From Puccinia triticina (lineage: Eukaryota > Basidiomycota > Pucciniomycetes > Pucciniales > Pucciniaceae): DNA of 64,000 nt. Below, in pieces: positions 1 to 64,000 of this stretch. The notes beneath the pieces were generated by a model that worked only from the letters and a program-made list of their open reading frames with translations, did no database searches and was not told the DNA's origin. Within the stretch, counting starts at the first letter, position 1; the number at the start of each line of letters is the position of its first letter. The stretch covers positions 1,736,001-1,800,000 of the forward strand of contig NC_070572.1 of assembly GCF_026914185.1 (NCBI RefSeq). The letters run 5' to 3'. Made by a program: the position numbers and the translations under genes.

Positions 1-620
1 TCTGTCAAATATCTCCAAATACTCAAATATTTGACAAATCAGTATTTGAGGGGCCCAAAATCGCGTCAAATACCGCCGTGCTATGCCCTGATTATACGTA
101 CCCTGAAATTTTTAGCAATTTTCTGGCTTCAGAACCTGAGATTTAAGGGATGTGCGGTAGTCATAATACCTACTAGTGCACACCCTGTAGAACTCATGTT
201 CTGATGCCAAAAAAAAGCTAAAGATTTAAGGGCACGGGTAGTATGTTTTTTTGAAACTTCCCTGAAGTTTTTAGACTGCTGTGACATGTAACAAAAAACC
301 TATCCAATTAGACAAATTTTTCCTATGAAGACTGCCACACACCCCTTATATCTCATTGTTTTATGCCACCCCATTGCTCAAAATTTCAGGGCACAGAGAA
401 AATACAGAGTTTAATGATTCCTGAAATTTTTAGACTCTTTAAAATGTAACAAAAAAGTTATTCAGCTGGCAAGAATTTTCCTACTAAGCCCACCGTGCAC
501 TCCCTGAAAATCCTAAAAATTTCAGGGAATGCAGAATATTACAGTTATAAGTACCCTGAAATTCTTTTGCGGCTTGGACATGTAAAAAAAAGTTATTCCT
601 TAGTATGTACCCCAGAAAAA
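1..620. repeat. Degenerate tandem repeat of about 140-170 bp
   Basis: Three or four diverged units can be recognised by the recurring pair 'cctgaaatttttag' (near 105, 252, 418, 553) followed about 30 bases later by 'acatgtaacaaaaaa' (near 283, 437, 575). No coding signal is supported here. The units are too diverged to give exact borders. Confidence 0.4.
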
Positions 621-990
621 GGGGTACACAAAAAAAAGGATTTTGCACAGAGAGGGTCTGTGCTCACCAGCTCAGCTTCCACAGTTCACTCTCCACCAGA
701 ACATAGAGTGGATCATGGGAGATATAAAAATTTGTATGTTTTTCTGCAGCATGTTCCAATGACAATAGGAGGTTTCAAACCACCTCCAGGAAGTTGTCCA
801 GGTCGCACTTTCCAGGAAAAAAACACCTCCTGGAACGTCTCCTGCAGACCTGTGACCGGCAAGACTCTCCAGGAGGTCCAGGAAATCAGGAAAAAACAGT
901 CCAAAACAAAGAAAAAAACATATTTTACCTTGCCCCCAACAGAACTGAACCCCCGGGAGTTCTTTTCTTGCCATCTTCCCACCGCACGGT
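621..990. other. Stretch without recognised gene
   Basis: Open frames here lack homology I recognise and have no consistent splice signals. Short inverted pieces around 'ctccaggaa' / 'ttccaggag' occur near 783-880, which suggests a transposon remnant, but I cannot name it. Confidence 0.3.
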
Positions 991-1470
991 CATTTAGAGG
1001 ACTCAAAATAACCCACTCAATGACCGGTCTGACTGGTCATCTCAAGGAATCAAGCTGCTCAATGACCAGTGTTTGTACTGGTCATCAAGATGACTCAAGC
1101 TGAGGTGGTTTGAAACCCCCTAATGTTGAGGCTGGCACCCGGGTTTTTGTCCCAAACCCCAGATCCAAAACCACCCAGGTGGTCACAATTGTTTTTTTAC
1201 GGATTTACTTTGTGCACAGAGGGAAACTTGTTGCGCACAGGAATTTCCGTTGACTTGAAGTCACGTGACGTTGGGACCCCCTCCGTGCGCGCCACCAGCT
1301 CCCCCCAAAAATCTGTCCGCACACGGGGGTGCCGTGCTGTGACAGGTGGCCGGGTTGAGACACTCCAGCCATCCAGAGGAAACAATCCCCTCAATGACCG
1401 GAATAGACCAGTGATCAAGAGGATACATCCCTCTCAATGACTGGCATTCAGGTCATTGAGAGGACACAGA
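990..1470. repeat. Diverged copies of the 'tgaccgg..ccggtca' palindromic minisatellite
   Basis: Short inverted units such as 'caatgaccggtctgactggtcat' (near 1017) and 'ctcaatgactggcattcaggtcattgag' style arms (1432-1462) match the minisatellite inside the hAT-type MITE at 3584-4573. The arms are separated by non-repeat sequence, so this is probably a decayed relative of that element. Reading frames through it give Arg/Ser/Asp-rich peptides that are not genes. Confidence 0.45.
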
Positions 1471-1511
1471 GGTACGTGCATAAGTCCCTCCTGACAGAGC
1501 TTGCTTTGCAA

Positions 1512-1690
1512 GTGGGGGACTTCCTGTCAATCTGGGAACCCAGATTTTTCCAGATTTTGCAGGGAAATCTTGGCTCAATTTTGCGGGGAAATCTGGGCTC
1601 AATTTTCCCAAATCCTAGATCTGCCTAGATTTCCCTGCAAAATCTGGGAAAATCTGGGTTTCCAGATTGGCGGGAAGTCCTCCAGTTCAC
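1512..1690. mobile_element. Inverted-repeat MITE-like element
   Basis: The left arm starts near 1518 (gacttcctgtcaatctgg) and the right arm, read in reverse, ends near 1680 with gacttcccgccaatctgg. The arms pair over roughly 55 bp with few mismatches, and both run into 'gattttgcagggaaatct'. The centre is short and non-coding. The same 'gcagggaaatct' core occurs again at 52660-52835. The target duplication was not resolved. Confidence 0.5.
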
Positions 1691-1723
1691 CCCTGAAGTC
1701 TTGAGTAAGGCTGTGACCAAAAG

Positions 1724-2460
1724 CGGGGTTTGGGGCATGCCCCGGGGTTTGGGGCATGCCCCGGGGTTTGGGGCATGCCCCGGGGTTTGGGGCATGACCC
1801 AGGGCTCATGCCCCGGGGTCCGGGGCATTGGGATTGGCTTTGAAAATGCCTCGAACCCCGGGGCATATGTTTTTTTTTGCAAAGGGGGGATTACCTGGGG
1901 GGATGTGATGTCTTTTTTTGGGATTTTATGTTTTTCTTGTCATTCCAGTGGCCATGATATGTATGTAAAAGTTGGTTTTAGTTAGAGCTTGAGGGAAAAA
2001 ATGAGTTGCCAAGCAAGAGAGACCAGTTGAGCGCAAGCAAGAACCCCAATTGAACGGGTGGACTGAGAGAAAAATAGAGCTGAGACGCGCGAGCTAGAAC
2101 CCCCAGGAAATGGGTGTAGAAGTTAACAACAAAGGGAAGGGGATTGGAAGGGGCCATCAAAATCTTGGTACACTACCACCCCTTGAGAAACAAGAGATGC
2201 TCAACGCTTTTTGGTTTGAGCGCGGATTGCTGCCAGGAGAGAATTTGTTGGCCTTTTGAGAATACATACACGATTGGAAGCAGCGACCAAGAGGAATTTG
2301 CGTGTCATTTGCAACAGGATGGGATAACTCTTCTGTTGGGGATGATACCCACATCATTTTACTGGCAAGAAAAAAAATTGTCATGACCCAGGGCTTCAGG
2401 GTTCCCAGGGGCATATGCGGGGTCTGGGGTTCCGGATGACCCTCATGCCCCGTCACAGTC
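1724..2460 (-). mobile_element. hAT transposon relic (family B) with 22-bp tandem repeats
   Basis: Near 1724-1800 a unit of about 22 bp built from 'ggggcatgccccggggttt' is repeated three to four times. On the minus strand, 2275-2185 still encodes a piece of a hAT C-terminal dimerisation region: VFSKGQQILSWQQSALKPKS, followed by VEHLLFLKGW and a stop. The equivalent part of the copy at 57.1-57.6 kb is better preserved. Most of the transposase is gone, so this is an internally deleted, non-autonomous derivative. 'ggggcatg' style sequence recurs at the other side (2385-2457). Confidence 0.55.
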
Positions 2461-3583
2461 TTAGAGCAACTCCACCGCGGGCTGTATTTTTGGGTTGCTA
2501 AAATCTGATCTTTGGAACTGCGCAGCAGCATTTAGAGACGCAAACAGCTGCGGCATACACCGCAAGAGACAAAGGAGTCTGTAAAATTCCGCAAAAGGCA
2601 GCTCCCCGTGACCCAACACCCCCTGGTTTTACCTGGTCCTCCCGTTGACTTACCCACATCTTGCCAGCAACAATGGATTGTCTGGTGATTATTCAAAATT
2701 TTGTGAACACTCAAGGTACACTCATTTCAGGCGCCATTCAGACAACTCAACAAGTATCCATGGTTCTTCAAGGCGGTGCTGCAGCAATTCAAGAGATCCT
2801 CCGAAATGAAGAAAACAGAAGAAAAAGAGTCCCACCCAAACAAGGCGGATCAAGAAAAGGACGAGCACCCAATCTCCGGCAAGAATTTGAAGGAGGCTAC
2901 CAGCGGTTGTTTAACAATTACTTTTTGGATTCGCCCGTCTACACCAAATACAAATTTCGTCGACGATTCAGGATGCAAAAAGGACTTTTTTTGAAGATAG
3001 TTAAGGATGTCAAGCAGCACAACATATACTTCACTCACCTGCACGACACATTGGGTAATCTTGGCTTGAGAGGCATTCAAAAAATCACGGCATCTCTCCA
3101 AATCTTGGCGTATGGTGGGGCACATGACGCAACCAACAAGTATATCCATATTGGAGAATCAACCCATCAAAAAGCCTCTATAGATTTTGTCAAGCTGTTA
3201 TTGACTTGTACAGCGCTGAGTATCTTTGATCCCCAAACAAAAACAATATCAAACGCTTGTTGGCGGTTGGGAAGGCACGTGGATTTCCGGGCATGCTTGG
3301 CTCACTTGATTGTATGCACTGGGAATGGAAGAACTGTCCCACCGGGTGGCATGGACAGTATCAAGGGAAGTAAAAGTTTGTTTTATTTCTCTTCCTCACA
3401 CCTTCTTACGTACACCTGCTGATTTTGCCTCCTTCTTATGATCAAGGTTCCAACAATTGTCTTGGAGGCTGTTGCCTCATATGATTTATGGATTTGGCCC
3501 GCCTTTTTTGGCATGCCAGGGTCCCACAACGACATCAAAATCTTGGATTCATCGCCGGTTTTCTCAAATCTAATGAACGGAGT

Positions 3584-4573
3584 TAGAGATCGCCAAGTGG
3601 ACCCGCGGGCGGGTACCCGCCACATGGCGTCGGGTACCCGCGCGCGGGTGCCGTGTACGGATCCAGGTGCGGGATTTTGGGCAAAAAAGCACCAGGTACC
3701 CGGATACCCGCCAAAAATACCCGCGGCAGGCGGGTCTTCCAGGTACCCGGGTACCCGCTGTTACGGTCACTGAGGGGGTTGTTTCCTCAAGATGACCGGG
3801 AAAGATCCTGGTCATCAAGGGGAATCAGCCCTCTCGATGACCGGGACGGACCCCGGTCATAAAGAGGAATACAGCCCTCTCGATGACTGGGATCTGTCCT
3901 GGTCATCAAGAAGAATCAGCCCTCCCGATGACCGGGATTTGTCCTGGTCATTGGGAGGGTTGTTTTCTCTCGATGACCGGGACAGATCCTGGTCATCGAG
4001 AGGAAACAACCCTCTTGATGACCGAGACAGAACCCAGTCATCGAGAGAAAACAACACTCTTGATGACCGGGACAGGACCCGGTCATCGAGAGGAAACAAC
4101 CCTCTCAATGACCGTGACAGAACCCGGTCATCGTGAGGAAACAGCCCTCTCAATGACCGGGATAGAACCCGCTCATTGAGAGGGTTTTTTCCTCTCAATG
4201 ACTGGTACAGACCCCGATCATCAAGAGGAAACAAGCCTCTCGATGAGCGGGGTCTATGCCGGTCATTGAGAGGGCTGTTTCCTGCCGATGACCAGGATCT
4301 GTCCCGGTCATTGAGAGGAAACAACCCTCCCAATGACTGGGACAGAGCCCGGTCATCAAGAGGAACCATCACTCCCGATGAACAGTCTAGTGTAGCTGTC
4401 ATCGAGTGAGGGTGTTGGATAAAAAAAAGTACAAGTACCCGCGGTACCCGCAAAAAGTACCGCCGGTGCCCGCCCGCGGGTGCCGTGTACGGGTACGGGT
4501 GTCTGAATATCACAAAAAACACCGCGGGTACCCGGACACGCGGCGGGTACCCGGGTCCACTTGGCGATCTCTA
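3584..4573. mobile_element. hAT-type MITE inside the Harbinger transposase
   Basis: The insert is flanked by a perfect 8-bp target duplication AACGGAGT (3576-3583 and 4574-4581). Its ends are perfect 22-bp inverted repeats starting TAGAGATCGCCAAGTGGACC. An 8-bp duplication and a TAGRG-type end are hallmarks of hAT elements. The subterminal parts are dense in 'cgggtaccc' palindromes, and the centre is a palindromic minisatellite. It encodes nothing, so it must have been moved by a transposase made elsewhere. Removing it and one duplication copy restores the Harbinger reading frame. Confidence 0.88.
3775..4405. repeat. Palindromic minisatellite of about 40-45 bp units
   Basis: Around 14 units of the form 'gatgaccgggacagacccggtcatcgagaggaaacaaccctct' (written here with breaks: gatgaccggga / cagacccggtcatc / gagaggaaacaaccctct) run head to tail. 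Each unit contains an inverted 'gatgaccggg..cccggtcatc' pair, so each can form a hairpin. Both strands stay open for over 100 codons with Asp-Arg-Ser-rich translations, an artefact of the repeat. Confidence 0.8.
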
Positions 4574-5298
4574 AACGGAGTCGCCCCTCTGTGCCAATAC
4601 ACAGTTAACGGCACGACCTATCACCAAGGATACTACCTCGCTGATGGTATCTACCCGGACTACTCAACTCTTATCAAGACTATTTCACATCCGCAAGGTC
4701 TAGAACGGAAGGTAAGTCATCAGACTCATGATCAGGTGTACATCAAATTGACTGATTGATTACCTTCAGCATTATGCGAAGATGCAGGAGGCAGCACAAA
4801 AGGATGTTGAACGCGTGTTTGGCGTACTTCAGGCACGATTTGCAATAGTAGCTCGACCAGCAATGACATGGAACGTCAAAAAGCTACATCTAGTTATGAA
4901 GACCTGCATTATCCTCTGCAATATGATTGTGGAGGATGAGAGGCATGTAAACATTGATCACATCTATGACCCCAACATAGCCAGAGGACAGCGCGAACCC
5001 ATCGATAACATTGAGCCTGTTTCACAACAACAAGCCTATTTCTCCTCGTTTGTTCAAAACATGCAGAGAGTCCAAAACTCGGATTTGCACTTTGCTCTAC
5101 GGAACAATCTGATTGCCCACTTGTGGGCTTGCAAAGGCAAAGAAGGGGATTTGGACAACATAGAATTTTAATTTTAATTATTCCATAAACTTGTGATTTG
5201 ATTTTTTGTGCAAGAAAAAGTAATCAAAACAAAATTTGGAGAGAGAAAAAAAAACAAATTTGGGAGGGCCAAAAAAGAACAAGGGAAGCTTCTAGTCT

Positions 5299-6442
5299 TT
5301 AAGGCCCACTAGTGCGAGAGTTGTTTAGCGCAGGGGCCAAATGAGTTGATGTTGGAGCCAAAGACGGAGCTGGAGCCGTAGCCAAAGATAAAGACAAAGC
5401 CAAAGCTGAAGCCGCCATTTGTGTTTCAAGCTTGGCTAGTATTCTTTTCCTTTCAAGATTATAGTATCTCTTGACTTCTTCATCAACCCCGGTAAGATCT
5501 TTATTCATGACTTCTTTTTCTGCAATGCAATTGAGGGCTTTTTGTTGAGCAGCCATTGCGCTTTCAAAGGACATTTGTTGCTTCTTGACAACATCAGCAA
5601 TTTCAAGATGAGCAGTAGTCATCTTCTTGAGGTGTTTGTGGTTGGACGCGTCAAGTTTCTCCTCCTGATAAGCCACCTTAGCCTTCTTGCGACCAATTGG
5701 ACGAGTCGGCCCGCCACAAGCAGTTTTGTTGCCAGATGTATCTGAAGTTGAGTTTGTTGTACCGTCCCTGGTCAAGCTAGGTAGCAAGCTCAATGATGGG
5801 CTAGATGGATTGGGGGCTCCATCACGTTCAACTTTAGCTTTTTTTTTCTTGGCCAGAGAAGCAATGTAATTATGCCACTTCAGTGCCTTGGGGAAAAGAT
5901 CGTAGCAACACATGAATCCAAAACTTTTGTCATGGAGCTTTGTGTACAAAGTGAGGGCCATGCTGATCCGGTTAGTTGCTGTCGTACCGCTCAGATTCCG
6001 GTGGTTGATTTGGTTGACACAGCCATTAAATTTGTTGAGAGACTGCTGTATGAGGCCCCAACGATTCTTGATGCTTTTCATGGATCAAAAGGGCTTGGAG
6101 ATCTTTGATCAATAGTGGTTTGTGACCGTGTCCCAGAAAGCGGTCCCAGTTTGTTCCGTACCTTTCCGCCTGTCCTCAGTCATCTCAAGCCAAGAGGTAC
6201 AGATCTGGAGGTCCTCATGCTCGAGATAGTTGGCTGTGCGTACTTTCTTTGCATCCTCCAATTTGCTGTCTGCCCTGTCTTCATCTTCATTATCTCCATC
6301 AGAAGCTGATTCATCCTTGGTCCCTTTCGGAGCTTTTAAAGCTTTTGAAGCTTCCTGAATCGGTTTCTTGGCAGCCTTTTTTCTTGGTCTTGGATTTGCG
6401 TTCTTTTTAGTCTTTGGCTTGGGAACACTGGTAGAAGTTGAA
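5299..6442 (-). pseudogene. Harbinger accessory protein, NAM-associated/Myb-like, broken
   Basis: In Harbinger elements a second, Myb-like protein carries the transposase to the nucleus and the element ends. From a splice acceptor near 6443 the frame encodes a Lys/Pro-rich basic stretch, then ANYLEHEDLQICTSWLEMTE and TGTAFWDTVTNHY, then IKNRWGLIQQSLNKFNGCVN and LYTKLHDKSFGFMCCYDLF, the pattern of the NAM-associated/SANT-like family. A coiled, Ala/Lys/Glu-rich C-terminus follows and ends at 5299. Two in-frame TGA codons (6109-6111 and 6085-6087) interrupt the SANT-like region; Arg (CGA) fits at both. An intron there is possible but less likely, since the frame is kept. The 5' exons are displaced by the repeat at 6531-7505. 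Confidence 0.72.
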
Positions 6443-6530
6443 TCTGAAGCAAAATATCAACAAATCAAATTGTGGGCAAGAGTCAAGATCCACTACTGAC
6501 CGTCTTCTGCAGATATAATTCTTTTTCAAG

Positions 6531-7505
6531 AAGATTTGTGAGCCTGAGTCTCTATAGTGACTACAGGACACAAGAAAATGGGGGGGGGCAATATTTGGAT
6601 TTCTTTGGATAAAGAAAATACAAATATAAAGAGAGAGAAACTGAGCAGGATCAAGATAAGCAGATTTTCAAGGTTATTCTGGTGGGAATGCACGTCCACT
6701 GGCAATGCTAACTCTTCAGAAGAGTGCTGCCAAGCTGTGCTAAAGAGTGCTACAGCCTCCTCTCACCAAAGAAACGTGGAGGGATCCTGGATTAGATAAG
6801 TTTAATCCAGCCACAATTTTTTAGCTTCCTTCTGGATATTCAAGGTTCTTTAAAGGGAAACCTATGTGGTTTGTTTCTTGCAAAACCCACAGAAAAAAGA
6901 ATGAAGATATGAAGGGACAGCCCTGTGATCAAGAAGAGGTAAAGGCCAGCAGATATGGAGGAACAGCCCTGTGATCAAGAAGAGGCAAAGGCCAGCAGAA
7001 AAGAGCAGATCAAGCAAGACACAGAGTTGTACCTCTGAGATAAACAAGGTTCAGTGAAAGAGGTTACTTACTGTCAATATCCTAGGCGCCAGTGACGGTA
7101 GGTATACTGGGAGTGTTGTAAACTCTTTGGTGGTGATCCTGGGGTTATCTGGGGTGTGGTTCTGGTGTGCTGAAGTCTGTGTGTCCGCCTCAGGCAAGGG
7201 GGATCCATACTACGAAAATTTTCACAGTTTGCTTATGTAATTTACATATGTACATGTGGTTTGGCGCGCTTGGTAGCGCTGACACGTCACGACTGAGCAT
7301 GCGCGCCACAACTCAATAACTCAGGGAAGGAATGTAGTTACAAAGAATTGGTAAGTTGTAACTAGGGTTAAAATTGCATAAGGAAACAGAATATGAAGTC
7401 AAAACAAGGTTATTTCATAAGATGAAAAAGATATGAAGTAATTCATATGTAAAAGTAAAAAAAGGCAGACTTTAGGTCAGCTGAGTTGACTCTAAGGCTG
7501 ACAAG
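6531..7505. mobile_element. Dispersed repeat, copy A (partner at 58180-59145)
   Basis: From 'tttgtgagcctgagtctctatagtga' (shared start) to 'gactctaaggctga' (shared end) this stretch matches 58180-59145 almost throughout, including 'caaggttcagtgaaagagg', 'cctaggcgcc' and 'tatgtaatttacatatgtac'. The copies differ by small indels and substitutions. No open frame is conserved between the copies, so it is a non-coding mobile or satellite-like unit of unknown class. Here it lies upstream of the Harbinger accessory gene. Confidence 0.7.
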
Positions 7506-7936
7506 CTTTCTGGGGAGCGGTAGAGATTTCAATTTCCGTTGGATCTGATAAGAAGCCAGCAAGAGATCAGAAACTGTATAGAAAAATATTCAGCAAGCAG
7601 ATTCAAGAGAATCTCACTGTTGTTGATGCTTGGTGTCAGTGCTTCAAGCGCAGGATTGAGAAAATCCATTTTGATTTGGCTGGGTCTTGACGATATTGAT
7701 ATGCAACTGGATAGAGATGTGGATATTGGGGGTGTGACCAATGGAGTTTCACAATGTTGTTGTTATGTGACAGTGTCTTTTGGGTCTTTGGAGAGAGTCT
7801 CTAGGAGTCCCTACATGTACGAACTTGGGCATGAAATTTGGGGACAGCTGTAAAATTAATAGCGCCCGCGGTGGGTTGGGTTGAGTCGGTAAATTCCAAC
7901 TAGAGACCCAATTTACGGCCTGCGGTGGAGTTGCTC
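7506..7936. other. 3' flank of Harbinger element, no clear gene
   Basis: The minus strand is open for 70 codons (7741-7529) and may hold a first exon of the accessory gene, but nothing recognisable is encoded. The last 80 bases carry subterminal versions of the end sequence ('gcgcccgcggtgggttggg' at 7861 and the terminal repeat at 7922-7936). Confidence 0.35.
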
Positions 7937-8088
7937 TTAGTCTTGAGCTAACTTGCTAATTTCCCTCCTTGGGGGAGCAAAGCAACCTTTAAAGGAGGGA
8001 CTTACGTGTTATGTCTACCCCGCGGCCTGAGAGAATTTCACCTTTTGGTTGGCACTTTTTTATAATCAACATAGCACATGGGTCTCTG

Positions 8089-8319
8089 TGTTATGACATG
8101 TCACTTTAGGTATCATACTATTATCACAGTTTTACATATTTTTATTACATCATCACATACTTTACTACATAGTTTCATCATGGTTTTAGAAGTTTCTTCT
8201 CATCAACCCAATTACATAATCAACCTTGTATATATACTCTATTTGTGGTGCAATCTTATTCTTCCCTTGGGGGAGTTTTTCCATCTCATCTCGCCGTATC
8301 CTGATATCTTTGCTCTTCA
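8089..8319 (+). repeat. Copia-1 left (5') LTR, 231 bp
   Basis: It begins TGTTATGACATG and ends GCTCTTCA. The right LTR repeats it with four substitutions apart from the MITE insertion. No TATA box can be assigned with certainty; 'tgtatatatactc' at 8228 is a candidate. Confidence 0.92.
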
Positions 8320-8337
8320 GGTTATGAGCCCGCGCTG
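8320..8337 (+). promoter_or_regulatory. Copia-1 primer binding site, half-tRNA initiator Met type
   Basis: GGTTATGAGCCCGCGCTG starts immediately after the LTR. Its complement resembles the anticodon-arm part (..GGGCTCATAACC) of initiator tRNA-Met, the internal 'half-tRNA' primer site known from Drosophila copia. Copia-2 uses the same site (GGTTATGAGCACCAT). Confidence 0.75.
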
Positions 8338-8439
8338 TCACCAGCGGGATTGTTATATACTCTACCCCACATTTTTTTATCTACTTCGGAATTAGCTTTG
8401 TATCACCACATGGCATAGCTACTTCTCACATTATCTTTT

Positions 8440-9079
8440 ATGGTTCAGACGCGCTTGCGGAATCCTGAAGTTATCATCCCCAACTTCTCCACTCAAGTCA
8501 CGCCTCCAGTATCTGCAGCTCATTTGCCTGCGTCATCAATTTCATCATTCCACTCAGTTGATGAACAATTGTCTATGTCCAATGACGAAGAGAGTTCTGC
8601 TTCTTTTGTTCCTGGTTCTTTTCCGTTAACACTCTGTAGAGACTGTAAAATGAAGATGTGTCTGGTGAGAGTGGAACTCACGACCTCAGCTATGCTGAGA
8701 CACATACTAGAGTGCTGCCTTTACCAAATAGGCTACAGACGCTTGTGGCTGCCAGCTGGGTGGTTGGTTGGTAGTGCTCATGGGTCGATCCAACAGCCCT
8801 CCATACTGTGGTGATACATCATGGTAGCAGACTAACAGACAACTCAACACACTCACTCCCCGCCCTATCTCCTCTGCTCCAGTCAATTCAAACATGCGGT
8901 CCAGCTTTTGTCCGTCTGTTCGCTCTTCCACCCCTTGAACTCTCAATCCCCCTCCACCAAATGAACCCTTGTCAACCGAGTCGGAGGCGAATCCCGGGCC
9001 GTCAAACAAAGGCAAAACTCGTGATGTTCCCAAGATTTCTCCACCGACGGCTCCACCCTCTCCAGACAAAGCTGATTTG
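8440..9079 (+). pseudogene. Copia-1 gag, 5' portion, interrupted
   Basis: ATG at 8440 opens a Ser/Pro-rich N-terminus (MVQTRLRNPEVIIPNFSTQV...). The frame is disturbed by a tRNA-like insert around 8658-8742 and ends at the Copia-2 insertion (duplication ATTTG at 9075-9079). Gag resumes at 32101. The N-terminus is low-complexity and has no recognisable domain, as is usual for Gag. Confidence 0.55.
8658..8742 (-). tRNA. tRNA-like sequence with long variable arm (probably a SINE head or pseudogene)
   Basis: The 85-nt minus-strand sequence folds like a class II tRNA: acceptor arms GCGTCTG/CAGACAC (6 of 7 pairs), TA, D arm GCC..GGC with a GG-containing loop, variable arm CTCAGC-ATA-GCTGAG, and a perfect T arm GTGAG-TTCCACT-CTCAC. 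The anticodon arm is one base short (GCAC, 8-nt loop, GTGT), and the T loop is TTCCACT rather than TTCGANN, so it is unlikely to be a working tRNA. Its position inside the Copia-1 gag fits a SINE insertion. Confidence 0.5.
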
Positions 9080-9386
9080 TGTTGCAGTGATGAACCTGGA
9101 ACAGCAGAAGAGAATGATGATGGTTGTGGAAGGATTATCATTGCATCAGAGAGGAAAAACAAAGAGAAGAAGACTGAAAGAGAGAGAGAAAGAAAAACAG
9201 GAAAACACTCACCTGGAACAGCAGAAGAGAATGATGATGGTCGTGGAAGGATGAGGAAAGAGAGCCTTCCACGTCTGCTGCTCCAGGTGACTACAATGGT
9301 GAAATGTCACAGACTGTGATATGCAGAAAACAGGTTTGAAGCAGAAACAGAAGAGAGAAGAAAACAAACACTACACAACCTCAACA
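9080..9386 (-). repeat. Copia-2 3' LTR, 307 bp
   Basis: On the minus strand it reads TGTTGAGG...CTGCAACA and is preceded by the polypurine tract. It contains an internal near-duplication of 'cctggaacagcagaagagaa' (9098 and 9211). Confidence 0.93.
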
Positions 9387-9488
9387 CCCCCCCTTGCTGA
9401 AAACCACAAAAGAAAAGAAAACAAGTAACAAAGAGATAAACTGGAAGAAACAAAAGAAGAGAGAGAAAAAAAAAAAATTAGACAACCC

Positions 9489-9871
9489 CAAAACGAGTAC
9501 GGTGATCCACCAAGAGAGTCCGGCCAAGAGGTTTGGTGAGCATATCAGCAAGCATGTCCTTGGTTGAGACGTGTAGAACCAAGATTTTCCGCTGCTTGAC
9601 GCATTCCCGAGAGAAATGATACCGCGCGTCAATATGTTTTGTGCGCGCATGGTGCTCAGGGTTTTTCGCAAGAGCCTTGGCGCCAGCGTTATCAATGTGC
9701 AGAGGGATTGCCGTCTTAGGTCAGAGTTTAAGCTCAGTGAGAATGTACCTAAGCCAAAGCCCCTCTTTGCAGGAGTCGGAGAGGGCTTTGTATTCCGCCT
9801 CGGCGCTAGAGAGTGAGACTGTTGCTTGTTTGCGGGATTTCCATGAGATAGCCCCGTCCCCAAGGCAATAC
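9489..9871 (-). pseudogene. Copia-2 RNase H, C-terminal part
   Basis: This is the end of the Copia-2 polyprotein beyond the EnSpm insertion. It reads LGDGAISWKSRKQATVSLSS, AEAEYKALSDSCKEGLWLRY, then, after a TGA at 9721-9723, AIPLHIDNAGAKALAKNPEH, RTKHIDARYHFSRECVK and DMLADMLTKPLG before the stop near 9489. The AEAEY catalytic Glu and the TKHIDARYHF and DMLTKPL signatures are those of Copia RNase H. Arg (CGA) fits the TGA position. The other part of the domain ends at 27540 with SDWAEDQHDQRSTSAYTY. Confidence 0.85.
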
Positions 9872-9914
9872 CACCGCCCCAAAAAGCAAGGCAATGTGTG
9901 CACATTGCCATGCT
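9872..9914 (+). repeat. EnSpm left terminal inverted repeat, 43 bp
   Basis: Identical in inverse orientation to 27494-27536. Positions 19-38 of the repeat form a perfect 9-bp stem with a 2-nt loop. Similarity stops after position 43. Confidence 0.93.
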
Positions 9915-10587
9915 CAAACATTTATGTAAACCCACTTGTATGTACCACAAATAGAAGTGAAACCTGTGGTGTATATGTTTTTTATTTGCTTCTTATCCCT
10001 TCCCAAACTTGCCCCTACAAACATCTTATGTTGACATTTGTGACATCTACCTCCAAAAAAAATCTCAAAAGCTTGGAGTTCATTTGAAAATTTCTTCTTT
10101 TCTGTGTCATTGTGAGAATGAATCAATCCAATTTCCCCTCCTATGGCAGGTCACCTGATTTCCAGTTGAAATTTATCCAAACACAGCACTAGCTGTCAAT
10201 GAATTGAGTTAATTAACCTTTTTTGTAGTTTCAGGCAGAAGTATTCCCAAGTTTTTAGACAGGCTCTCATTACTGAAATTAACTTATATGAAAATAGGCA
10301 AAAAAGCAACAAACCAGGCAGTGGCCACAGAAATTTCTGAACCATTATGACCTAGGCATTTATCTGCCATTACATATTCACTTTCAATTCAAAAGCAAGA
10401 AACAGAAAATTGAAAATACTACCCAGATAGAAAAATTCAAGCCAGCCAACATTTCAGACAGAAGCCAGTAGGTACAAGTGAGAAGTTTAACATAGAGTAA
10501 CAGTAAGTATTTATTTGGGGAAAGTAATATGATCAAGTTACAGTATTTTAGACAGGAATACTGTTTTGGAAAGCAACAAAAAACTGC
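9915..10587. other. Subterminal region of the EnSpm element, no gene seen
   Basis: AT-rich sequence with short motifs such as 'tttatgtaaac' (9920) but no recognised coding potential. CACTA subterminal regions normally hold transposase binding repeats; none is obvious here apart from the ATGTAAA-like words. Confidence 0.4.
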
Positions 10588-13041
10588 TTATTTTGCAGCG
10601 ACAGCTCGAGGGACTTGAAATTGTTTTGCCGGGAATTGGTTTTGGAGACAAACAAGGAAGTCGGAGGTAATTGCTTGGGCAAGTTGTGTTATTTGCAGCC
10701 GGTGGAAATTGAAAAGGCAGTTGGGGGTTAGGAAAGCATCGATGAAAACACTATCAATATACGCGCCTGTCCTTTTCCAAACAGGTTCCAAACCCTCGCG
10801 TTGAGGAATACTGTTTTTGAAGATGTGTTCGATGGCGCCCAAGAATCCCAAAGCTGATGCACCGGAGGCAAACTGACGATCGTTAGGAGCCAAAATAAGG
10901 CCACGAACGCCGGCCACAAGGTAGAGGCAGAACGGGGTATAATTGTGTCGTGAGCGATGTTGGTCGAGTTCCTTCTTTTGGAGAACTAAGGCTTGACTTT
11001 CAGCAGAAGGTGTGTCCGGTTCAGCGTCGGCGAGCGCAGACCCTCTTATGATTGAGTAAGTGATGAATATGTCGAGTATCAAGTCATGGAACTGAATCAG
11101 GGGTTTGAGCGACATCTCGTTGCGTATCTTTCCGTCTTCTGCATTCATTTCGGGTGTAGAAGCCTTACAGCTGTTGAGATACTCAATAATGCGCAAATGG
11201 GAGCCAAGGTTCGTGTTGTCCAAGTTGTTGATCGGAGGTGGTTTGACGGCGAATTCCTGTGCAGTCAACTGGATAGAAGATGCAATGCAGTTCGCCCATC
11301 GAGACAAATTGACCTTTGATGGTTTTTGGATTTCGCGAAGTAAGAGGACCAGGGGATATTCGACATGCTTGCTTGCCTTCAACTCGGGTAGTTTTGCCGA
11401 CTTGAGCTGTGGAATATTGATCAAGCTAGGTGCATACCATGGCTCATCATTGGCCGGTAATAATATGACGTCCACTACCGCCGAACCACAAAAACTTTAG
11501 CTGGGTGAACTGAAAAGGAGATAAAAACAAGTTAAACTCACAATATGTTTGGATTTCTTTTAGCCATACTTTGTGTTTAGATTCGGACTGAAACAAGCTG
11601 AACTGAGGTAATTCGGGTGGTGGGGTTCTCTTGTGCATGGATTTGGCTCGGCAGTCGATGAATGAATTGACGGAATTATGCGCGGACAAAAATTTTTGAC
11701 GGTTGAGATGGCCTTGGAAAGTCTTCAGAATGGAATGCACCTCAAACCTGAGCGATTCCTTTTGGATAAAAGTGATGGAACTGGGCTGAGGTGTAGATGT
11801 CGAAGGAGCTGCGGTTTGAGCTGAAGGTGCAGTGGGCGCAGGAGTTGGGCCTCCAGTTGGAGCTGCTCGGAGGGTGATCATGGGGGCCGGTGGAGGTTGA
11901 AGCAGAGGGGCATCGGTGATATTGGCCGGTGGAGGGATGGACGGTCCCGACATGTGAAGGATTAAACCAAGATCCGACGGACTTTTGGCCCCAGTCGAGG
12001 ATGGTAAGGCCGGAGCGGGGTTAATTACAGCCCCGGTTGAGGTTGTTATGGACAGATTTGAATTTGACCCGGATGACAACTGGGTGGTAGCGAGCCCTGG
12101 TTCAGTGGTCGCTGCAGCGGAGGTTGAGGAGCTGGTAGGTTTGGGTTGGTGGCCAGGGAAATCTTGAGAGGTTGAAGGTGCTTTTGAAGAGGATTTCAAA
12201 AAAAAAAAACATTCGAACTTAAGAACATGGGGAACATGAATAAGAGTGAGTCGGCATGCAAAGCTTACCCATATGTTGCGCGGGTGACTGGGCATCGTCG
12301 ATGTCTTCGACAGCACCGAGGGGATTTGGATTGTCTTGGCTGGTCGACGGGGAAACATTGGAGACTTTGGAGGGGAGCTCCGGATGGGGACAGTTGATTC
12401 CCGACGATGAATCTGTGTCCTCAATGCAGAGACGTTTGGCAGGTGGTTTTGACGGGGAGTGCCTTTGAGAGGCTTGGTCTCTGTCCTCGTCCTCGTCGGA
12501 CTCATTTGTCAAGTCAATAAGATCCTCCGGTGGGATTGGCTTCCCTTCGCGCACATCTGGAAGAATCTGGGGAGTCAGGACTTTACAATACGCATGGGGA
12601 ATGGAATAGAAACTTGATCACCTTGCTTTCTCTTTCGGCACTGGTCATGAATGTTTCGGAGCCCAGAGATGATAGTAGCCGGGGTGACCGGAATTGACTC
12701 CGACAGACCCAAAGCTTGCTGTATAATTTCCTCCAGCTTTGAGCAACTGGTGACATACTCTTTTTTTCCAGCTTGCTTTCGCTCACTACGGAGGAGGGTC
12801 GGTGGAAGACTTGTCTTGTAGTTTGCATAGGCCTCAAGCGACGGTGCCGGTCCTTTGAGGGTATCTAAAGCTACAGATTTCAGAGTGGTATTCAGCAACA
12901 ATAAGCCGATGTGAATCCAGTAACATTACACAGACCTGCAGTTGAGTTGACACTCCCAGAGTCGAGCTGGCCATCCGGGGCAGTACCACTCAGTGGGAGG
13001 AGTTTGCTGGCTGGGAGGTGGTTGTTCGGAGGTGAATCCAT
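10588..13041 (-). CDS. Cargo gene A: 722-aa protein with SUMO-interaction-like motif, function unknown
   Basis: Five exons join in frame: 13041-12936, 12870-12622, 12556-12269, 12180-11542 and 11474-10588. The start is the first ATG that opens the frame (MDSPPNNHLP). Residues 36-118 are a helical, basic region (IHDQCRKRKQ). It is followed by IPPEDLIDLTNESDEDEDRD, which looks like a SUMO-interaction motif (hydrophobic core DLIDLT plus acidic tail). Residues about 215-340 are low-complexity Pro/Ser/Thr. The last 300 residues look folded and include a Trp/Tyr-rich stretch (NDEPWYAPSLINIP) and ATASDF-like helices near the end. I do not recognise the family. All exons are open, so it is probably functional. 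A nuclear regulator of transposition is one guess; the family is not known to me. Confidence 0.62.
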
Positions 13042-14041
13042 TGAGATTTGAGATTTGGCCGCCGACTGGGACAGATGATCAAAAGACAAGGATACTGGTT
13101 TTAGATCAGTTATTGTGAAAGTCAAAGTCGAACAAGATGAGGTGAGGATGATGGAGGAGGCGAGAAATGTGGGGGAAAAGGCCAATGACACGGGGAGAAA
13201 GATTGATGAACCTGCAAACGAATGCTCAGAAATCATCAACGGATAGATTAGCAAGTGAGAGAGAAAGGATCTACAGACAGACAATGACCGATGGTGCCGA
13301 AACTTCATGATTGGGGTGTGTGAGGGGTTGAAGTCAAAGGGAGGCCAAGACTAATGAAGAACATAAGCCAGCGAGTTGCTGATCAAAGAATTCACTAGCT
13401 GCCAATTGCGTGCCGTCAGCAAAGAAAAGCAAGCTAAGGAAATCAGTTGGGCGGAAAGTTGTAGAGTATATGGCGATGAAGTTGAAAGGTTGAAAGGAGA
13501 TGATGCTTACATACAGAGTTCCTGCTTAGAAAAGGAAAATCCAATGAGCATTGATGCGGTCATCACTTGTAGATGAAAGAAACCTTGCCGCGCAGCCGCC
13601 TTTCCGACATAAGACCTTTATCTTGATGATCACATCAACTCAAAGGGCTGTGAGGATGAATGTGGGATAACGGTAGCTGTGAAGATGGGTAGAGCAGTAT
13701 GCACATACCGGGGGTGAAGGTGGGAACTGTGCCGATTGTGAGGCAGGTCTAAGCTTACATGAATACACAAAAACCAGGCGCTGATGAATCCATGCATGTT
13801 CTCGAAGCATGTAGTTATTTTCCCGGTTTGTAAAAGGTCTTGGCGCGCCATTTCTTGTAAGATCTAAATATGTATGTGTTTACATAACATGTCTGGGGGT
13901 ATTTTATGTACATAAGAGAGAGGCTGAATGCAAATGCAGCTCTGAATTTTACCTTCGGAACCATCTTGCCGTATGGATTGTAATCTTGCACAACACATGG
14001 CGTCCAGGCGGCGTGTTCGCTGGAAGTAAGAGGAAAAAAGT
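13042..14041. other. Spacer between cargo gene A and the first palindrome
   Basis: No gene supported. Minus-strand frames here (for example 14192-13815) are open for over 100 codons but have no recognisable content. It probably holds the promoter of gene A. Confidence 0.35.
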
Positions 14042-14103
14042 GGGGTGTCACGAGTATCATTAACTTGGACGATCGTCCAAGTTGATGATACTCGTGACGC
14101 CCC
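14042..14103. repeat. 62-bp near-perfect palindrome around the TTGGACGATCGTCCAA core
   Basis: Two 31-bp arms pair with two mismatches (both A/G differences). The centre is AACTTGGACGATCGTCC followed by AAGTT, and the outer arms contain 'cgagtatcat' and its complement. It lies between divergent cargo genes A (minus) and B (plus). Transcribed, it would form a long hairpin; as DNA it is a strong symmetric binding site. Confidence 0.85.
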
Positions 14104-14360
14104 ACATAAGCTAAAGCCATTACCTGTACTTGAACTTTTGGACATGGTCCATACGCAGAAACTTGGGTGTTTGTGAATTGCAGGATCACCATGAGTGTCC
14201 GGCCAAGGATTTCCCATGATCTAAGGCACTTGTCCGAAGTGTTTAAAGGGGAAATGCGCCACCCAAACTTGTCAGATGAATGGCACTAAACCAAGTACGG
14301 TAGAATTTGAGGGAGTATGAATTAACACATGGGACGCAGAGGAGTATGAGGTTTGGGGTT

Positions 14361-14397
14361 TACCGTTGGTTTGGACGATCGTCCAAAGTGAACGGTA
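14361..14397. repeat. Palindrome copy 2, extended arms
   Basis: The core TTTGGACGATCGTCCAAA is at 14370-14387, with outer arms taccgtt (14361) and aacggta (14391) also pairing. Confidence 0.8.
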
Positions 14398-15375
14398 GGC
14401 CGGGTGAGCAATTTGTGGTTGAACATCTCCTGCGGATGAGTTATTTGAAAATTTGGGGATGCTTTCTTACGGGTAATGGGGTCGGTAATTCATCCAACTT
14501 GCCCGTTGACACTGATTGTATTTCTGGCCATCAATGAAGATGTACATATCACACTCGCCTCTTGCTCTTTCCACTTTACAATCCACCGCTCTCATGGTTT
14601 CCTTATGCGGATGTGTATGTATTACATACTTGTTTGTTTGTATCCCCTACTTTCCCCTATCACGCCTGATCACACCTTATTTATTACAGGGGAGCTGTTG
14701 CCGGTGTGAAGTTTGGAGGCAAAAAATCACAATCATGGCATGGTTTGCTTGTGATTCCTCCATATATAGGTGAAGAGGAAAATGTACACTGGGTATCGTT
14801 TTGATTTTTGAAGTCACGGGTGGGCGGGCAGATGGACACACTGCATTGCGCACTTGTGCAGTAAATTTGGTGAGAGGTGGAATGTTTGGGTAAGTTCATG
14901 TGCAAGAACTTACATATTTATGTACACAAACCGTGTTTGAGTTTGGCGAAGAGGGATGTTCCGCGCCTTTGTTTTCATCGGCAATTGATTGGGAAGGATG
15001 GGCCACCCTTTCAGCAAGGATCGTGGGGAAGTGTGTTGTTTGAAGGCTTCAGGTGGGCGGCCAGAAGGAAGACAGATCAATCCGCCTGGTGAGTACGATT
15101 TTTGCCTATCAGTATCTGTGGTTTGTTCATCCTCAGTTTCCCCCTCCACTCCACATCAATTCACCCGGTCAACTCCGTCTCAATTCCAATCCGTTTGTGA
15201 CTACAGCCCTTGGTTTCATTTGGACCCCCGGTGAAAATTGATCATGGATGTCGAAGAGATTTTCTTTCAAGAGGACGCTGACGAAGGCCTTGGTGAAGAA
15301 AGACCAGCCGGAGGTGATTATCCGTATTCTCCTGCCTGCAAATCTTGATTTTTGCAAATGATGACCAACTGACAC
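14398..15375. other. Spacer upstream of cargo gene B
   Basis: No gene supported. Contains ATGTAAA/TTTACAT-like words (for example 'acttacatatttatgtacac' at 14909). The 5' untranslated region of gene B probably lies in the last few hundred bases. Confidence 0.35.
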
Positions 15376-16591
15376 ATGATTGATTTGGGGAATTTTATGA
15401 CGTGGTCAGAGGTCCCGCTCGAAAAGCTAGCTGATGGCAGCAGCCGTCGCCGCAGGACCGCCAAAAGCCGTACTCAGGAACGGCAGACCAATGAAAATCT
15501 GTCTAGAATGATAACCCGGGCAGCCGATGACAAGCCACACCATCGTGAGAAAGTCTTACGTAGTCTTCAGACTTTTGCCCGGGCAATGATGGGGCTGCCA
15601 AGCAATGCTAAACCACAAGATCTTCCGGATTCTGTAACCTCCGAAGAGCTATCTAACTGGGACACCTGGAGGGAGCGCCGCAAGGAAGCCTTCAACGACC
15701 GATTGAAGGAAGCGATAAAGAAAAACCCAAAGGCCAACGAACAGGAAATCAAACTCATTCAGAAAGAAGTCACGGATCAGCTCAAAAGCCGTCTTGTACC
15801 TGTTACGTTCCGAGGTTCTGCGTTTTCTGCTACGTTATCAATCTCCTTGCACGTGAAGAGGGACATGGAAGCCGACTTAGCAAAGGCTGGATTCCACAGA
15901 TACACTTTTGACTGGAATGCGAAACTTGTTAACAATAGCTTATGGAATGCGGTAACAGTCGACATAACAATTCGCCACTGGCTTCCGTGGGCAAAGCGCA
16001 TCAACATCGATGTCAACCAGTCGGCACTCCCAGGGATCAAAGCGCGCTTTCTCGAATGGATTTCCAATCAAGGAGTAACTCGAGCAAAGGCTCAACTCAC
16101 CCCACCTCAACTTGCCGCACAAAGAAAACGCATGCAGTATGTTAGAACTACGAAGAGAAAGGTAAGAATCTGGACATCCAATGTGTTTCCTGGAGATTGG
16201 TTTCTCAACCATAGATTGACAGATGTTTCTTTTTAACATATATTAGATTGCTAATCTCCGCGGTGACACCTTTCTGGGCCTCTACCCCGAGAAGAAGATT
16301 CTAGGACATTTACTTCGCGACCCAGATGCGGTCTCTGACTTTGAAGAAGAAAATCCCGAGACATTGCCCCGGAGAATTGCGGCACACTGGCGCAGCACCG
16401 AAATGGAAGACATCATTCGCTGTATCGACCATGCTGCATTGCAGCGTGCAAAAACCACTCAGAAGAAGATGTCTGTGAAAGGGCTCTTGGACCGGAAAGA
16501 CACCCGAGTGCCTACGTTGCAAGAACGGATCGATCAAACTGTCCCAAACCGCTTCCCCGCTGACGCGTATAGGTCCTCTTATCTACAATAA
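15376..16591 (+). CDS. Cargo gene B: 376-aa basic protein, paralogue of gene D
   Basis: Two exons, 15376-16161 and 16247-16591, join at AAG|ATT to give 376 residues with no break. The N-terminus is Arg/Lys-rich (SSRRRRTAKSRTQER). The middle reads EADLAKAGFHRYTFDWN and LWNAVTVDITIRHWLPWAKR, the exon end is basic (YVRTTKRK), and the second exon holds DPDAVSDFEEEN and HWRSTEMEDIIRCIDHAALQ. The same order of motifs and the same intron position occur in gene D, so the two are paralogues. I know no function for the family; the basic stretches suggest nucleic acid binding. Its place next to a transposase suggests a role in the element's own biology. Confidence 0.72.
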
Positions 16592-17341
16592 GTAGGCCAA
16601 TTCCAAGCAGAACATATGACGAGCGAAAGAATGGGACTCGACAACCTGGCAAAGGAGATGATACGTAAATCATTTGGTGAAGGATATTGTCGCCCACAGG
16701 TGCAGGGAAAAGATAATTCGACGGCGCTTAATCCGGCGGCCAGCAACCAGGCGGGGCCCTCAGGTCCTGAAGTTCAAATGTCTGGGTAACTGGTATGTGT
16801 CGATTTAGACCTGATATTTTAAGATCTACACTGACATATTTTGGAACTTTGGGCTTGCTTTAGTGTCATCTAGCGGGGATCAAACATTTGGATTGGGATA
16901 CCGGAAGGAGTCGAGATCCGGACCCCCAGCGGGGTGCTTGAATGGCTAGTTTGCTCAACCTTTACAACAATCGAAAAAAAGAAGAAAATAAACTAGCTTA
17001 GAGGGCAGGGGAGAGGATATAGTATGAGTTGTAAAATGATTTCTTTGATCTTTATACAAATATCTGTGACAATCGATGGCCAATCAGAGGTAGAGGTTTG
17101 GGAAACCAATGTAAATATTTTCCCTGTGAAATACATGTGCATGTTTAGTTCCACTAGCTACCCCGGCGGGTAAGGGGTGTGTGTACGTGTGTGTGATTGA
17201 TGAGGTGTGGAGCGGGTGACTTTCGAAGTGAGAAAAAGTTATATTGCAGGCAAAAATATGCCTTGTGTCAAATCATATTGGAATCCGGGGAGATTTCACC
17301 TCTGTGAACAGCCAGACAATATACTATATTTCTTTCCTTGT
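16592..17341. other. Spacer downstream of gene B
   Basis: No gene supported. A few ATGTAAA/TACATGT-like words near 17105-17145. Confidence 0.35.
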
Positions 17342-17728
17342 TTACCGGGATTCCTGAGGGGGAAAAATCTTCAGAAGTGTGTCCTGGGTATTCGTGCAGG
17401 AGAATGACTGACCTCTGCCTAGCTTGGCCCGGCGGGCCACCCAAAGGGCGTAAAGGTTGGGTATTTGATCCTCAGTCAACTCCATGGATAGGGCCTCCTG
17501 TCGTGCCCCATTGTAGTAAGTGTTAATGTGCCTCAGGAAGTGATCGTCGTCCAGGGCCTTTTGGAGGGGGGTCCTAGTGTCGTTGTCTGGTTCAAACTGG
17601 GTATTTATCTTGTAGTTCATGGATGCGATGACGCCGCGCAACCATTGTTTCTGGGCATGGGTTAGGTGGTTGGGGATGGAGCCGACACCTGTTTGTGTGG
17701 AACACTCTGGGTGGTTAAACTTGCACAT
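17342..17728 (-). CDS. Possible small cargo gene, 128 aa, unknown
   Basis: From ATG 17728 the minus strand encodes MCKFNHPECSTQTGVG, then LTHAQKQWLRGVIASMNYK and NLYALWVARRAKLGRG, with a non-random, globular composition. A donor-like site (GGCAGAG|GTCAGT, near 17420) hints at further exons downstream. The frame extends upstream without ATG to about 17800. No homology is recognised, so it may be one exon of a larger gene or not a gene. Confidence 0.35.
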   Translation of the reverse strand: MCKFNHPECSTQTGVGSIPNHLTHAQKQWLRGVIASMNYKINTQFEPDNDTRTPLQKALDDDHFLRHINTYYNGARQEALSMELTEDQIPNLYALWVARRAKLGRGQSFSCTNTQDTLLKIFPPQESR

Positions 17729-18256
17729 GGAGAATTTTTGGCAGCTTTGAGGGGGGAAAAAATGGCAATGGATTTGACTGGGGGCGGGGACAAGACACAC
17801 AAATCATGGATGGGTGAGTGCTTATTTATTTCAGAAGGCCAGGTAGCTGGCAGGTGGCAATGATGTCGATGAGGACCCGATCTGGTGGCCCAGATCACGT
17901 GAAACATGTGGAGAAGTGCCTCAAAGTGAGCAGGGGCTGTCCAGAGGTTTGCCGCGGGCAAATCATGATGAGAAATGGGGGGAGGGGTCAATGGTGATGG
18001 TATGTTTTGCAAATTCTAACATGGTTTGAGAGCGGCAAATAGGTAGACATGCAGAAAGTAAGAAATTCAGGGGGGGAAACACATGTGCCGGCAGGTTTCA
18101 GATTATTGGGTCAGGTGTGTGGGTATGACGCAGGAAGCAGAAGCGGTGGAAGGGCGGATGAGCTGTGAGAAAAAAAAATATGCTTTGGTTGGATGGGGCA
18201 ACAAGAAGGTGGAGCGTAACTTGACTCGTGTGCCGGGGGGGGGGATTGGATGGGGA

Positions 18257-18274
18257 TTTGGACGATCGTCCAAA
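18257..18274. repeat. Palindrome copy 3
   Basis: TTTGGACGATCGTCCAAA, perfect, between the possible small gene and the 3' end of the transposase gene. Confidence 0.85.
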
Positions 18275-18326
18275 GTGGGATTGCAGTGCGGTGAGGTGCC
18301 GTCGGGGGATACAGGAGGGATTTGTG

Positions 18327-18410
18327 ACTTGGACGATCGTCCGAGTCGGAAAGGTTGGGGACTTGGACGATCGTCCAAGTAGGAAGGAGTTGAAACTTGG
18401 AGAATCGTCC
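18327..18410. repeat. Palindrome copies 4, 5 and a decayed 6
   Basis: ACTTGGACGATCGTCCGAGT at 18327-18346 (one substitution), ACTTGGACGATCGTCCAAGT at 18361-18380 (perfect, 20 bp), and ACTTGGAGAATCGTCC at 18395-18410 (decayed). The copies are spaced 34 bp centre to centre. Together with copy 3 they make a cluster just past the transposase gene. Confidence 0.85.
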
Positions 18411-18479
18411 GTGGGGGCAGGAGGGCCGAAAGCATGGTTCTTTGGAGTCGCAAGGGCCGCTTGAGAATTTATGGTATCC

Positions 18480-21400
18480 GACATGCATGCAGCATGGGAA
18501 TCTGGCAAACTCTTCAATCCTCTTTGAAACCCTGAGAATGTAACTTTTTCATCAGTTGCCACCGGGGGGAAAGGCCACTGAGGGAACGGCCGGAAAGGCG
18601 GGAGTTCACTCACCAAATGATGGACTATAGCCACGGAGACAGTTTCGTTATCAATGCCAAAGACGCCTGAAGGATTCCTCAACACCGCCACATGACCTAT
18701 GACATGTTTGATGCATAACACAATTGTTTTAGGGGTGTTTGGTCTACAGAGCAATTTGTAGTGAAGGCCGGACAATTCATTGTAAGGGTTCCATCGAGGC
18801 TCCTCTTGTTCAAGGTCTCCGAACAGTGCGACTTGAACAAATGTAGCGTTAGGTATCTGATTGGTAGCAAAAATCGTCTGTATACTTCCGAATAAGTCCT
18901 TCTCTCCGAGCCGAACGTGCACGTATGAGTTTCCTGCATGCCCTGTTTCGACAGTGTAATGTTTCTTTTGTGCATCCTTAAAACTTGGCTGCATGACCAC
19001 CATAGGGTTTAAAATCGTGGAATTGCTTGAATTACTTCCCGATACGTTATGTTCCCATTTTGCGGAAGAATAAGGGGGGTGTTGGTTGAGGTGATCTAAC
19101 CACTTGGTATATAATTCGCCATCAATCACCGCAGGAGAAACCCTTGCAGTTGCACGCGTGTCGCCTCCGTCAAGTTGTCTATCAGCCACATCACTCAATC
19201 GTTTCAAGGTAGCTCGCTGGATCCACCGGCGAAACAAAGTCTTGCTCAAAACCCCTGGAGGCGGGCGAGAGTCAGTTGATGTCTTCAATGTGCATAGTAC
19301 ACATTGACATCGCGAATTCAAAGAGCTCACCGGGGTGATTGTTGGTTTTGGCTTTCCCAAGCAGCCCATTCAAACGTTCCTGAGCCCATGCCGCAAAGGA
19401 AGCCGGTGGACCAAACCGTTCAATTACTTCTGGGAAATGTTGCAGGATATGGATATTCGGTTTGGAGTTCACTTTGGGCCAGTTGGAAAGAGTGTGCTCC
19501 CTGTACTCCTGGATCGTCTTGCGGATCGATGTTAAATTTCTGCTGGTGATCACCCGATGGTTCAACAAATGGATGATGCGAACTAATTTTACCAAGTTTT
19601 CGGCCAAGATTTTTCGGTGATTGTTTGCATCGCACAAGTTCCATAAAGGGAATAAAACAAGCGGGTAAAATACCGTGTACAAGATTCCCCATTCAGCTGC
19701 CTTCAGGGACCCTGCACTTGCGGCGCCTAATTTGAGAGGCAGGCGGTCAACCCATGAGGGTAAGCAGGTTTGCTCAATTGCCCGCCGGACGCACTCAAGT
19801 TCTTCAGGTAGCAGATGCGGCATCTGATCATCCAACTGCCTCTCCGGAGTGCTGTCCTCCTCGTTGTGAGTGTCCACTTCGCTTGCCAAGCTTCCCCCAA
19901 GAGATTGTCGTGATGCTCGGCTAGATTCCTTCCGCGGATTGATGGTTGCTTGGCTTGAAACACTAGCCGGTCGGTTGGTGAGGCGCGCTCGGAGGCTGTA
20001 CTGATGTACTGTGGCGCCAGACGCTCGCGATCCTCGCGAAGAATTGGCATCTTGTCGTGTTGCTGGAAGCTTGTCTGAACTCGTTGAGGCCAAAGCTAGC
20101 ACATTTTCTGTTGTTAATCGGCGCTTTGCCGGATGCTCGTCATCTTCCGCGGGCCGTTTCTTGCTTTGAATTTTCCTTTGAATTAACACCTCAAACACAC
20201 TGGCTTGTGTGCTTGGTTGCATTTTTCGCAATTTCTTCAGATCGGCCTCTAGTTTCTTGCCAGTCGCCGCCAACCCAAAGTACGAGAGAGAATGATCTTT
20301 GAGCACGCCAAGCATTAAAGCATGCATAACATCGATACTGGAGTATTCTAAGGGCCTCCAATAAGGTAGTTCGTTCAACGGGCTATATCGCACTCCTTTT
20401 TCTTTGACTATGGCGTTCCTGCGCGTGCTGTCAGGGCTATTCAGCCATTTTTCCGCCCATTCGATGTGATCGTCATGCGTTCGCGGAGGAAATTGCGCCG
20501 GATCAACCACATTGATCTGAGGTCGAGAGAGCTTACAGAAAGAACAGAAAAGAGTGGCTGAATGGGAAGCAAATCCGGCCACCTTTCGCAGTGCTGGGAG
20601 ATCGGCAATCAAAGGTAGCATGATTGCGCGGATGGTTCGTCCTGATGGAAAGCGTGATGTTTCTTCGAATACGACCCCATTCGAAAATTCCAAGAACTCG
20701 GTCACAAGCGGTTGAAGCACTTTGAATATGTGATCTGCTGACGGCTGGCCCGGCGTGATCCCAAACAGGAAGATATTTTTCTCTAGATAGCGTTCTCCCG
20801 GAGGCAAGTTCAGACAAACCAAAGTTATAGCCCCCGCCTCCAAACACTTACCTCCTATCTTATTGCCATGAGGGTTGAACCAGTCGACGTAGAGGCTGAA
20901 AACAAGGTTGCCAGACGTACTTGTGTATGGTTCAGCCGCTGTGCTGGGGAACTTGAACGTGTTCCATACGGTGCCGTCCCATATATCGCGCAGGACACCA
21001 TCTTGACGTGTGTAGTGCAAAGGGGTGTCGACGAGTTCCTCAAACTGGTCACTTCGGAGCTTCCTCTGCAGCCATTCCTTCAGTTTCTGGTAGCAGAAAC
21101 TCTTGATCGGTCTCCATGCTTGTTTCCCAGAGGCCGTAAACTCTTTGAAAACTGGCTCGTCGCAGGTTCTTGTCCCCTGCTCATTTGACGTTGAGAGGCT
21201 CCTGGCGGATGTGAAGAATTTGGCCGTACAACGAGTCGTCAAGGTAGCGTGCATTTTTTGTTTAGCCCAACTTTCAGAATCCGGAATGGCTTCATAAAGC
21301 GTCCAACATTTCGGGCAAGCAGCCTGTTCTTGAAAACTACAGTCTAACCCGAGTCGCCTTGTAACCGTACTTATTGATGCCGGGATGTTTTTCAAGATGT

Positions 21401-21956
21401 GAGATGTTTGGAAACCAAATTGGTCTCCCAAGCGAGTTAGCTTTGCCTTCTCATCAGCCAGGAACCTCTCACATGCGTCTTCACTCATATAATTCTCAAA
21501 GTGCAGCCGAGAAACTTGCCGCAAAACATGTAGCGCATGTTCATCGATGAACCGATATTCTTGTTCAGGAAAGTTGTTTTGGCCTATCGGTTGAGCGTTG
21601 TGCGCGAGGTTGTCCTGAAGGGTGGGGGCCTGAGCGTCTGATTGCAATCTGAGTTGGGCTCTACCAGCGGAGTTAGGATTGGGGGCTCCGAGGTCGTCTT
21701 GCCGGGGATTGGGTTGTGCGCCTGATGATCCACTAGCATTCATCTCGGATGGAATCGATTGAGACTGCCGATGTGGTAAAGAACCTCCAACTTCAAGACG
21801 CCCAGGTCGTGGTCCAAGTAAGGTGTTCAGTTCAGCGAGCCTTTGGTGCTTTCGAAACGTCACATCTGTTACCGGAACACCCATTCGTTCCATTCCAGTG
21901 TCGTCGCGGTAAACCTTTCCTGAACACCCAAATTCATTGCAGTTACAGATGCGCAT
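18480..21956 (-). CDS. Tnp2-type (EnSpm/CACTA) transposase
   Basis: This is the transposase that should cut and join the 17.7 kb element. The first ATG in frame is 21956 (MRICNCNEFGCSGKV). Exon 1 (21956-19331, about 875 residues) and exon 2 (from 19254) join as NNHPG|VLSKTLFRRW. Visible Tnp2 signatures: VFSLYVDWFNPHGNK (near 20880), FGITPGQPSADHIFKVLQPL, LIADLPALRKVAGFASHSAT, LFCSFC (near 20540), and ELPYWRPLEYSSIDVMHALM (near 20330), matching the DxMHxL block of the family. Ser/Arg-rich linkers lie around 20150-19850. The 3' end is uncertain: the frame stays open through the palindrome cluster to 18098, so the real stop or a last splice probably lies near 18.5 kb. No nonsense codon is seen. 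Confidence 0.83.
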
Positions 21957-22486
21957 TGACTGATGAATATGTATTTGCCCACCCAATGGGAATATCAGTC
22001 ACTGTAACCCAGTATTTTCAGTGAGGAGAGGTGAGAGGAGGACAGTCTGGAGAGCTATGTACTTACGGAGTGTGATTGGTGCTTTTAAACCTTCCGAATC
22101 AATAAGTGTTCACTTGCGGGTTGTGGAATTGATGTTTGCAGGCGATGAACACGTCCTATTCAGGCAGGCATGGGTTTCGAAGCTTGACAATTCGACCTAC
22201 ACTTTTGATGCATTCGAGAGGTTCCCTCAAGTCAGCACAGCCGGAACACATTTACATATGCGGTCCTGTTTACATCTAGCATTCCAGCTTCCATATGTAA
22301 AATCTAGCATTCTAGTGGCCCCCACGATGGCAAAGAGGCGTGAAAAATGATCCCCCGCGCTGATGAGACATGATTTCTCCAAAGTGCCCAGGCCAGCATC
22401 CATGTGAAAAGCGACGTGATAAAGTCCCCCTAACCTGTACAGAAGATAAGGGATCCTTATTAGTGGAGCCCTTTGTGCAATCGTCA

Positions 22487-22510
22487 GAACTTGGACGATC
22501 GTCCAAGTTC
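22487..22510. repeat. Palindrome copy 7, 24 bp perfect
   Basis: GAACTTGGACGA followed by TCGTCCAAGTTC. It lies upstream of the transposase start, between it and divergent gene D, so it is well placed to act as an operator for both. Confidence 0.85.
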
Positions 22511-22578
22511 ACCTTGCACCATCATCCGATGGTCTGTTGGAGAATTCCTGTAGGAGGCTCAGGAAACCTATGATCAAC

Positions 22579-22594
22579 TTGGACGATCGTCCAA
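22579..22594. repeat. Palindrome copy 8
   Basis: TTGGACGATCGTCCAA, perfect 16 bp, in the transposase/gene D intergenic region. Confidence 0.85.
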
Positions 22595-22718
22595 AGCTGC
22601 ACTTAGACTTCCAAGCCAAGTTGATGGATCATTTCCCTTGCTGCTCCACCCATCATCAGCCTAGCCATCCAAATGTACGAATACAAATGGATGTATTCAA
22701 AAAATGATCAAGGCAAAA

Positions 22719-22732
22719 TGGACGATCGTCCA
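22719..22732. repeat. Palindrome copy 9
   Basis: TGGACGATCGTCCA, perfect 14 bp, about 240 bp upstream of the gene D start. Confidence 0.8.
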
Positions 22733-22970
22733 AGTTACCAATGTTGCAACATACATTGGTATCTTCATTTTCCTATTATCTATCTTCCTCATTGTTCTCA
22801 AGGTGATCACCCACCAAAGGGGGTGTTTATCTCACCCCCTTTCAAAGATACCCACTGTACGGGCTGTTGCAGCAAAGAATCAACGTACCCACCCCCCACA
22901 GTGACACTCCCATCTTTCCCGCCGCTTTTCACCATTTCTCTTACCCCACAACTTGTCCATACTGACCTCA

Positions 22971-24093
22971 ATGAAGACCCATCTCACCAGCCTGACGAAC
23001 GGCACCATGCCCACCAGTATCACACACCTGCAGTCACACCTCACTGCAAGCGGAATTCCCGACGGTAATTCAGCATTTTCCCGCTCCATGCATGACTTCA
23101 CTCGGATCCTGCTGGGTATTGAAGCAACAAAGAGCGACCTTCCCCCTTCGCCGCCCCCATCTCAACTTACAAGCTTTCAGACAAAATCAAACGAGGCATA
23201 CACCAACACTGCTACCCTCACTAGCTTCCGTTCATACCTCTCCGAACACAACATTTCCCAGCTCGCTGTTGGAGGGAGAAGCAAGAGTATCCCGGTAGTA
23301 TGTCGGGATTTTTTTATTGAAGATCTGGCCAAGGCGAATATCCATCACGTCACTTTTGCCTGGCACGAATCCCCAGGTTCCCCTTACAACGAATGGTTCG
23401 GCAGCATGATTTGGAAGCACTGGATGTTTGCTAAAAACAATGGTCTCCTACACAAATACGCGATCTCTCCTGCCGAAGATACATATTCAAACGCCCAGAA
23501 GGTCTTATTCCGTTGGATTCATGGTCGCCAGTGCGATCTTCGACAATCATCTCGCACCCCCAACTGGCGTGAGCTCAAGTCTTCCCGCGAAAAAAGGAGC
23601 AAAAGGAGGAAACAGGTTTGTCTCCAACGTCTTTTGCAATAAAAACATCCATCATAATCTGACTTCCACTCTGTGTCTCGCGTTTCTGCAGTTAAGCGAT
23701 CATCGTGTAGATACTTGTGTGGCTTTGTCACTTCCTGCCAATTTGACGCGCATCTTCATGGACGCAGATTGCACCTCTGACACGGAAGAGGACGATCTAG
23801 GAAACCTCTATCGCATAAATGTGCCATGGCGCTCGCAAGAATTTACCCAATTTGCTCACAATTTGGACAATGCGACCATCGATCGTTTGCGCAGGGAAAA
23901 AGGAGCTCGATACATACAAAAGACTAAATTGCTTGAACTACGCCGACGTCCCGCTATCAACACATCTCAAGCTCCGCGAGTCCCCATCGGCTTGCCCCGC
24001 AACTGCTACAATCCCGTCTTCCTCCAATCGAGACCCGAAGTTGCCCAGGAAGTATTGAATACTCAGGAACCGTTAGAATTTCCTTCAATCTGA
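22971..24093 (+). CDS. Cargo gene D: 348-aa basic protein, paralogue of gene B
   Basis: Exons 22971-23615 and 23692-24093 join at CAG|TTA without a break. The start is the first ATG in frame (MKTHLTSLTNG). Motifs follow gene B: IEDLAKANIHHVTFAWHE, YNEWFGSMIWKHWMFAKNN, KVLFRWIHGRQCDLRQSSR, the basic exon end SSREKRSKRRKQ, then in exon 2 DADCTSDTEEDDL, VPWRSQEFTQFAHNLDNATI and RREKGARYIQKTK. The intron lies at the equivalent point of gene B. Divergence is high, so the duplication is old and both copies have been kept. Function unknown; three palindrome copies lie in its upstream region. Confidence 0.72.
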
Positions 24094-24299
24094 TTATCTC
24101 CGATTATCTTGCTGGCGTTGTTGATTAATGGATTCTATCATAAGCCGGATCACCTCCCTGGTGTTATCACTCGTTTGATCAAACGCTAAGCTGTAGAATC
24201 ACTCTCATTGGCACGTGACCGTCCCCAAAATATATGTAAATAGAAAATGCTTACTGGGCCAGCTCCTGCTTCCTTTTTTGTATCTACAAATTTGTATGT

Positions 24300-26763
24300 T
24301 TACATACGTCTCTTGTCATCAGCTGAATTAACATTCACGATCTGGAGAATTATCAAGCGTACCTCCATGATATTTACTTCAATGCTACCTTCTACAAAGT
24401 AACGAATTATGTGAGTAGTGCACTGTTGGCCCAGGCGATAGGCGCGATCGGTTGCCTGGCTTTCAACGCTTGGGTTCCAACATGGCTCCTGATGGTGTTT
24501 TCCGTTACTATGGGTCCCCAGGCGCTCTCCCTATATGTCATCAGGCTGACTCACCATCAAGTAAACTTTTTGCGTGCATGTCAGGTCGATCCCCACTCCA
24601 CCTGCTCCAACGGTTGCCAGAAGTACTCGAACGTTGGGGTCCTGCCTAAGTGTCTCTAAGCTCCTCCCCCTCTGTTGGAGTGAGCACCCGCCATTGAGCT
24701 GTTCAAAATGAATCCCCGCTTCGGCGAGTGCCACACCCACACTGGAAAAAAACCACCTTAGTGGACAAATTCATTTCTAATCAAATTAATACTTAAAAGA
24801 AAAGCGGCACTCACATCTGCAGGTAGTTCGTCCACTGAGAAAAAACCACTGCTTTTGCTACTTTTCCCCCCTGCTCCAATGTCAAATGCTTCTTCAGATC
24901 GGTTATCAAGTGGACAATTTTCGGACTGTCGGACCATGTTGTTTCCGTTTTTGGTAGACTCCACTTGCTCATATCAACCAATCCCGGATGATCACAGTAT
25001 AGCCGCAGCATTGTTAGTTGTTGAAAAAACTCTGCCGCATCCCAGGTTTCACTCTCTCGTTCGACTCCAAACATTTCGGCGAACTCGTAATAACGGTTCC
25101 GGTAGTCTTCCCGCCAAGGTTCCACCAGCTGTACCGCTACTTGTTCTTCCACTTTAGGTGGCAACTGGAGCACCTCTGTTTTCAACCGTCTTAAAGAAAC
25201 CGTGGTCAGCAACTGTTGAAGCAAATTGATGGCCTTCACTGATTTGCGTCGGATGTTTGGTTTGATAAATAACTGCCACACTTCTTCCCTCGCCCACGGG
25301 TCGACTCGGACAAATCGAAGTAAGGTGTATAGGTCACTCAGGTGATTCTGCAACGGCGTTCCGGTTAAGCATAGTTTTCTTTGACTCTCCAATGCCAGAA
25401 TGGCCCTGCTTCGCTTTGTTGATGGATCACGAATCAAACTAATAAAAAACCAGTAATCAGCAACAATTTCCCCAGGTGGTGAAATCCTTCAGAGATAACT
25501 ATCTCACTGGGCTTCATCCAATATTGTGCGAAACCAGGTTACTCCAAACAAAACTTCACACCGAGACTCGTGATGATTTGCCACCGTGTCGTACGTGACA
25601 AGGACAATATCGTTGGCCCAAATCTCTTGTCCGCTCCACTTTTTCCGCTCTTCCCCGTGGTACACGGCATACGTGATGAGACTTGTGTTGAGGTGTTTGA
25701 GGATCTCCGCCTCCCAATTGGTCAGGGTCAATAAGGGGCATATCACCAAAGTCGCCTTCGCATTCCGTGTGTCCTTACTAGCAAAAAACGCAGCATCATT
25801 TTTGGTTCTTGCAATTAAGGCTAGGGAAGTTAAAGTTTTTCCCAGACCCATGTCGTCGGCCAATATGGAGCCTTGATTTTGATGATTAATATCCGCCCTA
25901 GTTTGTCCTGAGTCGGCCAGTTTATTTAAGCAATACTTGAGCCACTCGCAGGTTGGTGAGTTCCAGAATGCGGACAGTATGTTTGATTCTGGTGATTCTA
26001 ACTGTAGAATGAACTCGAGGGCTCGTTGTTGGTGTGGTAAGAGAGGTGTTTTGCAGCCAGAAATTGATGCTGCAGCGGCCAAACGTTGCTGAATCCCAAT
26101 ACGAGACGAATGAGGAATCCCGTGGCATTTTTCGGGACAGTAGCCTTCAACCTTTTCTGTTTCAAGATTACTTTCTTCAAGTATTCTGAGTACCTCGGCA
26201 GAGTGATCGGACGGTGAGAACAGTATTAATATTAACGTCAGACTTGGCATTGGGGTTGGAGAAGCAACAAGGGTAGCCTCAATAAGGACGATCGGGTACG
26301 ATGTCTCAAGGAAGGTGTTTTCATCTGCCGTTCGATTTAAATATGTATTCAGCTCTGTTGACACCGTTCCAATAGGGCCTATAAGCAACTTTTTCAAAAC
26401 ACTTGATAGCGGTTCGGCGACGTGACCGGCTTGCTCCCCTGGCCAGGTAAAAACGTTGATGGTTTCTCGTCCTTTCTGAAGAAGTGCTCGTGTTCGGCTT
26501 ACATATTTGATTGATCCTTGAAGACGATCAACTATGGTGCAACTACTCGATATCGTCCCAAGGCATTCGAGGTTTTTTTGGCGTTCCTGTTGGGTATCTT
26601 GCTCCGGATTCATTTTCATGAAAAGCAACTCAATTTCTTGGTATACCGTACATAGAAAGCTATAGCAGCATATATTGTTTGTGATAGATAACAGGAGGAG
26701 AGGAAAACAGAGCAGACGAATGGTAAGCCGGCCATATCGGATCTGCTGTTTGGCAAGTGGCAT
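24300..26763 (-). CDS. Cargo gene E: SNF2-family DEAH ATPase, 744 aa
   Basis: Exons 26763-25508, 25438-24815, 24741-24555, 24488-24363 and 24341-24300 join in frame. Helicase motifs are complete: DDMGLGKT (Walker A), ATLVICPLLTLTNWE, DEAH rebuilt exactly across the first intron (GA-GCC-CA|T, giving DEAHLIRD), LTGTPLQN, then AVVFSQWTNYLQ, LLATVGAGGVGIDLT and DRAYRLGQ. The arrangement resembles the Rad5/Rad16/HLTF branch, but no RING finger is visible between the two lobes. The product would remodel or strip proteins from DNA. The N-terminal 230 residues, beginning with a hydrophobic stretch, are not recognised, and the true start could lie in an upstream exon; the last short exon is also inferred. 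It lies wholly inside the EnSpm ends. Confidence 0.8.
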
Positions 26764-27493
26764 CACACTGTGGGCACTAACGACCTAGTACATACCAAAA
26801 GGCCCAAAGCTTGAGGGTTGACGCAGAGCTTTTTTGCTGATGATTTGCTGACCAGTCCTCCACATCAGCTCCTATCAGCGTAGTGCTTCAAAGTTCATGG
26901 GCAGCATTCATACACATTCGTGACCACAACATGTTACATACTGTGAATCCCCTTAAGAAACCGATCTACATACATAATAGGTTATTATCCATCCACATCC
27001 TCCCTGAATGTCAGTTATCGAAAGGTTACTTTTTTCCTCTATTTTCTGCAACTGCAACTTTGGAGACAGAATTCCCTCCACTCTTGTGTTCACATCATCT
27101 GAGTCAGGACCCTTGTGTTGTAATCCTGACAAGAATTTCATCATCAAGTACTTCTGAGCAAAAGATGTCTTTTAACTCTTTCATCATGCCTTCTCTTGGA
27201 ATTTTCAAAATGGAGTAAAGAAATACAAATAAGAAAAACCAATGTGTATCTAATTTTGGGGATACACTGATTTGTTGACTGAACTTAACTTCAATCTATG
27301 GCGAGGGCCAGAAATCAAGACCAACAGCCTCCATCTCTCATATACCCAAAAAGAACTTGCATTGAATAAAACCCCATATTTGTGGCTTGTAAGGGAAAAT
27401 TACTCTCAAAGTAACATCAAAATTGAGAGGTGGTTAAATGGTCACAACTCATGGCTTTTGTATGGGTAATTTTTGTGTAATAGCAAGCTTTGA
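26764..27493. other. Right subterminal region of the EnSpm element
   Basis: AT-rich, no gene recognised, no palindrome core. Presumably holds the promoter of gene E and subterminal transposase sites. Confidence 0.35.
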
Positions 27494-27536
27494 AGCATGG
27501 CAATGTGCACACATTGCCTTGCTTTTTGGGGCGGTG
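27494..27536 (-). repeat. EnSpm right terminal inverted repeat, 43 bp
   Basis: Reverse complement is identical to 9872-9914; next to it lies the duplication TAC at 27537-27539. Confidence 0.93.
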
Positions 27537-27539
27537 TAC

Positions 27540-28564
27540 GTGTACGCAGATGTGGATCTTTGGTCATGTTGATCCTCAGCCCAGTCAGAATCGGAGTAGC
27601 CGGCGCAGGTCAGCTCACCACCTAGTCGCAAGCGGAGATGTTGGGTGGAGAGAAGGTAATTGAGAATTCGAAGGGCCGCTTGCCAGTGCGCTTCTGAGGG
27701 ATCCCGGAGAAATTGGGACAACTGGTTCACTGCAAAAGCTATATCCGGTCGAGTGCATTGAGATGCCCAGAGGAGGGCCCCGATGAGCTGCGGGTAAGGA
27801 CCTGAAGATGTCGGTTCCTCTGGCTTTTGTGGCACCAGGTTCTTGAAGGCGGAGTCTGTCGGAGTGCTGACAGATACACTTGTACCGGAAAGGAAGCGGT
27901 GTTGTAGATCGGCGATATAGTGAGCTTGAGATAGATAGACGAGGTGGCTATCCAAATCCCTGTCAATCTTCATGGACAAGAAATGATGGAGATCCTCATC
28001 TGCACCAATCTTGAAGCGGGAGCCCAGATTTTTGATTAGCGGGTCAACAAAAGACGGTTCACCCACAATAGCGAGGTCATCGACGTGAACGGTCACCGCG
28101 CCAACAAGATTGCCGTCCTTGATTGTGAAGTACAGAGTCGGGTCATACTTTGACTGCGTGAGACCCGCTTGGATGATTCCGTTGTGTAGCTCAAGGTTCC
28201 ACTCACGCGGTGATTGCTTGAGTCCGTAGATTGACCGATGGACCTCGCAAACCCAGTTGGGGTGGGCAGGATCAACGAACCCGGGAGGCTGTTCCATATA
28301 GACAGGCTCTTCAAGACAACCATTAATAAAAGCAGTCTTGAAATCTACCTGCCTACCTTTCCACTTCTTGATAGCCAAAAGACTTAGGATCAGTTGCAGA
28401 GTCTCAAGTCTAAGAGTCGGGGCAAAAACTTCCTCGTAGTCAACTCCTTGAACCTGAGTGTAGCCCATGGCAACAAGTCTTGCTTTGAGTTTTTGAATGG
28501 TGTTGTTGGGTCGACGCTTGACCTTGAATACCCATTTCGACTTGATGATCTTGCGCTTGAGGGG
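27540..28564 (-). CDS. Copia-2 reverse transcriptase and start of RNase H
   Basis: Continues the polyprotein after the TGA at 28565-28567. It reads KSKWVFKVKR, VDYEEVFAPTLRLETLQLIL, VDFKTAFINGCLEEPVYMEQ, SIYGLKQSPREWN and the active-site box VHVDDLAIVGE. RNase H begins at GYSDSDWAEDQHDQRSTSAY and is cut there by the EnSpm insertion (duplication TAC 27537-27539). No nonsense codon lies inside this segment. Confidence 0.88.
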
Positions 28565-31516
28565 TCAAGGGACGAGATTCCATGTCTGCATGCCAAGAAG
28601 GGATAGGAATTCGTCGTTTGCGGACTTGAGCCAGCGAGTTTTATGCGGTAAGCGGAGGAGTTGCTTCCAGGTTTTTGGAGTGTCTACCTCGTCGGCCGTG
28701 GAGGCCAATTTGGACCACGTTCCGTATCGATTTGGAGCCCGTCGTTGACGGCTGGAACGTCTGGCTGGTGGTGGTGGAGACTTAGGAGGAGACGGCACCG
28801 GCTCTTGAGGTGGAGAGTCAGGAGAAGAAGGCGAAGCAGGCGAAGCAGGGGTCAGAGAAGGGATAGGGGCATGAGAAGATGGAGGAGAGTGGGATGAGGG
28901 CGGGGAGTTAGCAGGGCACTTGAGCGGAGAAGAGGGGGAAGGGGGGGGAACAGGAAGGGGCTGAGGGGAAGGAGGCGGGGTAGATACAGGAGCATGAATC
29001 GAGGCCGTGAGGCAACAATCGAACCGAGGTTGTAGGGGTATGTCGAGAGGGGGAGGTTCCAGGATTGATGGGCGGGAATCTGGAGTCGGCAGGGATGTTT
29101 GTCCATCTGGAGCAGAAGGCTCCAGCATGTGTGGTGGCCAAGGAAGCTCGACAAATAGTGGAGGTGGTTCCCTTTTTAGTTCAGAGCCGTAGGGAAAGGA
29201 TTCATCGTCGAAAAGGACGTCACGGGATTTGATTACGGACCTCCTTTCCAAATCCCAGAGTCTGTAACCGTTGCCGTTGCCAAGATAGTACAGAAGTAGG
29301 GAGGGACGGCCTTTTGCATCAAGCTTCTGCCTGTTTGCTTCGGGTACCTTGTACCACACAAGGCAGCCAAACGGGTGGAGAGAGGGAAGATGGACGAGCG
29401 GTTTGCCAAGGATGTTGTTTGGCGCCTTGAAGCCTGCGGGGGTGTAACAGGGGAAAGAGTTCAGCGTGAAAGAGATATGCCATAGTGCATCCGCCCAGAA
29501 GGGTTTTGGAAGACCGGCGCTTTGAAGTGAGCAGCGAATCAGATTTCCCAGCGTGTGGTTTGTCCGTTCTGCGACTCCATTGAGTTCAGGAGAGTGGGAA
29601 GGTCCTGGCTCATGAGTGATACCGGCAAGATCCAGATAGGGGGAAAATTCATTCGACATATACTCCCCGCCGTTATCGGAGCGTAGACTCAGGATTTTGT
29701 GGGACCCATCTCGTTCAAAATGGGCACAAAAGATCTTAAAGCAGGAAAAAACGTTTGACTTGGATTTCATCGGGAAAAGGGAAACAGATTTGGAATAGTT
29801 GTTGACAAAAGTGACAAAGTATTTGTACCCCTCCCTTGATAACACCTCAAACAAGCCTACATCGGAGTGTATTAGCTTGCCGGGCGTATCGGACCTGTGC
29901 GCTGATTGGGATTTGAGAGGAGAGCGGTGCATTTTTGACTGTACACATACTGTGCAGCGTTGAACATCAACTTTGTTGATGATCGTTGGCTTGATTTTCA
30001 GTGTCTTCAGGAGTTTTTTGAGAGGCCGTAGGCCTATGTGGGAGAGACAACGATGAAAGCCCAGAAGAGAGCTGTCAACGGAGGACAGTTTGAGGGCAGA
30101 GGCAGAATGTGACTTTACCTCGTTGGACGGTAGATAATAGAGGCCACCTTTGCGGTATCCTTGTCCAACGGCCTTGCCTTCGACTTTCACAGAGTCTGCT
30201 TTGAAAATGTCACAGCGTTGCTTGTGGAAGACGCATGTGAGGCCGGCATCACACATTGCTGCAATGGATAACAACGGTTCGTGTAAATCAGGAACAACCA
30301 AGGTAGGAACGGAGACTGGGGTGCTGAGGGGGAGGGTGGCGATACCACGGTGAGAAGCTCCAACGACCAAGTGATTGGCGAGTCGGACGGGCGTGCTGTC
30401 CGGTTTGATGTTTGAGACACCAGCCGAATAGGGAGTCATACAGTTTGAGCATCCCAAATCAAGGTTGGCATCCCAAAGTGGAGTCAAAGCGGCGTTGGCA
30501 GCCTGATCGGTGAGTGCGACAGCATTTTCTGCCCTGGCTGGATGACTGACAGGGGTGTCGTTGTTTGAACCAGAGTAATCAGAATCCTCTTGGTCTTCAT
30601 CGCCACCGAGATCAACGACGGTCGTTTGGCCTGCTTTAGCCTGGGTTTTTGAGCAATAATGGTTTCCAGGCGGCTTTGTTGATCTACCACCATTGTCAGG
30701 ACGACGAGGAGCAGTGGAGCTCCGGCGATTGTACTCAGCTAGGATTCTGGCTGCGTTTTCGCAGACCTCCAGGTTGTGTCCGGACCGCTTGCAGAATGTG
30801 CAGTACAAGGAATGGTTGAGAGGCGGTTGGGAGGACCTGGGAGGGGGTTGATGAGAGAGCGAAGTGCGTGCAACCGATTCAACCATTGATTGCTCCTTGT
30901 TCCTGGTCTTTCTACAAAGGTGCTCCGCCTTTAGGGCATCCAGGATCTTGACAGGGGGAACTCTGGGGTTGTTCATCATTGCGGAGACGCATGCCAGCCA
31001 GTCAGATGGCAGAGAAGTGAGAATGGACGACGAGTAGATGTCGTCCAGAGTGAGCAGAGCATCAGCGGTGATGAGAGCTGAGAGGCTTTCGAACGTTTTA
31101 GCCATATCGTCCAGGTGAGCGGTCAGATCATCGCCCGTCATTTGGGCGGTCGTGAGCTTGCGAAGGAAGTAGGTAATGCCCCCAGCAGATGAGTCTTGAT
31201 GGGCTTCCTTGAGGGCTGTCCAGAGCACTCGAGCGTCCGTTGTGATGTGACGAACTTTTTGTACATGCACTGCGTGGATCGTGCTGGAGATGGCTCCGAA
31301 AGCTGCTTTGTTATTGCGAGCCCAATTTGGATTCGCTCTAGCCTTTGCTATATTGTCATCAATAACATACATGACATCGGTTGTGTTGAGATGAGCCCGC
31401 ATAAACCAGGTCCACTTGTTGTAGTTGGATCCTGGTCCGGGGGGCTTGAGTCGCTCAATGGTGGTGGTCTTGAGGGCTGGATGGGTCCAGGTCTCCGGGT
31501 CGGGTTTAGAAGACAT
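28565..31516 (-). CDS. Copia-2 Gag-protease-integrase, 983 aa
   Basis: ATG 31516 opens one frame for 983 codons. Gag (residues 1-230) is of the UBN2/copia type (WTALKEAHQD, LTSLPSDWLACVSAMMNN). A CCHC zinc knuckle follows (CTFCKRSGHNLEVC), then a protease-like DLGCSNCM in place of the usual DSGAS.H, then integrase with the HHCC region (HRCLSHIGLRPL..CTVCVQSK), catalytic IHSDVGLF, SLRSDNGGEYMSNEF and NGVAERTNHTL. A Pro/Ser-rich linker (about residues 830-920) precedes the RT. The frame ends at TGA 28565-28567 in 'NLVP*PLKRKIIKSKWVF', where Arg (CGA) fits, so the polyprotein is split only by that codon. LTR primer site and start are about 140 bp apart. Confidence 0.88.
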   Translation of the reverse strand: MSSKPDPETWTHPALKTTTIERLKPPGPGSNYNKWTWFMRAHLNTTDVMYVIDDNIAKARANPNWARNNKAAFGAISSTIHAVHVQKVRHITTDARVLWTALKEAHQDSSAGGITYFLRKLTTAQMTGDDLTAHLDDMAKTFESLSALITADALLTLDDIYSSSILTSLPSDWLACVSAMMNNPRVPPVKILDALKAEHLCRKTRNKEQSMVESVARTSLSHQPPPRSSQPPLNHSLYCTFCKRSGHNLEVCENAARILAEYNRRSSTAPRRPDNGGRSTKPPGNHYCSKTQAKAGQTTVVDLGGDEDQEDSDYSGSNNDTPVSHPARAENAVALTDQAANAALTPLWDANLDLGCSNCMTPYSAGVSNIKPDSTPVRLANHLVVGASHRGIATLPLSTPVSVPTLVVPDLHEPLLSIAAMCDAGLTCVFHKQRCDIFKADSVKVEGKAVGQGYRKGGLYYLPSNEVKSHSASALKLSSVDSSLLGFHRCLSHIGLRPLKKLLKTLKIKPTIINKVDVQRCTVCVQSKMHRSPLKSQSAHRSDTPGKLIHSDVGLFEVLSREGYKYFVTFVNNYSKSVSLFPMKSKSNVFSCFKIFCAHFERDGSHKILSLRSDNGGEYMSNEFSPYLDLAGITHEPGPSHSPELNGVAERTNHTLGNLIRCSLQSAGLPKPFWADALWHISFTLNSFPCYTPAGFKAPNNILGKPLVHLPSLHPFGCLVWYKVPEANRQKLDAKGRPSLLLYYLGNGNGYRLWDLERRSVIKSRDVLFDDESFPYGSELKREPPPLFVELPWPPHMLEPSAPDGQTSLPTPDSRPSILEPPPLDIPLQPRFDCCLTASIHAPVSTPPPSPQPLPVPPPSPSSPLKCPANSPPSSHSPPSSHAPIPSLTPASPASPSSPDSPPQEPVPSPPKSPPPPARRSSRQRRAPNRYGTWSKLASTADEVDTPKTWKQLLRLPHKTRWLKSANDEFLSLLGMQTWNLVP

Positions 31517-31658
31517 GGTTGAGATGGGTCAATTTGTGGACGGGTTTGTCAGTGGTTTGGGTTCAGATTTTGGTGGTGATGGTGTCATGAACCGGAAGCT
31601 TTATTGAGAAGCGTACGGATCCTCCACGCTGATAGAGATGCTGCGGCTTTAGCGGCAA

Positions 31659-31673
31659 ATGGTGCTCATAACC
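31659..31673 (-). promoter_or_regulatory. Copia-2 primer binding site
   Basis: Minus strand GGTTATGAGCACCAT directly follows the 5' LTR; it is the same half-tRNA initiator-Met type site as in Copia-1. Confidence 0.7.
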
Positions 31674-32095
31674 TGTTGCAGTGATGAACCTGGAACAGCA
31701 GAAGAGAATGATGATGGTCGTGGAAGGATTATCATTGCATCACACCAGGAAAAAACAATGATCACTTGTTTGCAAGTGACATAAAAAAGTACAAAGGGGC
31801 CTTTGTACTTTGCTATGTCACTTGTTGACAAGTGATAATTGTTTTTTCCTGGTGTCAGAGAGGAAAAACAAAGAGAAGAAGACTGAAAGAGAGAGAGAAA
31901 GAAAAACAGGAAAACACTCACCTGGAACAGCAGAAGAGAATGATGATGGTCGTGGAAGGATGAGGAAAGAGAGCCTTCCACGTCTGCTGCTCCAGGTGAC
32001 TACAATGGTGAAATGTCACAGACTGTGATATGCAGAAAACAGGTTTGAAGCAGAAACAGAAGAGAGAAGAAAACAAACACTACACAACCTCAACA
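31674..32095 (-). repeat. Copia-2 5' LTR, 307 bp plus inserted MITE
   Basis: Differs from the 3' LTR at one base apart from a 112-bp MITE and its TCA duplication. Confidence 0.93.
31743..31854. mobile_element. 112-bp MITE in the Copia-2 5' LTR
   Basis: Absent from the other LTR, so the borders are certain. The ends are inverted CACCAGGAAAAAACAAT, followed by 'gtcacttg' style arms, and the flanks are the 3-bp duplication TCA (31740-31742 and 31855-31857). It is almost a single hairpin with a 'caaaggggcctttg' centre. The ends match those of the large element at 57810-60155, which could be its relative. Confidence 0.88.
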
Positions 32096-32100
32096 ATTTG

Positions 32101-32907
32101 ACTCAGCTTTCCGGCGAAGGACTTCTCCGTCAAGTCATGGGTCCGAATGGTTTTGATGGCCTCAACAAGGAAGTTTTGAAGGTTCTGCTTGTGAAAGCCC
32201 TCAGCAACACTCCCAAGACTAACAACGTGTCTTCTTCCTTGGTTTCAAGCCACCTTCACTGGCAAAAAGCTGGTGAAAAAATGCAACCATCCCTTCAACT
32301 CAATGGTTCTAATTTTCCTCTCTGGTCGGTGTCTTTGAAGGAGCTTGTTGCGACCGTCACCCGCATGGAGGATTACTTTGATCGGGACATGTTCAAGGAT
32401 GATCCAGATACTGCGCTCGGTGTTCTAACAATCATCAAGCACTCCATCAATCCGGCTCTTCGACCATCTCTCAACGGCATGACGGGCCATGGAGCGTGGA
32501 CTTCTCTTGTTGCTTGTTTTGCTGGGGCTTCCTGGTCGGTTCTGGCAACTTGGTGGTCCAATATTGCAAGGTCAGCGGATGATGCATCTGATTTGGTTGC
32601 TGCAACTTTTGAGACTTTCAAGCGTGATTTAATTGATTTAGAGACTTGTTTGGGTGGCTGGACAACTGACAACTTGTTGGCGTTGACTTTTCATTCTGCT
32701 CTTTGACGTCATGGTTTGGATTTTGCCAACGCTATGGATGCTCGCCTGGCTATTTCGCCAAGCCTGTCCATCACTGCCACCAACATCCTCAATGTGGCAA
32801 CCCGCGTGAATGCAAGCTTGTCTTCTTCAAGTTCTCGACCAACAGTCATGGCGATGTTGAATCAACAAGGCTGTGGTTCTCATTTTTGGGGCCGTTGCTC
32901 TGGATGA
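32101..32907 (+). pseudogene. Copia-1 Gag, main part
   Basis: Resumes after the Copia-2 insertion: LTQLSGEGLLRQVMGPNGF, then MQPSLQLNGSNFPLWSVSLK and FETFKRDLIDLETCLGGWTT, typical of Copia Gag (UBN2-like). TGA codons at 32704-32706 and 32905-32907 interrupt it, and the frame then shifts to that of pol. Arg fits at 32704 (AL*RHGLDF). Confidence 0.7.
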
Positions 32908-32939
32908 GGACAACAGGTTGCTCTGGCCAACCTGGTGCT

Positions 32940-35900
32940 TTGAATTCAGGCCATCTTGCTGCTGACTCCTGGGGTCAATCTCACATGACTCCTGAGTCTC
33001 CGTGTAGCTCTTGTTGGGACTGGGGACACTGGGCTCTGGACTGTCCTTGCACAAAAAATGGTCTTCCACCACTGGACGACCCTCAACAAACCAATCCTGC
33101 CTGAAGGCCTAAGAAATCTTCCGTCTTGTCCAACAGGTTGAAAATTCTCAACAACTCCTTGGCATTGATCTCGGCGGCTCCAGAAAAATCTGAAGACATT
33201 TTGGTTGACACAGGTGCCACAAATCATGTAACGGCGCAACGTGATATCTTTGTCTCTCTAAAAACTACTAATATTCGGCTTTGTCTGGCGTTGGAAGAAT
33301 GCCTTCCCGTAGAAGGCGTTGGCGATGTCATCATCAAAGGTCTCAGAGGCAATCTTCAACTCTGCAATGTCCTTCTTTGCTCTTGGGTCCGTGGTACGGT
33401 CCTGTCAGTTGGTTTCTTTGATTGCTGGGATGGTTCAGTTTCATTCAGCAACGGCCAATTTTTATTTCATCAACATGGTTCCACATTTCATTCATACTCC
33501 AATAACTATCAATGGTTTATTTCACCTTCAGAATCTGTTCCCTCTTTCCTCTCTTCTCCATCTACTGTTACCTCGCTATTCAGTGTTTCCTCTCGTGTCT
33601 GGCATCTTTGGTTGGGTCATTTGGCAGTCCGTACACTCAATCATGCAATATTACATGATTCCGTCTATGGTCTTCCGGCGCGCCGCTTTAATTCTTCTGT
33701 GAAGAAATGCAACTCATGTTCCCTGGCAAAAAGCAGGCATATTCCCGTATTGTCCCCCTCTCGTGACATAGTCACCAAGCCAGGAGCCGTCGTCTTGGTA
33801 GACTTGGTCGGCCCCTTTCCTGAAGCAGTTGACGGTAGTGTTTATGGTCTTGTTATCCACGATCTGTTTTCTAGGATGACGTCTACCTTTGGACTGAAGC
33901 AAAAGGCTGACACTTGTAACTCTGTCATTGATTGGGCTCTGAATTTCGCCAAGCACACAGGCCATAAACTTCTCTGCATTTGGTCTGATAATGGCGGAGA
34001 ATTCATATCCAACAAATTCAACGACTTCTTGAAAGACAATCAAATCCGCCATGAGATGTCAATTCCCTACAAACATCATCAGAACAGGAATGTGGAGCGC
34101 ACCAATCAAACCTTATTGGACATGGCGCAAACATTTCTTGTTCACTCACGGCTTCCGGCTCACCTTTGGTTTGAGGCCCTGAAGCAAGCAACCTTTGTTT
34201 TCAATTGTGTTGTACACAGCGGTGCGAACAAGACCCCATATGAACTCTGTATCAATGCTAAACCTTCCCTCAACATGCTGCGTGTTTTTGGATGCCAAGC
34301 TTACTTGCATGATCTCAAATATCCAAAACAGTTTGTCCCCCGTGCGAAGGAGCTCATTCATGTTGGGATTTCCAACATTGTGCACGGTTGGATTCTTTGG
34401 GATCTGGTTGCCAACAAGCTGGAGCGTGGAGCGTCCGTTGCCTTTCATGAAAATGATTTGCCTTATATGTTAAGTAACCCCAGCAAATTGACTTCTGTAT
34501 TGAACTCCATCACTGTGCAACGTCTTGGTGATTTTTTGTTGATGAGGGAGTTTGATATCCAAGATGCATGCCTGGATTCTGCAGTTTCTGTGGCGCCTTT
34601 CCTCTCTGACGCGCCGGACACGTATCGTCAAGCAATCGAGTCCAAATCCAGCACTCATTGGATGCGCGCGTGCAACAATGAAGTTGGCATGATGATCTCA
34701 CTCCATGTGTGGGATGAGGTTCCAATGTTGACCCACTTTGACGTCATCAATTGCCGGTGGGTTTTTGCGCTAAAGCGGAGTCAAGAAGGCAAAATAACTC
34801 GTTTCAAGGCGCAAATTGTTGCTCAGGGGTTCCGTCAGATACATGGAGTCAACGTGGGAGAAACATTTGCGCCCACTCCAACCTTCACGTCGCTACGGGT
34901 CTTACTGTCAATTGTGTCTTGTTTCTCCTGGCCGGTTGCATCTTTTGATGTCAAATTGGCATTTCTCCACAGCAACATCAATCATGATGTCTATATTCAT
35001 CCGCCACCTGGAGTAAGGGTCTCTCCCAGATGTGTCCTTAAACTTTGCAAGGCTCTATATGGAACTCGCCAAGCAAGCCGTTGCTGGTGGTTACACCTGA
35101 AGACCCGGCTTTCCTCAATTGGTTTCTTTCCTAATCTAGAGGATCAATCAACTTACTCTTATTGAGATGGCTCAGATATGGCTTTTCTCTGGGTACATGT
35201 GGACGATGGTATCTTTACTGCCAGCTCTAAATCTCTTCTAGAGCGTCTCAAGTCCAATCTGGACTCAGTTCTTGATCTGAAATGGGATTCTCAGTTGTCA
35301 AGCATTGTTGGTCTCCGAGTGCGCGAAGTCCCGGGAGGTTTCCACATTGATCAACCTCTTTTGGTCAACAAAATCATTAATTTAATTCCATCAAACATCA
35401 AGACCCAAACCCCAATTATTTCTTCCGATTTACTTTCTAATCCATCCAAAGAAATGAACAAACAATATCTTTGTGTCATTGGTTGCCTTCTCTACTTGTC
35501 TCAGGGATCAAGGCCGGACATTACCTTTGCCGTCAACTTTTTGGCTTGGTTTTCAATGGCGCCTGACGGTTCTCACTGGTCTGCTCTGGATCATCTGGTC
35601 GGGTATATTTGTTTCACAGCGGCGGCGTCTCTGTCCATCATTGCGGGAGGCAATGAATCTGATGCTGTCAAGACTTTTGTTGATGCAAATTGGGGAGGCA
35701 AGGGATCTTGTTCAGTTCATGGTCTTATCTCTACAGTCTGGGGCGCACCAGTTTCCTGGAATTCTAAAAGGCAGACTTGTTGTGCACGCTCGACTTGTCA
35801 GGCCGAATACATGGCCTTGTCCTTTGCGTCCAAGGACGCCTGCTATGTCTTCTCTCTCATTTCAAAATTCTTTCCAATTGCTCCTCCGCTCATCCTTTCC

Positions 35901-36140
35901 GACAACAAAGCCACGGTTTACATCTCCAAGGACTGTGGGACTTGTGAGGAACATTGACACATTGATCAAGAATTCCATACCATCAACAAGCTACTCTATC
36001 AGAAGAAGGTTTGACTTGACTGGATTTTGACCAACAACCAACTTTCCAATATCTTCACCAAGGCCTTGGGTTGGAAGAAGGTTATTGAGTTTGCCACTCA
36101 AACAGGCCTGCAATGCCCGTCTCAAACTATGGCAAGTACA
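32940..36140 (+). pseudogene. Copia-1 Pol: protease, integrase, RT, RNase H, with TGA stops
   Basis: Domain order: CCHC knuckle (CSSCWDWGHWALDC, 33005), protease VDTGATNHV (33207), integrase HHCC (HLWLGHLAVRTLNHA..CNSCSLAK) with LVDLVGPF, WSDNGGEFISNKF and NRNVERTNQT, RT (RWVFALKRSQEGKITRFKAQ, SFDVKLAFLHSNINHDVYIH, VHVDDGIFTA), and RNase H (FVDANWGGKGSCSVHG, CQAEYMALSFASKDACY, HIDQEFHTINKLLYQKK, LSNIFTKALG). Otherwise long open frames are broken by TGA at 33102, 35163, 35955 and 36012, each where Arg (CGA) is plausible. The element therefore cannot make a full Pol without read-through. Confidence 0.88.
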
Positions 36141-36506
36141 GGGGGGACAGCATGCGCTAGCTGCAAGGAACATGCACCCCCCGCATCTGTCCGTCTCTCT
36201 CCAGGCCCTCAGGACTCTTGCGGTGATTGGTTCAATGGAGGTTAACCAACAATGTTTTATTCCTTTCTTTCCAGCGCTCTCAAGGGTCCTTTCTGGTTGT
36301 TGATTTCTCTTCTTCCTGGTTTTGTTTCATGGATTCTTTGTCTCACCTTTCCCATTTCTGGTTCACATTTCAATTTCTCCTTTTCTCTCTTTTTCTATTG
36401 TTCTCTTTGTCAGCATTGCCTATTTTTTCTCAAGATCTTATGTTTTGTTTCTTATTGTTTTGTTTTCTTTTGTTTTGTTCTCCTTGTTCTCTTATCTTTG
36501 GGGTTG

Positions 36507-36518
36507 TTGAGGGGGGGA
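36507..36518 (+). promoter_or_regulatory. Copia-1 polypurine tract
   Basis: The purine run 'gagggggggag' (with a preceding 'gttgag') lies directly before the right LTR, the place where plus-strand synthesis is primed. Confidence 0.7.
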
Positions 36519-36519
36519 G

Positions 36520-36933
36520 TGTTATGACATGTCACTTTAGGTATCATACTATTATCACAGTTTTACATATTTTTATTACATCATCACATACTTTACTTAT
36601 GGTGTTCAAAGTTGGTTTGCATAATTTTATGCATGCATAAATCATAAAATCATAAAATCTTTTTTGCAGGGGATATGACTGTCTGATTATGTAATACAAA
36701 ATTTCCTCACCAAAATATTTTTATGATTTTATGATCTATGCATGCATAAAATTGTGCAACCAACTTTGAACACCATAACTACATAGTTTCATCATGGTTT
36801 TAGATGTTTCTTCTCATCAACCCAATTACATAATCAGCCTTGTATATATACTCTATTTGTGGTGCGATCTTATTCTTCCCTTGGAGGAGTTTTTCCATCT
36901 CATCTCGCCGTATCCTGATATCTTTGCTCTTCA
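36520..36933 (+). repeat. Copia-1 right (3') LTR, 231 bp plus inserted MITE
   Basis: Same ends as the left LTR; four substitutions. A 180-bp MITE and its ACT duplication lie inside it. Confidence 0.92.
36598..36777. mobile_element. 180-bp MITE in the Copia-1 right LTR
   Basis: The other LTR lacks it, so the borders are exact: duplication ACT (36595-36597 and 36778-36780). Terminal inverted repeats start TATGGTGTTCAAAGTTGGTT and pair over about 60 bp with few mismatches; the arms include 'atgcatgcata' palindromes. The 3-bp duplication is like Harbinger, but ACT is not the usual TWA, so the superfamily is open. Confidence 0.88.
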
Positions 36934-36938
36934 CTCTG

Positions 36939-37599
36939 GACCAAATTCCTTCTAGTTTTCATTTCTGGGACCATCCAAGCTATCCCCATCTATGTACTAT
37001 TTTCATCTCCCCCCATCCCTTTTCCTTGGTCTGCTATACCCTTTGTAATATCATTAGTTTTGGATCCTGTACAGTGCAGGATGTGTAATGAAGGATGAAG
37101 TAGACATGATGGTGGTCATAAAAAAGATTTGAGTACCACTCAAGGCTTCAAAAAATTTGAAAAATATGTAGGAAGATTCTTCATGGTCTTCTGCATCTTT
37201 TGTTCCCCCAACACCCAATCACCCAATGAGAATAGCACTCTTCACGTAAGCTAAACATCAGCAAGATTGAAATAAAGTGTATCTCATTGTGCCAGCCAAT
37301 TTGGCTGGGAAAGTATGCTGATGTATATCTCTCACCATGGTCATAGATTTCTTACGTGAACAGTGCTAATAGGGGGTATCAAATATGAGAAATCCACAAT
37401 TAGAAACCAGTCAATTAGCCAAAAATGAAATTTGTCACCAGTGGTTCCCAAAATGGAGTAGAAGAAGGACCAGCATGTTTTAAAAATGGTGGGTTTTTCA
37501 AACCCGTCAATTACATAATGGTGGATTTTGTCATATTTGATACCCCCTAATAGGTGCTGCTACAAAACATCAAAAAACAGCATTTTTGAAATTCTCTCA
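36939..37599. other. Interior of the outer hAT-like element, right part
   Basis: No gene. Between 37215 and 37560 two stretches of 'cactcttcacgtaagctaaacatcagc' type and their inverse ('cttacgtgaacagtgcta') form a 150-bp inverted pair, followed by '..aatagggggtatcaaatatgag' and its inverse, so smaller palindromic elements are nested here too. Confidence 0.4.
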
Positions 37600-37707
37600 G
37601 GCCACAAGGTTGACATAGCGCATACATAAGTCCCTCCTTCGGAGGGCCCCTGCGGGACGGCGTCCCCCCTCCACATAGACAGGGACTTAGTCAAGTTAGG
37701 TCTCGAG

Positions 37708-38637
37708 GGACTTCAAGTTCGATGGACGTTGTGCCTTCCCGCCGAGGAAATCTATGTTGTGCTCAATACCGATAGCATCACACGGGCGTAGTAGATACGT
37801 TGGGATTTCACCTTCAGCATGCATTTATTGGTGGATACATGTTGCCAGATTCCAATCCAGCGACGGCCGACGCCTTCTGCGTGCCGTCCTCCATCACTGC
37901 TCAGCTGATCACCGAAATTCTACAAGAAGCCTGCAGATGCCTTGAAAAGAGCATTTATGTATGTAAATAATATACCCACTCTCATGCAAGAACACATAGA
38001 TTTTCCCCGAGCTAGCTGGGGAGCCTTCGATGGCCGTTGAGAACTTGAGAAGTATTAGACGTGCGGACCACAAGTCGGTACAAACTCTGTTAAGATATAA
38101 AAGGATGGCCCTCTACGAAACAGAAGGTCCCACGGATCATTGATAGTTGTTACCAAGCCTACATTTTTTGTGCCGGACACAAGGATTGGGCCTTCATTTA
38201 ATCCTTGCCTTTCGACTCACTCTTCGCTTCTTTCCTCACCCTTGACTTCCCTGAACTGGTAAGCTCAACTTCCTCTTCTCTGCTTGTCCTAGGAGTAGAT
38301 GGACCATCCGTACGAGTCTCGACAAGACTCAAGCTGTACATATTCACAGAACCAGCCCCTCTAGCCGGAGGAGTGGCTTTCCTCCTCATGCCGAGATCGG
38401 CTGAGTTATCAACTTGGGCTGCCCCAACATGCCACTGCTCATCTGTTCACCCATATCCACCCGCCCAAAGCTTTCAAACCCATCCATTGAGTCTTGACGT
38501 CCTTGTTCTTGTGTCTTTCAGGTTTTGAATTTTCCTTCTCCCCTGAATCCACATCACGCCGATCAACCCCGAGGAGTATAACTTTTGTTTCAAGCGGCAC
38601 AGGATACTAACAGGAGAGCGAAGACGCGAAAGCAAGG
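37708..38637 (+). promoter_or_regulatory. Upstream region of the transporter gene
   Basis: A good TATA box, TATAAAAGG, lies at 38096-38104, about 530 bp before the start codon. Between them, 'ggtaag' at 38260 with later acceptor-like sites could be an intron in the 5' untranslated region. No other gene is supported here. Confidence 0.45.
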
Positions 38638-41600
38638 ATGGCCGAGCTAACGCCGACGGTAGAGAAGCAGTCCCTGTCGGGCGATCTGCACAGCGAAAAG
38701 TTCGACCCAGCTCCCAAGCTACCCCCGCCGGCCTTCGACCCCGAGCTTCAGCGGATCGCCGAGCTCTCGGCCAAGCTGGAGAACCCGCTCTCGGGCTTCT
38801 CCACTCAGGAACTCGTCCAGCAGGCCGAAGAGTTCTGTCAGGCTAATGGCTTGAATGACCAACGTTAGTCTACACATTTATCCCCTCTCTTCATCTCTCT
38901 CTTTTTTTTATGTTTGTCTGCCATCCGGGAATCAACTGCCCCCCCTTCAGCTTTGATTAGCTTCACTCAACGCGCGCCACCGTGACAACTAAACAGCCCC
39001 GCATGAAATCACATTCTGTTTTTTTTTTCTTTCTCTTTTCACTCCCCACACAAACTAATGCTGTTTGGCCGTGTTCTGTGTAGTCGAAAACTTCAAGAGA
39101 GGTGCCATCCTGGCAGCCAACCCGCAAGATCTCGACAGAATCCCCGGGATCACTGCGGAGGAAAGACAGTTCATCGATTGGGAAACTACCCGCCGATGGA
39201 AGCAACCATTGATGATGTCAGTCTCTCCCCACCCTGAACCGTCATGCCCAGATATATGAAGTTGACCAGTCTTAGGACCGGTTCGCAGGTACTTTATCGC
39301 TGTCCTGTCATCGATGGCAGCCATTGTCCAAGGCATGGACGAGGTGAGTGGCATACGAGACGCATATATCTGTATCTGCGAAAACATATTTGCATGCAAA
39401 TATCGACCACTTTTTTCCTCCTCTCCAAAGGCCGTCGTCAATGGGGCCCAGATCTTTTACTACGACCGCTTCGGAATCTCGGATAGCTCTAGAAGGACAG
39501 CCATGATCCAAGGGCTGGTGAACAGTGCGCCCTATCTGTGTTGCGTGAGTTTTTCGTCCTCAGAAAATCCCCCAACAAAAAGAGCACATGGCTGAAAGTG
39601 AGCCCCGGCAAAAACACTCAGGCCGTATTTGCCTGCTGGATCACCGACCCCGCTAACCGAATTCTTGGCCGCAGAGGGGTCATCTTCTGGTCCTGCTTCA
39701 TCGCCGGCGTTGCCTCCATCTGGGAGGCGTTTACATACTCTTGGCAACAACTGTTTGCCGCCCGGCTTCTGCTGGGCCTCGGTATCGGCCCCAAGGTACG
39801 TTGCCTTCTCCTCCGTCTCCGTTTGTCTAGTGCCCACTAACTTTTTCCCCGCACTTCCCAATGTCTAGTCAGCTACGGCACCCATTTACACTGGTGAGCA
39901 GCCGTTCATGTCTTCTGTTTTTTAACCTCGTCCTAAGTGCCTCTGTTTCCCTTTCTAGCCGAATGCTCGCCGGCGCCCATCCGAGGCGCCTTGGTCATGC
40001 AATGGCAAATGGTACGCCCTTCTCCCCACTTGAGGTACACTCCAAACACCACCTGACTGATCTTCTCGAACCGGCTCCCTTTCTTCGGCCGTCCATTGTG
40101 TAGTGGACCGTGAGTATCTTCATCAGATCCCTTTGTTGCGCGCACCACTCACTCCAATCCGTGGTTACTTTTAGGCTTTTGGAATCGCGCTTGGAGACAT
40201 CGTCAGTGTGATCTTTATGGACATTGACCCCGATGTGGCATGGAGGTAAAGCGGCAGTAAACTTCTTCCAAGACAAGGGAGATCGATTGACGAAGCAAGG
40301 TTATTCTTTGGATGTATTTAGATTGATACTAGGCTCGACGGTAGTCGCGCCAGTGCTAGTATGTTGCATGATATACTGCGCGCCGGAGTCTCCACGATGG
40401 TACATGTCGAAGGGCCGAGTAGCGGATGCGTACCACGCGATGCGCAAGCTGCGGTTTTGTGAACTCCAGGCCAGTAGGGACCTGTTCTATATCGCCAAGC
40501 TGCTCGAGATCGAGAACCGATCCCTCCAGGGCCGCAACCTGCTCACCGATATGTGGCGCGTCCCCAGAGTCCGCCGCGCTGCTCAGGCCTCCGGGCTCGT
40601 CATGTTCATGCAACAGTTCTGCGGTGTTAATGTCAGTCCCCTACTCTCTCATCCTCTTCTCCTTCTGCCACTCACCCTGTCTTTCCTGTCTTTTTGTTTT
40701 ATATAGGTCATTGCGTACTATAGCTCGTGAGAATATATTTTGCAGCTTTACACTTCTTCATTTACTGATTCTGTTTTCTCTCTCAAAACAAATCTTGCCA
40801 GGCAAGTGTTCATCGAAGCTGGCTTCACAAGAAAAGACGCCCTGTTAACGACGATGGGCACGGGACTGGTGAACTGGGTATTTGCCATTCCGGCGCTGTA
40901 CACGATTGATGTAAGTACACGGGATCTCTTTGCATAACAGGCATCAGTTTTAGAGTGCGCAGAGGTGCTGAGTGGGGGTGGGAGAGAACAGACCTTTGGG
41001 CGACGGAACCTGCTCCTGGCGACGTTCCCGGCGATGTCGGCTTGTTTATTTGTGACGGGCATGGCCTTCTTCATCCCAGTCGACGGACCTGAGGACCACC
41101 GTCGAGTAGGTGTGGTGGCGGCGGCGATCTACCTTTACATGGCCTTCTACAGTCCCGGCGAAGGCGTAAGTAGAAGCTGCCCCTTCTTCTCTTGCTCACC
41201 ACTAGCTCGCTGAAGAGCCGTTCTTTTGAGTAGCCCGTGCCATTCACCTATAGCGCCGAGGCTTTCCCGCTCTACATCCGTGACTTCGGGATGTCGTACG
41301 CTACCGCAGTCTGCTGGTTCTTCAAGTTGAGCATTCCTCCTCTTCGTCCGTCGTGGCAAGTGTCTCATGCACTGACGCCTCGCAAATTTCTTTTTTAAAG
41401 CTTCATCCTCGCTATCACCTTCCCCCTCATGTTGAACGCGTTTAAGCCCCAGGGCGCGTTTGGCTGGTATGGTAAGCCGAGCCGATGCATTGCAGTCTAT
41501 GGCATCCGGTCGTGCTGATGGTGATTTATCCATCTGTAGCCGCGTGGTGTCTCATCGGCTGGGTGGCTGTCTTCTTCATCCTGTGAGTCTGAACAGGTCT

Positions 41601-42020
41601 TCCCTCTTCCGATCATTTTTCTGACCACAGACCGTTTTTCTTTTTTTGGGGGCTATGTTAGGCCGGAGACTAAGGCGCTCACTCTCGAAGAATTAGACTA
41701 CGGTCCGTCCCGCTTCTCCTTCTACCTTGCTCCACTCTCTCCATGTCCCTCGTCCGCAACAACACCTCTGACATGTGTGCAATTGGGAATTGGTTATGTA
41801 GTCTTCTCCGTCCCAACCGCTAAACACGCGTCCTACCAGGTCAAGAACTTCATGTGGTGTTTCCGCAAATACGTCCTGAGGCAACCGGTCAAGCCTTTAC
41901 CTCCTTTGTCAGTCTTGCATCCTTCTCCTCCATTTTTCTTCCTGCTCCCCACTTCACTCATCCCTTCGTCCACCTTGGCTCCTATGTAGATATCAACTCA
42001 ACTTGAGCGTCAAGAACTGA
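38638..42020 (+). CDS. MFS sugar/polyol transporter, 617 aa, 19 exons
   Basis: A 12-helix proton-coupled sugar or polyol (inositol-like) carrier of the plasma membrane. Exons: 38638-38863, 39084-39216, 39289-39343, 39431-39544, 39622-39795, 39869-39893, 39959-40011, 40104-40109, 40175-40245, 40322-40631, 40707-40726, 40802-40910, 40992-41165, 41234-41325, 41401-41471, 41540-41582, 41662-41702, 41802-41907, 41990-42020. They sum to 1854 nt. Sugar_tr motifs: GRRGVIFW, RLLLGLGIGPKSATAPIYTA, ECSPAPIRGALVMQWQMWTA, PESPRWYMSKGR, QQFCGVNVIAYYSS, TFGRRNLLL, PVPFTYSAEAFPLYIRD and PETKALTLEELD. The N-terminal 100 residues are soluble. The tail VFSVPTAKHASYQVKNFMWC is found in fungal inositol/sugar carriers. 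Exon 8 is only 6 nt (TGG ACC). Substrate not determined. Confidence 0.9.
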
Positions 42021-43254
42021 AAGAAGAAGCAAAAGCATAGCGAGGTAGTTTTTTCTCTTCCTGTATTTTATTCAATTCCTCCTACATTCTCTCGCACATG
42101 ACAAGCACATTTGATCACCCAATCGACGCGCTTGAGCAAGTTCTCACTTAAATAATACAATCTTGATCTTTGTCACCCTTCTTTTCTTGAAACATAATAC
42201 TAGTACTACAGGGGAAAATAAATCGTCGTTTGTATGAGTACATAGTTTTTTTCTTATCATTTTTTATTTTGTTTGAAAAAATGCACTACCACCAGAGAAA
42301 ACTGAGTTCCGGTTATAGCTTGAAAAGTGGACCGATCGGTGTGCAAGGTTTTGCGTCCCTTTGCGACATTTTGTTTGTGGTGGCTCTGCCGCGGCAATCG
42401 GCGATAGGTTTCTCTGTCAAAGAACCAATGATCGGAATCGCTCTCTTTGTCCCTCCCTTCTGTAGCTCGGCTTCTAACGAGCAAACAAATTCCACAATGA
42501 CCTGCAAATTACGGGCAGGTATGTATCTACATCTAGAACACCCTCCTGATGGGTTAGAAGTACATTGGTCTTACCCATCCAACCCAAATTTCAAGCCAGC
42601 GCCACCGTAACACAATATCTTAGCATGACACTTGGTTCAATCAAATGTCATGGCTTCCCCAGCCAACCCCATTCAGCCCTGGTGAGCGGCCCAACAGTAT
42701 AATTGGGTTTGCCGGATTGACTCTGTCAAGCCCCAGTCACAGCTGACAAAGGCTTGCCTGAGCAAGCAATCCAACACCGTTGGCTGGTTTGACCCCCATT
42801 GCGAAGCGACCCTCCCGTGTGGGCAGGACTCTGGTGATCACAGAGGAGGAAGTCTGCACCGATGAGCTTGAGACTCTCACTCTGACTTCGATTCTTGTAC
42901 ATATGAATCCGTGAGGCTGAGCCGTGCTTGCGTTGGGCAACTTGGGCATGATGCATGAGTTTACGCTCGGTCCCATGTCGGCTCACTCAGGTGCCTGTCC
43001 CACTTAGCCACCTCCATGGACCATGGGGAACTCGTTACTCGATCCCCCTGGAATCTTGTCGATCGATACTTCCCCCACTTTACTACATACACACTTTACT
43101 CTCAATATTTCTATACACTGCATTTTCTACTCGAGAACAGTATCCTTAGGATAAACCGTTATCTACTTCGTCAAAAATTGTCCTTGATCTAGTTACCATC
43201 TGTTCGGTAAACTCTCAATCGACCCGCGTCACAAAGAGCAAAACTGTTTCGACA
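42021..43254. other. Intergenic region between transporter and RRM genes
   Basis: No gene supported. Possible transporter 3' untranslated sequence to about 42230. Short frames at 42257-42610 have no recognisable content. Confidence 0.4.
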
Positions 43255-45036
43255 ATGCTGGACAAAATTCAGCAGTTTCAGTCTGATGGATGTGGAACCC
43301 GTATCAAAGTGAACAATGTACCTAATAGTGGTTAGCACCCGATCTCATATCCCTTCTATCCTCAGAAGCAGCTTATTAACGACTTCCTTTTGTTCTCTGG
43401 TTGCAGTTTCTCGAGAGGCGCTGTACACGTTTTTCTCTGCGGCTGGGGAGGTAACAGAAGTTCAACAGCTGAAGCCTGGCTGTCCAGGCGAGCACCAGCA
43501 ATTTATGATCTCTTTCCAACAAGCTGAGACGGCACGCTGTGCTTTGACATCAATGGATGGTCTATCGCTTGGCGGATGCAAGATGTGTGTAACTCTTAAC
43601 AGCGTTATCATGCTTCTGGAAACTTATGTGAGACTTTGTTGCGAATTTTCAGTAAGCTGCAACCATCAGTCTCAAGTACGAACAACAACTTCACGTCGCC
43701 GCCGCATTCGTTCAACTGGCGCCCTCTCGGGGTTGGGACCCAACGTGATGAGAACGAGAAATTTTTCAGTGGTCGTTCCGCAAGTAGACCCGACGGAAGC
43801 AATGGATGTCACTCTCACAAGCAAGTAGCCCCTAACTCGTCTCAAGATAAAACTCGTGAAATCTCGAAGGCGGAATTGGCGGCAGCCAGCTCCCGCAAGA
43901 ACTGCAATCTTTATGTCCTCAATCTCAGCTTAGACATGACCAACGAAAGCTTGAAAGCAATCATCCAGGGAAGTGGTGAGGTGAAGCATGTCTGTGTCCT
44001 TGCTACCTTGGATAATGCCGGCAGGTTTGTATTTCCGTTTTTATTTTGGTTCATTTTAAAATAACCTAACCCTATACAAACCTGTTTGAAGAAGTCTGAC
44101 AAAAAGTTGTGCCATTGCTTTTCAAGACGTCGGGCATTCGTCGATATGGCCACGCCAGACGAGGCATGTCGCGTCGTCGAAAACTTCCATGGAAAACGCG
44201 TTGAGGGATATGAGCTACACATCAGCTACGCGTTCATCCAACGAAGTGGTGGGCCTACTGTGCCTTTTGATGGCAACTCGGCAGCAAAAGCAGCACGCCC
44301 ATTGCACCATGATGCGAGCACTAGGCCATCGGTTTGCCGTAAATCGGAAGAGCGAGACAAATATTATCCTGCCAAGAAGTCACCAGTTTTCCCGGCCTCG
44401 CGCAGTGGCAAAACCGTCAAAGTCTCCAAGATCAATCCGAACACCCTCCTGGAGCTCAATCCGCCAGTCCAGGTGGTTTCGCCGTTGGATTCGTCCAGGT
44501 CTCCTGAAAGCGATATGGAGAGTGTCTTCCCTTTCACTCCATCGTCCTCCTACGATTCTGGCGCAGAATCCCCAGAAATCAGTCCCTCGGTCCTTTTCGA
44601 GACATCACTGCCCAAACATTTGTGCTTTAGCGCACCTTTGGTTTCCGGAAAGGCCTATTCACAATGGACCCTCCTCGTTTCCAATGTCTCACCAGTGGCT
44701 TGCATCGACTCTGATGATCTATTCAGATTCTTTGTTCGACAGGGATTGAAAAGCTTGAAATCCGCGCACTTGAATGTAAGCAGCCACAGCGGGATGAGCC
44801 TAGGTCATGGTACTTTAACGTTCGACTCCATGAAGGAGTATCACCAAGCAATCGAAATGATCAACTCCAAGGATATCAGTTTAGCAGGTGCTAGAATAAA
44901 GTGCGCGAAATTAAGTCGCTACAGTCCCAGCACTTCGTCTCCCTACTCATCCGCTTCAAGCCCAATCGCCAGTGAAGCCTCCGGTCTAATATATCCTTTC
45001 AACTTCAACTCAACGTGTCCAGCTTCGGAATTTTGA
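43255..45036 (+). CDS. RNA-binding protein with three RRM domains, 511 aa
   Basis: Exons 43255-43330, 43407-43584, 43653-44024 and 44127-45036 sum to 1536 nt. RRM1 (about residues 18-85): TRIKVNNVPNS, TFFSAAGEVTEVQQL, HQQFMISFQQAETARCAL. RRM2 (about 140-225): NLYVLNLSLDMTNESLKAII, GEVKHVCVLA and RRAFVDMATPDEACRVVENF, followed by the conserved-looking SYAFIQRSGG. RRM3 (about 355-450): WTLLVSNVSPVACIDSDDLF, GHGTLTFDSMKEYHQAIEMI. RNP1-like cores are degenerate in RRM1 and RRM3. Ser/Pro-rich linkers lie between them and at the end (SPSTSSPYSSASSPI). It probably binds mRNA in the cytoplasm or nucleus; no specific orthologue is recognised. The second intron donor (AT|GTGTGT) was chosen because it makes the canonical RRM1 end GGCKIKLQP. 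Confidence 0.82.
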
Positions 45037-46035
45037 AGATTCTAAATTGATAAAAATGATTGGAAACGTGTTTGATTTATATCTCGCTTTGAACATCTCG
45101 GACTGATTCGCCCCTTCGAACGGCGGAAATCTTTTTTTTGAGAAAAAAGAAAACGTAGATACTTTACTTTCAACTTTTACTCACTTGCGAACTGGATGCA
45201 CTTTCTTGCTGTTTTGACCCAGTATTTAATCTCCCCTTTGATTTTTTCCTCATCCGATGCGCACACATGAAGGCTAGTGTAACTGAGATACCAAATTAAT
45301 ATTTTCATCTCTCCCTTCCTCTCTCCTCAAGTAGCTGTTATTGTACTTCGTTTAGAAATATTCGTTCGTTATTAAATGCTCACCCTTTTCTCTTTCCTCC
45401 TACCAGCATTTGGAATTATGAACCTTCATTATTGGTATTCTATGTATGTGGTACGTTAGGACAATGAGGAATTCAAATGCTTGAAAGAGGAAATATAGCC
45501 AAGACGATATATTTCACCATCAAGCATTTTGTTTTCATTCCATGGAAAAATAAGATTATCTTGAATGTCGAAACCATTTACAAACGTATCAGCCTGAGTG
45601 TTGAAAATTTCTACAGCCGGGTTGTAAAATCAAGTGGGAGAAATTCTATTTCAGAACTCATGGTAAGGCATGAATTCTGATTGCCCTCAAACACCCCACA
45701 GCTTGGAAAAGCTCAAACTTGACATAGTCCTTTGGATTTTTTCCCAAACTTTGGAGGCTTCTGGCACCGATATTCTCCGCTACAACATACACCTGAAATT
45801 TGACACCCTTATCTTTATGTCAGAAAATACAATGTTTCTTAACTTTTTCCTTTTTCCCAAAATCAGACACAGTGAAATCTTCACAATGCCAATGCACCTG
45901 CACAAAAAAATAAACTTCATTCTTCATTCTTTCTTCAAGGGGCTTACTAGAAAAAAGTGTTTTTATCCAAACTTCAAGCGACCATACCTCAGCCTTTTCT
46001 CAACCAAAAATCACATCAAAACTATTTGGTTTCCC
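45037..46035. other. Intergenic region after the RRM gene
   Basis: No gene supported. The first 400 bases probably hold the 3' untranslated region; the rest is AT-rich with short spurious frames. Confidence 0.35.
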
Positions 46036-46470
46036 TCATCTTCAGCGCCACCATCAGGATGCACACCCTTGTTACATGATGTTGCACGCACATGTTATGT
46101 GGTGTGGGTACATGAACCATGATGCGCACACATGTTACAGGGTGTGCACATGTTGCATGATGTTGCACACACATGTCACAATTTGGTGCCAGTAAATGAT
46201 CCATGATGTACGCACATGTTACCAATTGTGCCTACATGTTACAATATGGTGCGTGTACATGTGTGCACATGTTGTATGATGTTGCATGCACATGTTACAT
46301 GCTATGGGAACATGATAAATGATACACGCACATGTTATGTACAGGGTTTGCACACAAGTTTTGTGGTGCACTCACATGCTACATGGTGTGGGTACATGAT
46401 GCATGATGTGCGCACATGTTACAGGGTGTGTGCAAATCTCACATGGTGTGCCCAGATGTTACATGGGTCA
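46036..46470. repeat. Degenerate satellite rich in 'gcacacatgttac' and 'gcatgatg'
   Basis: Units of about 20-25 bp and multiples recur with words 'gcacatgttac', 'atgatgttgcac' and 'tggtgtgggtacatga'. Purine/pyrimidine alternation (cacacatg) is strong. Both strands are open in places, but the translations are repeat artefacts. Confidence 0.65.
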
Positions 46471-47142
46471 TGAAACTGTGCATTTTGAAAATTTTTGGAA
46501 TCACACTCCTTAATTTGATTTATGTATGATGACCTTGAGAACATCCTTATAAACTGCAGCTCAGGCCAAAATAAAGAACTGGTTGTTGAAATAAAACAAA
46601 TGATTAACATAGAATTCTAAGCCCTTTTTTTATGTAGGAAACCATCTTCAAAAGTCCCAGTAACCACTGGGAACAGGCCACAATGATTCAATATAAAAAC
46701 CAGGTGAGCTCAAAACTCAAGTTTAAATGGGAAGCTTTTATTGAAAATAGCTGTTACAAATTGAATTCTAAGCCCTTGAAAGTGTAAGAAATCAATTTAC
46801 AATTTTGAAATTGGCTTGAAAATAAGCCGGGAGAAATTATTTAAAAACCGCTTCAGCTTTGACACCTTTTGCTCAAGATACTGCGACAACAAAGTCAGGT
46901 GAAACACTCCATGGTCTTAAGAGCTGGGTAGAGCTCTTGGCCAAGGATTCGAACACAGTGTTGGGGGTTCCTCTCACTCTTTTTGTTCACTACATGAAAA
47001 ACAAATGGTAACAGATATTTTGATTACATGGGGAACTCAAGTTGGCAGTTATGAGAATTGTTATTAAACAAGACATTTCTTGATGGGTGCAATTTGTTTT
47101 GGAAGTAGTTCAAGTGTTGAAAGTAGAAGAGAAAGTAGTTAG
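46471..47142. other. Spacer between satellite and CSN5 gene
   Basis: No gene supported. A tRNA T-arm-like word 'ggattcgaac' at 46953 is not backed by a cloverleaf. Confidence 0.35.
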
Positions 47143-48722
47143 CTAAAAGACGATGAGAGAGAGGCAGGTGCACGTGGTTTTAGATAGAAAACTCAACTTG
47201 ATAATCTGACCAAACATGCCGCATAGGTTCTCGCATTCTAACTTCTCGACATCTTTCAAGACGTCATGGAACAGCTGATTGTTATTGTTATTTTGAGTCG
47301 AGTTTTCCGGATGGTTGTTACTGCCGATATGACCGTTCTCATTCTCGATCGCAGTTCGCAAGTGAGTGGGTATCAACGTTTTTAGCGTGTTTCGCTTGCT
47401 GTTTGTTAGCGAGCTACTTGATTTGGTGAGTTTGTCGGTCATTTCTTGAATTTGGCTTGTCGTGTATACTCGATTCTAATGTTTGGAGAGAGAGAAGGAG
47501 AGAAATATGAGTGTCACTGGTAACCACTAGAAATAACCTGAAATAAATAAATGCTTAACTGAAAGCCATGTGTTTTGACTCAGAGTCATGACCCAATACT
47601 TCTCCCACAAGAGGTCCAATATTTTCGAGTCTGAACTAGATTTGAAGTGTTCGATTTCCAAGGCGTAATAAGAGTTGGCATGGGCGCCGAAGTCTTCAAT
47701 CTTCGACAATGGAATCGATTGGTATTCGTCGTCCTTGCTCTTTCCCAGTGATGGAGGGGTATATCCTTCAGGGAAGGTGCGGAAGGCGCCAATGTCGACT
47801 CTCCCGGCTGAAATTGTGCGATTGGGGTCGATCTGCAGGAGGTTTGCTGATAGCTTAACTTCTCGGCGGCTCAAACTTGGGGTGAATGTGAAAGGCTTAG
47901 GAGGGCTATACTGACGACGATCGCGACAAATGGGTCTGTGTAAGTTTGGTTTGTCAGCTGAGTGCTGACATCGATTCCCGATAGCCAACAACCATAACCC
48001 GGGTGAGAGTGATACCATCCCACGACATTCTCCAGTCGGCCAACCTAATGAACCAACATGAATCAATGAAACGACGGATTAGTTTCCCTAAGGAGTTCAA
48101 TTTGGAAAATGGATTCTTTAGCCGACTGAAACAGGTCAATCAAGAATTTTACAAACAAGCGCACATTTTTTGAACTTTCGAGGAAATCGACCATGTACTC
48201 GTTGGCTTCACTAGCCGCATTGACTCGAGTCTCTGTCCCTTGAACAGGCAAAGCAAATGAGTCCATTACGACGAAAGTGTCTCCATCGATCTTGCCCTGT
48301 TAACATCAGAAATCAACATAAATTAACAGTTGCTTCAAGAAAACCCCGATTGAAAAGGATAAGTCAAAGGATCATTTACCTGCATGAGCCCCATGATTTC
48401 GTATTGCCCTCCTGATCGAGCATGCATAACCTAAATGATAAAAGAGTTGCAAATTGATGAGACTGATATTTCTATCAAGAATCCCTTCTTGTTCTTATTA
48501 TAGTTGATTTCAGCTCCTTACCATCTTGATCAAAGCGACACCAGAGACTTTCACTTTCTTAAAGTAGTGAGGATCTTTCCTCCATTTCGCTTCTTTCTGG
48601 ATCGTCTTTTGTTCCTCCGCGTTGTATTTGAATATCTTATCCTGTTCCAAAGGCTGGGTTCCCAAAAATGGACGCGTGACCCACGAATCAATCAGTTTGT
48701 TTCGTTGTTTGAGGTTACTCAT
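47143..48722 (-). CDS. CSN5: COP9 signalosome subunit 5 (deneddylase), 372 aa
   Basis: The catalytic subunit that removes NEDD8/Rub1 from cullins. Exons: 48722-48522, 48430-48380, 48296-48165, 48044-47916, 47832-47560 and 47475-47143, all joining in phase 0. Signatures: [35 protein letters not shown] (JAMM Glu in EIMGLM), [19 protein letters not shown], then the zinc site [14 protein letters not shown] with both His and the Asp, [40 protein letters not shown] and [13 protein letters not shown]. The C-terminus has an Asn-rich run ([11 protein letters not shown]). Length is near the usual 330-370. The ATG at 48722 gives an N-terminus of expected size ([14 protein letters not shown]). Confidence 0.93.
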
Positions 48723-49020
48723 ACTGGACTGGGTGCATGTTCATCGCTTTGTTCTAGACACGTCGTATGTACCTGAATATGGTTTTCAAGCTCGAAAGTT
48801 TTTTGCGCGATTTTTGAAGAATCCATCGAACCTGATCGTCGATGGTGGAAGTTCCACTCTTGAAGTCTTCCAGCGTCCTTTTCGATTTTCGGTGTACTGG
48901 TTCAAGGCTGCGAAACGATGAGTTGGTTCAAGTCAATGGGGAGCGGGGAACCCGACGTGCACTACGGGTGGGTCGTCGGGTGCCTCGGACTCGAAGGGGG
49001 CTCAAGTACGGCCCTTTGGC
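48723..49020. other. Region upstream of CSN5
   Basis: Probable promoter; no gene supported. Left end of the adjoining hAT-like MITE begins about 49021. Confidence 0.35.
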
Positions 49021-49756
49021 TAACTTGACACAAGTCCCCCCTGGTGGGAGGCTCGCTGTGGCTGGCCGCGAAGCGGCCCCTCCCGCAGGGAGGGACTTGC
49101 GCGTAATGTCAAAATTTTGGCTGGGAAAGAAATCACAAATGGCTGGAGGGAAAATATTAAGCCTCAGCCAGCCTCCCCCTCAGGTCCTGTGGACCTGCCC
49201 CAGAGCCAAAAGATACTTCTGGACCTCAGCTTTCATTTGGCACAGGTCTCATCTCCTCAATCCAAACCACTTGCACTGTACTAATGGTTTAAAAATAAAA
49301 AAACATGAAGAAATGTAAACTAAGGATGCGCAACCATCATGCCTGGTGGATCCTGGATCCGCAAACCCGCAGATCCTACACATGTAGTGTTGCATTTTGT
49401 TGCATATAGGAAACTCAATTGTGCATATTATCAGAAAATCCAAAAATGGATCTTCAGAGCAATGTAATATCCTTCAGGGTTCCTTTGACCTTCAAAACAA
49501 ATTCCTTCAATCAGTTTTGGAGCTTTTTGCTCAAAATTTTGGGTGAGGGTGCGCATCAGCACTGCCAATGAAACTGTCTATTCAGTTTTTTAGTACATAT
49601 TTTGCTGATTTTTAAATAAATATTTAGTGGTCTTGGGGTTGAATATCCTTCCTTTCCCTGCCAGACTTCAGACATTAGGCGTAAGCCTCTCCTGCGGAGA
49701 GCCCTCCGGGCGGGGTCCCCCGGACCCTCCGTTTGAGAGGCTTAGTTAAGCTAGGC
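49021..49756. mobile_element. hAT-like MITE related to the outer element at 7948-37699
   Basis: Left end CTAACTTGACACAAGTCCC (49021) and right end, reversed, CTAGCTTAACTAAGCCTC (49756) are related to each other and to the outer element. Both sides carry the 10-bp word GGCCCTTTGG, which contains a perfect 8-bp duplication. The left arm contains a GC-rich hairpin ('cctcccgcagggaggg'). Interior is AT-rich and non-coding. Confidence 0.55.
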
Positions 49757-50060
49757 CCTTTGGGGCGCCGCGGTGGGCCAAGCTGGGCCTGCGCGTCTGG
49801 GGGCGCCTGAGGGCGCCTGCCGAGTAGCCAAAGCAAGGTGCCTTTGGCTGGCGGCGCCCCGGCGAGCTTGGCGCCGCCTGTTTTTATGTTTTTTCAGTGT
49901 CACAGCTGACTTGCAAGTTGAACTTAAGCTAACTTCACAGGGGTGGGGGGCTTGCTGGCATCAAAGCCTTCCCTCCCACAGCAGAGAGCGCTGCACGCAG
50001 GCCTTTCCTCGGACCCTCCTGGCTTAGCTTTGAGCGGCTTTGATAAGCTAAGTCTCACAG
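49757..50060. repeat. GC-rich patch with further CTAAC/CTAAG ends
   Basis: Contains 'gcgccgc', 'gggcgcctg' repeats and, at 49930-50060, 'aagctaacttcacagggg' with inverse 'gctttgataagctaagtctc', probably another decayed copy of the same MITE family. Confidence 0.4.
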
Positions 50061-51150
50061 TATGTATATAATTGTCATTCACGTCAGAGTTCACTATGTT
50101 ACGCGGACAAAAATTGATTAAAATCAAGAAAAAATAAGGGGAATAGATTGAGGTCCAACTCAAATATCTATTGGGTCCCACTGGGAACCAGCATGTTTTT
50201 CTTGGATGCAAGGTTGATAAATTCATCAGATGGTTGCAGTGGATCTTCTGTTTTATTAAAATCAATAACAGTACCCGCAAAAGTTTTCTTCCTTTCAGCA
50301 AATTTCCAATTTTGTTGGAGTGAGAAATGCATGGTGACCTTCAGTTTTTCAGATACAAAATCTAGTGTAGACTTGGGGGTTCTTTTATTTTCTTTTTTTC
50401 AGGATGCTAGTAAATGATCACCATCAGGGAGTTGAACTTAAGCTTAGGTTGAGTCATCATCCTTCAATTTTGAGATTTGATTTTCTCTCAAAAAATAGGG
50501 TAGCATCTCCAATGGTCCAGGGATGGATTGACTTGCCTTGAGTAGTCTGAAAGCGGATATCTCAAGCTGTCAATGATGTGTCACAGTAGTTGATATTACA
50601 GACAGTTGATGAGGGTGGGGGTGGATTTCAAGCTGCCAAAGGGAGCAGCCAAGGGCGGCTTTGATCCACCAGCCCTTTTGGAGGCTCCACTGGAGACCAG
50701 AAATTCCGTCCGGGCTACCAAAGTTGGAATCAGGTTGTGTAATAGCGGCACTGCTGGAGATTCTTGGTCAGGTGCGCGCCGACCCCCATTTTCAAGATTT
50801 GGGGTTCCTGGGTGTGCGCAACGGGGAGGGGCGGAGCGCACACTTTGGCGCGCCTCGCCCCATGGCGCCGACAACCCCGAGGAGGCGCGCAGCCGGCAGG
50901 GTGCTTACACCCCAGCTCTACAGACAAAGGCATCCAGAAAAAAACACAAAAGTTTGGACCATTACTGTGTATTTTTCCCCTTTCAACTAAAACTGGGTAA
51001 TTATTAGATTGCCCTGCATTATGAATTGCAGCTTATCTCAGTAATTTAACAGTGTCAGTTGCTACCTGGCCATGTGATCACTACCAGTAATGGTCAACTA
51101 TTTCCTGCCCCTGTAATGTAATTCAAGGCTGTTTTCCTTTGACCCAAAAT
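50061..51150. other. Stretch without recognised gene
   Basis: Open frames between 50596 and 51007 run on both strands through a GC-rich segment and show no known motif. A GC-rich block (50760-50920) contrasts with AT-rich surroundings. Confidence 0.35.
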
Positions 51151-51154
51151 ATGG

Positions 51155-51695
51155 ATTGTAATGGGGGGGTTCACAATTGAATTTTACTAAACTTTTGAGC
51201 TAAATTTAAGGCCTTTACAAACACAATTTTGAAATTTTGGTAAAATGTACAGCAGCAGGCCATACCAATCACTTTGTCCAATAGGGGGGTTCAAAATTGA
51301 AATTTGTACAACTTTAGGACCCATTTTAACCTGTTTATGAACATATTTTCAAAAAGTTGATAAATTGCACTGATTGATCAGTCACACTTTTTTCTGGACA
51401 TCTTGCCAAAAATTTTGAAATTATGTTCATAAAGGCCTTAAATTGGCCTCCAAAGTTTTACAAAATTCAATTGGGAATCCCCCTAATAGGGGGGTTCACA
51501 ATAGGATAAAAAAAAACTTTAGAGTCAATTTCAAGGCCTTTATCAACAAATTTTTGAAAATCTGGCAAGATGTACAGGACTGGGTGTCCCCAAGAATGAG
51601 AGCAAGTTCTTCATTTTTTGAAAAAATTGTTTATAAAGGCCTTGAAATTAGCTCTAAAGTTTTATTTTTATCATATTGTGAACCCCCCTAATGTA
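51155..51695. mobile_element. Array of three inverted-repeat MITEs, 'ggggggttcacaat' family
   Basis: Starts of 'ggggggttcacaatt' type at 51164, 51284 and 51488 and inverted ends at 51484 and 51685 outline three head-to-tail or nested copies. The last (51488-51691) has arms of about 75 bp pairing 'ggggggttcacaata..actttagag..aaggccttta' with their inverse. A further copy lies at 52275-52515. No coding sequence and no clear target duplication. Confidence 0.7.
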
Positions 51696-51750
51696 TCAAA
51701 TTTTAAACAGGATAGCTCCCAAGAGGCAAGTTCACAGATTTGATATGTGT

Positions 51751-51853
51751 TTGGCACCCGCAGTGGCGTTGCTAAAGCGTGTTTGGGGTGCTATATCTGG
51801 TTTAGCAACCTGGTTTAGCAACCCGGTTTAGCACCCGCGGTGGAGATGCTCTT
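51751..51853. repeat. Harbinger-like terminus fragment
   Basis: 'acccgcggtggagatgctc' (51833-51850) is a close relative of the Harbinger end at 7922-7936, preceded by tandem 'ggtttagcaacc' units and a second, similar end-like word at 51754-51775. It is an orphan end, not a full element. Confidence 0.5.
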
Positions 51854-51859
51854 CACAGT

Positions 51860-52262
51860 ATCTTACTACACACAAGCAGAACCTTCAATCCTTCAATGGC
51901 TCTGTCCCTGAGTCCTTTTGAGCAGACTCAACAGATTCATTATTTCACACCCCCTGAAACCCCAAATTTTAGGGCTATTGACTTGGATTGTGACACTCAG
52001 CAATGTGTAAACTTAAAAAAAAGCTAATCTTTTGTAAGGGCCTGTATCATAGGGCATGAAAAATCAATTTTTCCAAATTTATATCTCTCAGTATTTCTTA
52101 AAACAAAAAATTTAACATCACCAAAAGGCAGCCTTGAGCCCAAAAGTGAAGAATTTCAACAGTTGAACCTCTTGTAGAAAAGTAGCAATTTTGCAAAATT
52201 GAAACCCATGGTACAAATTCCAGGCCTAGTAAGCTGTCAAGTAAAAGTTTTTGCCTAAAAAA
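51860..52262. other. Stretch without recognised gene
   Basis: AT-rich, short open frames only. Confidence 0.35.
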
Positions 52263-52264
52263 GA

Positions 52265-52515
52265 TGTTTCACAATAGGGGATTGCACAATAGGGGATTTC
52301 ACAATAGGGGATTTCACAATGGAATTTTAAAAAAACTTCAGGGCCCGTTTAAAGGCCTTTGAAAAGCTTTGTACAGAATTTAGAAATTTTTCTGATTTCC
52401 AAGGAACACCCAAATGGGGAAGGCTTAAAAATTTTCTAAAGTTGTTCATGAAGGCCTTAAAATTGGCTCAAAAGTTGTTTTAAAATTCTATTGTGAACCC
52501 CCCCCCCCCCCAATA
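52265..52515. mobile_element. MITE of the 'ttcacaat' family with stuttered left end
   Basis: The left end repeats 'cacaatagggga' three to four times (52270-52318). The right end 'attctattgtgaac' is followed by a run of about 14 C (52498-52512). Inner arms 'aaggcctttg' and 'aaggccttaaaa' match the array at 51155-51695. Confidence 0.65.
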
Positions 52516-52589
52516 TGTATAACTTGCTGTGTTTTTGATATTGCACTATATGTATCACACTAACAAACAGGACCTAGATCAACAAGCAT

Positions 52590-52895
52590 AGGAGGACTTC
52601 CCGTGACTTCCCGTGCATTCTGGGACCCCCACAGATGTTGGATTAGACCCAAAAAGTTTAGATTTTTGCAGGGAAATCTAGCTTTTTGGGCTCTAGATCA
52701 CTCCTGGGAGGCCCGCAGATGTCAACAGTAAGTCATCCACTGGATAACTCAGTGGATGACTTCCCATGCAATCTGGGACCCGCAGATGTTGGTTTAGACC
52801 CAAAAAAATCTAGATCTTCACGGGGAAATCTAGCATTTTGAGAGCTAGATCACTTCTGGGAGGCCCGCAGATCTCGACGGGAATTCATCCACTCC
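52590..52895. repeat. Tandem duplication of a unit of about 155 bp
   Basis: 52600-52735 and 52757-52890 align from 'gacttcccgtgcattctgggaccc' to 'gggaggcccgcagat', with about 85-90% identity by eye. The core 'gcagggaaatctag' links it to 1512-1690. Confidence 0.7.
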
Positions 52896-52899
52896 TTGG

Positions 52900-53760
52900 G
52901 GTCATTACGGATGTCAACTTGACAGATTGGGAGAAATGATGTTCAGAGCTTCATTCTTGTAAATTTGTTATATCAGGTCAGAGATTCATTCTTGTAGATT
53001 TGATTGATGGCACTGAGCGTTTCGCGCTGGTAATCATGAATTCACAGAGGGGCCCAAAGGCTAACTTGACTAATCCCCTCATCAGAGGGGGGACTTAGTT
53101 AAGTTAGGCCCAAAGGGGTCCAGGAAATATTATACATGTCAGCATCGCCAGAGGTAATCAAAGTGTTATCCCAAGTCCTCCTGTGATCCAGCTGGTCAGC
53201 TATTGACCGTGGAGGTTCCCAGGGCTAAAACTCTGATATGGTGAGGGACTTTGAACAACCGATTCTAAGCTTCTTTAGATATACAATTCACAGAAGTTCT
53301 TTGCCCAATTGGTCAACCTAGTATTGCTAAATTACCTAGCCTGTTCCACCTCTTTATTTGATGGCCAGATTGCCTTTAGCGGTCATTCGCATAGACCTTG
53401 AGGCAAGGAAAATTATAGTCCTTGGAAGACCTCACGTCCTGGTTACAAAATCCAAAGTTTTGGTTTGGCCCACTCCATACCATGCTATGGAGTTCAACTT
53501 GGTTAAGCCCAGTTTGACCCCATAACCAATCCACAATTCTAGGCCGGGGGGAGGCCTCTAGCCTAGCTCACATGTGCGCAGGGGCTAGGCTACAAGACCC
53601 ACTTTACAATGTCCTCATGTGCACAGACCTACACTTCCGGTAACAGAGCATGACTGTGACCCCCGAGCCCCGTAGGAGATTGGGATTTGTTTTCCCCCCT
53701 TGAGCCCGACTTCATCAACAAAAGTCTTCACGCTACCCATTTCAATATTTTCTTCCTTCA
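52900..53760. other. No gene; small palindromic element at 53051-53110
   Basis: At 53059 'ctaacttgactaatcccctc' and its inverse 'gagggg..gacttagttaagttag' form a 50-bp hairpin flanked by GGCCCAAAGG on both sides, a minimal member of the CTAACTTGACTAA family. The rest has no recognised content. Confidence 0.45.
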
Positions 53761-53852
53761 CTAATCACAAAGACGACCTCCTTGGGACTCAAGCAATAAG
53801 GCTTTTCCCCAAAAGCAGGGTTTGGCTCATGCCCCAGGGTCCGGGGCATTGG

Positions 53853-56800
53853 TAGGGATGATAATCGGGCGGGCGGCCCGAACCCGCCCCGGGTTCGGGT
53901 CGGGTTCGGGCGATGCCTTGCGAGAAAAAATCAATGTCGGCCCGACCCGGCAGACCCGCCACTGTATCCGGGCCGGGGCGGGCGGCCCGTCGGGTCCCGC
54001 CGGGCCACCCCCAAATAGGCCGGGGGCGGGGACCCAAGCGGATATTGTGTGCACTGTGAGTCTCACATGATACAGCTAGCGCCACCGATCCCCTGCCACC
54101 CACTACCATCCAGCCACCACCGCCGTCGAATCCACCACCGTCGAATCCCCCCCACCGCCATCCTCCTCAGCCCCACACCCCTCCCCACCGCCCCCCATAG
54201 CCAAAGAGCAGTGCACGACTGCAACAGTGCACGACTGAACCAAAAAAATACACACCCCACCACTCCCCCCACCGCCGTCGCATCCACCACCGCCGTCGAA
54301 TCCACCCGTTCAACCACCACCCCCAAATCTATCAGATATCCGCTTGCCAACTACAAACCGGAACACCTATTGACTCTCGGCTATCAACTTTTGGCGTCAA
54401 CCCTTGACTACATGGCTGAATCGACTGGCGAGGAAAGCAACATTCCAGTCTCTTCCACTGGACCAAATATGCAACCAAATCGATCTGGTGATGACCCGCC
54501 TCCGACTCCACTGCCAGCAGATACCCAGAGAGAATCACAAGAAGAGATCAGCGGCAGCCAATCGAAGAGGCGAAAACTCACGAGTGGTGTGTGGGAGCAC
54601 TTCTCCAAGTTCATAGGTGAGTTATTATCTTTCTGCTTTCCTGAATCTTCCCATATTTCCTGCTCTAGCCATTCCAATATTATACTAACATTCTTAATTT
54701 CTTTGGTATGGGCATCATTTTCTAGACACAGATGGCAAGGAGAAGGCCAAGTGCAATTACTGCGAAGTGAAGCTTGTAGGCGCCTCGTCCGCTGGAACCA
54801 ACCATCTCCATCGACACTCAAAGAAATGTCTCGTTGAGAAAGGCGGTGTCATGGTGAAACAAGGTCTTTTGAACTTTAGCTCGTCGATCAAATCTGCCGG
54901 CCACACCGTCTGGATATACAATCAAGATCGATCTCGCAAACGAATGGCAGAAATGGTAATTCAACATGAATACCCCTTTGCAATGGCTGAGCACGAAGGC
55001 TTTGTCAATTTCATGAAAGAAACTCAGCCTCAATTCAAGATGCCCGGACGCCAGACTCTGCGAAACGATTGCATCAAATTGTTCAACGAACAAAAAGCGA
55101 CCTTTATCGCTCTCATCGCAAAGGACGCCGACCATGTTGCACTCACAACCGATCTATGGACGGCCTCCGATCTCACTGGATATATGGTGATCACGGCCCA
55201 CTATATCAGCGCACAATGGAGCCTTGAGAAGTTAATCATCAGTTTCCGACCACTTCCGCCTCCGCACTCCGGCCCTGCTATTTCCGACCGACTCAGTCAA
55301 GTACTACGTGATTGGAAGCTTATCAACAAGCTAGCTTTTGTCACAGTTGACAACGCAGCCTCAAACACAGCAGCCCTCGTTAGACTTCAACGATATGTGG
55401 ATGATCGCTCTGCTACTCCGGGCGGTGCAACCTTGTGTTATTTCCATGTGCGCTGCTTAGCCCACATCATCAACCTCATCGTCAAGGATGGGCTCAAATT
55501 CTCCGGTTCAGCTGTTGATCAACTACGCAACAGTGTTCATTACATCCACGGATCACCAAGCCGCATGGATTCCTTTGAAAAGGCGCTCACTGCAGTTGAC
55601 ATCAAACTCGACAAGAAACGACCTTGTAAGGACGTTCCGACGCGGTGGAACTCCACTTACCTAATGATTGAGTCTTCCTTACCCTACAAGCTAGCCTTTG
55701 AGGAACTAGCGATCCAAGACGATAAGTATGACTACTGCCCGACCGAGGCTCAATGGGAGGAACTGGCTTCAATGGAAAACTTCCTTGAGCCATTTTATCA
55801 AGGTTGGTGTTTATTTTTCTTCTCAATTTTGTTTATTGGACCATTTTGGACCGAGTCACTTATATCGGTCTTGTTTTAGCAACGGTTTTGTTGAGTGGCA
55901 CCCAATATCCAACCATCAATTATGGATATCGAGCGATGTCGGCCGTTGAACATCAACTAAACCATTATGCGGCCCATCCAAGCGATCTCGTGAACCTCAA
56001 AGACATGATCAAGCCGATGAAGGCCAAATTTGAAAAGTATTGGGAACCATCAAAGGAACTCCTGGCCGTTGGTCTTATTCTTGACCCCCGTTTTAAGATG
56101 CAATACCTCCGCTTTCATCTCGAGCAGCACACCGCGCCCAACCAGGACATCAATGAATTTGTCGGAAATGTGCGATCGACCGTCTTTCAACTATGGAACC
56201 TGTATGCTCCAGCTTCATCATCTGCCGCTGAGCCAACCGCCAATCAAAATCAAACGAGGCCAACGAAGGCAATCAACAAGGACTTGACTGCCTTCCATCA
56301 GTACATGGCTGGAACCGTTGAAGCTTCGCCGAATGCACCTGCGGCTGAGTTGGATCTTTACCTCGAAGAACGAAATGTGATCCTCTCCGACGATTCTGAT
56401 TCCGAGTTCGACCTGCTTGGCTGGTGGAAAATGAATTCACCTTGATTCCCATCACTATCGAAGATTGCCAGGACAGTGCTCATGGTCCCAACAACATCAG
56501 TAGCCTCTGAGTCGGCTTTCTCTACAGGCGGGCGAGTTCTTGATGATGATCGAATGCGCCTGAATGAAGATTCTGTCGAGGCATTGATCTGCTCTCAAGA
56601 CTGGATCAAGGCTGCCAAGCGGGCAGCCTTGCAGTGATTTTTCATGTTATTTCCCTCGTCATTACTAAATTTATACACGCAAATTATTTTTTCACCAATG
56701 TTTTTTCACTGCTCCTCCCTGGGAATCAAGTAGAAACAATTTTGAAGGCTATTTATCCTAAATTCTTATTTTTATTTTTATTTTTCTGGCTCCTTATGGT

Positions 56801-56977
56801 TTTTGGGCGGGGCCCGCCGGCGGCCCGCGGGCTGTCCATGGGCAGCCCGAGTCATAAACGGGTTCGGGTTTGGACATCATTTGAATGAGGCTGGCCCGGC
56901 CCGGCCCGTCCATCAAGTTCCCGGGCTGCGTCGGGCCAGCCCGCGGGCGGCCCGAGCCCGCCCGATTACCATCCCTA
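53853..56977 (+). mobile_element. hAT transposon, 3.1 kb, nearly intact
   Basis: Inverted ends TAGGGATG(A/G)TAATCGGGC and subterminal 'gggcgggcggcccg' repeats border the element. The flanks GGCATTGG (53845-53852) and GGCATCGG (56978-56985) are an 8-bp target duplication with one C/T difference at a CpG. It encodes a BED-finger hAT transposase and sits inside an older hAT family B relic (53.79-57.65 kb). Confidence 0.87.
54412..56637 (+). pseudogene. hAT transposase, 679 codons, one premature TGA
   Basis: Exons 54412-54616, 54726-55802 and 55880-56637 join in frame. A BED-type zinc finger (WEHFSKF, KAKCNYCEVKLVG, NHLHRHSKKC) is at residues 60-115. The RNase H-like core follows: LTTDLWTASDLTGYMVITAH, FVTVDNAASNTAALVRLQRY, CYFHVRCLAHIINLIVKDGL, VPTRWNSTYLM. 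The C-terminal dimerisation region is VLMVPTTSVASESAFSTGGR, VLDDDRMRLNEDSVEALICS, QDWIKAAKR. The only defect seen is TGA 56443-56445 in 'NSP*FPSLSK', where Arg fits; a downstream start could not rescue it. The start at 54412 is the first ATG of a non-repetitive N-terminus; an upstream Pro/His-rich extension is also open. Confidence 0.85.
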
Positions 56978-57119
56978 GGCATCGGGATGGGCTTTAAAAA
57001 TGCCCCAAACCCCGGGGCATATAGTGTTATTTTGCAGAAGGAGGATTTCTTTGGGGGTGGTGTCTTTTTTTTTGGATTTTTTTTTTTTGACATTACAATG
57101 GCCATATGTAGTATGTACA

Positions 57120-57650
57120 GGTTTATTTTAATGAAACAAGTTGATAAGCACAAGCAATAACCCCAAGGAAATGGGTGTAGGCACTGATAAAAGATGAAAG
57201 GATGTTACAAGGGGCCATTGAAAGCCTGGTACCATCCCTCAAGACACAACAGGGCTCAATGTTCCTTGGTTTGAGGGCAGATTGCTGCCAGGAGACAATT
57301 TTTTGGCCTTTGGAGAATACACGCTTGGAAGCCGCGCTTGTTGCCGGGATCAACAGGTATTTACAAGCCATTTTCAACAGGATAGGATAAGTCTTGTTTT
57401 TACCGGCCAATAGGCGAGGATCTTAGTGCCTTGCGGTTTGGGATACTCCTTCAAGTAGCAACTGATTTCAGAATCAATCCCCTCAATTGGTGCGGGTTGA
57501 TGATAAAAGGCAGTTGGAAAGAAGTTAGAGCCTGATCCGGAGGCTGGGCATTGTGTTTGGGTTGCTAGCAGACTCAGCCGTCTCGTCTTGTTGACGCTCC
57601 CACTAATTTTCAACTTAGAATGTTATCTTTCAGCGGCGTCACAGCTATGG
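57120..57650 (-). pseudogene. hAT family B transposase, C-terminal relic
   Basis: Minus strand reads EISCYLKEYPKPQGTKILAYW in one frame, then YPILLKMACKYLLIPATSAA, SKRVFSKGQKIVSWQQSALK in another, the hAT dimerisation region. The lost part in between is a frameshift near 57400. The same family is present at 1724-2460. The surrounding sequence was split by the 53853-56977 insertion, so the left flank 53760-53852 belongs to the same relic. Confidence 0.7.
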
Positions 57651-57929
57651 GTGATAAGTCCAACACAAATATCTGCAGGATATTCACCACGAGCTTGCTT
57701 AGAGAGTGACACTTTCAGAATTAAACCGTGGGGATAGTGAACAAGGCTAGGATTTATATTGGAACTGTTCTTCCATAGGTTGAGTTCGGTTGGATAATTG
57801 GGAAGATAAACACCAGGAAAAAAAATAGTCACTTGATGACAAGTGACATCATGCCAGCTCCAATGGGCTACCCACCATCTACCCATCATCTACCCACCAT
57901 CTAACCACTTTCAGAATTTCCACAGGAGA

Positions 57930-58075
57930 TCCTCAGTTTTCACTGGGCACCACTGATCCCCATTTCTGGTCAGCTGATACTCAGCTTTAGCTCCAAGCTT
58001 ATGCTCAGCTTTGTTGCCCAGCTCATGCTCAGCTTTGTTGCCCAGATCAGAACCAGTCCTGGCCCACCTGCGTTT
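57930..58075. repeat. Short tandem 'gctcagctttgttgcccag' repeat
   Basis: Two to three units of about 24 bp, related to the 'atgctcagctt' satellite at 59.3-60.0 kb. Confidence 0.5.
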
Positions 58076-58139
58076 CAGCTTTATTCCACTCATGGCTCAT
58101 CTTAGACTCATACTAGTGTTGAAATTGCTCAGGTGAAAA

Positions 58140-58215
58140 GAATTGTGTGTTGTGGGATTTGAACCCACGACCTTCTACATTTGTGAGCCTGAGTCTCTAT
58201 AGTGACAACAGGACA
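58140..58215 (-). other. tRNA-like B-box sequence at the start of repeat copy B
   Basis: Minus strand GTGGGTTCAAATCCCAC (58168-58152) is a perfect 5-7-5 T arm with the B-box GGTTCAAATCC. No clear acceptor or anticodon arms could be drawn, so it is probably a pol III promoter-like or tRNA-derived SINE remnant. Confidence 0.4.
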
Positions 58216-59145
58216 CAAGAAATGGGGGGGCAATAGTTGGATTTCTTGGGATAAAGAAACTACAACTATAAGAGAAAAAGAGAAAGAGAGAGAGAAACCA
58301 AGCAGGATAAGGAAAAAGAGAAGTACTAGGTTATTCTAGTGGGAATGCACGTCCACTGGCAATGCTACTCTTCAGAAGAGTGCTGCTAATCTGTGCTAGA
58401 AGTGCTACAGCTTCCTCTCAGGAGGGTATCTGGATTAGATAAGTTTAATCCAGCCACAATTTTTTAGCTTCCTTCTGGATAGTCAAGGTTCTTAAAGGGA
58501 AACCTGAGGGACAGCCCTGTAACCTAGATTTGAGGCAAAGGCCAATTGATAATAAGGGACAGCCCTGAGATCAAGATAGAGGCAAAGGCCTGTGGATTTG
58601 GAGGGACAGCCCTGTGATCAAGAAGGAGGCAAAACCAGAAGAAAGAGCAGATCAAGCAAGACACAGAGTTGTACCTCTGGGATAAACAAGGTTCAGTGAA
58701 AGAGGTTACTTACTGTCAATATCCTAGGCGCCTGTGACGGTAGGTATACTGGGAGTATAGTAGGCTCTTTGGTGGTGATCCTGGAGTTATCTGGGTGGTG
58801 GTTCTGGTGTGTTGGAGTCTGTAGATCCGCCTCAGGCAACGGGAATCCTGACTACGAAAATTTTCACAGTTTGCTTATGTAATTTACATATGTACATGTG
58901 GTTTGGCGCGCCTGGTAGCGCTGACACGTCACAACTGCACAAGCGCGCCACAACTCAATAACTCAGGGAAGGAGTATAGTTACAATGAATTGATAAGTTG
59001 TAACTAGGGTTAAAATTGCATGAGGAAACAGAATATGAAGTCAAAACAAGGTTATCTCTTAAGATGAAAAAGATATAAAGTAATTTATATGTAACAAAGG
59101 TAGAACAGGCAGCTTTTAGGTCAACTGTGATGACTCTAAGGCTGA
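58180..59145. mobile_element. Dispersed repeat, copy B
   Basis: Matches 6531-7505 (see copy A) with indels and substitutions. Here it is preceded by the tRNA-like arm, absent from copy A, which has 'gaccgtcttctgcagatataattc' instead. This suggests copy A was truncated at that side. Confidence 0.7.
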
Positions 59146-59259
59146 AAACATTCATGAGAGCTGCTCTTATAACACTGAGCTAAACACACAGTTGGTCTTA
59201 CTGGTGATTTTTGGATACTAGATCATATAGCTTGGCCCCTCAAATGGAGCTTGAAGCAT

Positions 59260-59960
59260 ATATTCCAACAACTAGGACTATCATTGGCCCAGCCAATGCT
59301 CAGCTTTGGACCAGTATTGGCTCAGCTGATTTTCAGCTTTGGATAAATCTCGGCCCAGCCAATGCTCAGATTCTGAGTCTGACCACTCCTGTAACAGCTT
59401 ATGCTCATCTGTGGACCAGCCTTGGCTCAGCTGATGCTCAGCTGTGGACCAACCTTGGCTAAGACAATGCTCAGCTGTGGACCAGCCTTGTCTCAGCTGA
59501 TGCTCAGCTGTGGACCAGCCTTGGCTCAGCTGATGCTCAGCTGTGGACCAGCCTTGGCTCAGCTGATGCTCAGCTGTGGAACAGCCTTGGCTCAGGTGAT
59601 ATTAATCTTTTGAATAGTCTCAAAAAATCTGCTTTGGAACAGCCTTGGCTCAGCCAATGCTCAGCTTTGTACCAGCATTGGCTCAGCTGATGCTCAGCTT
59701 TTGAAAATTTTTGGCACAGCTGGTGTTAATCTTTGGAACAGTATTGTCCCAGCTGATCCTAAGCTCTGCACAAGCCTTCCCAAAATGATGCTCAGCTTTG
59801 GACCATTGTTGGCTAAGCTGATGCTCAGATTTGGAATATTCTTGGTCCAGCTGACACTTGAATTCGTATCAGGCTTGGAATATCCAATGCTCAGCTGTGG
59901 CCCAGGCTCAGCCAATGCTCAGCTTTGGCCCAGGCTCAGTCAATGCCTACTGCTCAGCTT
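59260..59960. repeat. 33-bp satellite, about 15-20 units
   Basis: The consensus reads cttggctcagctgatgctca + gctgtggaccagc. Units 59428-59595 are nearly identical, flanking ones more diverged. Because 33 is a multiple of three, a frame of 11-residue repeats (LAQLMLSCGPA) stays open for 70 codons, but no start, splice or homology argues for a gene. Confidence 0.75.
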
Positions 59961-60159
59961 ATGATGAGCATCAGGTGTTCCTGGGAAAAAATTAGGATCA
60001 GCTGACTGTGCCACATTTAGTGCTCTGGTGCAGTCCTGCAAGCTCTACAAGTGCTGGTGGAGCAGACTTGAAGCAGCGCTGGAGTAGCTCTGGAGCAGAA
60101 ACCAAAGCTGCATCATGTCACTTGCCATCAAGTGACTATTTTTTTTTCCTGGTGTTAAA

Positions 60160-60824
60160 AGGAAAGTTTTTTTTTGATTTTTTTTTCTTTTGTTATATTT
60201 AGTTGATTGATGATTTATATTTTGATTTTGTTTCTTTATGTTGGAGGTTCAGTGGAGCTATAACAAGAAATTCCATTTGTTGATCAGTTGTGTACGGCTT
60301 TCAGGGTTTACGGGAAAAGGAAAGGAGTATGTAAGTCTGAGAAGAGCTTGCCGGCTGACTACTATGTTCAATGGTTTGGTATTATTTGTCAAAGGTTACT
60401 CTTCTGAATGCCGGCTACTGATATCTGGGGAATGTGGAGATGTTATTGGCTTGCCGGTTGACTACTGGGGTTAACGGTGTTGGAACAGAATACTCGTCAA
60501 GGCCGGCTACGGGTGTATGATAAAGATTTTTAGAATGATTCGAGCTGCTCTAGCAAGAGGCTCATAACTGTTGGAGGTAGAGCTCAAGGAATCAATGATT
60601 TCATTACATACATATGGAATGACTCTAAATAGTATCTACAAGAGTATGTGACAGGCCACGTAGTCAAGGTCACTGTACATGTCATCTACATGTACCAACA
60701 AGGCTGAGCTCCTTTTGCAGGCACATCAGTGGTATTGAGTGGCTGCGACTTGTCGGATGTCCCCCTGGTGGAGGCCTCTTCTTTTGTGGTATACCCCTTT
60801 GTCACCTGCGAGTAGGTAACTGAA
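60160..60824. other. Stretch without recognised gene
   Basis: Contains four 'gccggctgac/tac' words (60345-60510). A 78-codon frame at 60238 has no recognised content. Confidence 0.35.
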
Positions 60825-63800
60825 GTGCTAAGTAGACTGGCAAAGAAGAAGGCCTCAGGGCCTGATTGCATTCCCAATGAAATCCTCTCCATATGCCCGG
60901 CAGAGCTGGCTGACGCTCTTGCTACCCTTTTCAACAGATGCAAACGCGAGGACCGGTTTCCCGCTGCCTGGCGCATCACCACCACAGTCATTATCAGGAA
61001 GTTTGCAAAACCAGATTACACAAACCCAGGGGTTTACCAGCCAATAGCCCTGCTCAACACAATCAGCAAAGTCTTTGAGTCAACCATTGCTGACCGACTT
61101 ACTTTCTGGGCAGAATCGCAGAACATCATCCCCAACGGACACTCAGGAGGACACCAAGGTAAAGGGTGCGAAGATGCTCTGCTGGCGCTAACTATGTGGG
61201 TAAAGCAGAAATGGAGGGAAGGCATGACAGTCACGGCTCTGTTCTTAGATGGGAAGTTGGCCTACCCGTTGGTCAACCCCTGCTGCCTGGTTCATTCCCT
61301 CCGTCGGAAGGGATGCCCCATCTATTTGTGGAAGATCATAGGCTGTTTCCTGGAAGGTCGACGCACAAGACTTTGCCTTGCGGATTACAAATCAGCTGAG
61401 TTTGAAGTTGAAAAGGGGCTCCCGCAGGGCTCACCCTTATCAGTAATCCTGTAAATCATCTACAACTCCGATCCGTTGCTAAGGCAATTTGACTTTGATA
61501 GGAATGAGGTGTCTTTAGGCTTGATCAATGATATGGTTGACCTCTCCGCGGGAAGGACCGTAGAAGAGGCCAGGGCGCGATTGAATCAGATAGGGGAGGA
61601 GTCGCTCTTGTGGGGCAGGAGCCATGGGGCTATCTTTGATAGCCGGAAGGCACAATTCATGATCTTCCCACATTCAAAAGCGGCTAAGTCCCCTTTCCTC
61701 TTTAATGACCAGGAATTGGCCCCGCAGCGGGACGTTGTGGTGATTTATATAGGCGAGCGTGGTAGAATGTTCACTCGGGGATAGCGTGGGCGGGAATGCA
61801 CAGAGCGGCTCAGGCGGAGTGCATTCCGGTGACATAAGCACTGAGGATGATGTCAGGAAAGCGCGCTAAGAAAAGCTTACGGAAAGTCATGCGCGGACCA
61901 GAATGCACGGATTTTGGATTGGAGCAGAAAAGACAGGGCTGGACTGCGGCGGATTACACACGTGGACTGGTAGCAGCGGTGTGTCAGCGGGTGAGCCACA
62001 ACAGCCAAAGCGAGTTCCACCAGCGGGTGGAACCGGGGTGGAGGCGGTGACAAGAGACCAACTGGCGGGGGCTAGACAGAGGACGGTGAGAGATCAAGCG
62101 TCGGAGAGGAGCGGAGTCTGGGAAAGTGACGTGCGGAATAGCGGGCGGAGCTGGGGGAACTAGTGCGGGAAAGTGTCAAACGTGCGGGATCAGGTGGGAA
62201 CGGCGATGTGTGAGGAGGGAAGGACGGGAAAAGGGGGCGGAGGGATTTCTGGGGGAATCATCCTATTATCCTAGATCATTTTTACGGGGGATTACTCATT
62301 ATTGTACTTACACAAAAAACGGACGTACTGGAGTTATTAGGAGATTATTTGTGACCTTATCTTTACTTTCAGGATTACTTGCGGATTCTGTGCTTACAGA
62401 GTGCGGAGCTTTATTCACCTGCGGATTATTACGCTATAGATCAGGCTCAGAGAGGAGCGCTGAAGGCTAGCGGATAGTAGCAGTGCGGAGCCAAGTTACC
62501 GACAACCACACAGCCTGGACACTAATATTCTTGAAGGAGGCGGTTAGCGGACATTTCCACCAACTTACCAGCTTTCATTCTCACAACGTCAAATGTCTGG
62601 GCCTTTGGCTTGATGAGAAACAGACATTCAGGAAGCAACACGCACAGGTTAGGAAAAAAGCCAATGACACTCTAGGCCAGCTCCTTAGGATTGGCAGCTT
62701 GGCGTGGGGAATACGGGAGCAGGAGCGCGGGCTTCTGATCTCGGCCGTTATTGTGCCCAGGGTTCTTTACGGGGCGCAGGTCTGGTTCACCTCCCTGAAC
62801 AGGCAGCAAGTTTCAAACATGATCTCATAGAACGCTTGGCGGCGCGTTTCGCGTTAGGGGCTCTGAAGTCCACGCCGGTCAAATACCTCAACAAGTATTG
62901 GCCCTTCAGATGCATCAAAACAACCGCTATAAACCGGATTACAAACTTTTACCTGACTAAGCTGACTAGGGTGACTCACAAGGCTACGGCAATAGAGCAG
63001 CAGATTTGAACTGAACTGTTGTGGATGCCCAGGACTTTCCCTAGCCCGGTCCACGCCTCCCTCAACCGGGAGGTACTCATGGCTGGCCTTGCGGAGAAAA
63101 GGCTCAAGGTGGTGAATTTTGTCAACGTTAGCAGGCCCCCATGGTGACCCAAAAGACATATGGAGCTTGTCGTTGACAGGGCCAGCAAGCAGGAGGCAAA
63201 ACAATCAGTGGTATTGTTCCTTGAAACAATAAACCCCGCTTCTGACCTGGTTATCTTCACTGACGGCTCTGCTCACCCAGAGGAAGGGCTAGGAGCAGCG
63301 GTGGTCTCAATAGATGGAAGTCTGTCTGAACTTGCATTCTTAGGTCCGCCAGGCACGACCTCCAACTTCGAGTGTGAATTGGTAGGCATCTGGCTTGGAC
63401 TGGAGATAGGCATCACGGCAAAGCTCCCGGTAACCAGGGCCCAAATAATCATCTTGACGGACAGCCAAGCGGCCATTGACAGGTTGAGGAACCCAAGGGC
63501 TCCAAAATCAGGCCAATACATTCTTTCTCAAATCCAGGATACAGCTGACTCTATCCCAATCTCAACACAGATTATGGTCCAATGGTGCCCGGGCAACGAG
63601 CTGGCCAACAGAAAAGCAGCAGAGGCCAGAGGAGCTTCCCTCCTCGACGACTCAATCAGGGGCAGCGTGTCAGCCAAGAAGACCAATTTGCTCTGGAAGG
63701 AGAAACTATGGAAAGGGTCCCTGCAAATGACCTTTCCTGTTCAGGCGGCATTCCATCAAATTTGCTCAGGGCACATCCATTTGATGCTTTCCAATTCAAG

Positions 63801-63825
63801 TGCAGTCGAGCAACGCTGTAAGTGA
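60825..63825 (+). pseudogene. LINE (Tad1/Jockey-like) reverse transcriptase and RNase H, decayed
   Basis: RT block: AKKKASGPDCIPNEIL, NPGVYQPIALLNTISKVFES, GHSGGHQGKGCEDALL and GLPQGSPLSVIL, then a TAA at 61452-61454. The active-site FxDD box is altered (LINDMVDLS). The frame ends near 61744; a segment of about 840 bp (61745-62585) interrupts it, then KCLGLWLDEKQTFRKQHAQV and VIVPRVLYGAQVWF resume. RNase H (63160-63825): FTDGSAHPEEGLGAA, NFECELVGIW, LTDSQAAIDRL and QWCPGNELANRKA. The endonuclease half is missing, so this is a 5'-truncated, old copy with stops of several types. Confidence 0.8.
61745..62585. mobile_element. Unnamed insertion inside the LINE
   Basis: The LINE frame breaks at 'RDVV' (61744) and resumes with 'VKCLGLW' (62587). 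The insert starts GTTGTGG and ends TCACAAC, possibly short inverted ends. Inside are frames without homology. Its type is unknown. Confidence 0.4.
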
Positions 63826-64000
63826 TGCGATGCATGCATTGGTATAGGGATGTATCGCATCGGTGATACACCCCAATATTTTGCATCGCATCGAATCGGA
63901 TGAGCCGGTCAATGCGGCATGCATCGGTTAAGGTGCATCGCTTATTCAATGCAATACAGCATCCAGGATGGGTATGCATCGGGTTTGCCAATACAAAATC
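63826..64000. repeat. 'gcatcgcatcg' rich repeat, cut by the window end
   Basis: Words 'atgcatcg', 'gatgcgatgcatgcat' and their inverses recur. 'tatagggatgtatcgcatcgg' at 63842 looks like a hAT-type terminus (TAGGGATG). The other end lies beyond the window. Confidence 0.5.

Follow-up and report, generated by a model that had tools for sequence, protein, structure and literature searches.

A multi-gene transposon in Puccinia triticina

Within the 64,000-nucleotide stretch of Puccinia triticina DNA analysed here ('the window'; Pt15 haplotype A), positions 9872–27536 are a 17.7-kb insertion of the CACTA/EnSpm type, lodged inside a Copia element. DNA transposons usually manage with one or two proteins. 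This one carries six conserved genes—most of them found dozens of times in this genome—that travel together and have been retained since a time before two distant clades diverged. The main genes stand in the same order in dozens of relatives within this genome, and so the extra ones appear to be functional components of the transposon. We think it very probable that this is a multi-gene, self-contained element and, as the original prediction had supposed, that its accessory genes work on its behalf; the shared gene set, the linkage of the genes and the constraint on them all support that view. With such an element to hand, the further requirements of a transposase in a methylated genome become a testable question.

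Borders and insertion site

The element begins and ends in 43-bp terminal inverted repeats, at 9872–9914 (plus strand) and 27494–27536 (minus strand), that match one another perfectly, as predicted. The left repeat begins CACCGCCCCAAAAAGC and contains a near-palindrome, GGCAATGTG-TG-CACATTGCC. Together the ends have the CAC…GTG form of CACTA/EnSpm elements (CACCGCCCC…GGGGCGGTG), and they are flanked by the expected TAC duplications of the target site (9869–9871 and 27537–27539; no strand). Allowing up to three mismatches, the outermost 20 bases of the repeat occur at two places in the window, both of them element termini; shuffled sequences average 0.02. Target-site duplications are present at all 18 readable end pairs, and in 17 of these they are 3 bp long, as is characteristic of CACTA/EnSpm elements; in the remaining one the duplication is 4 bp. 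Subterminal repeats are typical of plant CACTA elements and not obligatory for CACTA/EnSpm; no array of repeated 8–10-mers was found in the outer 720/760 bp of this element.

The surrounding DNA is a Copia element, as had been proposed (RVT_2, E 1.7e-43 in a Pfam scan). When the two 200-bp flanks were searched against the genome separately and unjoined, they were found to abut in uninterrupted Copia relatives, with a single triplet at the junction. In the relative on C16, 272549–272748 meets 272487–272551 (65 bases from the start of the right flank) with a 3-base overlap; in that on C4, 807924–808109 adjoins 808114–808313, unaligned ends being allowed for. Because the flanks abut in this way, with a 3-base overlap, the insertion is exact.

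Genes of the element

From left to right the genes are D, A, E, T, B and S. All five of those originally predicted are present; the sixth, E, had been missed. T (18098–21956, minus strand; exons 21956–19331 and 19254–18098, conserved to 18599) encodes the predicted tnp2-type DDE transposase, the kind found in CACTA/EnSpm elements: it matches Transposase_21 of Pfam with 45.1 bits against a cut-off of 28.6 (E 8.7e-12), and the Plavaka transposase domain with 24.8 bits, below the curated cut-off of 26.3. Stretches resembling D, D, CxxC, H and E motifs can be located in T; guided by PMC12730594, we read them as the putative catalytic motifs.

S (24303–26613, minus strand; exons 26613–25508, 25438–24815, 24741–24555 and from 24488 on, the 3' end being provisional) encodes an SNF2 ATPase, again as predicted (SNF2-rel_dom, E 5.4e-63; Helicase_C, E 8.5e-14). 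Among solved structures its best match is RAD5 (E 3.2e-51), remodeller motor domains likewise give strong matches (E 2.8e-40 and weaker), and many of its best named matches outside the rusts are proteins of HLTF type. A HIRAN domain was suspected and drew no support: a domain search at E up to 10 returned SNF2 and Helicase_C, and neither RING nor HIRAN. Judged by sequence, then, S is Rad5/HLTF-like, minus RING and HIRAN.

The other four genes match no Pfam family. A (15373–16591, plus strand; exons 15373–16161 and 16247–16591) encodes a basic protein and likely has a short additional exon upstream of those modelled; B (22971–24093, plus strand; exons 22971–23615 and 23692–24093) is its paralogue, as proposed. 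All the genes had been described as free of nonsense codons. That does not hold for A, whose frame in the window stops 66 codons short of the end of PTTG_03317 (435 aa, 99% identical). D (10588–12925, minus strand; predicted exons 12925–12587, 12500–12269, 12180–11542 and 11474–10588) was rightly called a gene; its product, put at 722 aa originally, is about 700 aa in the present model, in which the start is provisional. E (17345–17803, minus strand) encodes a small protein with a conserved core of 85 codons at 17411–17665. It was considered as a third exon of the transposase and rejected, since in second-clade elements it sits between T and B and on the other strand. Predicted structures had a mean pLDDT of 43 for the first modelled exon of A and 41 for the C-terminal exon of D, too low to be informative, and A and D, searched as profiles against solved structures, drew nothing better than weak matches (E 0.67–1.2).

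Other copies, gene order and linkage

Several copies with the same genes between matching ends, at different loci, had been named as the finding that would support the prediction, and such copies exist. Another complete copy lies at a different locus, on C3, within its own target duplication; it is 99.76% identical across 17.7 kb. Two divergent relatives, 21.8 kb each, carry the same genes; relatives at 99% identity, on C9 and on C3, keep gene set and order unchanged and have other target duplications. A second, much older clade of elements 20–30 kb long, with ends CACCAGGGGGG, has the same genes again. Identity between the clades is about 40% for the transposase. The C-terminal exon of D is 71–73% identical in first-clade relatives and 26% identical in the second clade. 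The gene set is older than the split of the two clades, and the block moves as a single unit between CAC…GTG ends, generating target duplications of 3 bp or, once, 4 bp. Short, gene-less copies with second-clade ends also occur (18 short pairs were picked by eye from about 100 listed of 613 places), as expected for non-autonomous derivatives.

The order S-B-(T)-A-D is kept by every one of the 70 scorable clusters; of 76 clusters holding four or more genes, six were left out, two of them lacking B and four having one gene twice. The orientation of A is the sole variable in this otherwise fixed order, and it divides by clade. (Copies were assigned as 'near' or 'far' by their rank in the match list, and a few near-type pieces lie in the far part.) Genome-wide, A is linked to B at 111 of 141 loci, and in one P. 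triticina haplotype S is linked to B within 16 kb at 93 of 104 merged loci; chance would account for about 4–5 in each case. These counts take in 143 of 145 matches for A, 110 of 111 for S, all 140 for B and, among the matches listed and with further pieces of a copy already counted omitted, 128 of 223 for D. Three or more of A, B, D and S lie within 16 kb at 41 of 48 transposase loci, a count that used all 52 T matches and that, like others for T, is a lower bound because 50 of 396 T candidates were scored. The outcome that would have counted against the prediction did not turn up: ends that enclose the transposase alone, the remaining genes being at fixed loci. Clusters of a single gene number 23 for D, 16 for A, 11 for B and 6 for S. 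In P. striiformis, too, the locus tags of homologues are linked.

Constraint and decay

Compared with the relative on C9, dN/dS is 0.22 for D, 0.16 for A, 0.32 for E, 0.195 for T, 0.19 for B and 0.21 for S, each well below 1, with synonymous sites near saturation. By this measure the accessory genes are constrained like the transposase, at 0.16–0.22 (E, 0.32). Individual copies do decay. The relative on C9 has one stop in each of D, S and T, and that on C3 has one in T; in-frame stops are absent from 13 of the 27 best-scoring A matches and from 10 of 52 T matches (lower bounds, for T), some of these stops being perhaps intronic where the query runs into introns.

Substitutions between near-identical copies are dominated by CpG transitions: 25 of 31, 128 of 190 and 14 of 19 in three pairs of copies, in which CpG columns make up 8.5–9.6%. 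This excess is consistent with host methylation. It shows exposure of the element to mutation, not escape from it.

What the accessory genes might do

Since the pattern of CpG transitions fits host methylation, our best guess is that the accessory genes form a remodelling and anti-silencing apparatus encoded by the element. The element is very probably a cut-and-paste CACTA/EnSpm transposon that needs, or profits from, six proteins of its own. Its tnp2/DDE transposase would bind the termini, possibly through the near-palindrome that each contains, and then cut and join. Together with the A/B pair, D and E, the SNF2 ATPase might open or remodel the silenced chromatin of the element, allowing its genes to be transcribed and its ends to be paired, and so counter the CG methylation that seems to have left a mutational scar on the element. 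A chromatin-opening role of this kind for S and its four companions is plausible, if somewhat short of an even chance. More tentatively, SNF2 motor, ancient A/B pair, D and E may form a dedicated, transposon-encoded remodelling complex that travels with the transposase, relieves silencing by CG methylation, and acts in trans on the short derivatives; the expansion of SNF2 proteins in wheat rusts would then consist largely of transposon motors, not host regulators. Wheat rusts are reported to be enriched for the SNF2 N-terminal domain (log2 ratio 2.56, Q 5.8e-12), which is filed there under transcription regulation (PMC5295586). With B so close to 93 of the 104 merged S loci, transposon genes may account for a good share of that enrichment. 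Alpha-kinases appear in the same table, and PMC12730594 finds alpha-kinases in the IS3EU transposons of rusts.

Alternatively, S might serve the DNA transaction itself and not chromatin: much as Rad5/HLTF enzymes do, it would handle the branched or gapped DNA that excision and integration leave behind, with the four other accessory proteins as subunits that bind DNA or act as bridges. RAD5 as the best structural match, and the many HLTF-type matches, point this way; the RING and HIRAN domains not found in S, the strong matches to remodeller motors, and a CpG scar that suggests silencing to be a problem for the element point the other, and we consider this role rather unlikely. That the genes benefit the fungus, and are kept by selection on the host, is improbable: low dN/dS is by itself compatible with it, as is the presence of multi-copy genes in several Puccinia species, but the best matches are mobile copies at differing positions with fresh target duplications, and several are broken. 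Passive cargo—host genes caught between transposon ends, and without a role—is less probable still. CACTA elements are well known to capture genes, and stops are found in many copies. Against this, gene set and order are common to two clades, dN/dS is as low as that of the transposase, and homologues of A and D occur within the element loci as well as in other Puccinia, none of those found in this genome and those species being a host gene of either kind. Misassembly, finally, is very unlikely, an artefactual joining of unrelated genes having no support that we found and being refuted in practice by an assembly reported as gapless and HiFi-based (PMC9927501), the second full copy, the listing of A and S each on a 17,673-bp contig of isolate 1-1 BBBD, and the duplications at every readable end pair.

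Comparison with known systems

Starships, the giant transposons, have a tyrosine-recombinase captain (DUF3435) at one end; Pfam scans of the element's ORFs found no such captain, and a DDE-type transposase instead. Rad5/HLTF ATPases are the closest relatives of S among solved structures and prominent among its named non-rust matches; S differs in being transposon-encoded, and in the RING and HIRAN domains not found in it. Among plant CACTA elements, soybean Tgmt* (20.5 kb; PMC2613891) is of the same size class and likewise has a tnp2 transposase and CACTA-type ends, but is described as having one large bifunctional gene and subterminal repeated motifs, where the present element has six genes and no such repeats were seen. 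VANDAL transposons encode anti-silencing proteins (VANC; PMC10398659), something that for our element is a proposal only. They are a plant family, and are described as having one anti-silencing protein that acts on tandem repeats, and no SNF2 gene; our element has the SNF2 gene, and subterminal repeats were not seen in it.

The EnSpm families of Puccinia, which occur with and without TET/JBP (Kojima 2025, PMC12730594), share 5'-CAC..GTG-3' ends, 3-bp duplications and an EnSpm/Plavaka-like transposase with the present element. Their accessory gene is a TET/JBP dioxygenase, and SNF2 is absent from the main text of that paper; Pfam scans of the present element's ORFs, and of ten from the second clade, found no TET/JBP domain. 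The paper mentions related EnSpm families from P. triticina, and the claim that the system is undescribed holds to this extent: no description of this gene set was found in the literature searched, which comprised abstracts and passages of main texts, with Repbase and the supplement of PMC12730594 outside its scope. The IS3EU transposons of rusts, from the same paper, belong to another transposase superfamily, make 6-bp duplications, and carry TET/JBP and alpha-kinase genes. Like the element described here, they are DNA transposons with several accessory genes in conserved order, and these genes, too, are held to serve the transposon.

Borders and relatives of the element

The 17.7-kb CACTA/EnSpm-type element inserted in a Copia retrotransposon of Puccinia triticina carries a transposase gene (T), an SNF2 ATPase gene (S), a pair of basic paralogues (A and B) and two further genes (D and E). 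These genes move together, and the block is old and under selection. The original prediction gave the element exact borders and named, as support for its reading, copies of the same gene set between matching ends at other loci; both points are borne out. The 43-bp inverted repeat is perfect, with TAC on either side, and in a Copia relative on contig C16 the two 200-bp flanks, searched separately, abut with a 3-base overlap (94% identity for the left flank; 91% across the first 65 bases of the right). The same arrangement fits a more distant Copia relative on C4 (78% and 80% to the flanks), unaligned ends allowed for. The genome searched, G000, in which the window is C15:1736001-1800000, comprises 122,823,596 bases in 18 contigs; PMC9927501 reports a gapless HiFi assembly of P. 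triticina Pt15 whose haplotype A has 122,823,596 bases.

The end pattern occurs genome-wide at 46 forward and 43 reverse places with at most three mismatches, and a reversed control at none. A second copy, at C3:5673863-5691538 and flanked by ACA, differs from the window element by 31 substitutions and 11 gap columns across 17.7 kb. Two relatives with 99% identity to one another lie at C9:3189209-3211028 and C3:1723531-1745295; both have the gene set, order and orientation of the window element, and the C9 relative is about 66% identical to it overall. Per 500 bp, identity to the C9 relative is 65–81% in most gene stretches and 52–59% between genes, with low values also in the central part of D and at the beginning of T. 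All seven readable end pairs of this group, clade 1, have matching 3-bp target duplications. In two of these seven the ends are 70 and 43 kb apart (C7:4849826-4919900 and C1:2089321-2132299); these are probably elements swollen by nested insertions. At many places clade-1-like ends are paired about 0.3 kb apart, MITE-like, as at C3:7720570-7720881 and C6:1923316-1923626.

A second, older group, clade 2, came to light through loci on C7 and C14 that are 99.66% identical across 18,087 bp and both terminate in CACCAGGGGGGAATGTGTGGCAC. This end occurs at 304 forward and 309 reverse places (at most three mismatches; control, none). Eleven end pairs flank clusters of at least three of A, B, D and S, in elements of 20.6–30.2 kb; ten have 3-bp target duplications, and the remaining one, C14:5174494-5195087, has 4 bp, CATA on either side. 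A further 18 pairs, hand-picked among the places listed (about 100 of 613), enclose only 1.3–4.2 kb, too short for the gene set, and so look like non-autonomous derivatives, which would imply proteins acting in trans. Many clade-2 ends lie about 2.48 kb apart, nearly equal in size (C1:7465223-7467704, C2:2213493-2215975 and C5:2637145-2639630, for example), and are a successful family of short derivatives. A near-palindrome sits directly inward of each end, GGCAATGTG/CACATTGCC in the window element and GGCACTCT/AGAGTGCC in clade 2, the perfect palindromes being shorter; at a guess, it could be a site for a transposase dimer.

Genes and selection

Exons were predicted from splice signals and conservation. 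The transposase and SNF2 ATPase originally proposed are upheld by Pfam domains, T having Transposase_21 and S having both SNF2-rel_dom and Helicase_C; no Pfam family matched A, B, D or E, or any of the ten A and D homologues scanned. A and B are indeed paralogues, 24% identical across 337 aa in the window element (E 4e-11) and 23% across 292 aa in clade 2 (E 5e-7), and since the similarity is detectable in both, their duplication predates the split of the clades. D is present, modelled at about 700 aa with a provisional start, where the original prediction gave 722; in clade 2 its C-terminal exon matches at 26% and its remaining exons find no match. The claim that the frames lack nonsense codons fails for A, which ends 66 codons before the end of PTTG_03317, a protein 99% identical to it. 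E is a sixth gene with a conserved core of 85 codons, with 59–60% identity in both clade-1 relatives and 33% in the second clade. Among elements examined whole or nearly whole, clade 1 has it between A and T, and clade 2 between T and B on the opposite strand, which marks it as a separate gene.

Between the window element and the C9 relative, dN/dS (NG86, codon-aligned segments chosen through similarity) is 0.195 for T (1085 codons), 0.19 for B (344), 0.21 for S (673), 0.22 for D (492), 0.16 for A (375) and 0.32 for E (85). A D exon at 12230-12500 that matched none of three relatives is absent from the count. Values against the C3 relative lie within 0.03 of these, S being compared across 159 codons only. 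Against the C9 relative, differences are 2.1–3.1 times as frequent at third as at second codon positions in all six genes. Because synonymous sites are near saturation (dS 0.86–1.3) and the segments were selected by similarity, we place weight on equality with the transposase and not on the absolute ratios.

Linkage across the genome

Protein searches returned 145 matches for A, 223 for D, 111 for S and 140 for B; linkage counts rest on the rows typed (143, 128, 110 and 140, respectively) and then merged. Within 16 kb, A is paired with B at 111 of 141 loci, S with B at 93 of 104 and D with A at 99 of 124, with about 4–5 expected by chance. Of 396 T candidates 50 were scored, so that T counts are lower bounds; they gave 48 loci, 41 with at least three of A, B, D and S within 16 kb. 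At least four of five genes occur together in 76 clusters, six of which fall outside the order count (two without B, four with one gene twice). The other 70 all read S+ B- (T+) A D+, or part thereof. With B read as minus, A has the minus orientation in 17 of 17 near clusters and the plus orientation in 53 of 53 far ones, near and far being assigned from rank in hit lists. Genes also occur singly, in 23 clusters for D, 16 for A, 11 for B and 6 for S; we tentatively take these to be fragments, split loci or cases where a capped search missed neighbours. Among the 27 A rows with the best scores, 13 are free of in-frame stops; among 52 T rows 10 are, a figure perhaps affected by a query that extended slightly into an intron. 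In the C9 relative D, S and T are each interrupted by one stop, as is T in the C3 relative.

P. striiformis, P. graminis and P. sorghi have homologues of A, D and S, about 45–76% identical. Locus tags that are close in number, on contigs listed at equal length, suggest linkage there of A with S (KEM48_011164 and KEM48_011169; PSTG_04336 and PSTG_04346; H4Q26_004790 and H4Q26_004795) and of A with D (KEM48_005236 and KEM48_005233). All named A and D matches are from Puccinia, some matches being nameless, in a search that requires shared 5-residue words; among the best 120 of 7,710 matches to S, Puccinia proteins rank highest, followed by HLTF-type and fungal SNF2 proteins.

What the extra proteins might do

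In three near-identical copy pairs, CpG transitions account for 25 of 31, 128 of 190 and 14 of 19 substitutions, with 20, 81 and 11 of these transitions, respectively, in TCG/CGA context; 8.5–9.6% of columns are in CpG. Two papers report hypermutation at TCG in Puccinia repeats (PMC12730594) and CG methylation of young P. graminis transposons (PMC8444563). The pattern suggests that CG methylation, or a process akin to it, has targeted the elements; what it records is exposure to mutation, not escape. CpG observed/expected is 0.76 in the window element (9872-27536) and 0.56 and 0.66 in its flanks (1-9871 and 27537-64000), which would fit a younger insertion or partial protection.

Given this CpG scar, overcoming silencing is the most plausible need met by the extra proteins, a reading we hold tentatively. 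T would cut and join the DNA; S, whose homology suggests a translocase on DNA or nucleosomes driven by ATP, would act on element DNA; A and B may bind DNA as a pair, and D and E may bridge. The main rival, a Rad5-like role in handling transposition intermediates, we consider somewhat less likely. RAD5 is the closest solved structure to S, and RING and HIRAN domains were looked for in S and not found. Passive cargo and host benefit both fit the evidence badly.

In the literature searched we found no description of the S/A/B/D/E set. PMC12730594 names EnSpm families of P. triticina, and its main text has no occurrence of 'SNF2'; it describes IS3EU DNA transposons of rusts with TET/JBP and alpha-kinase accessory genes in conserved order. 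Accessory genes in conserved order are thus already known for rust DNA transposons. Among the families listed as enriched in wheat rusts (PMC5295586, Table 3) are SNF2 and alpha-kinase. Each is now recognized as a transposon gene in rusts, and other rows of that table might share this origin.
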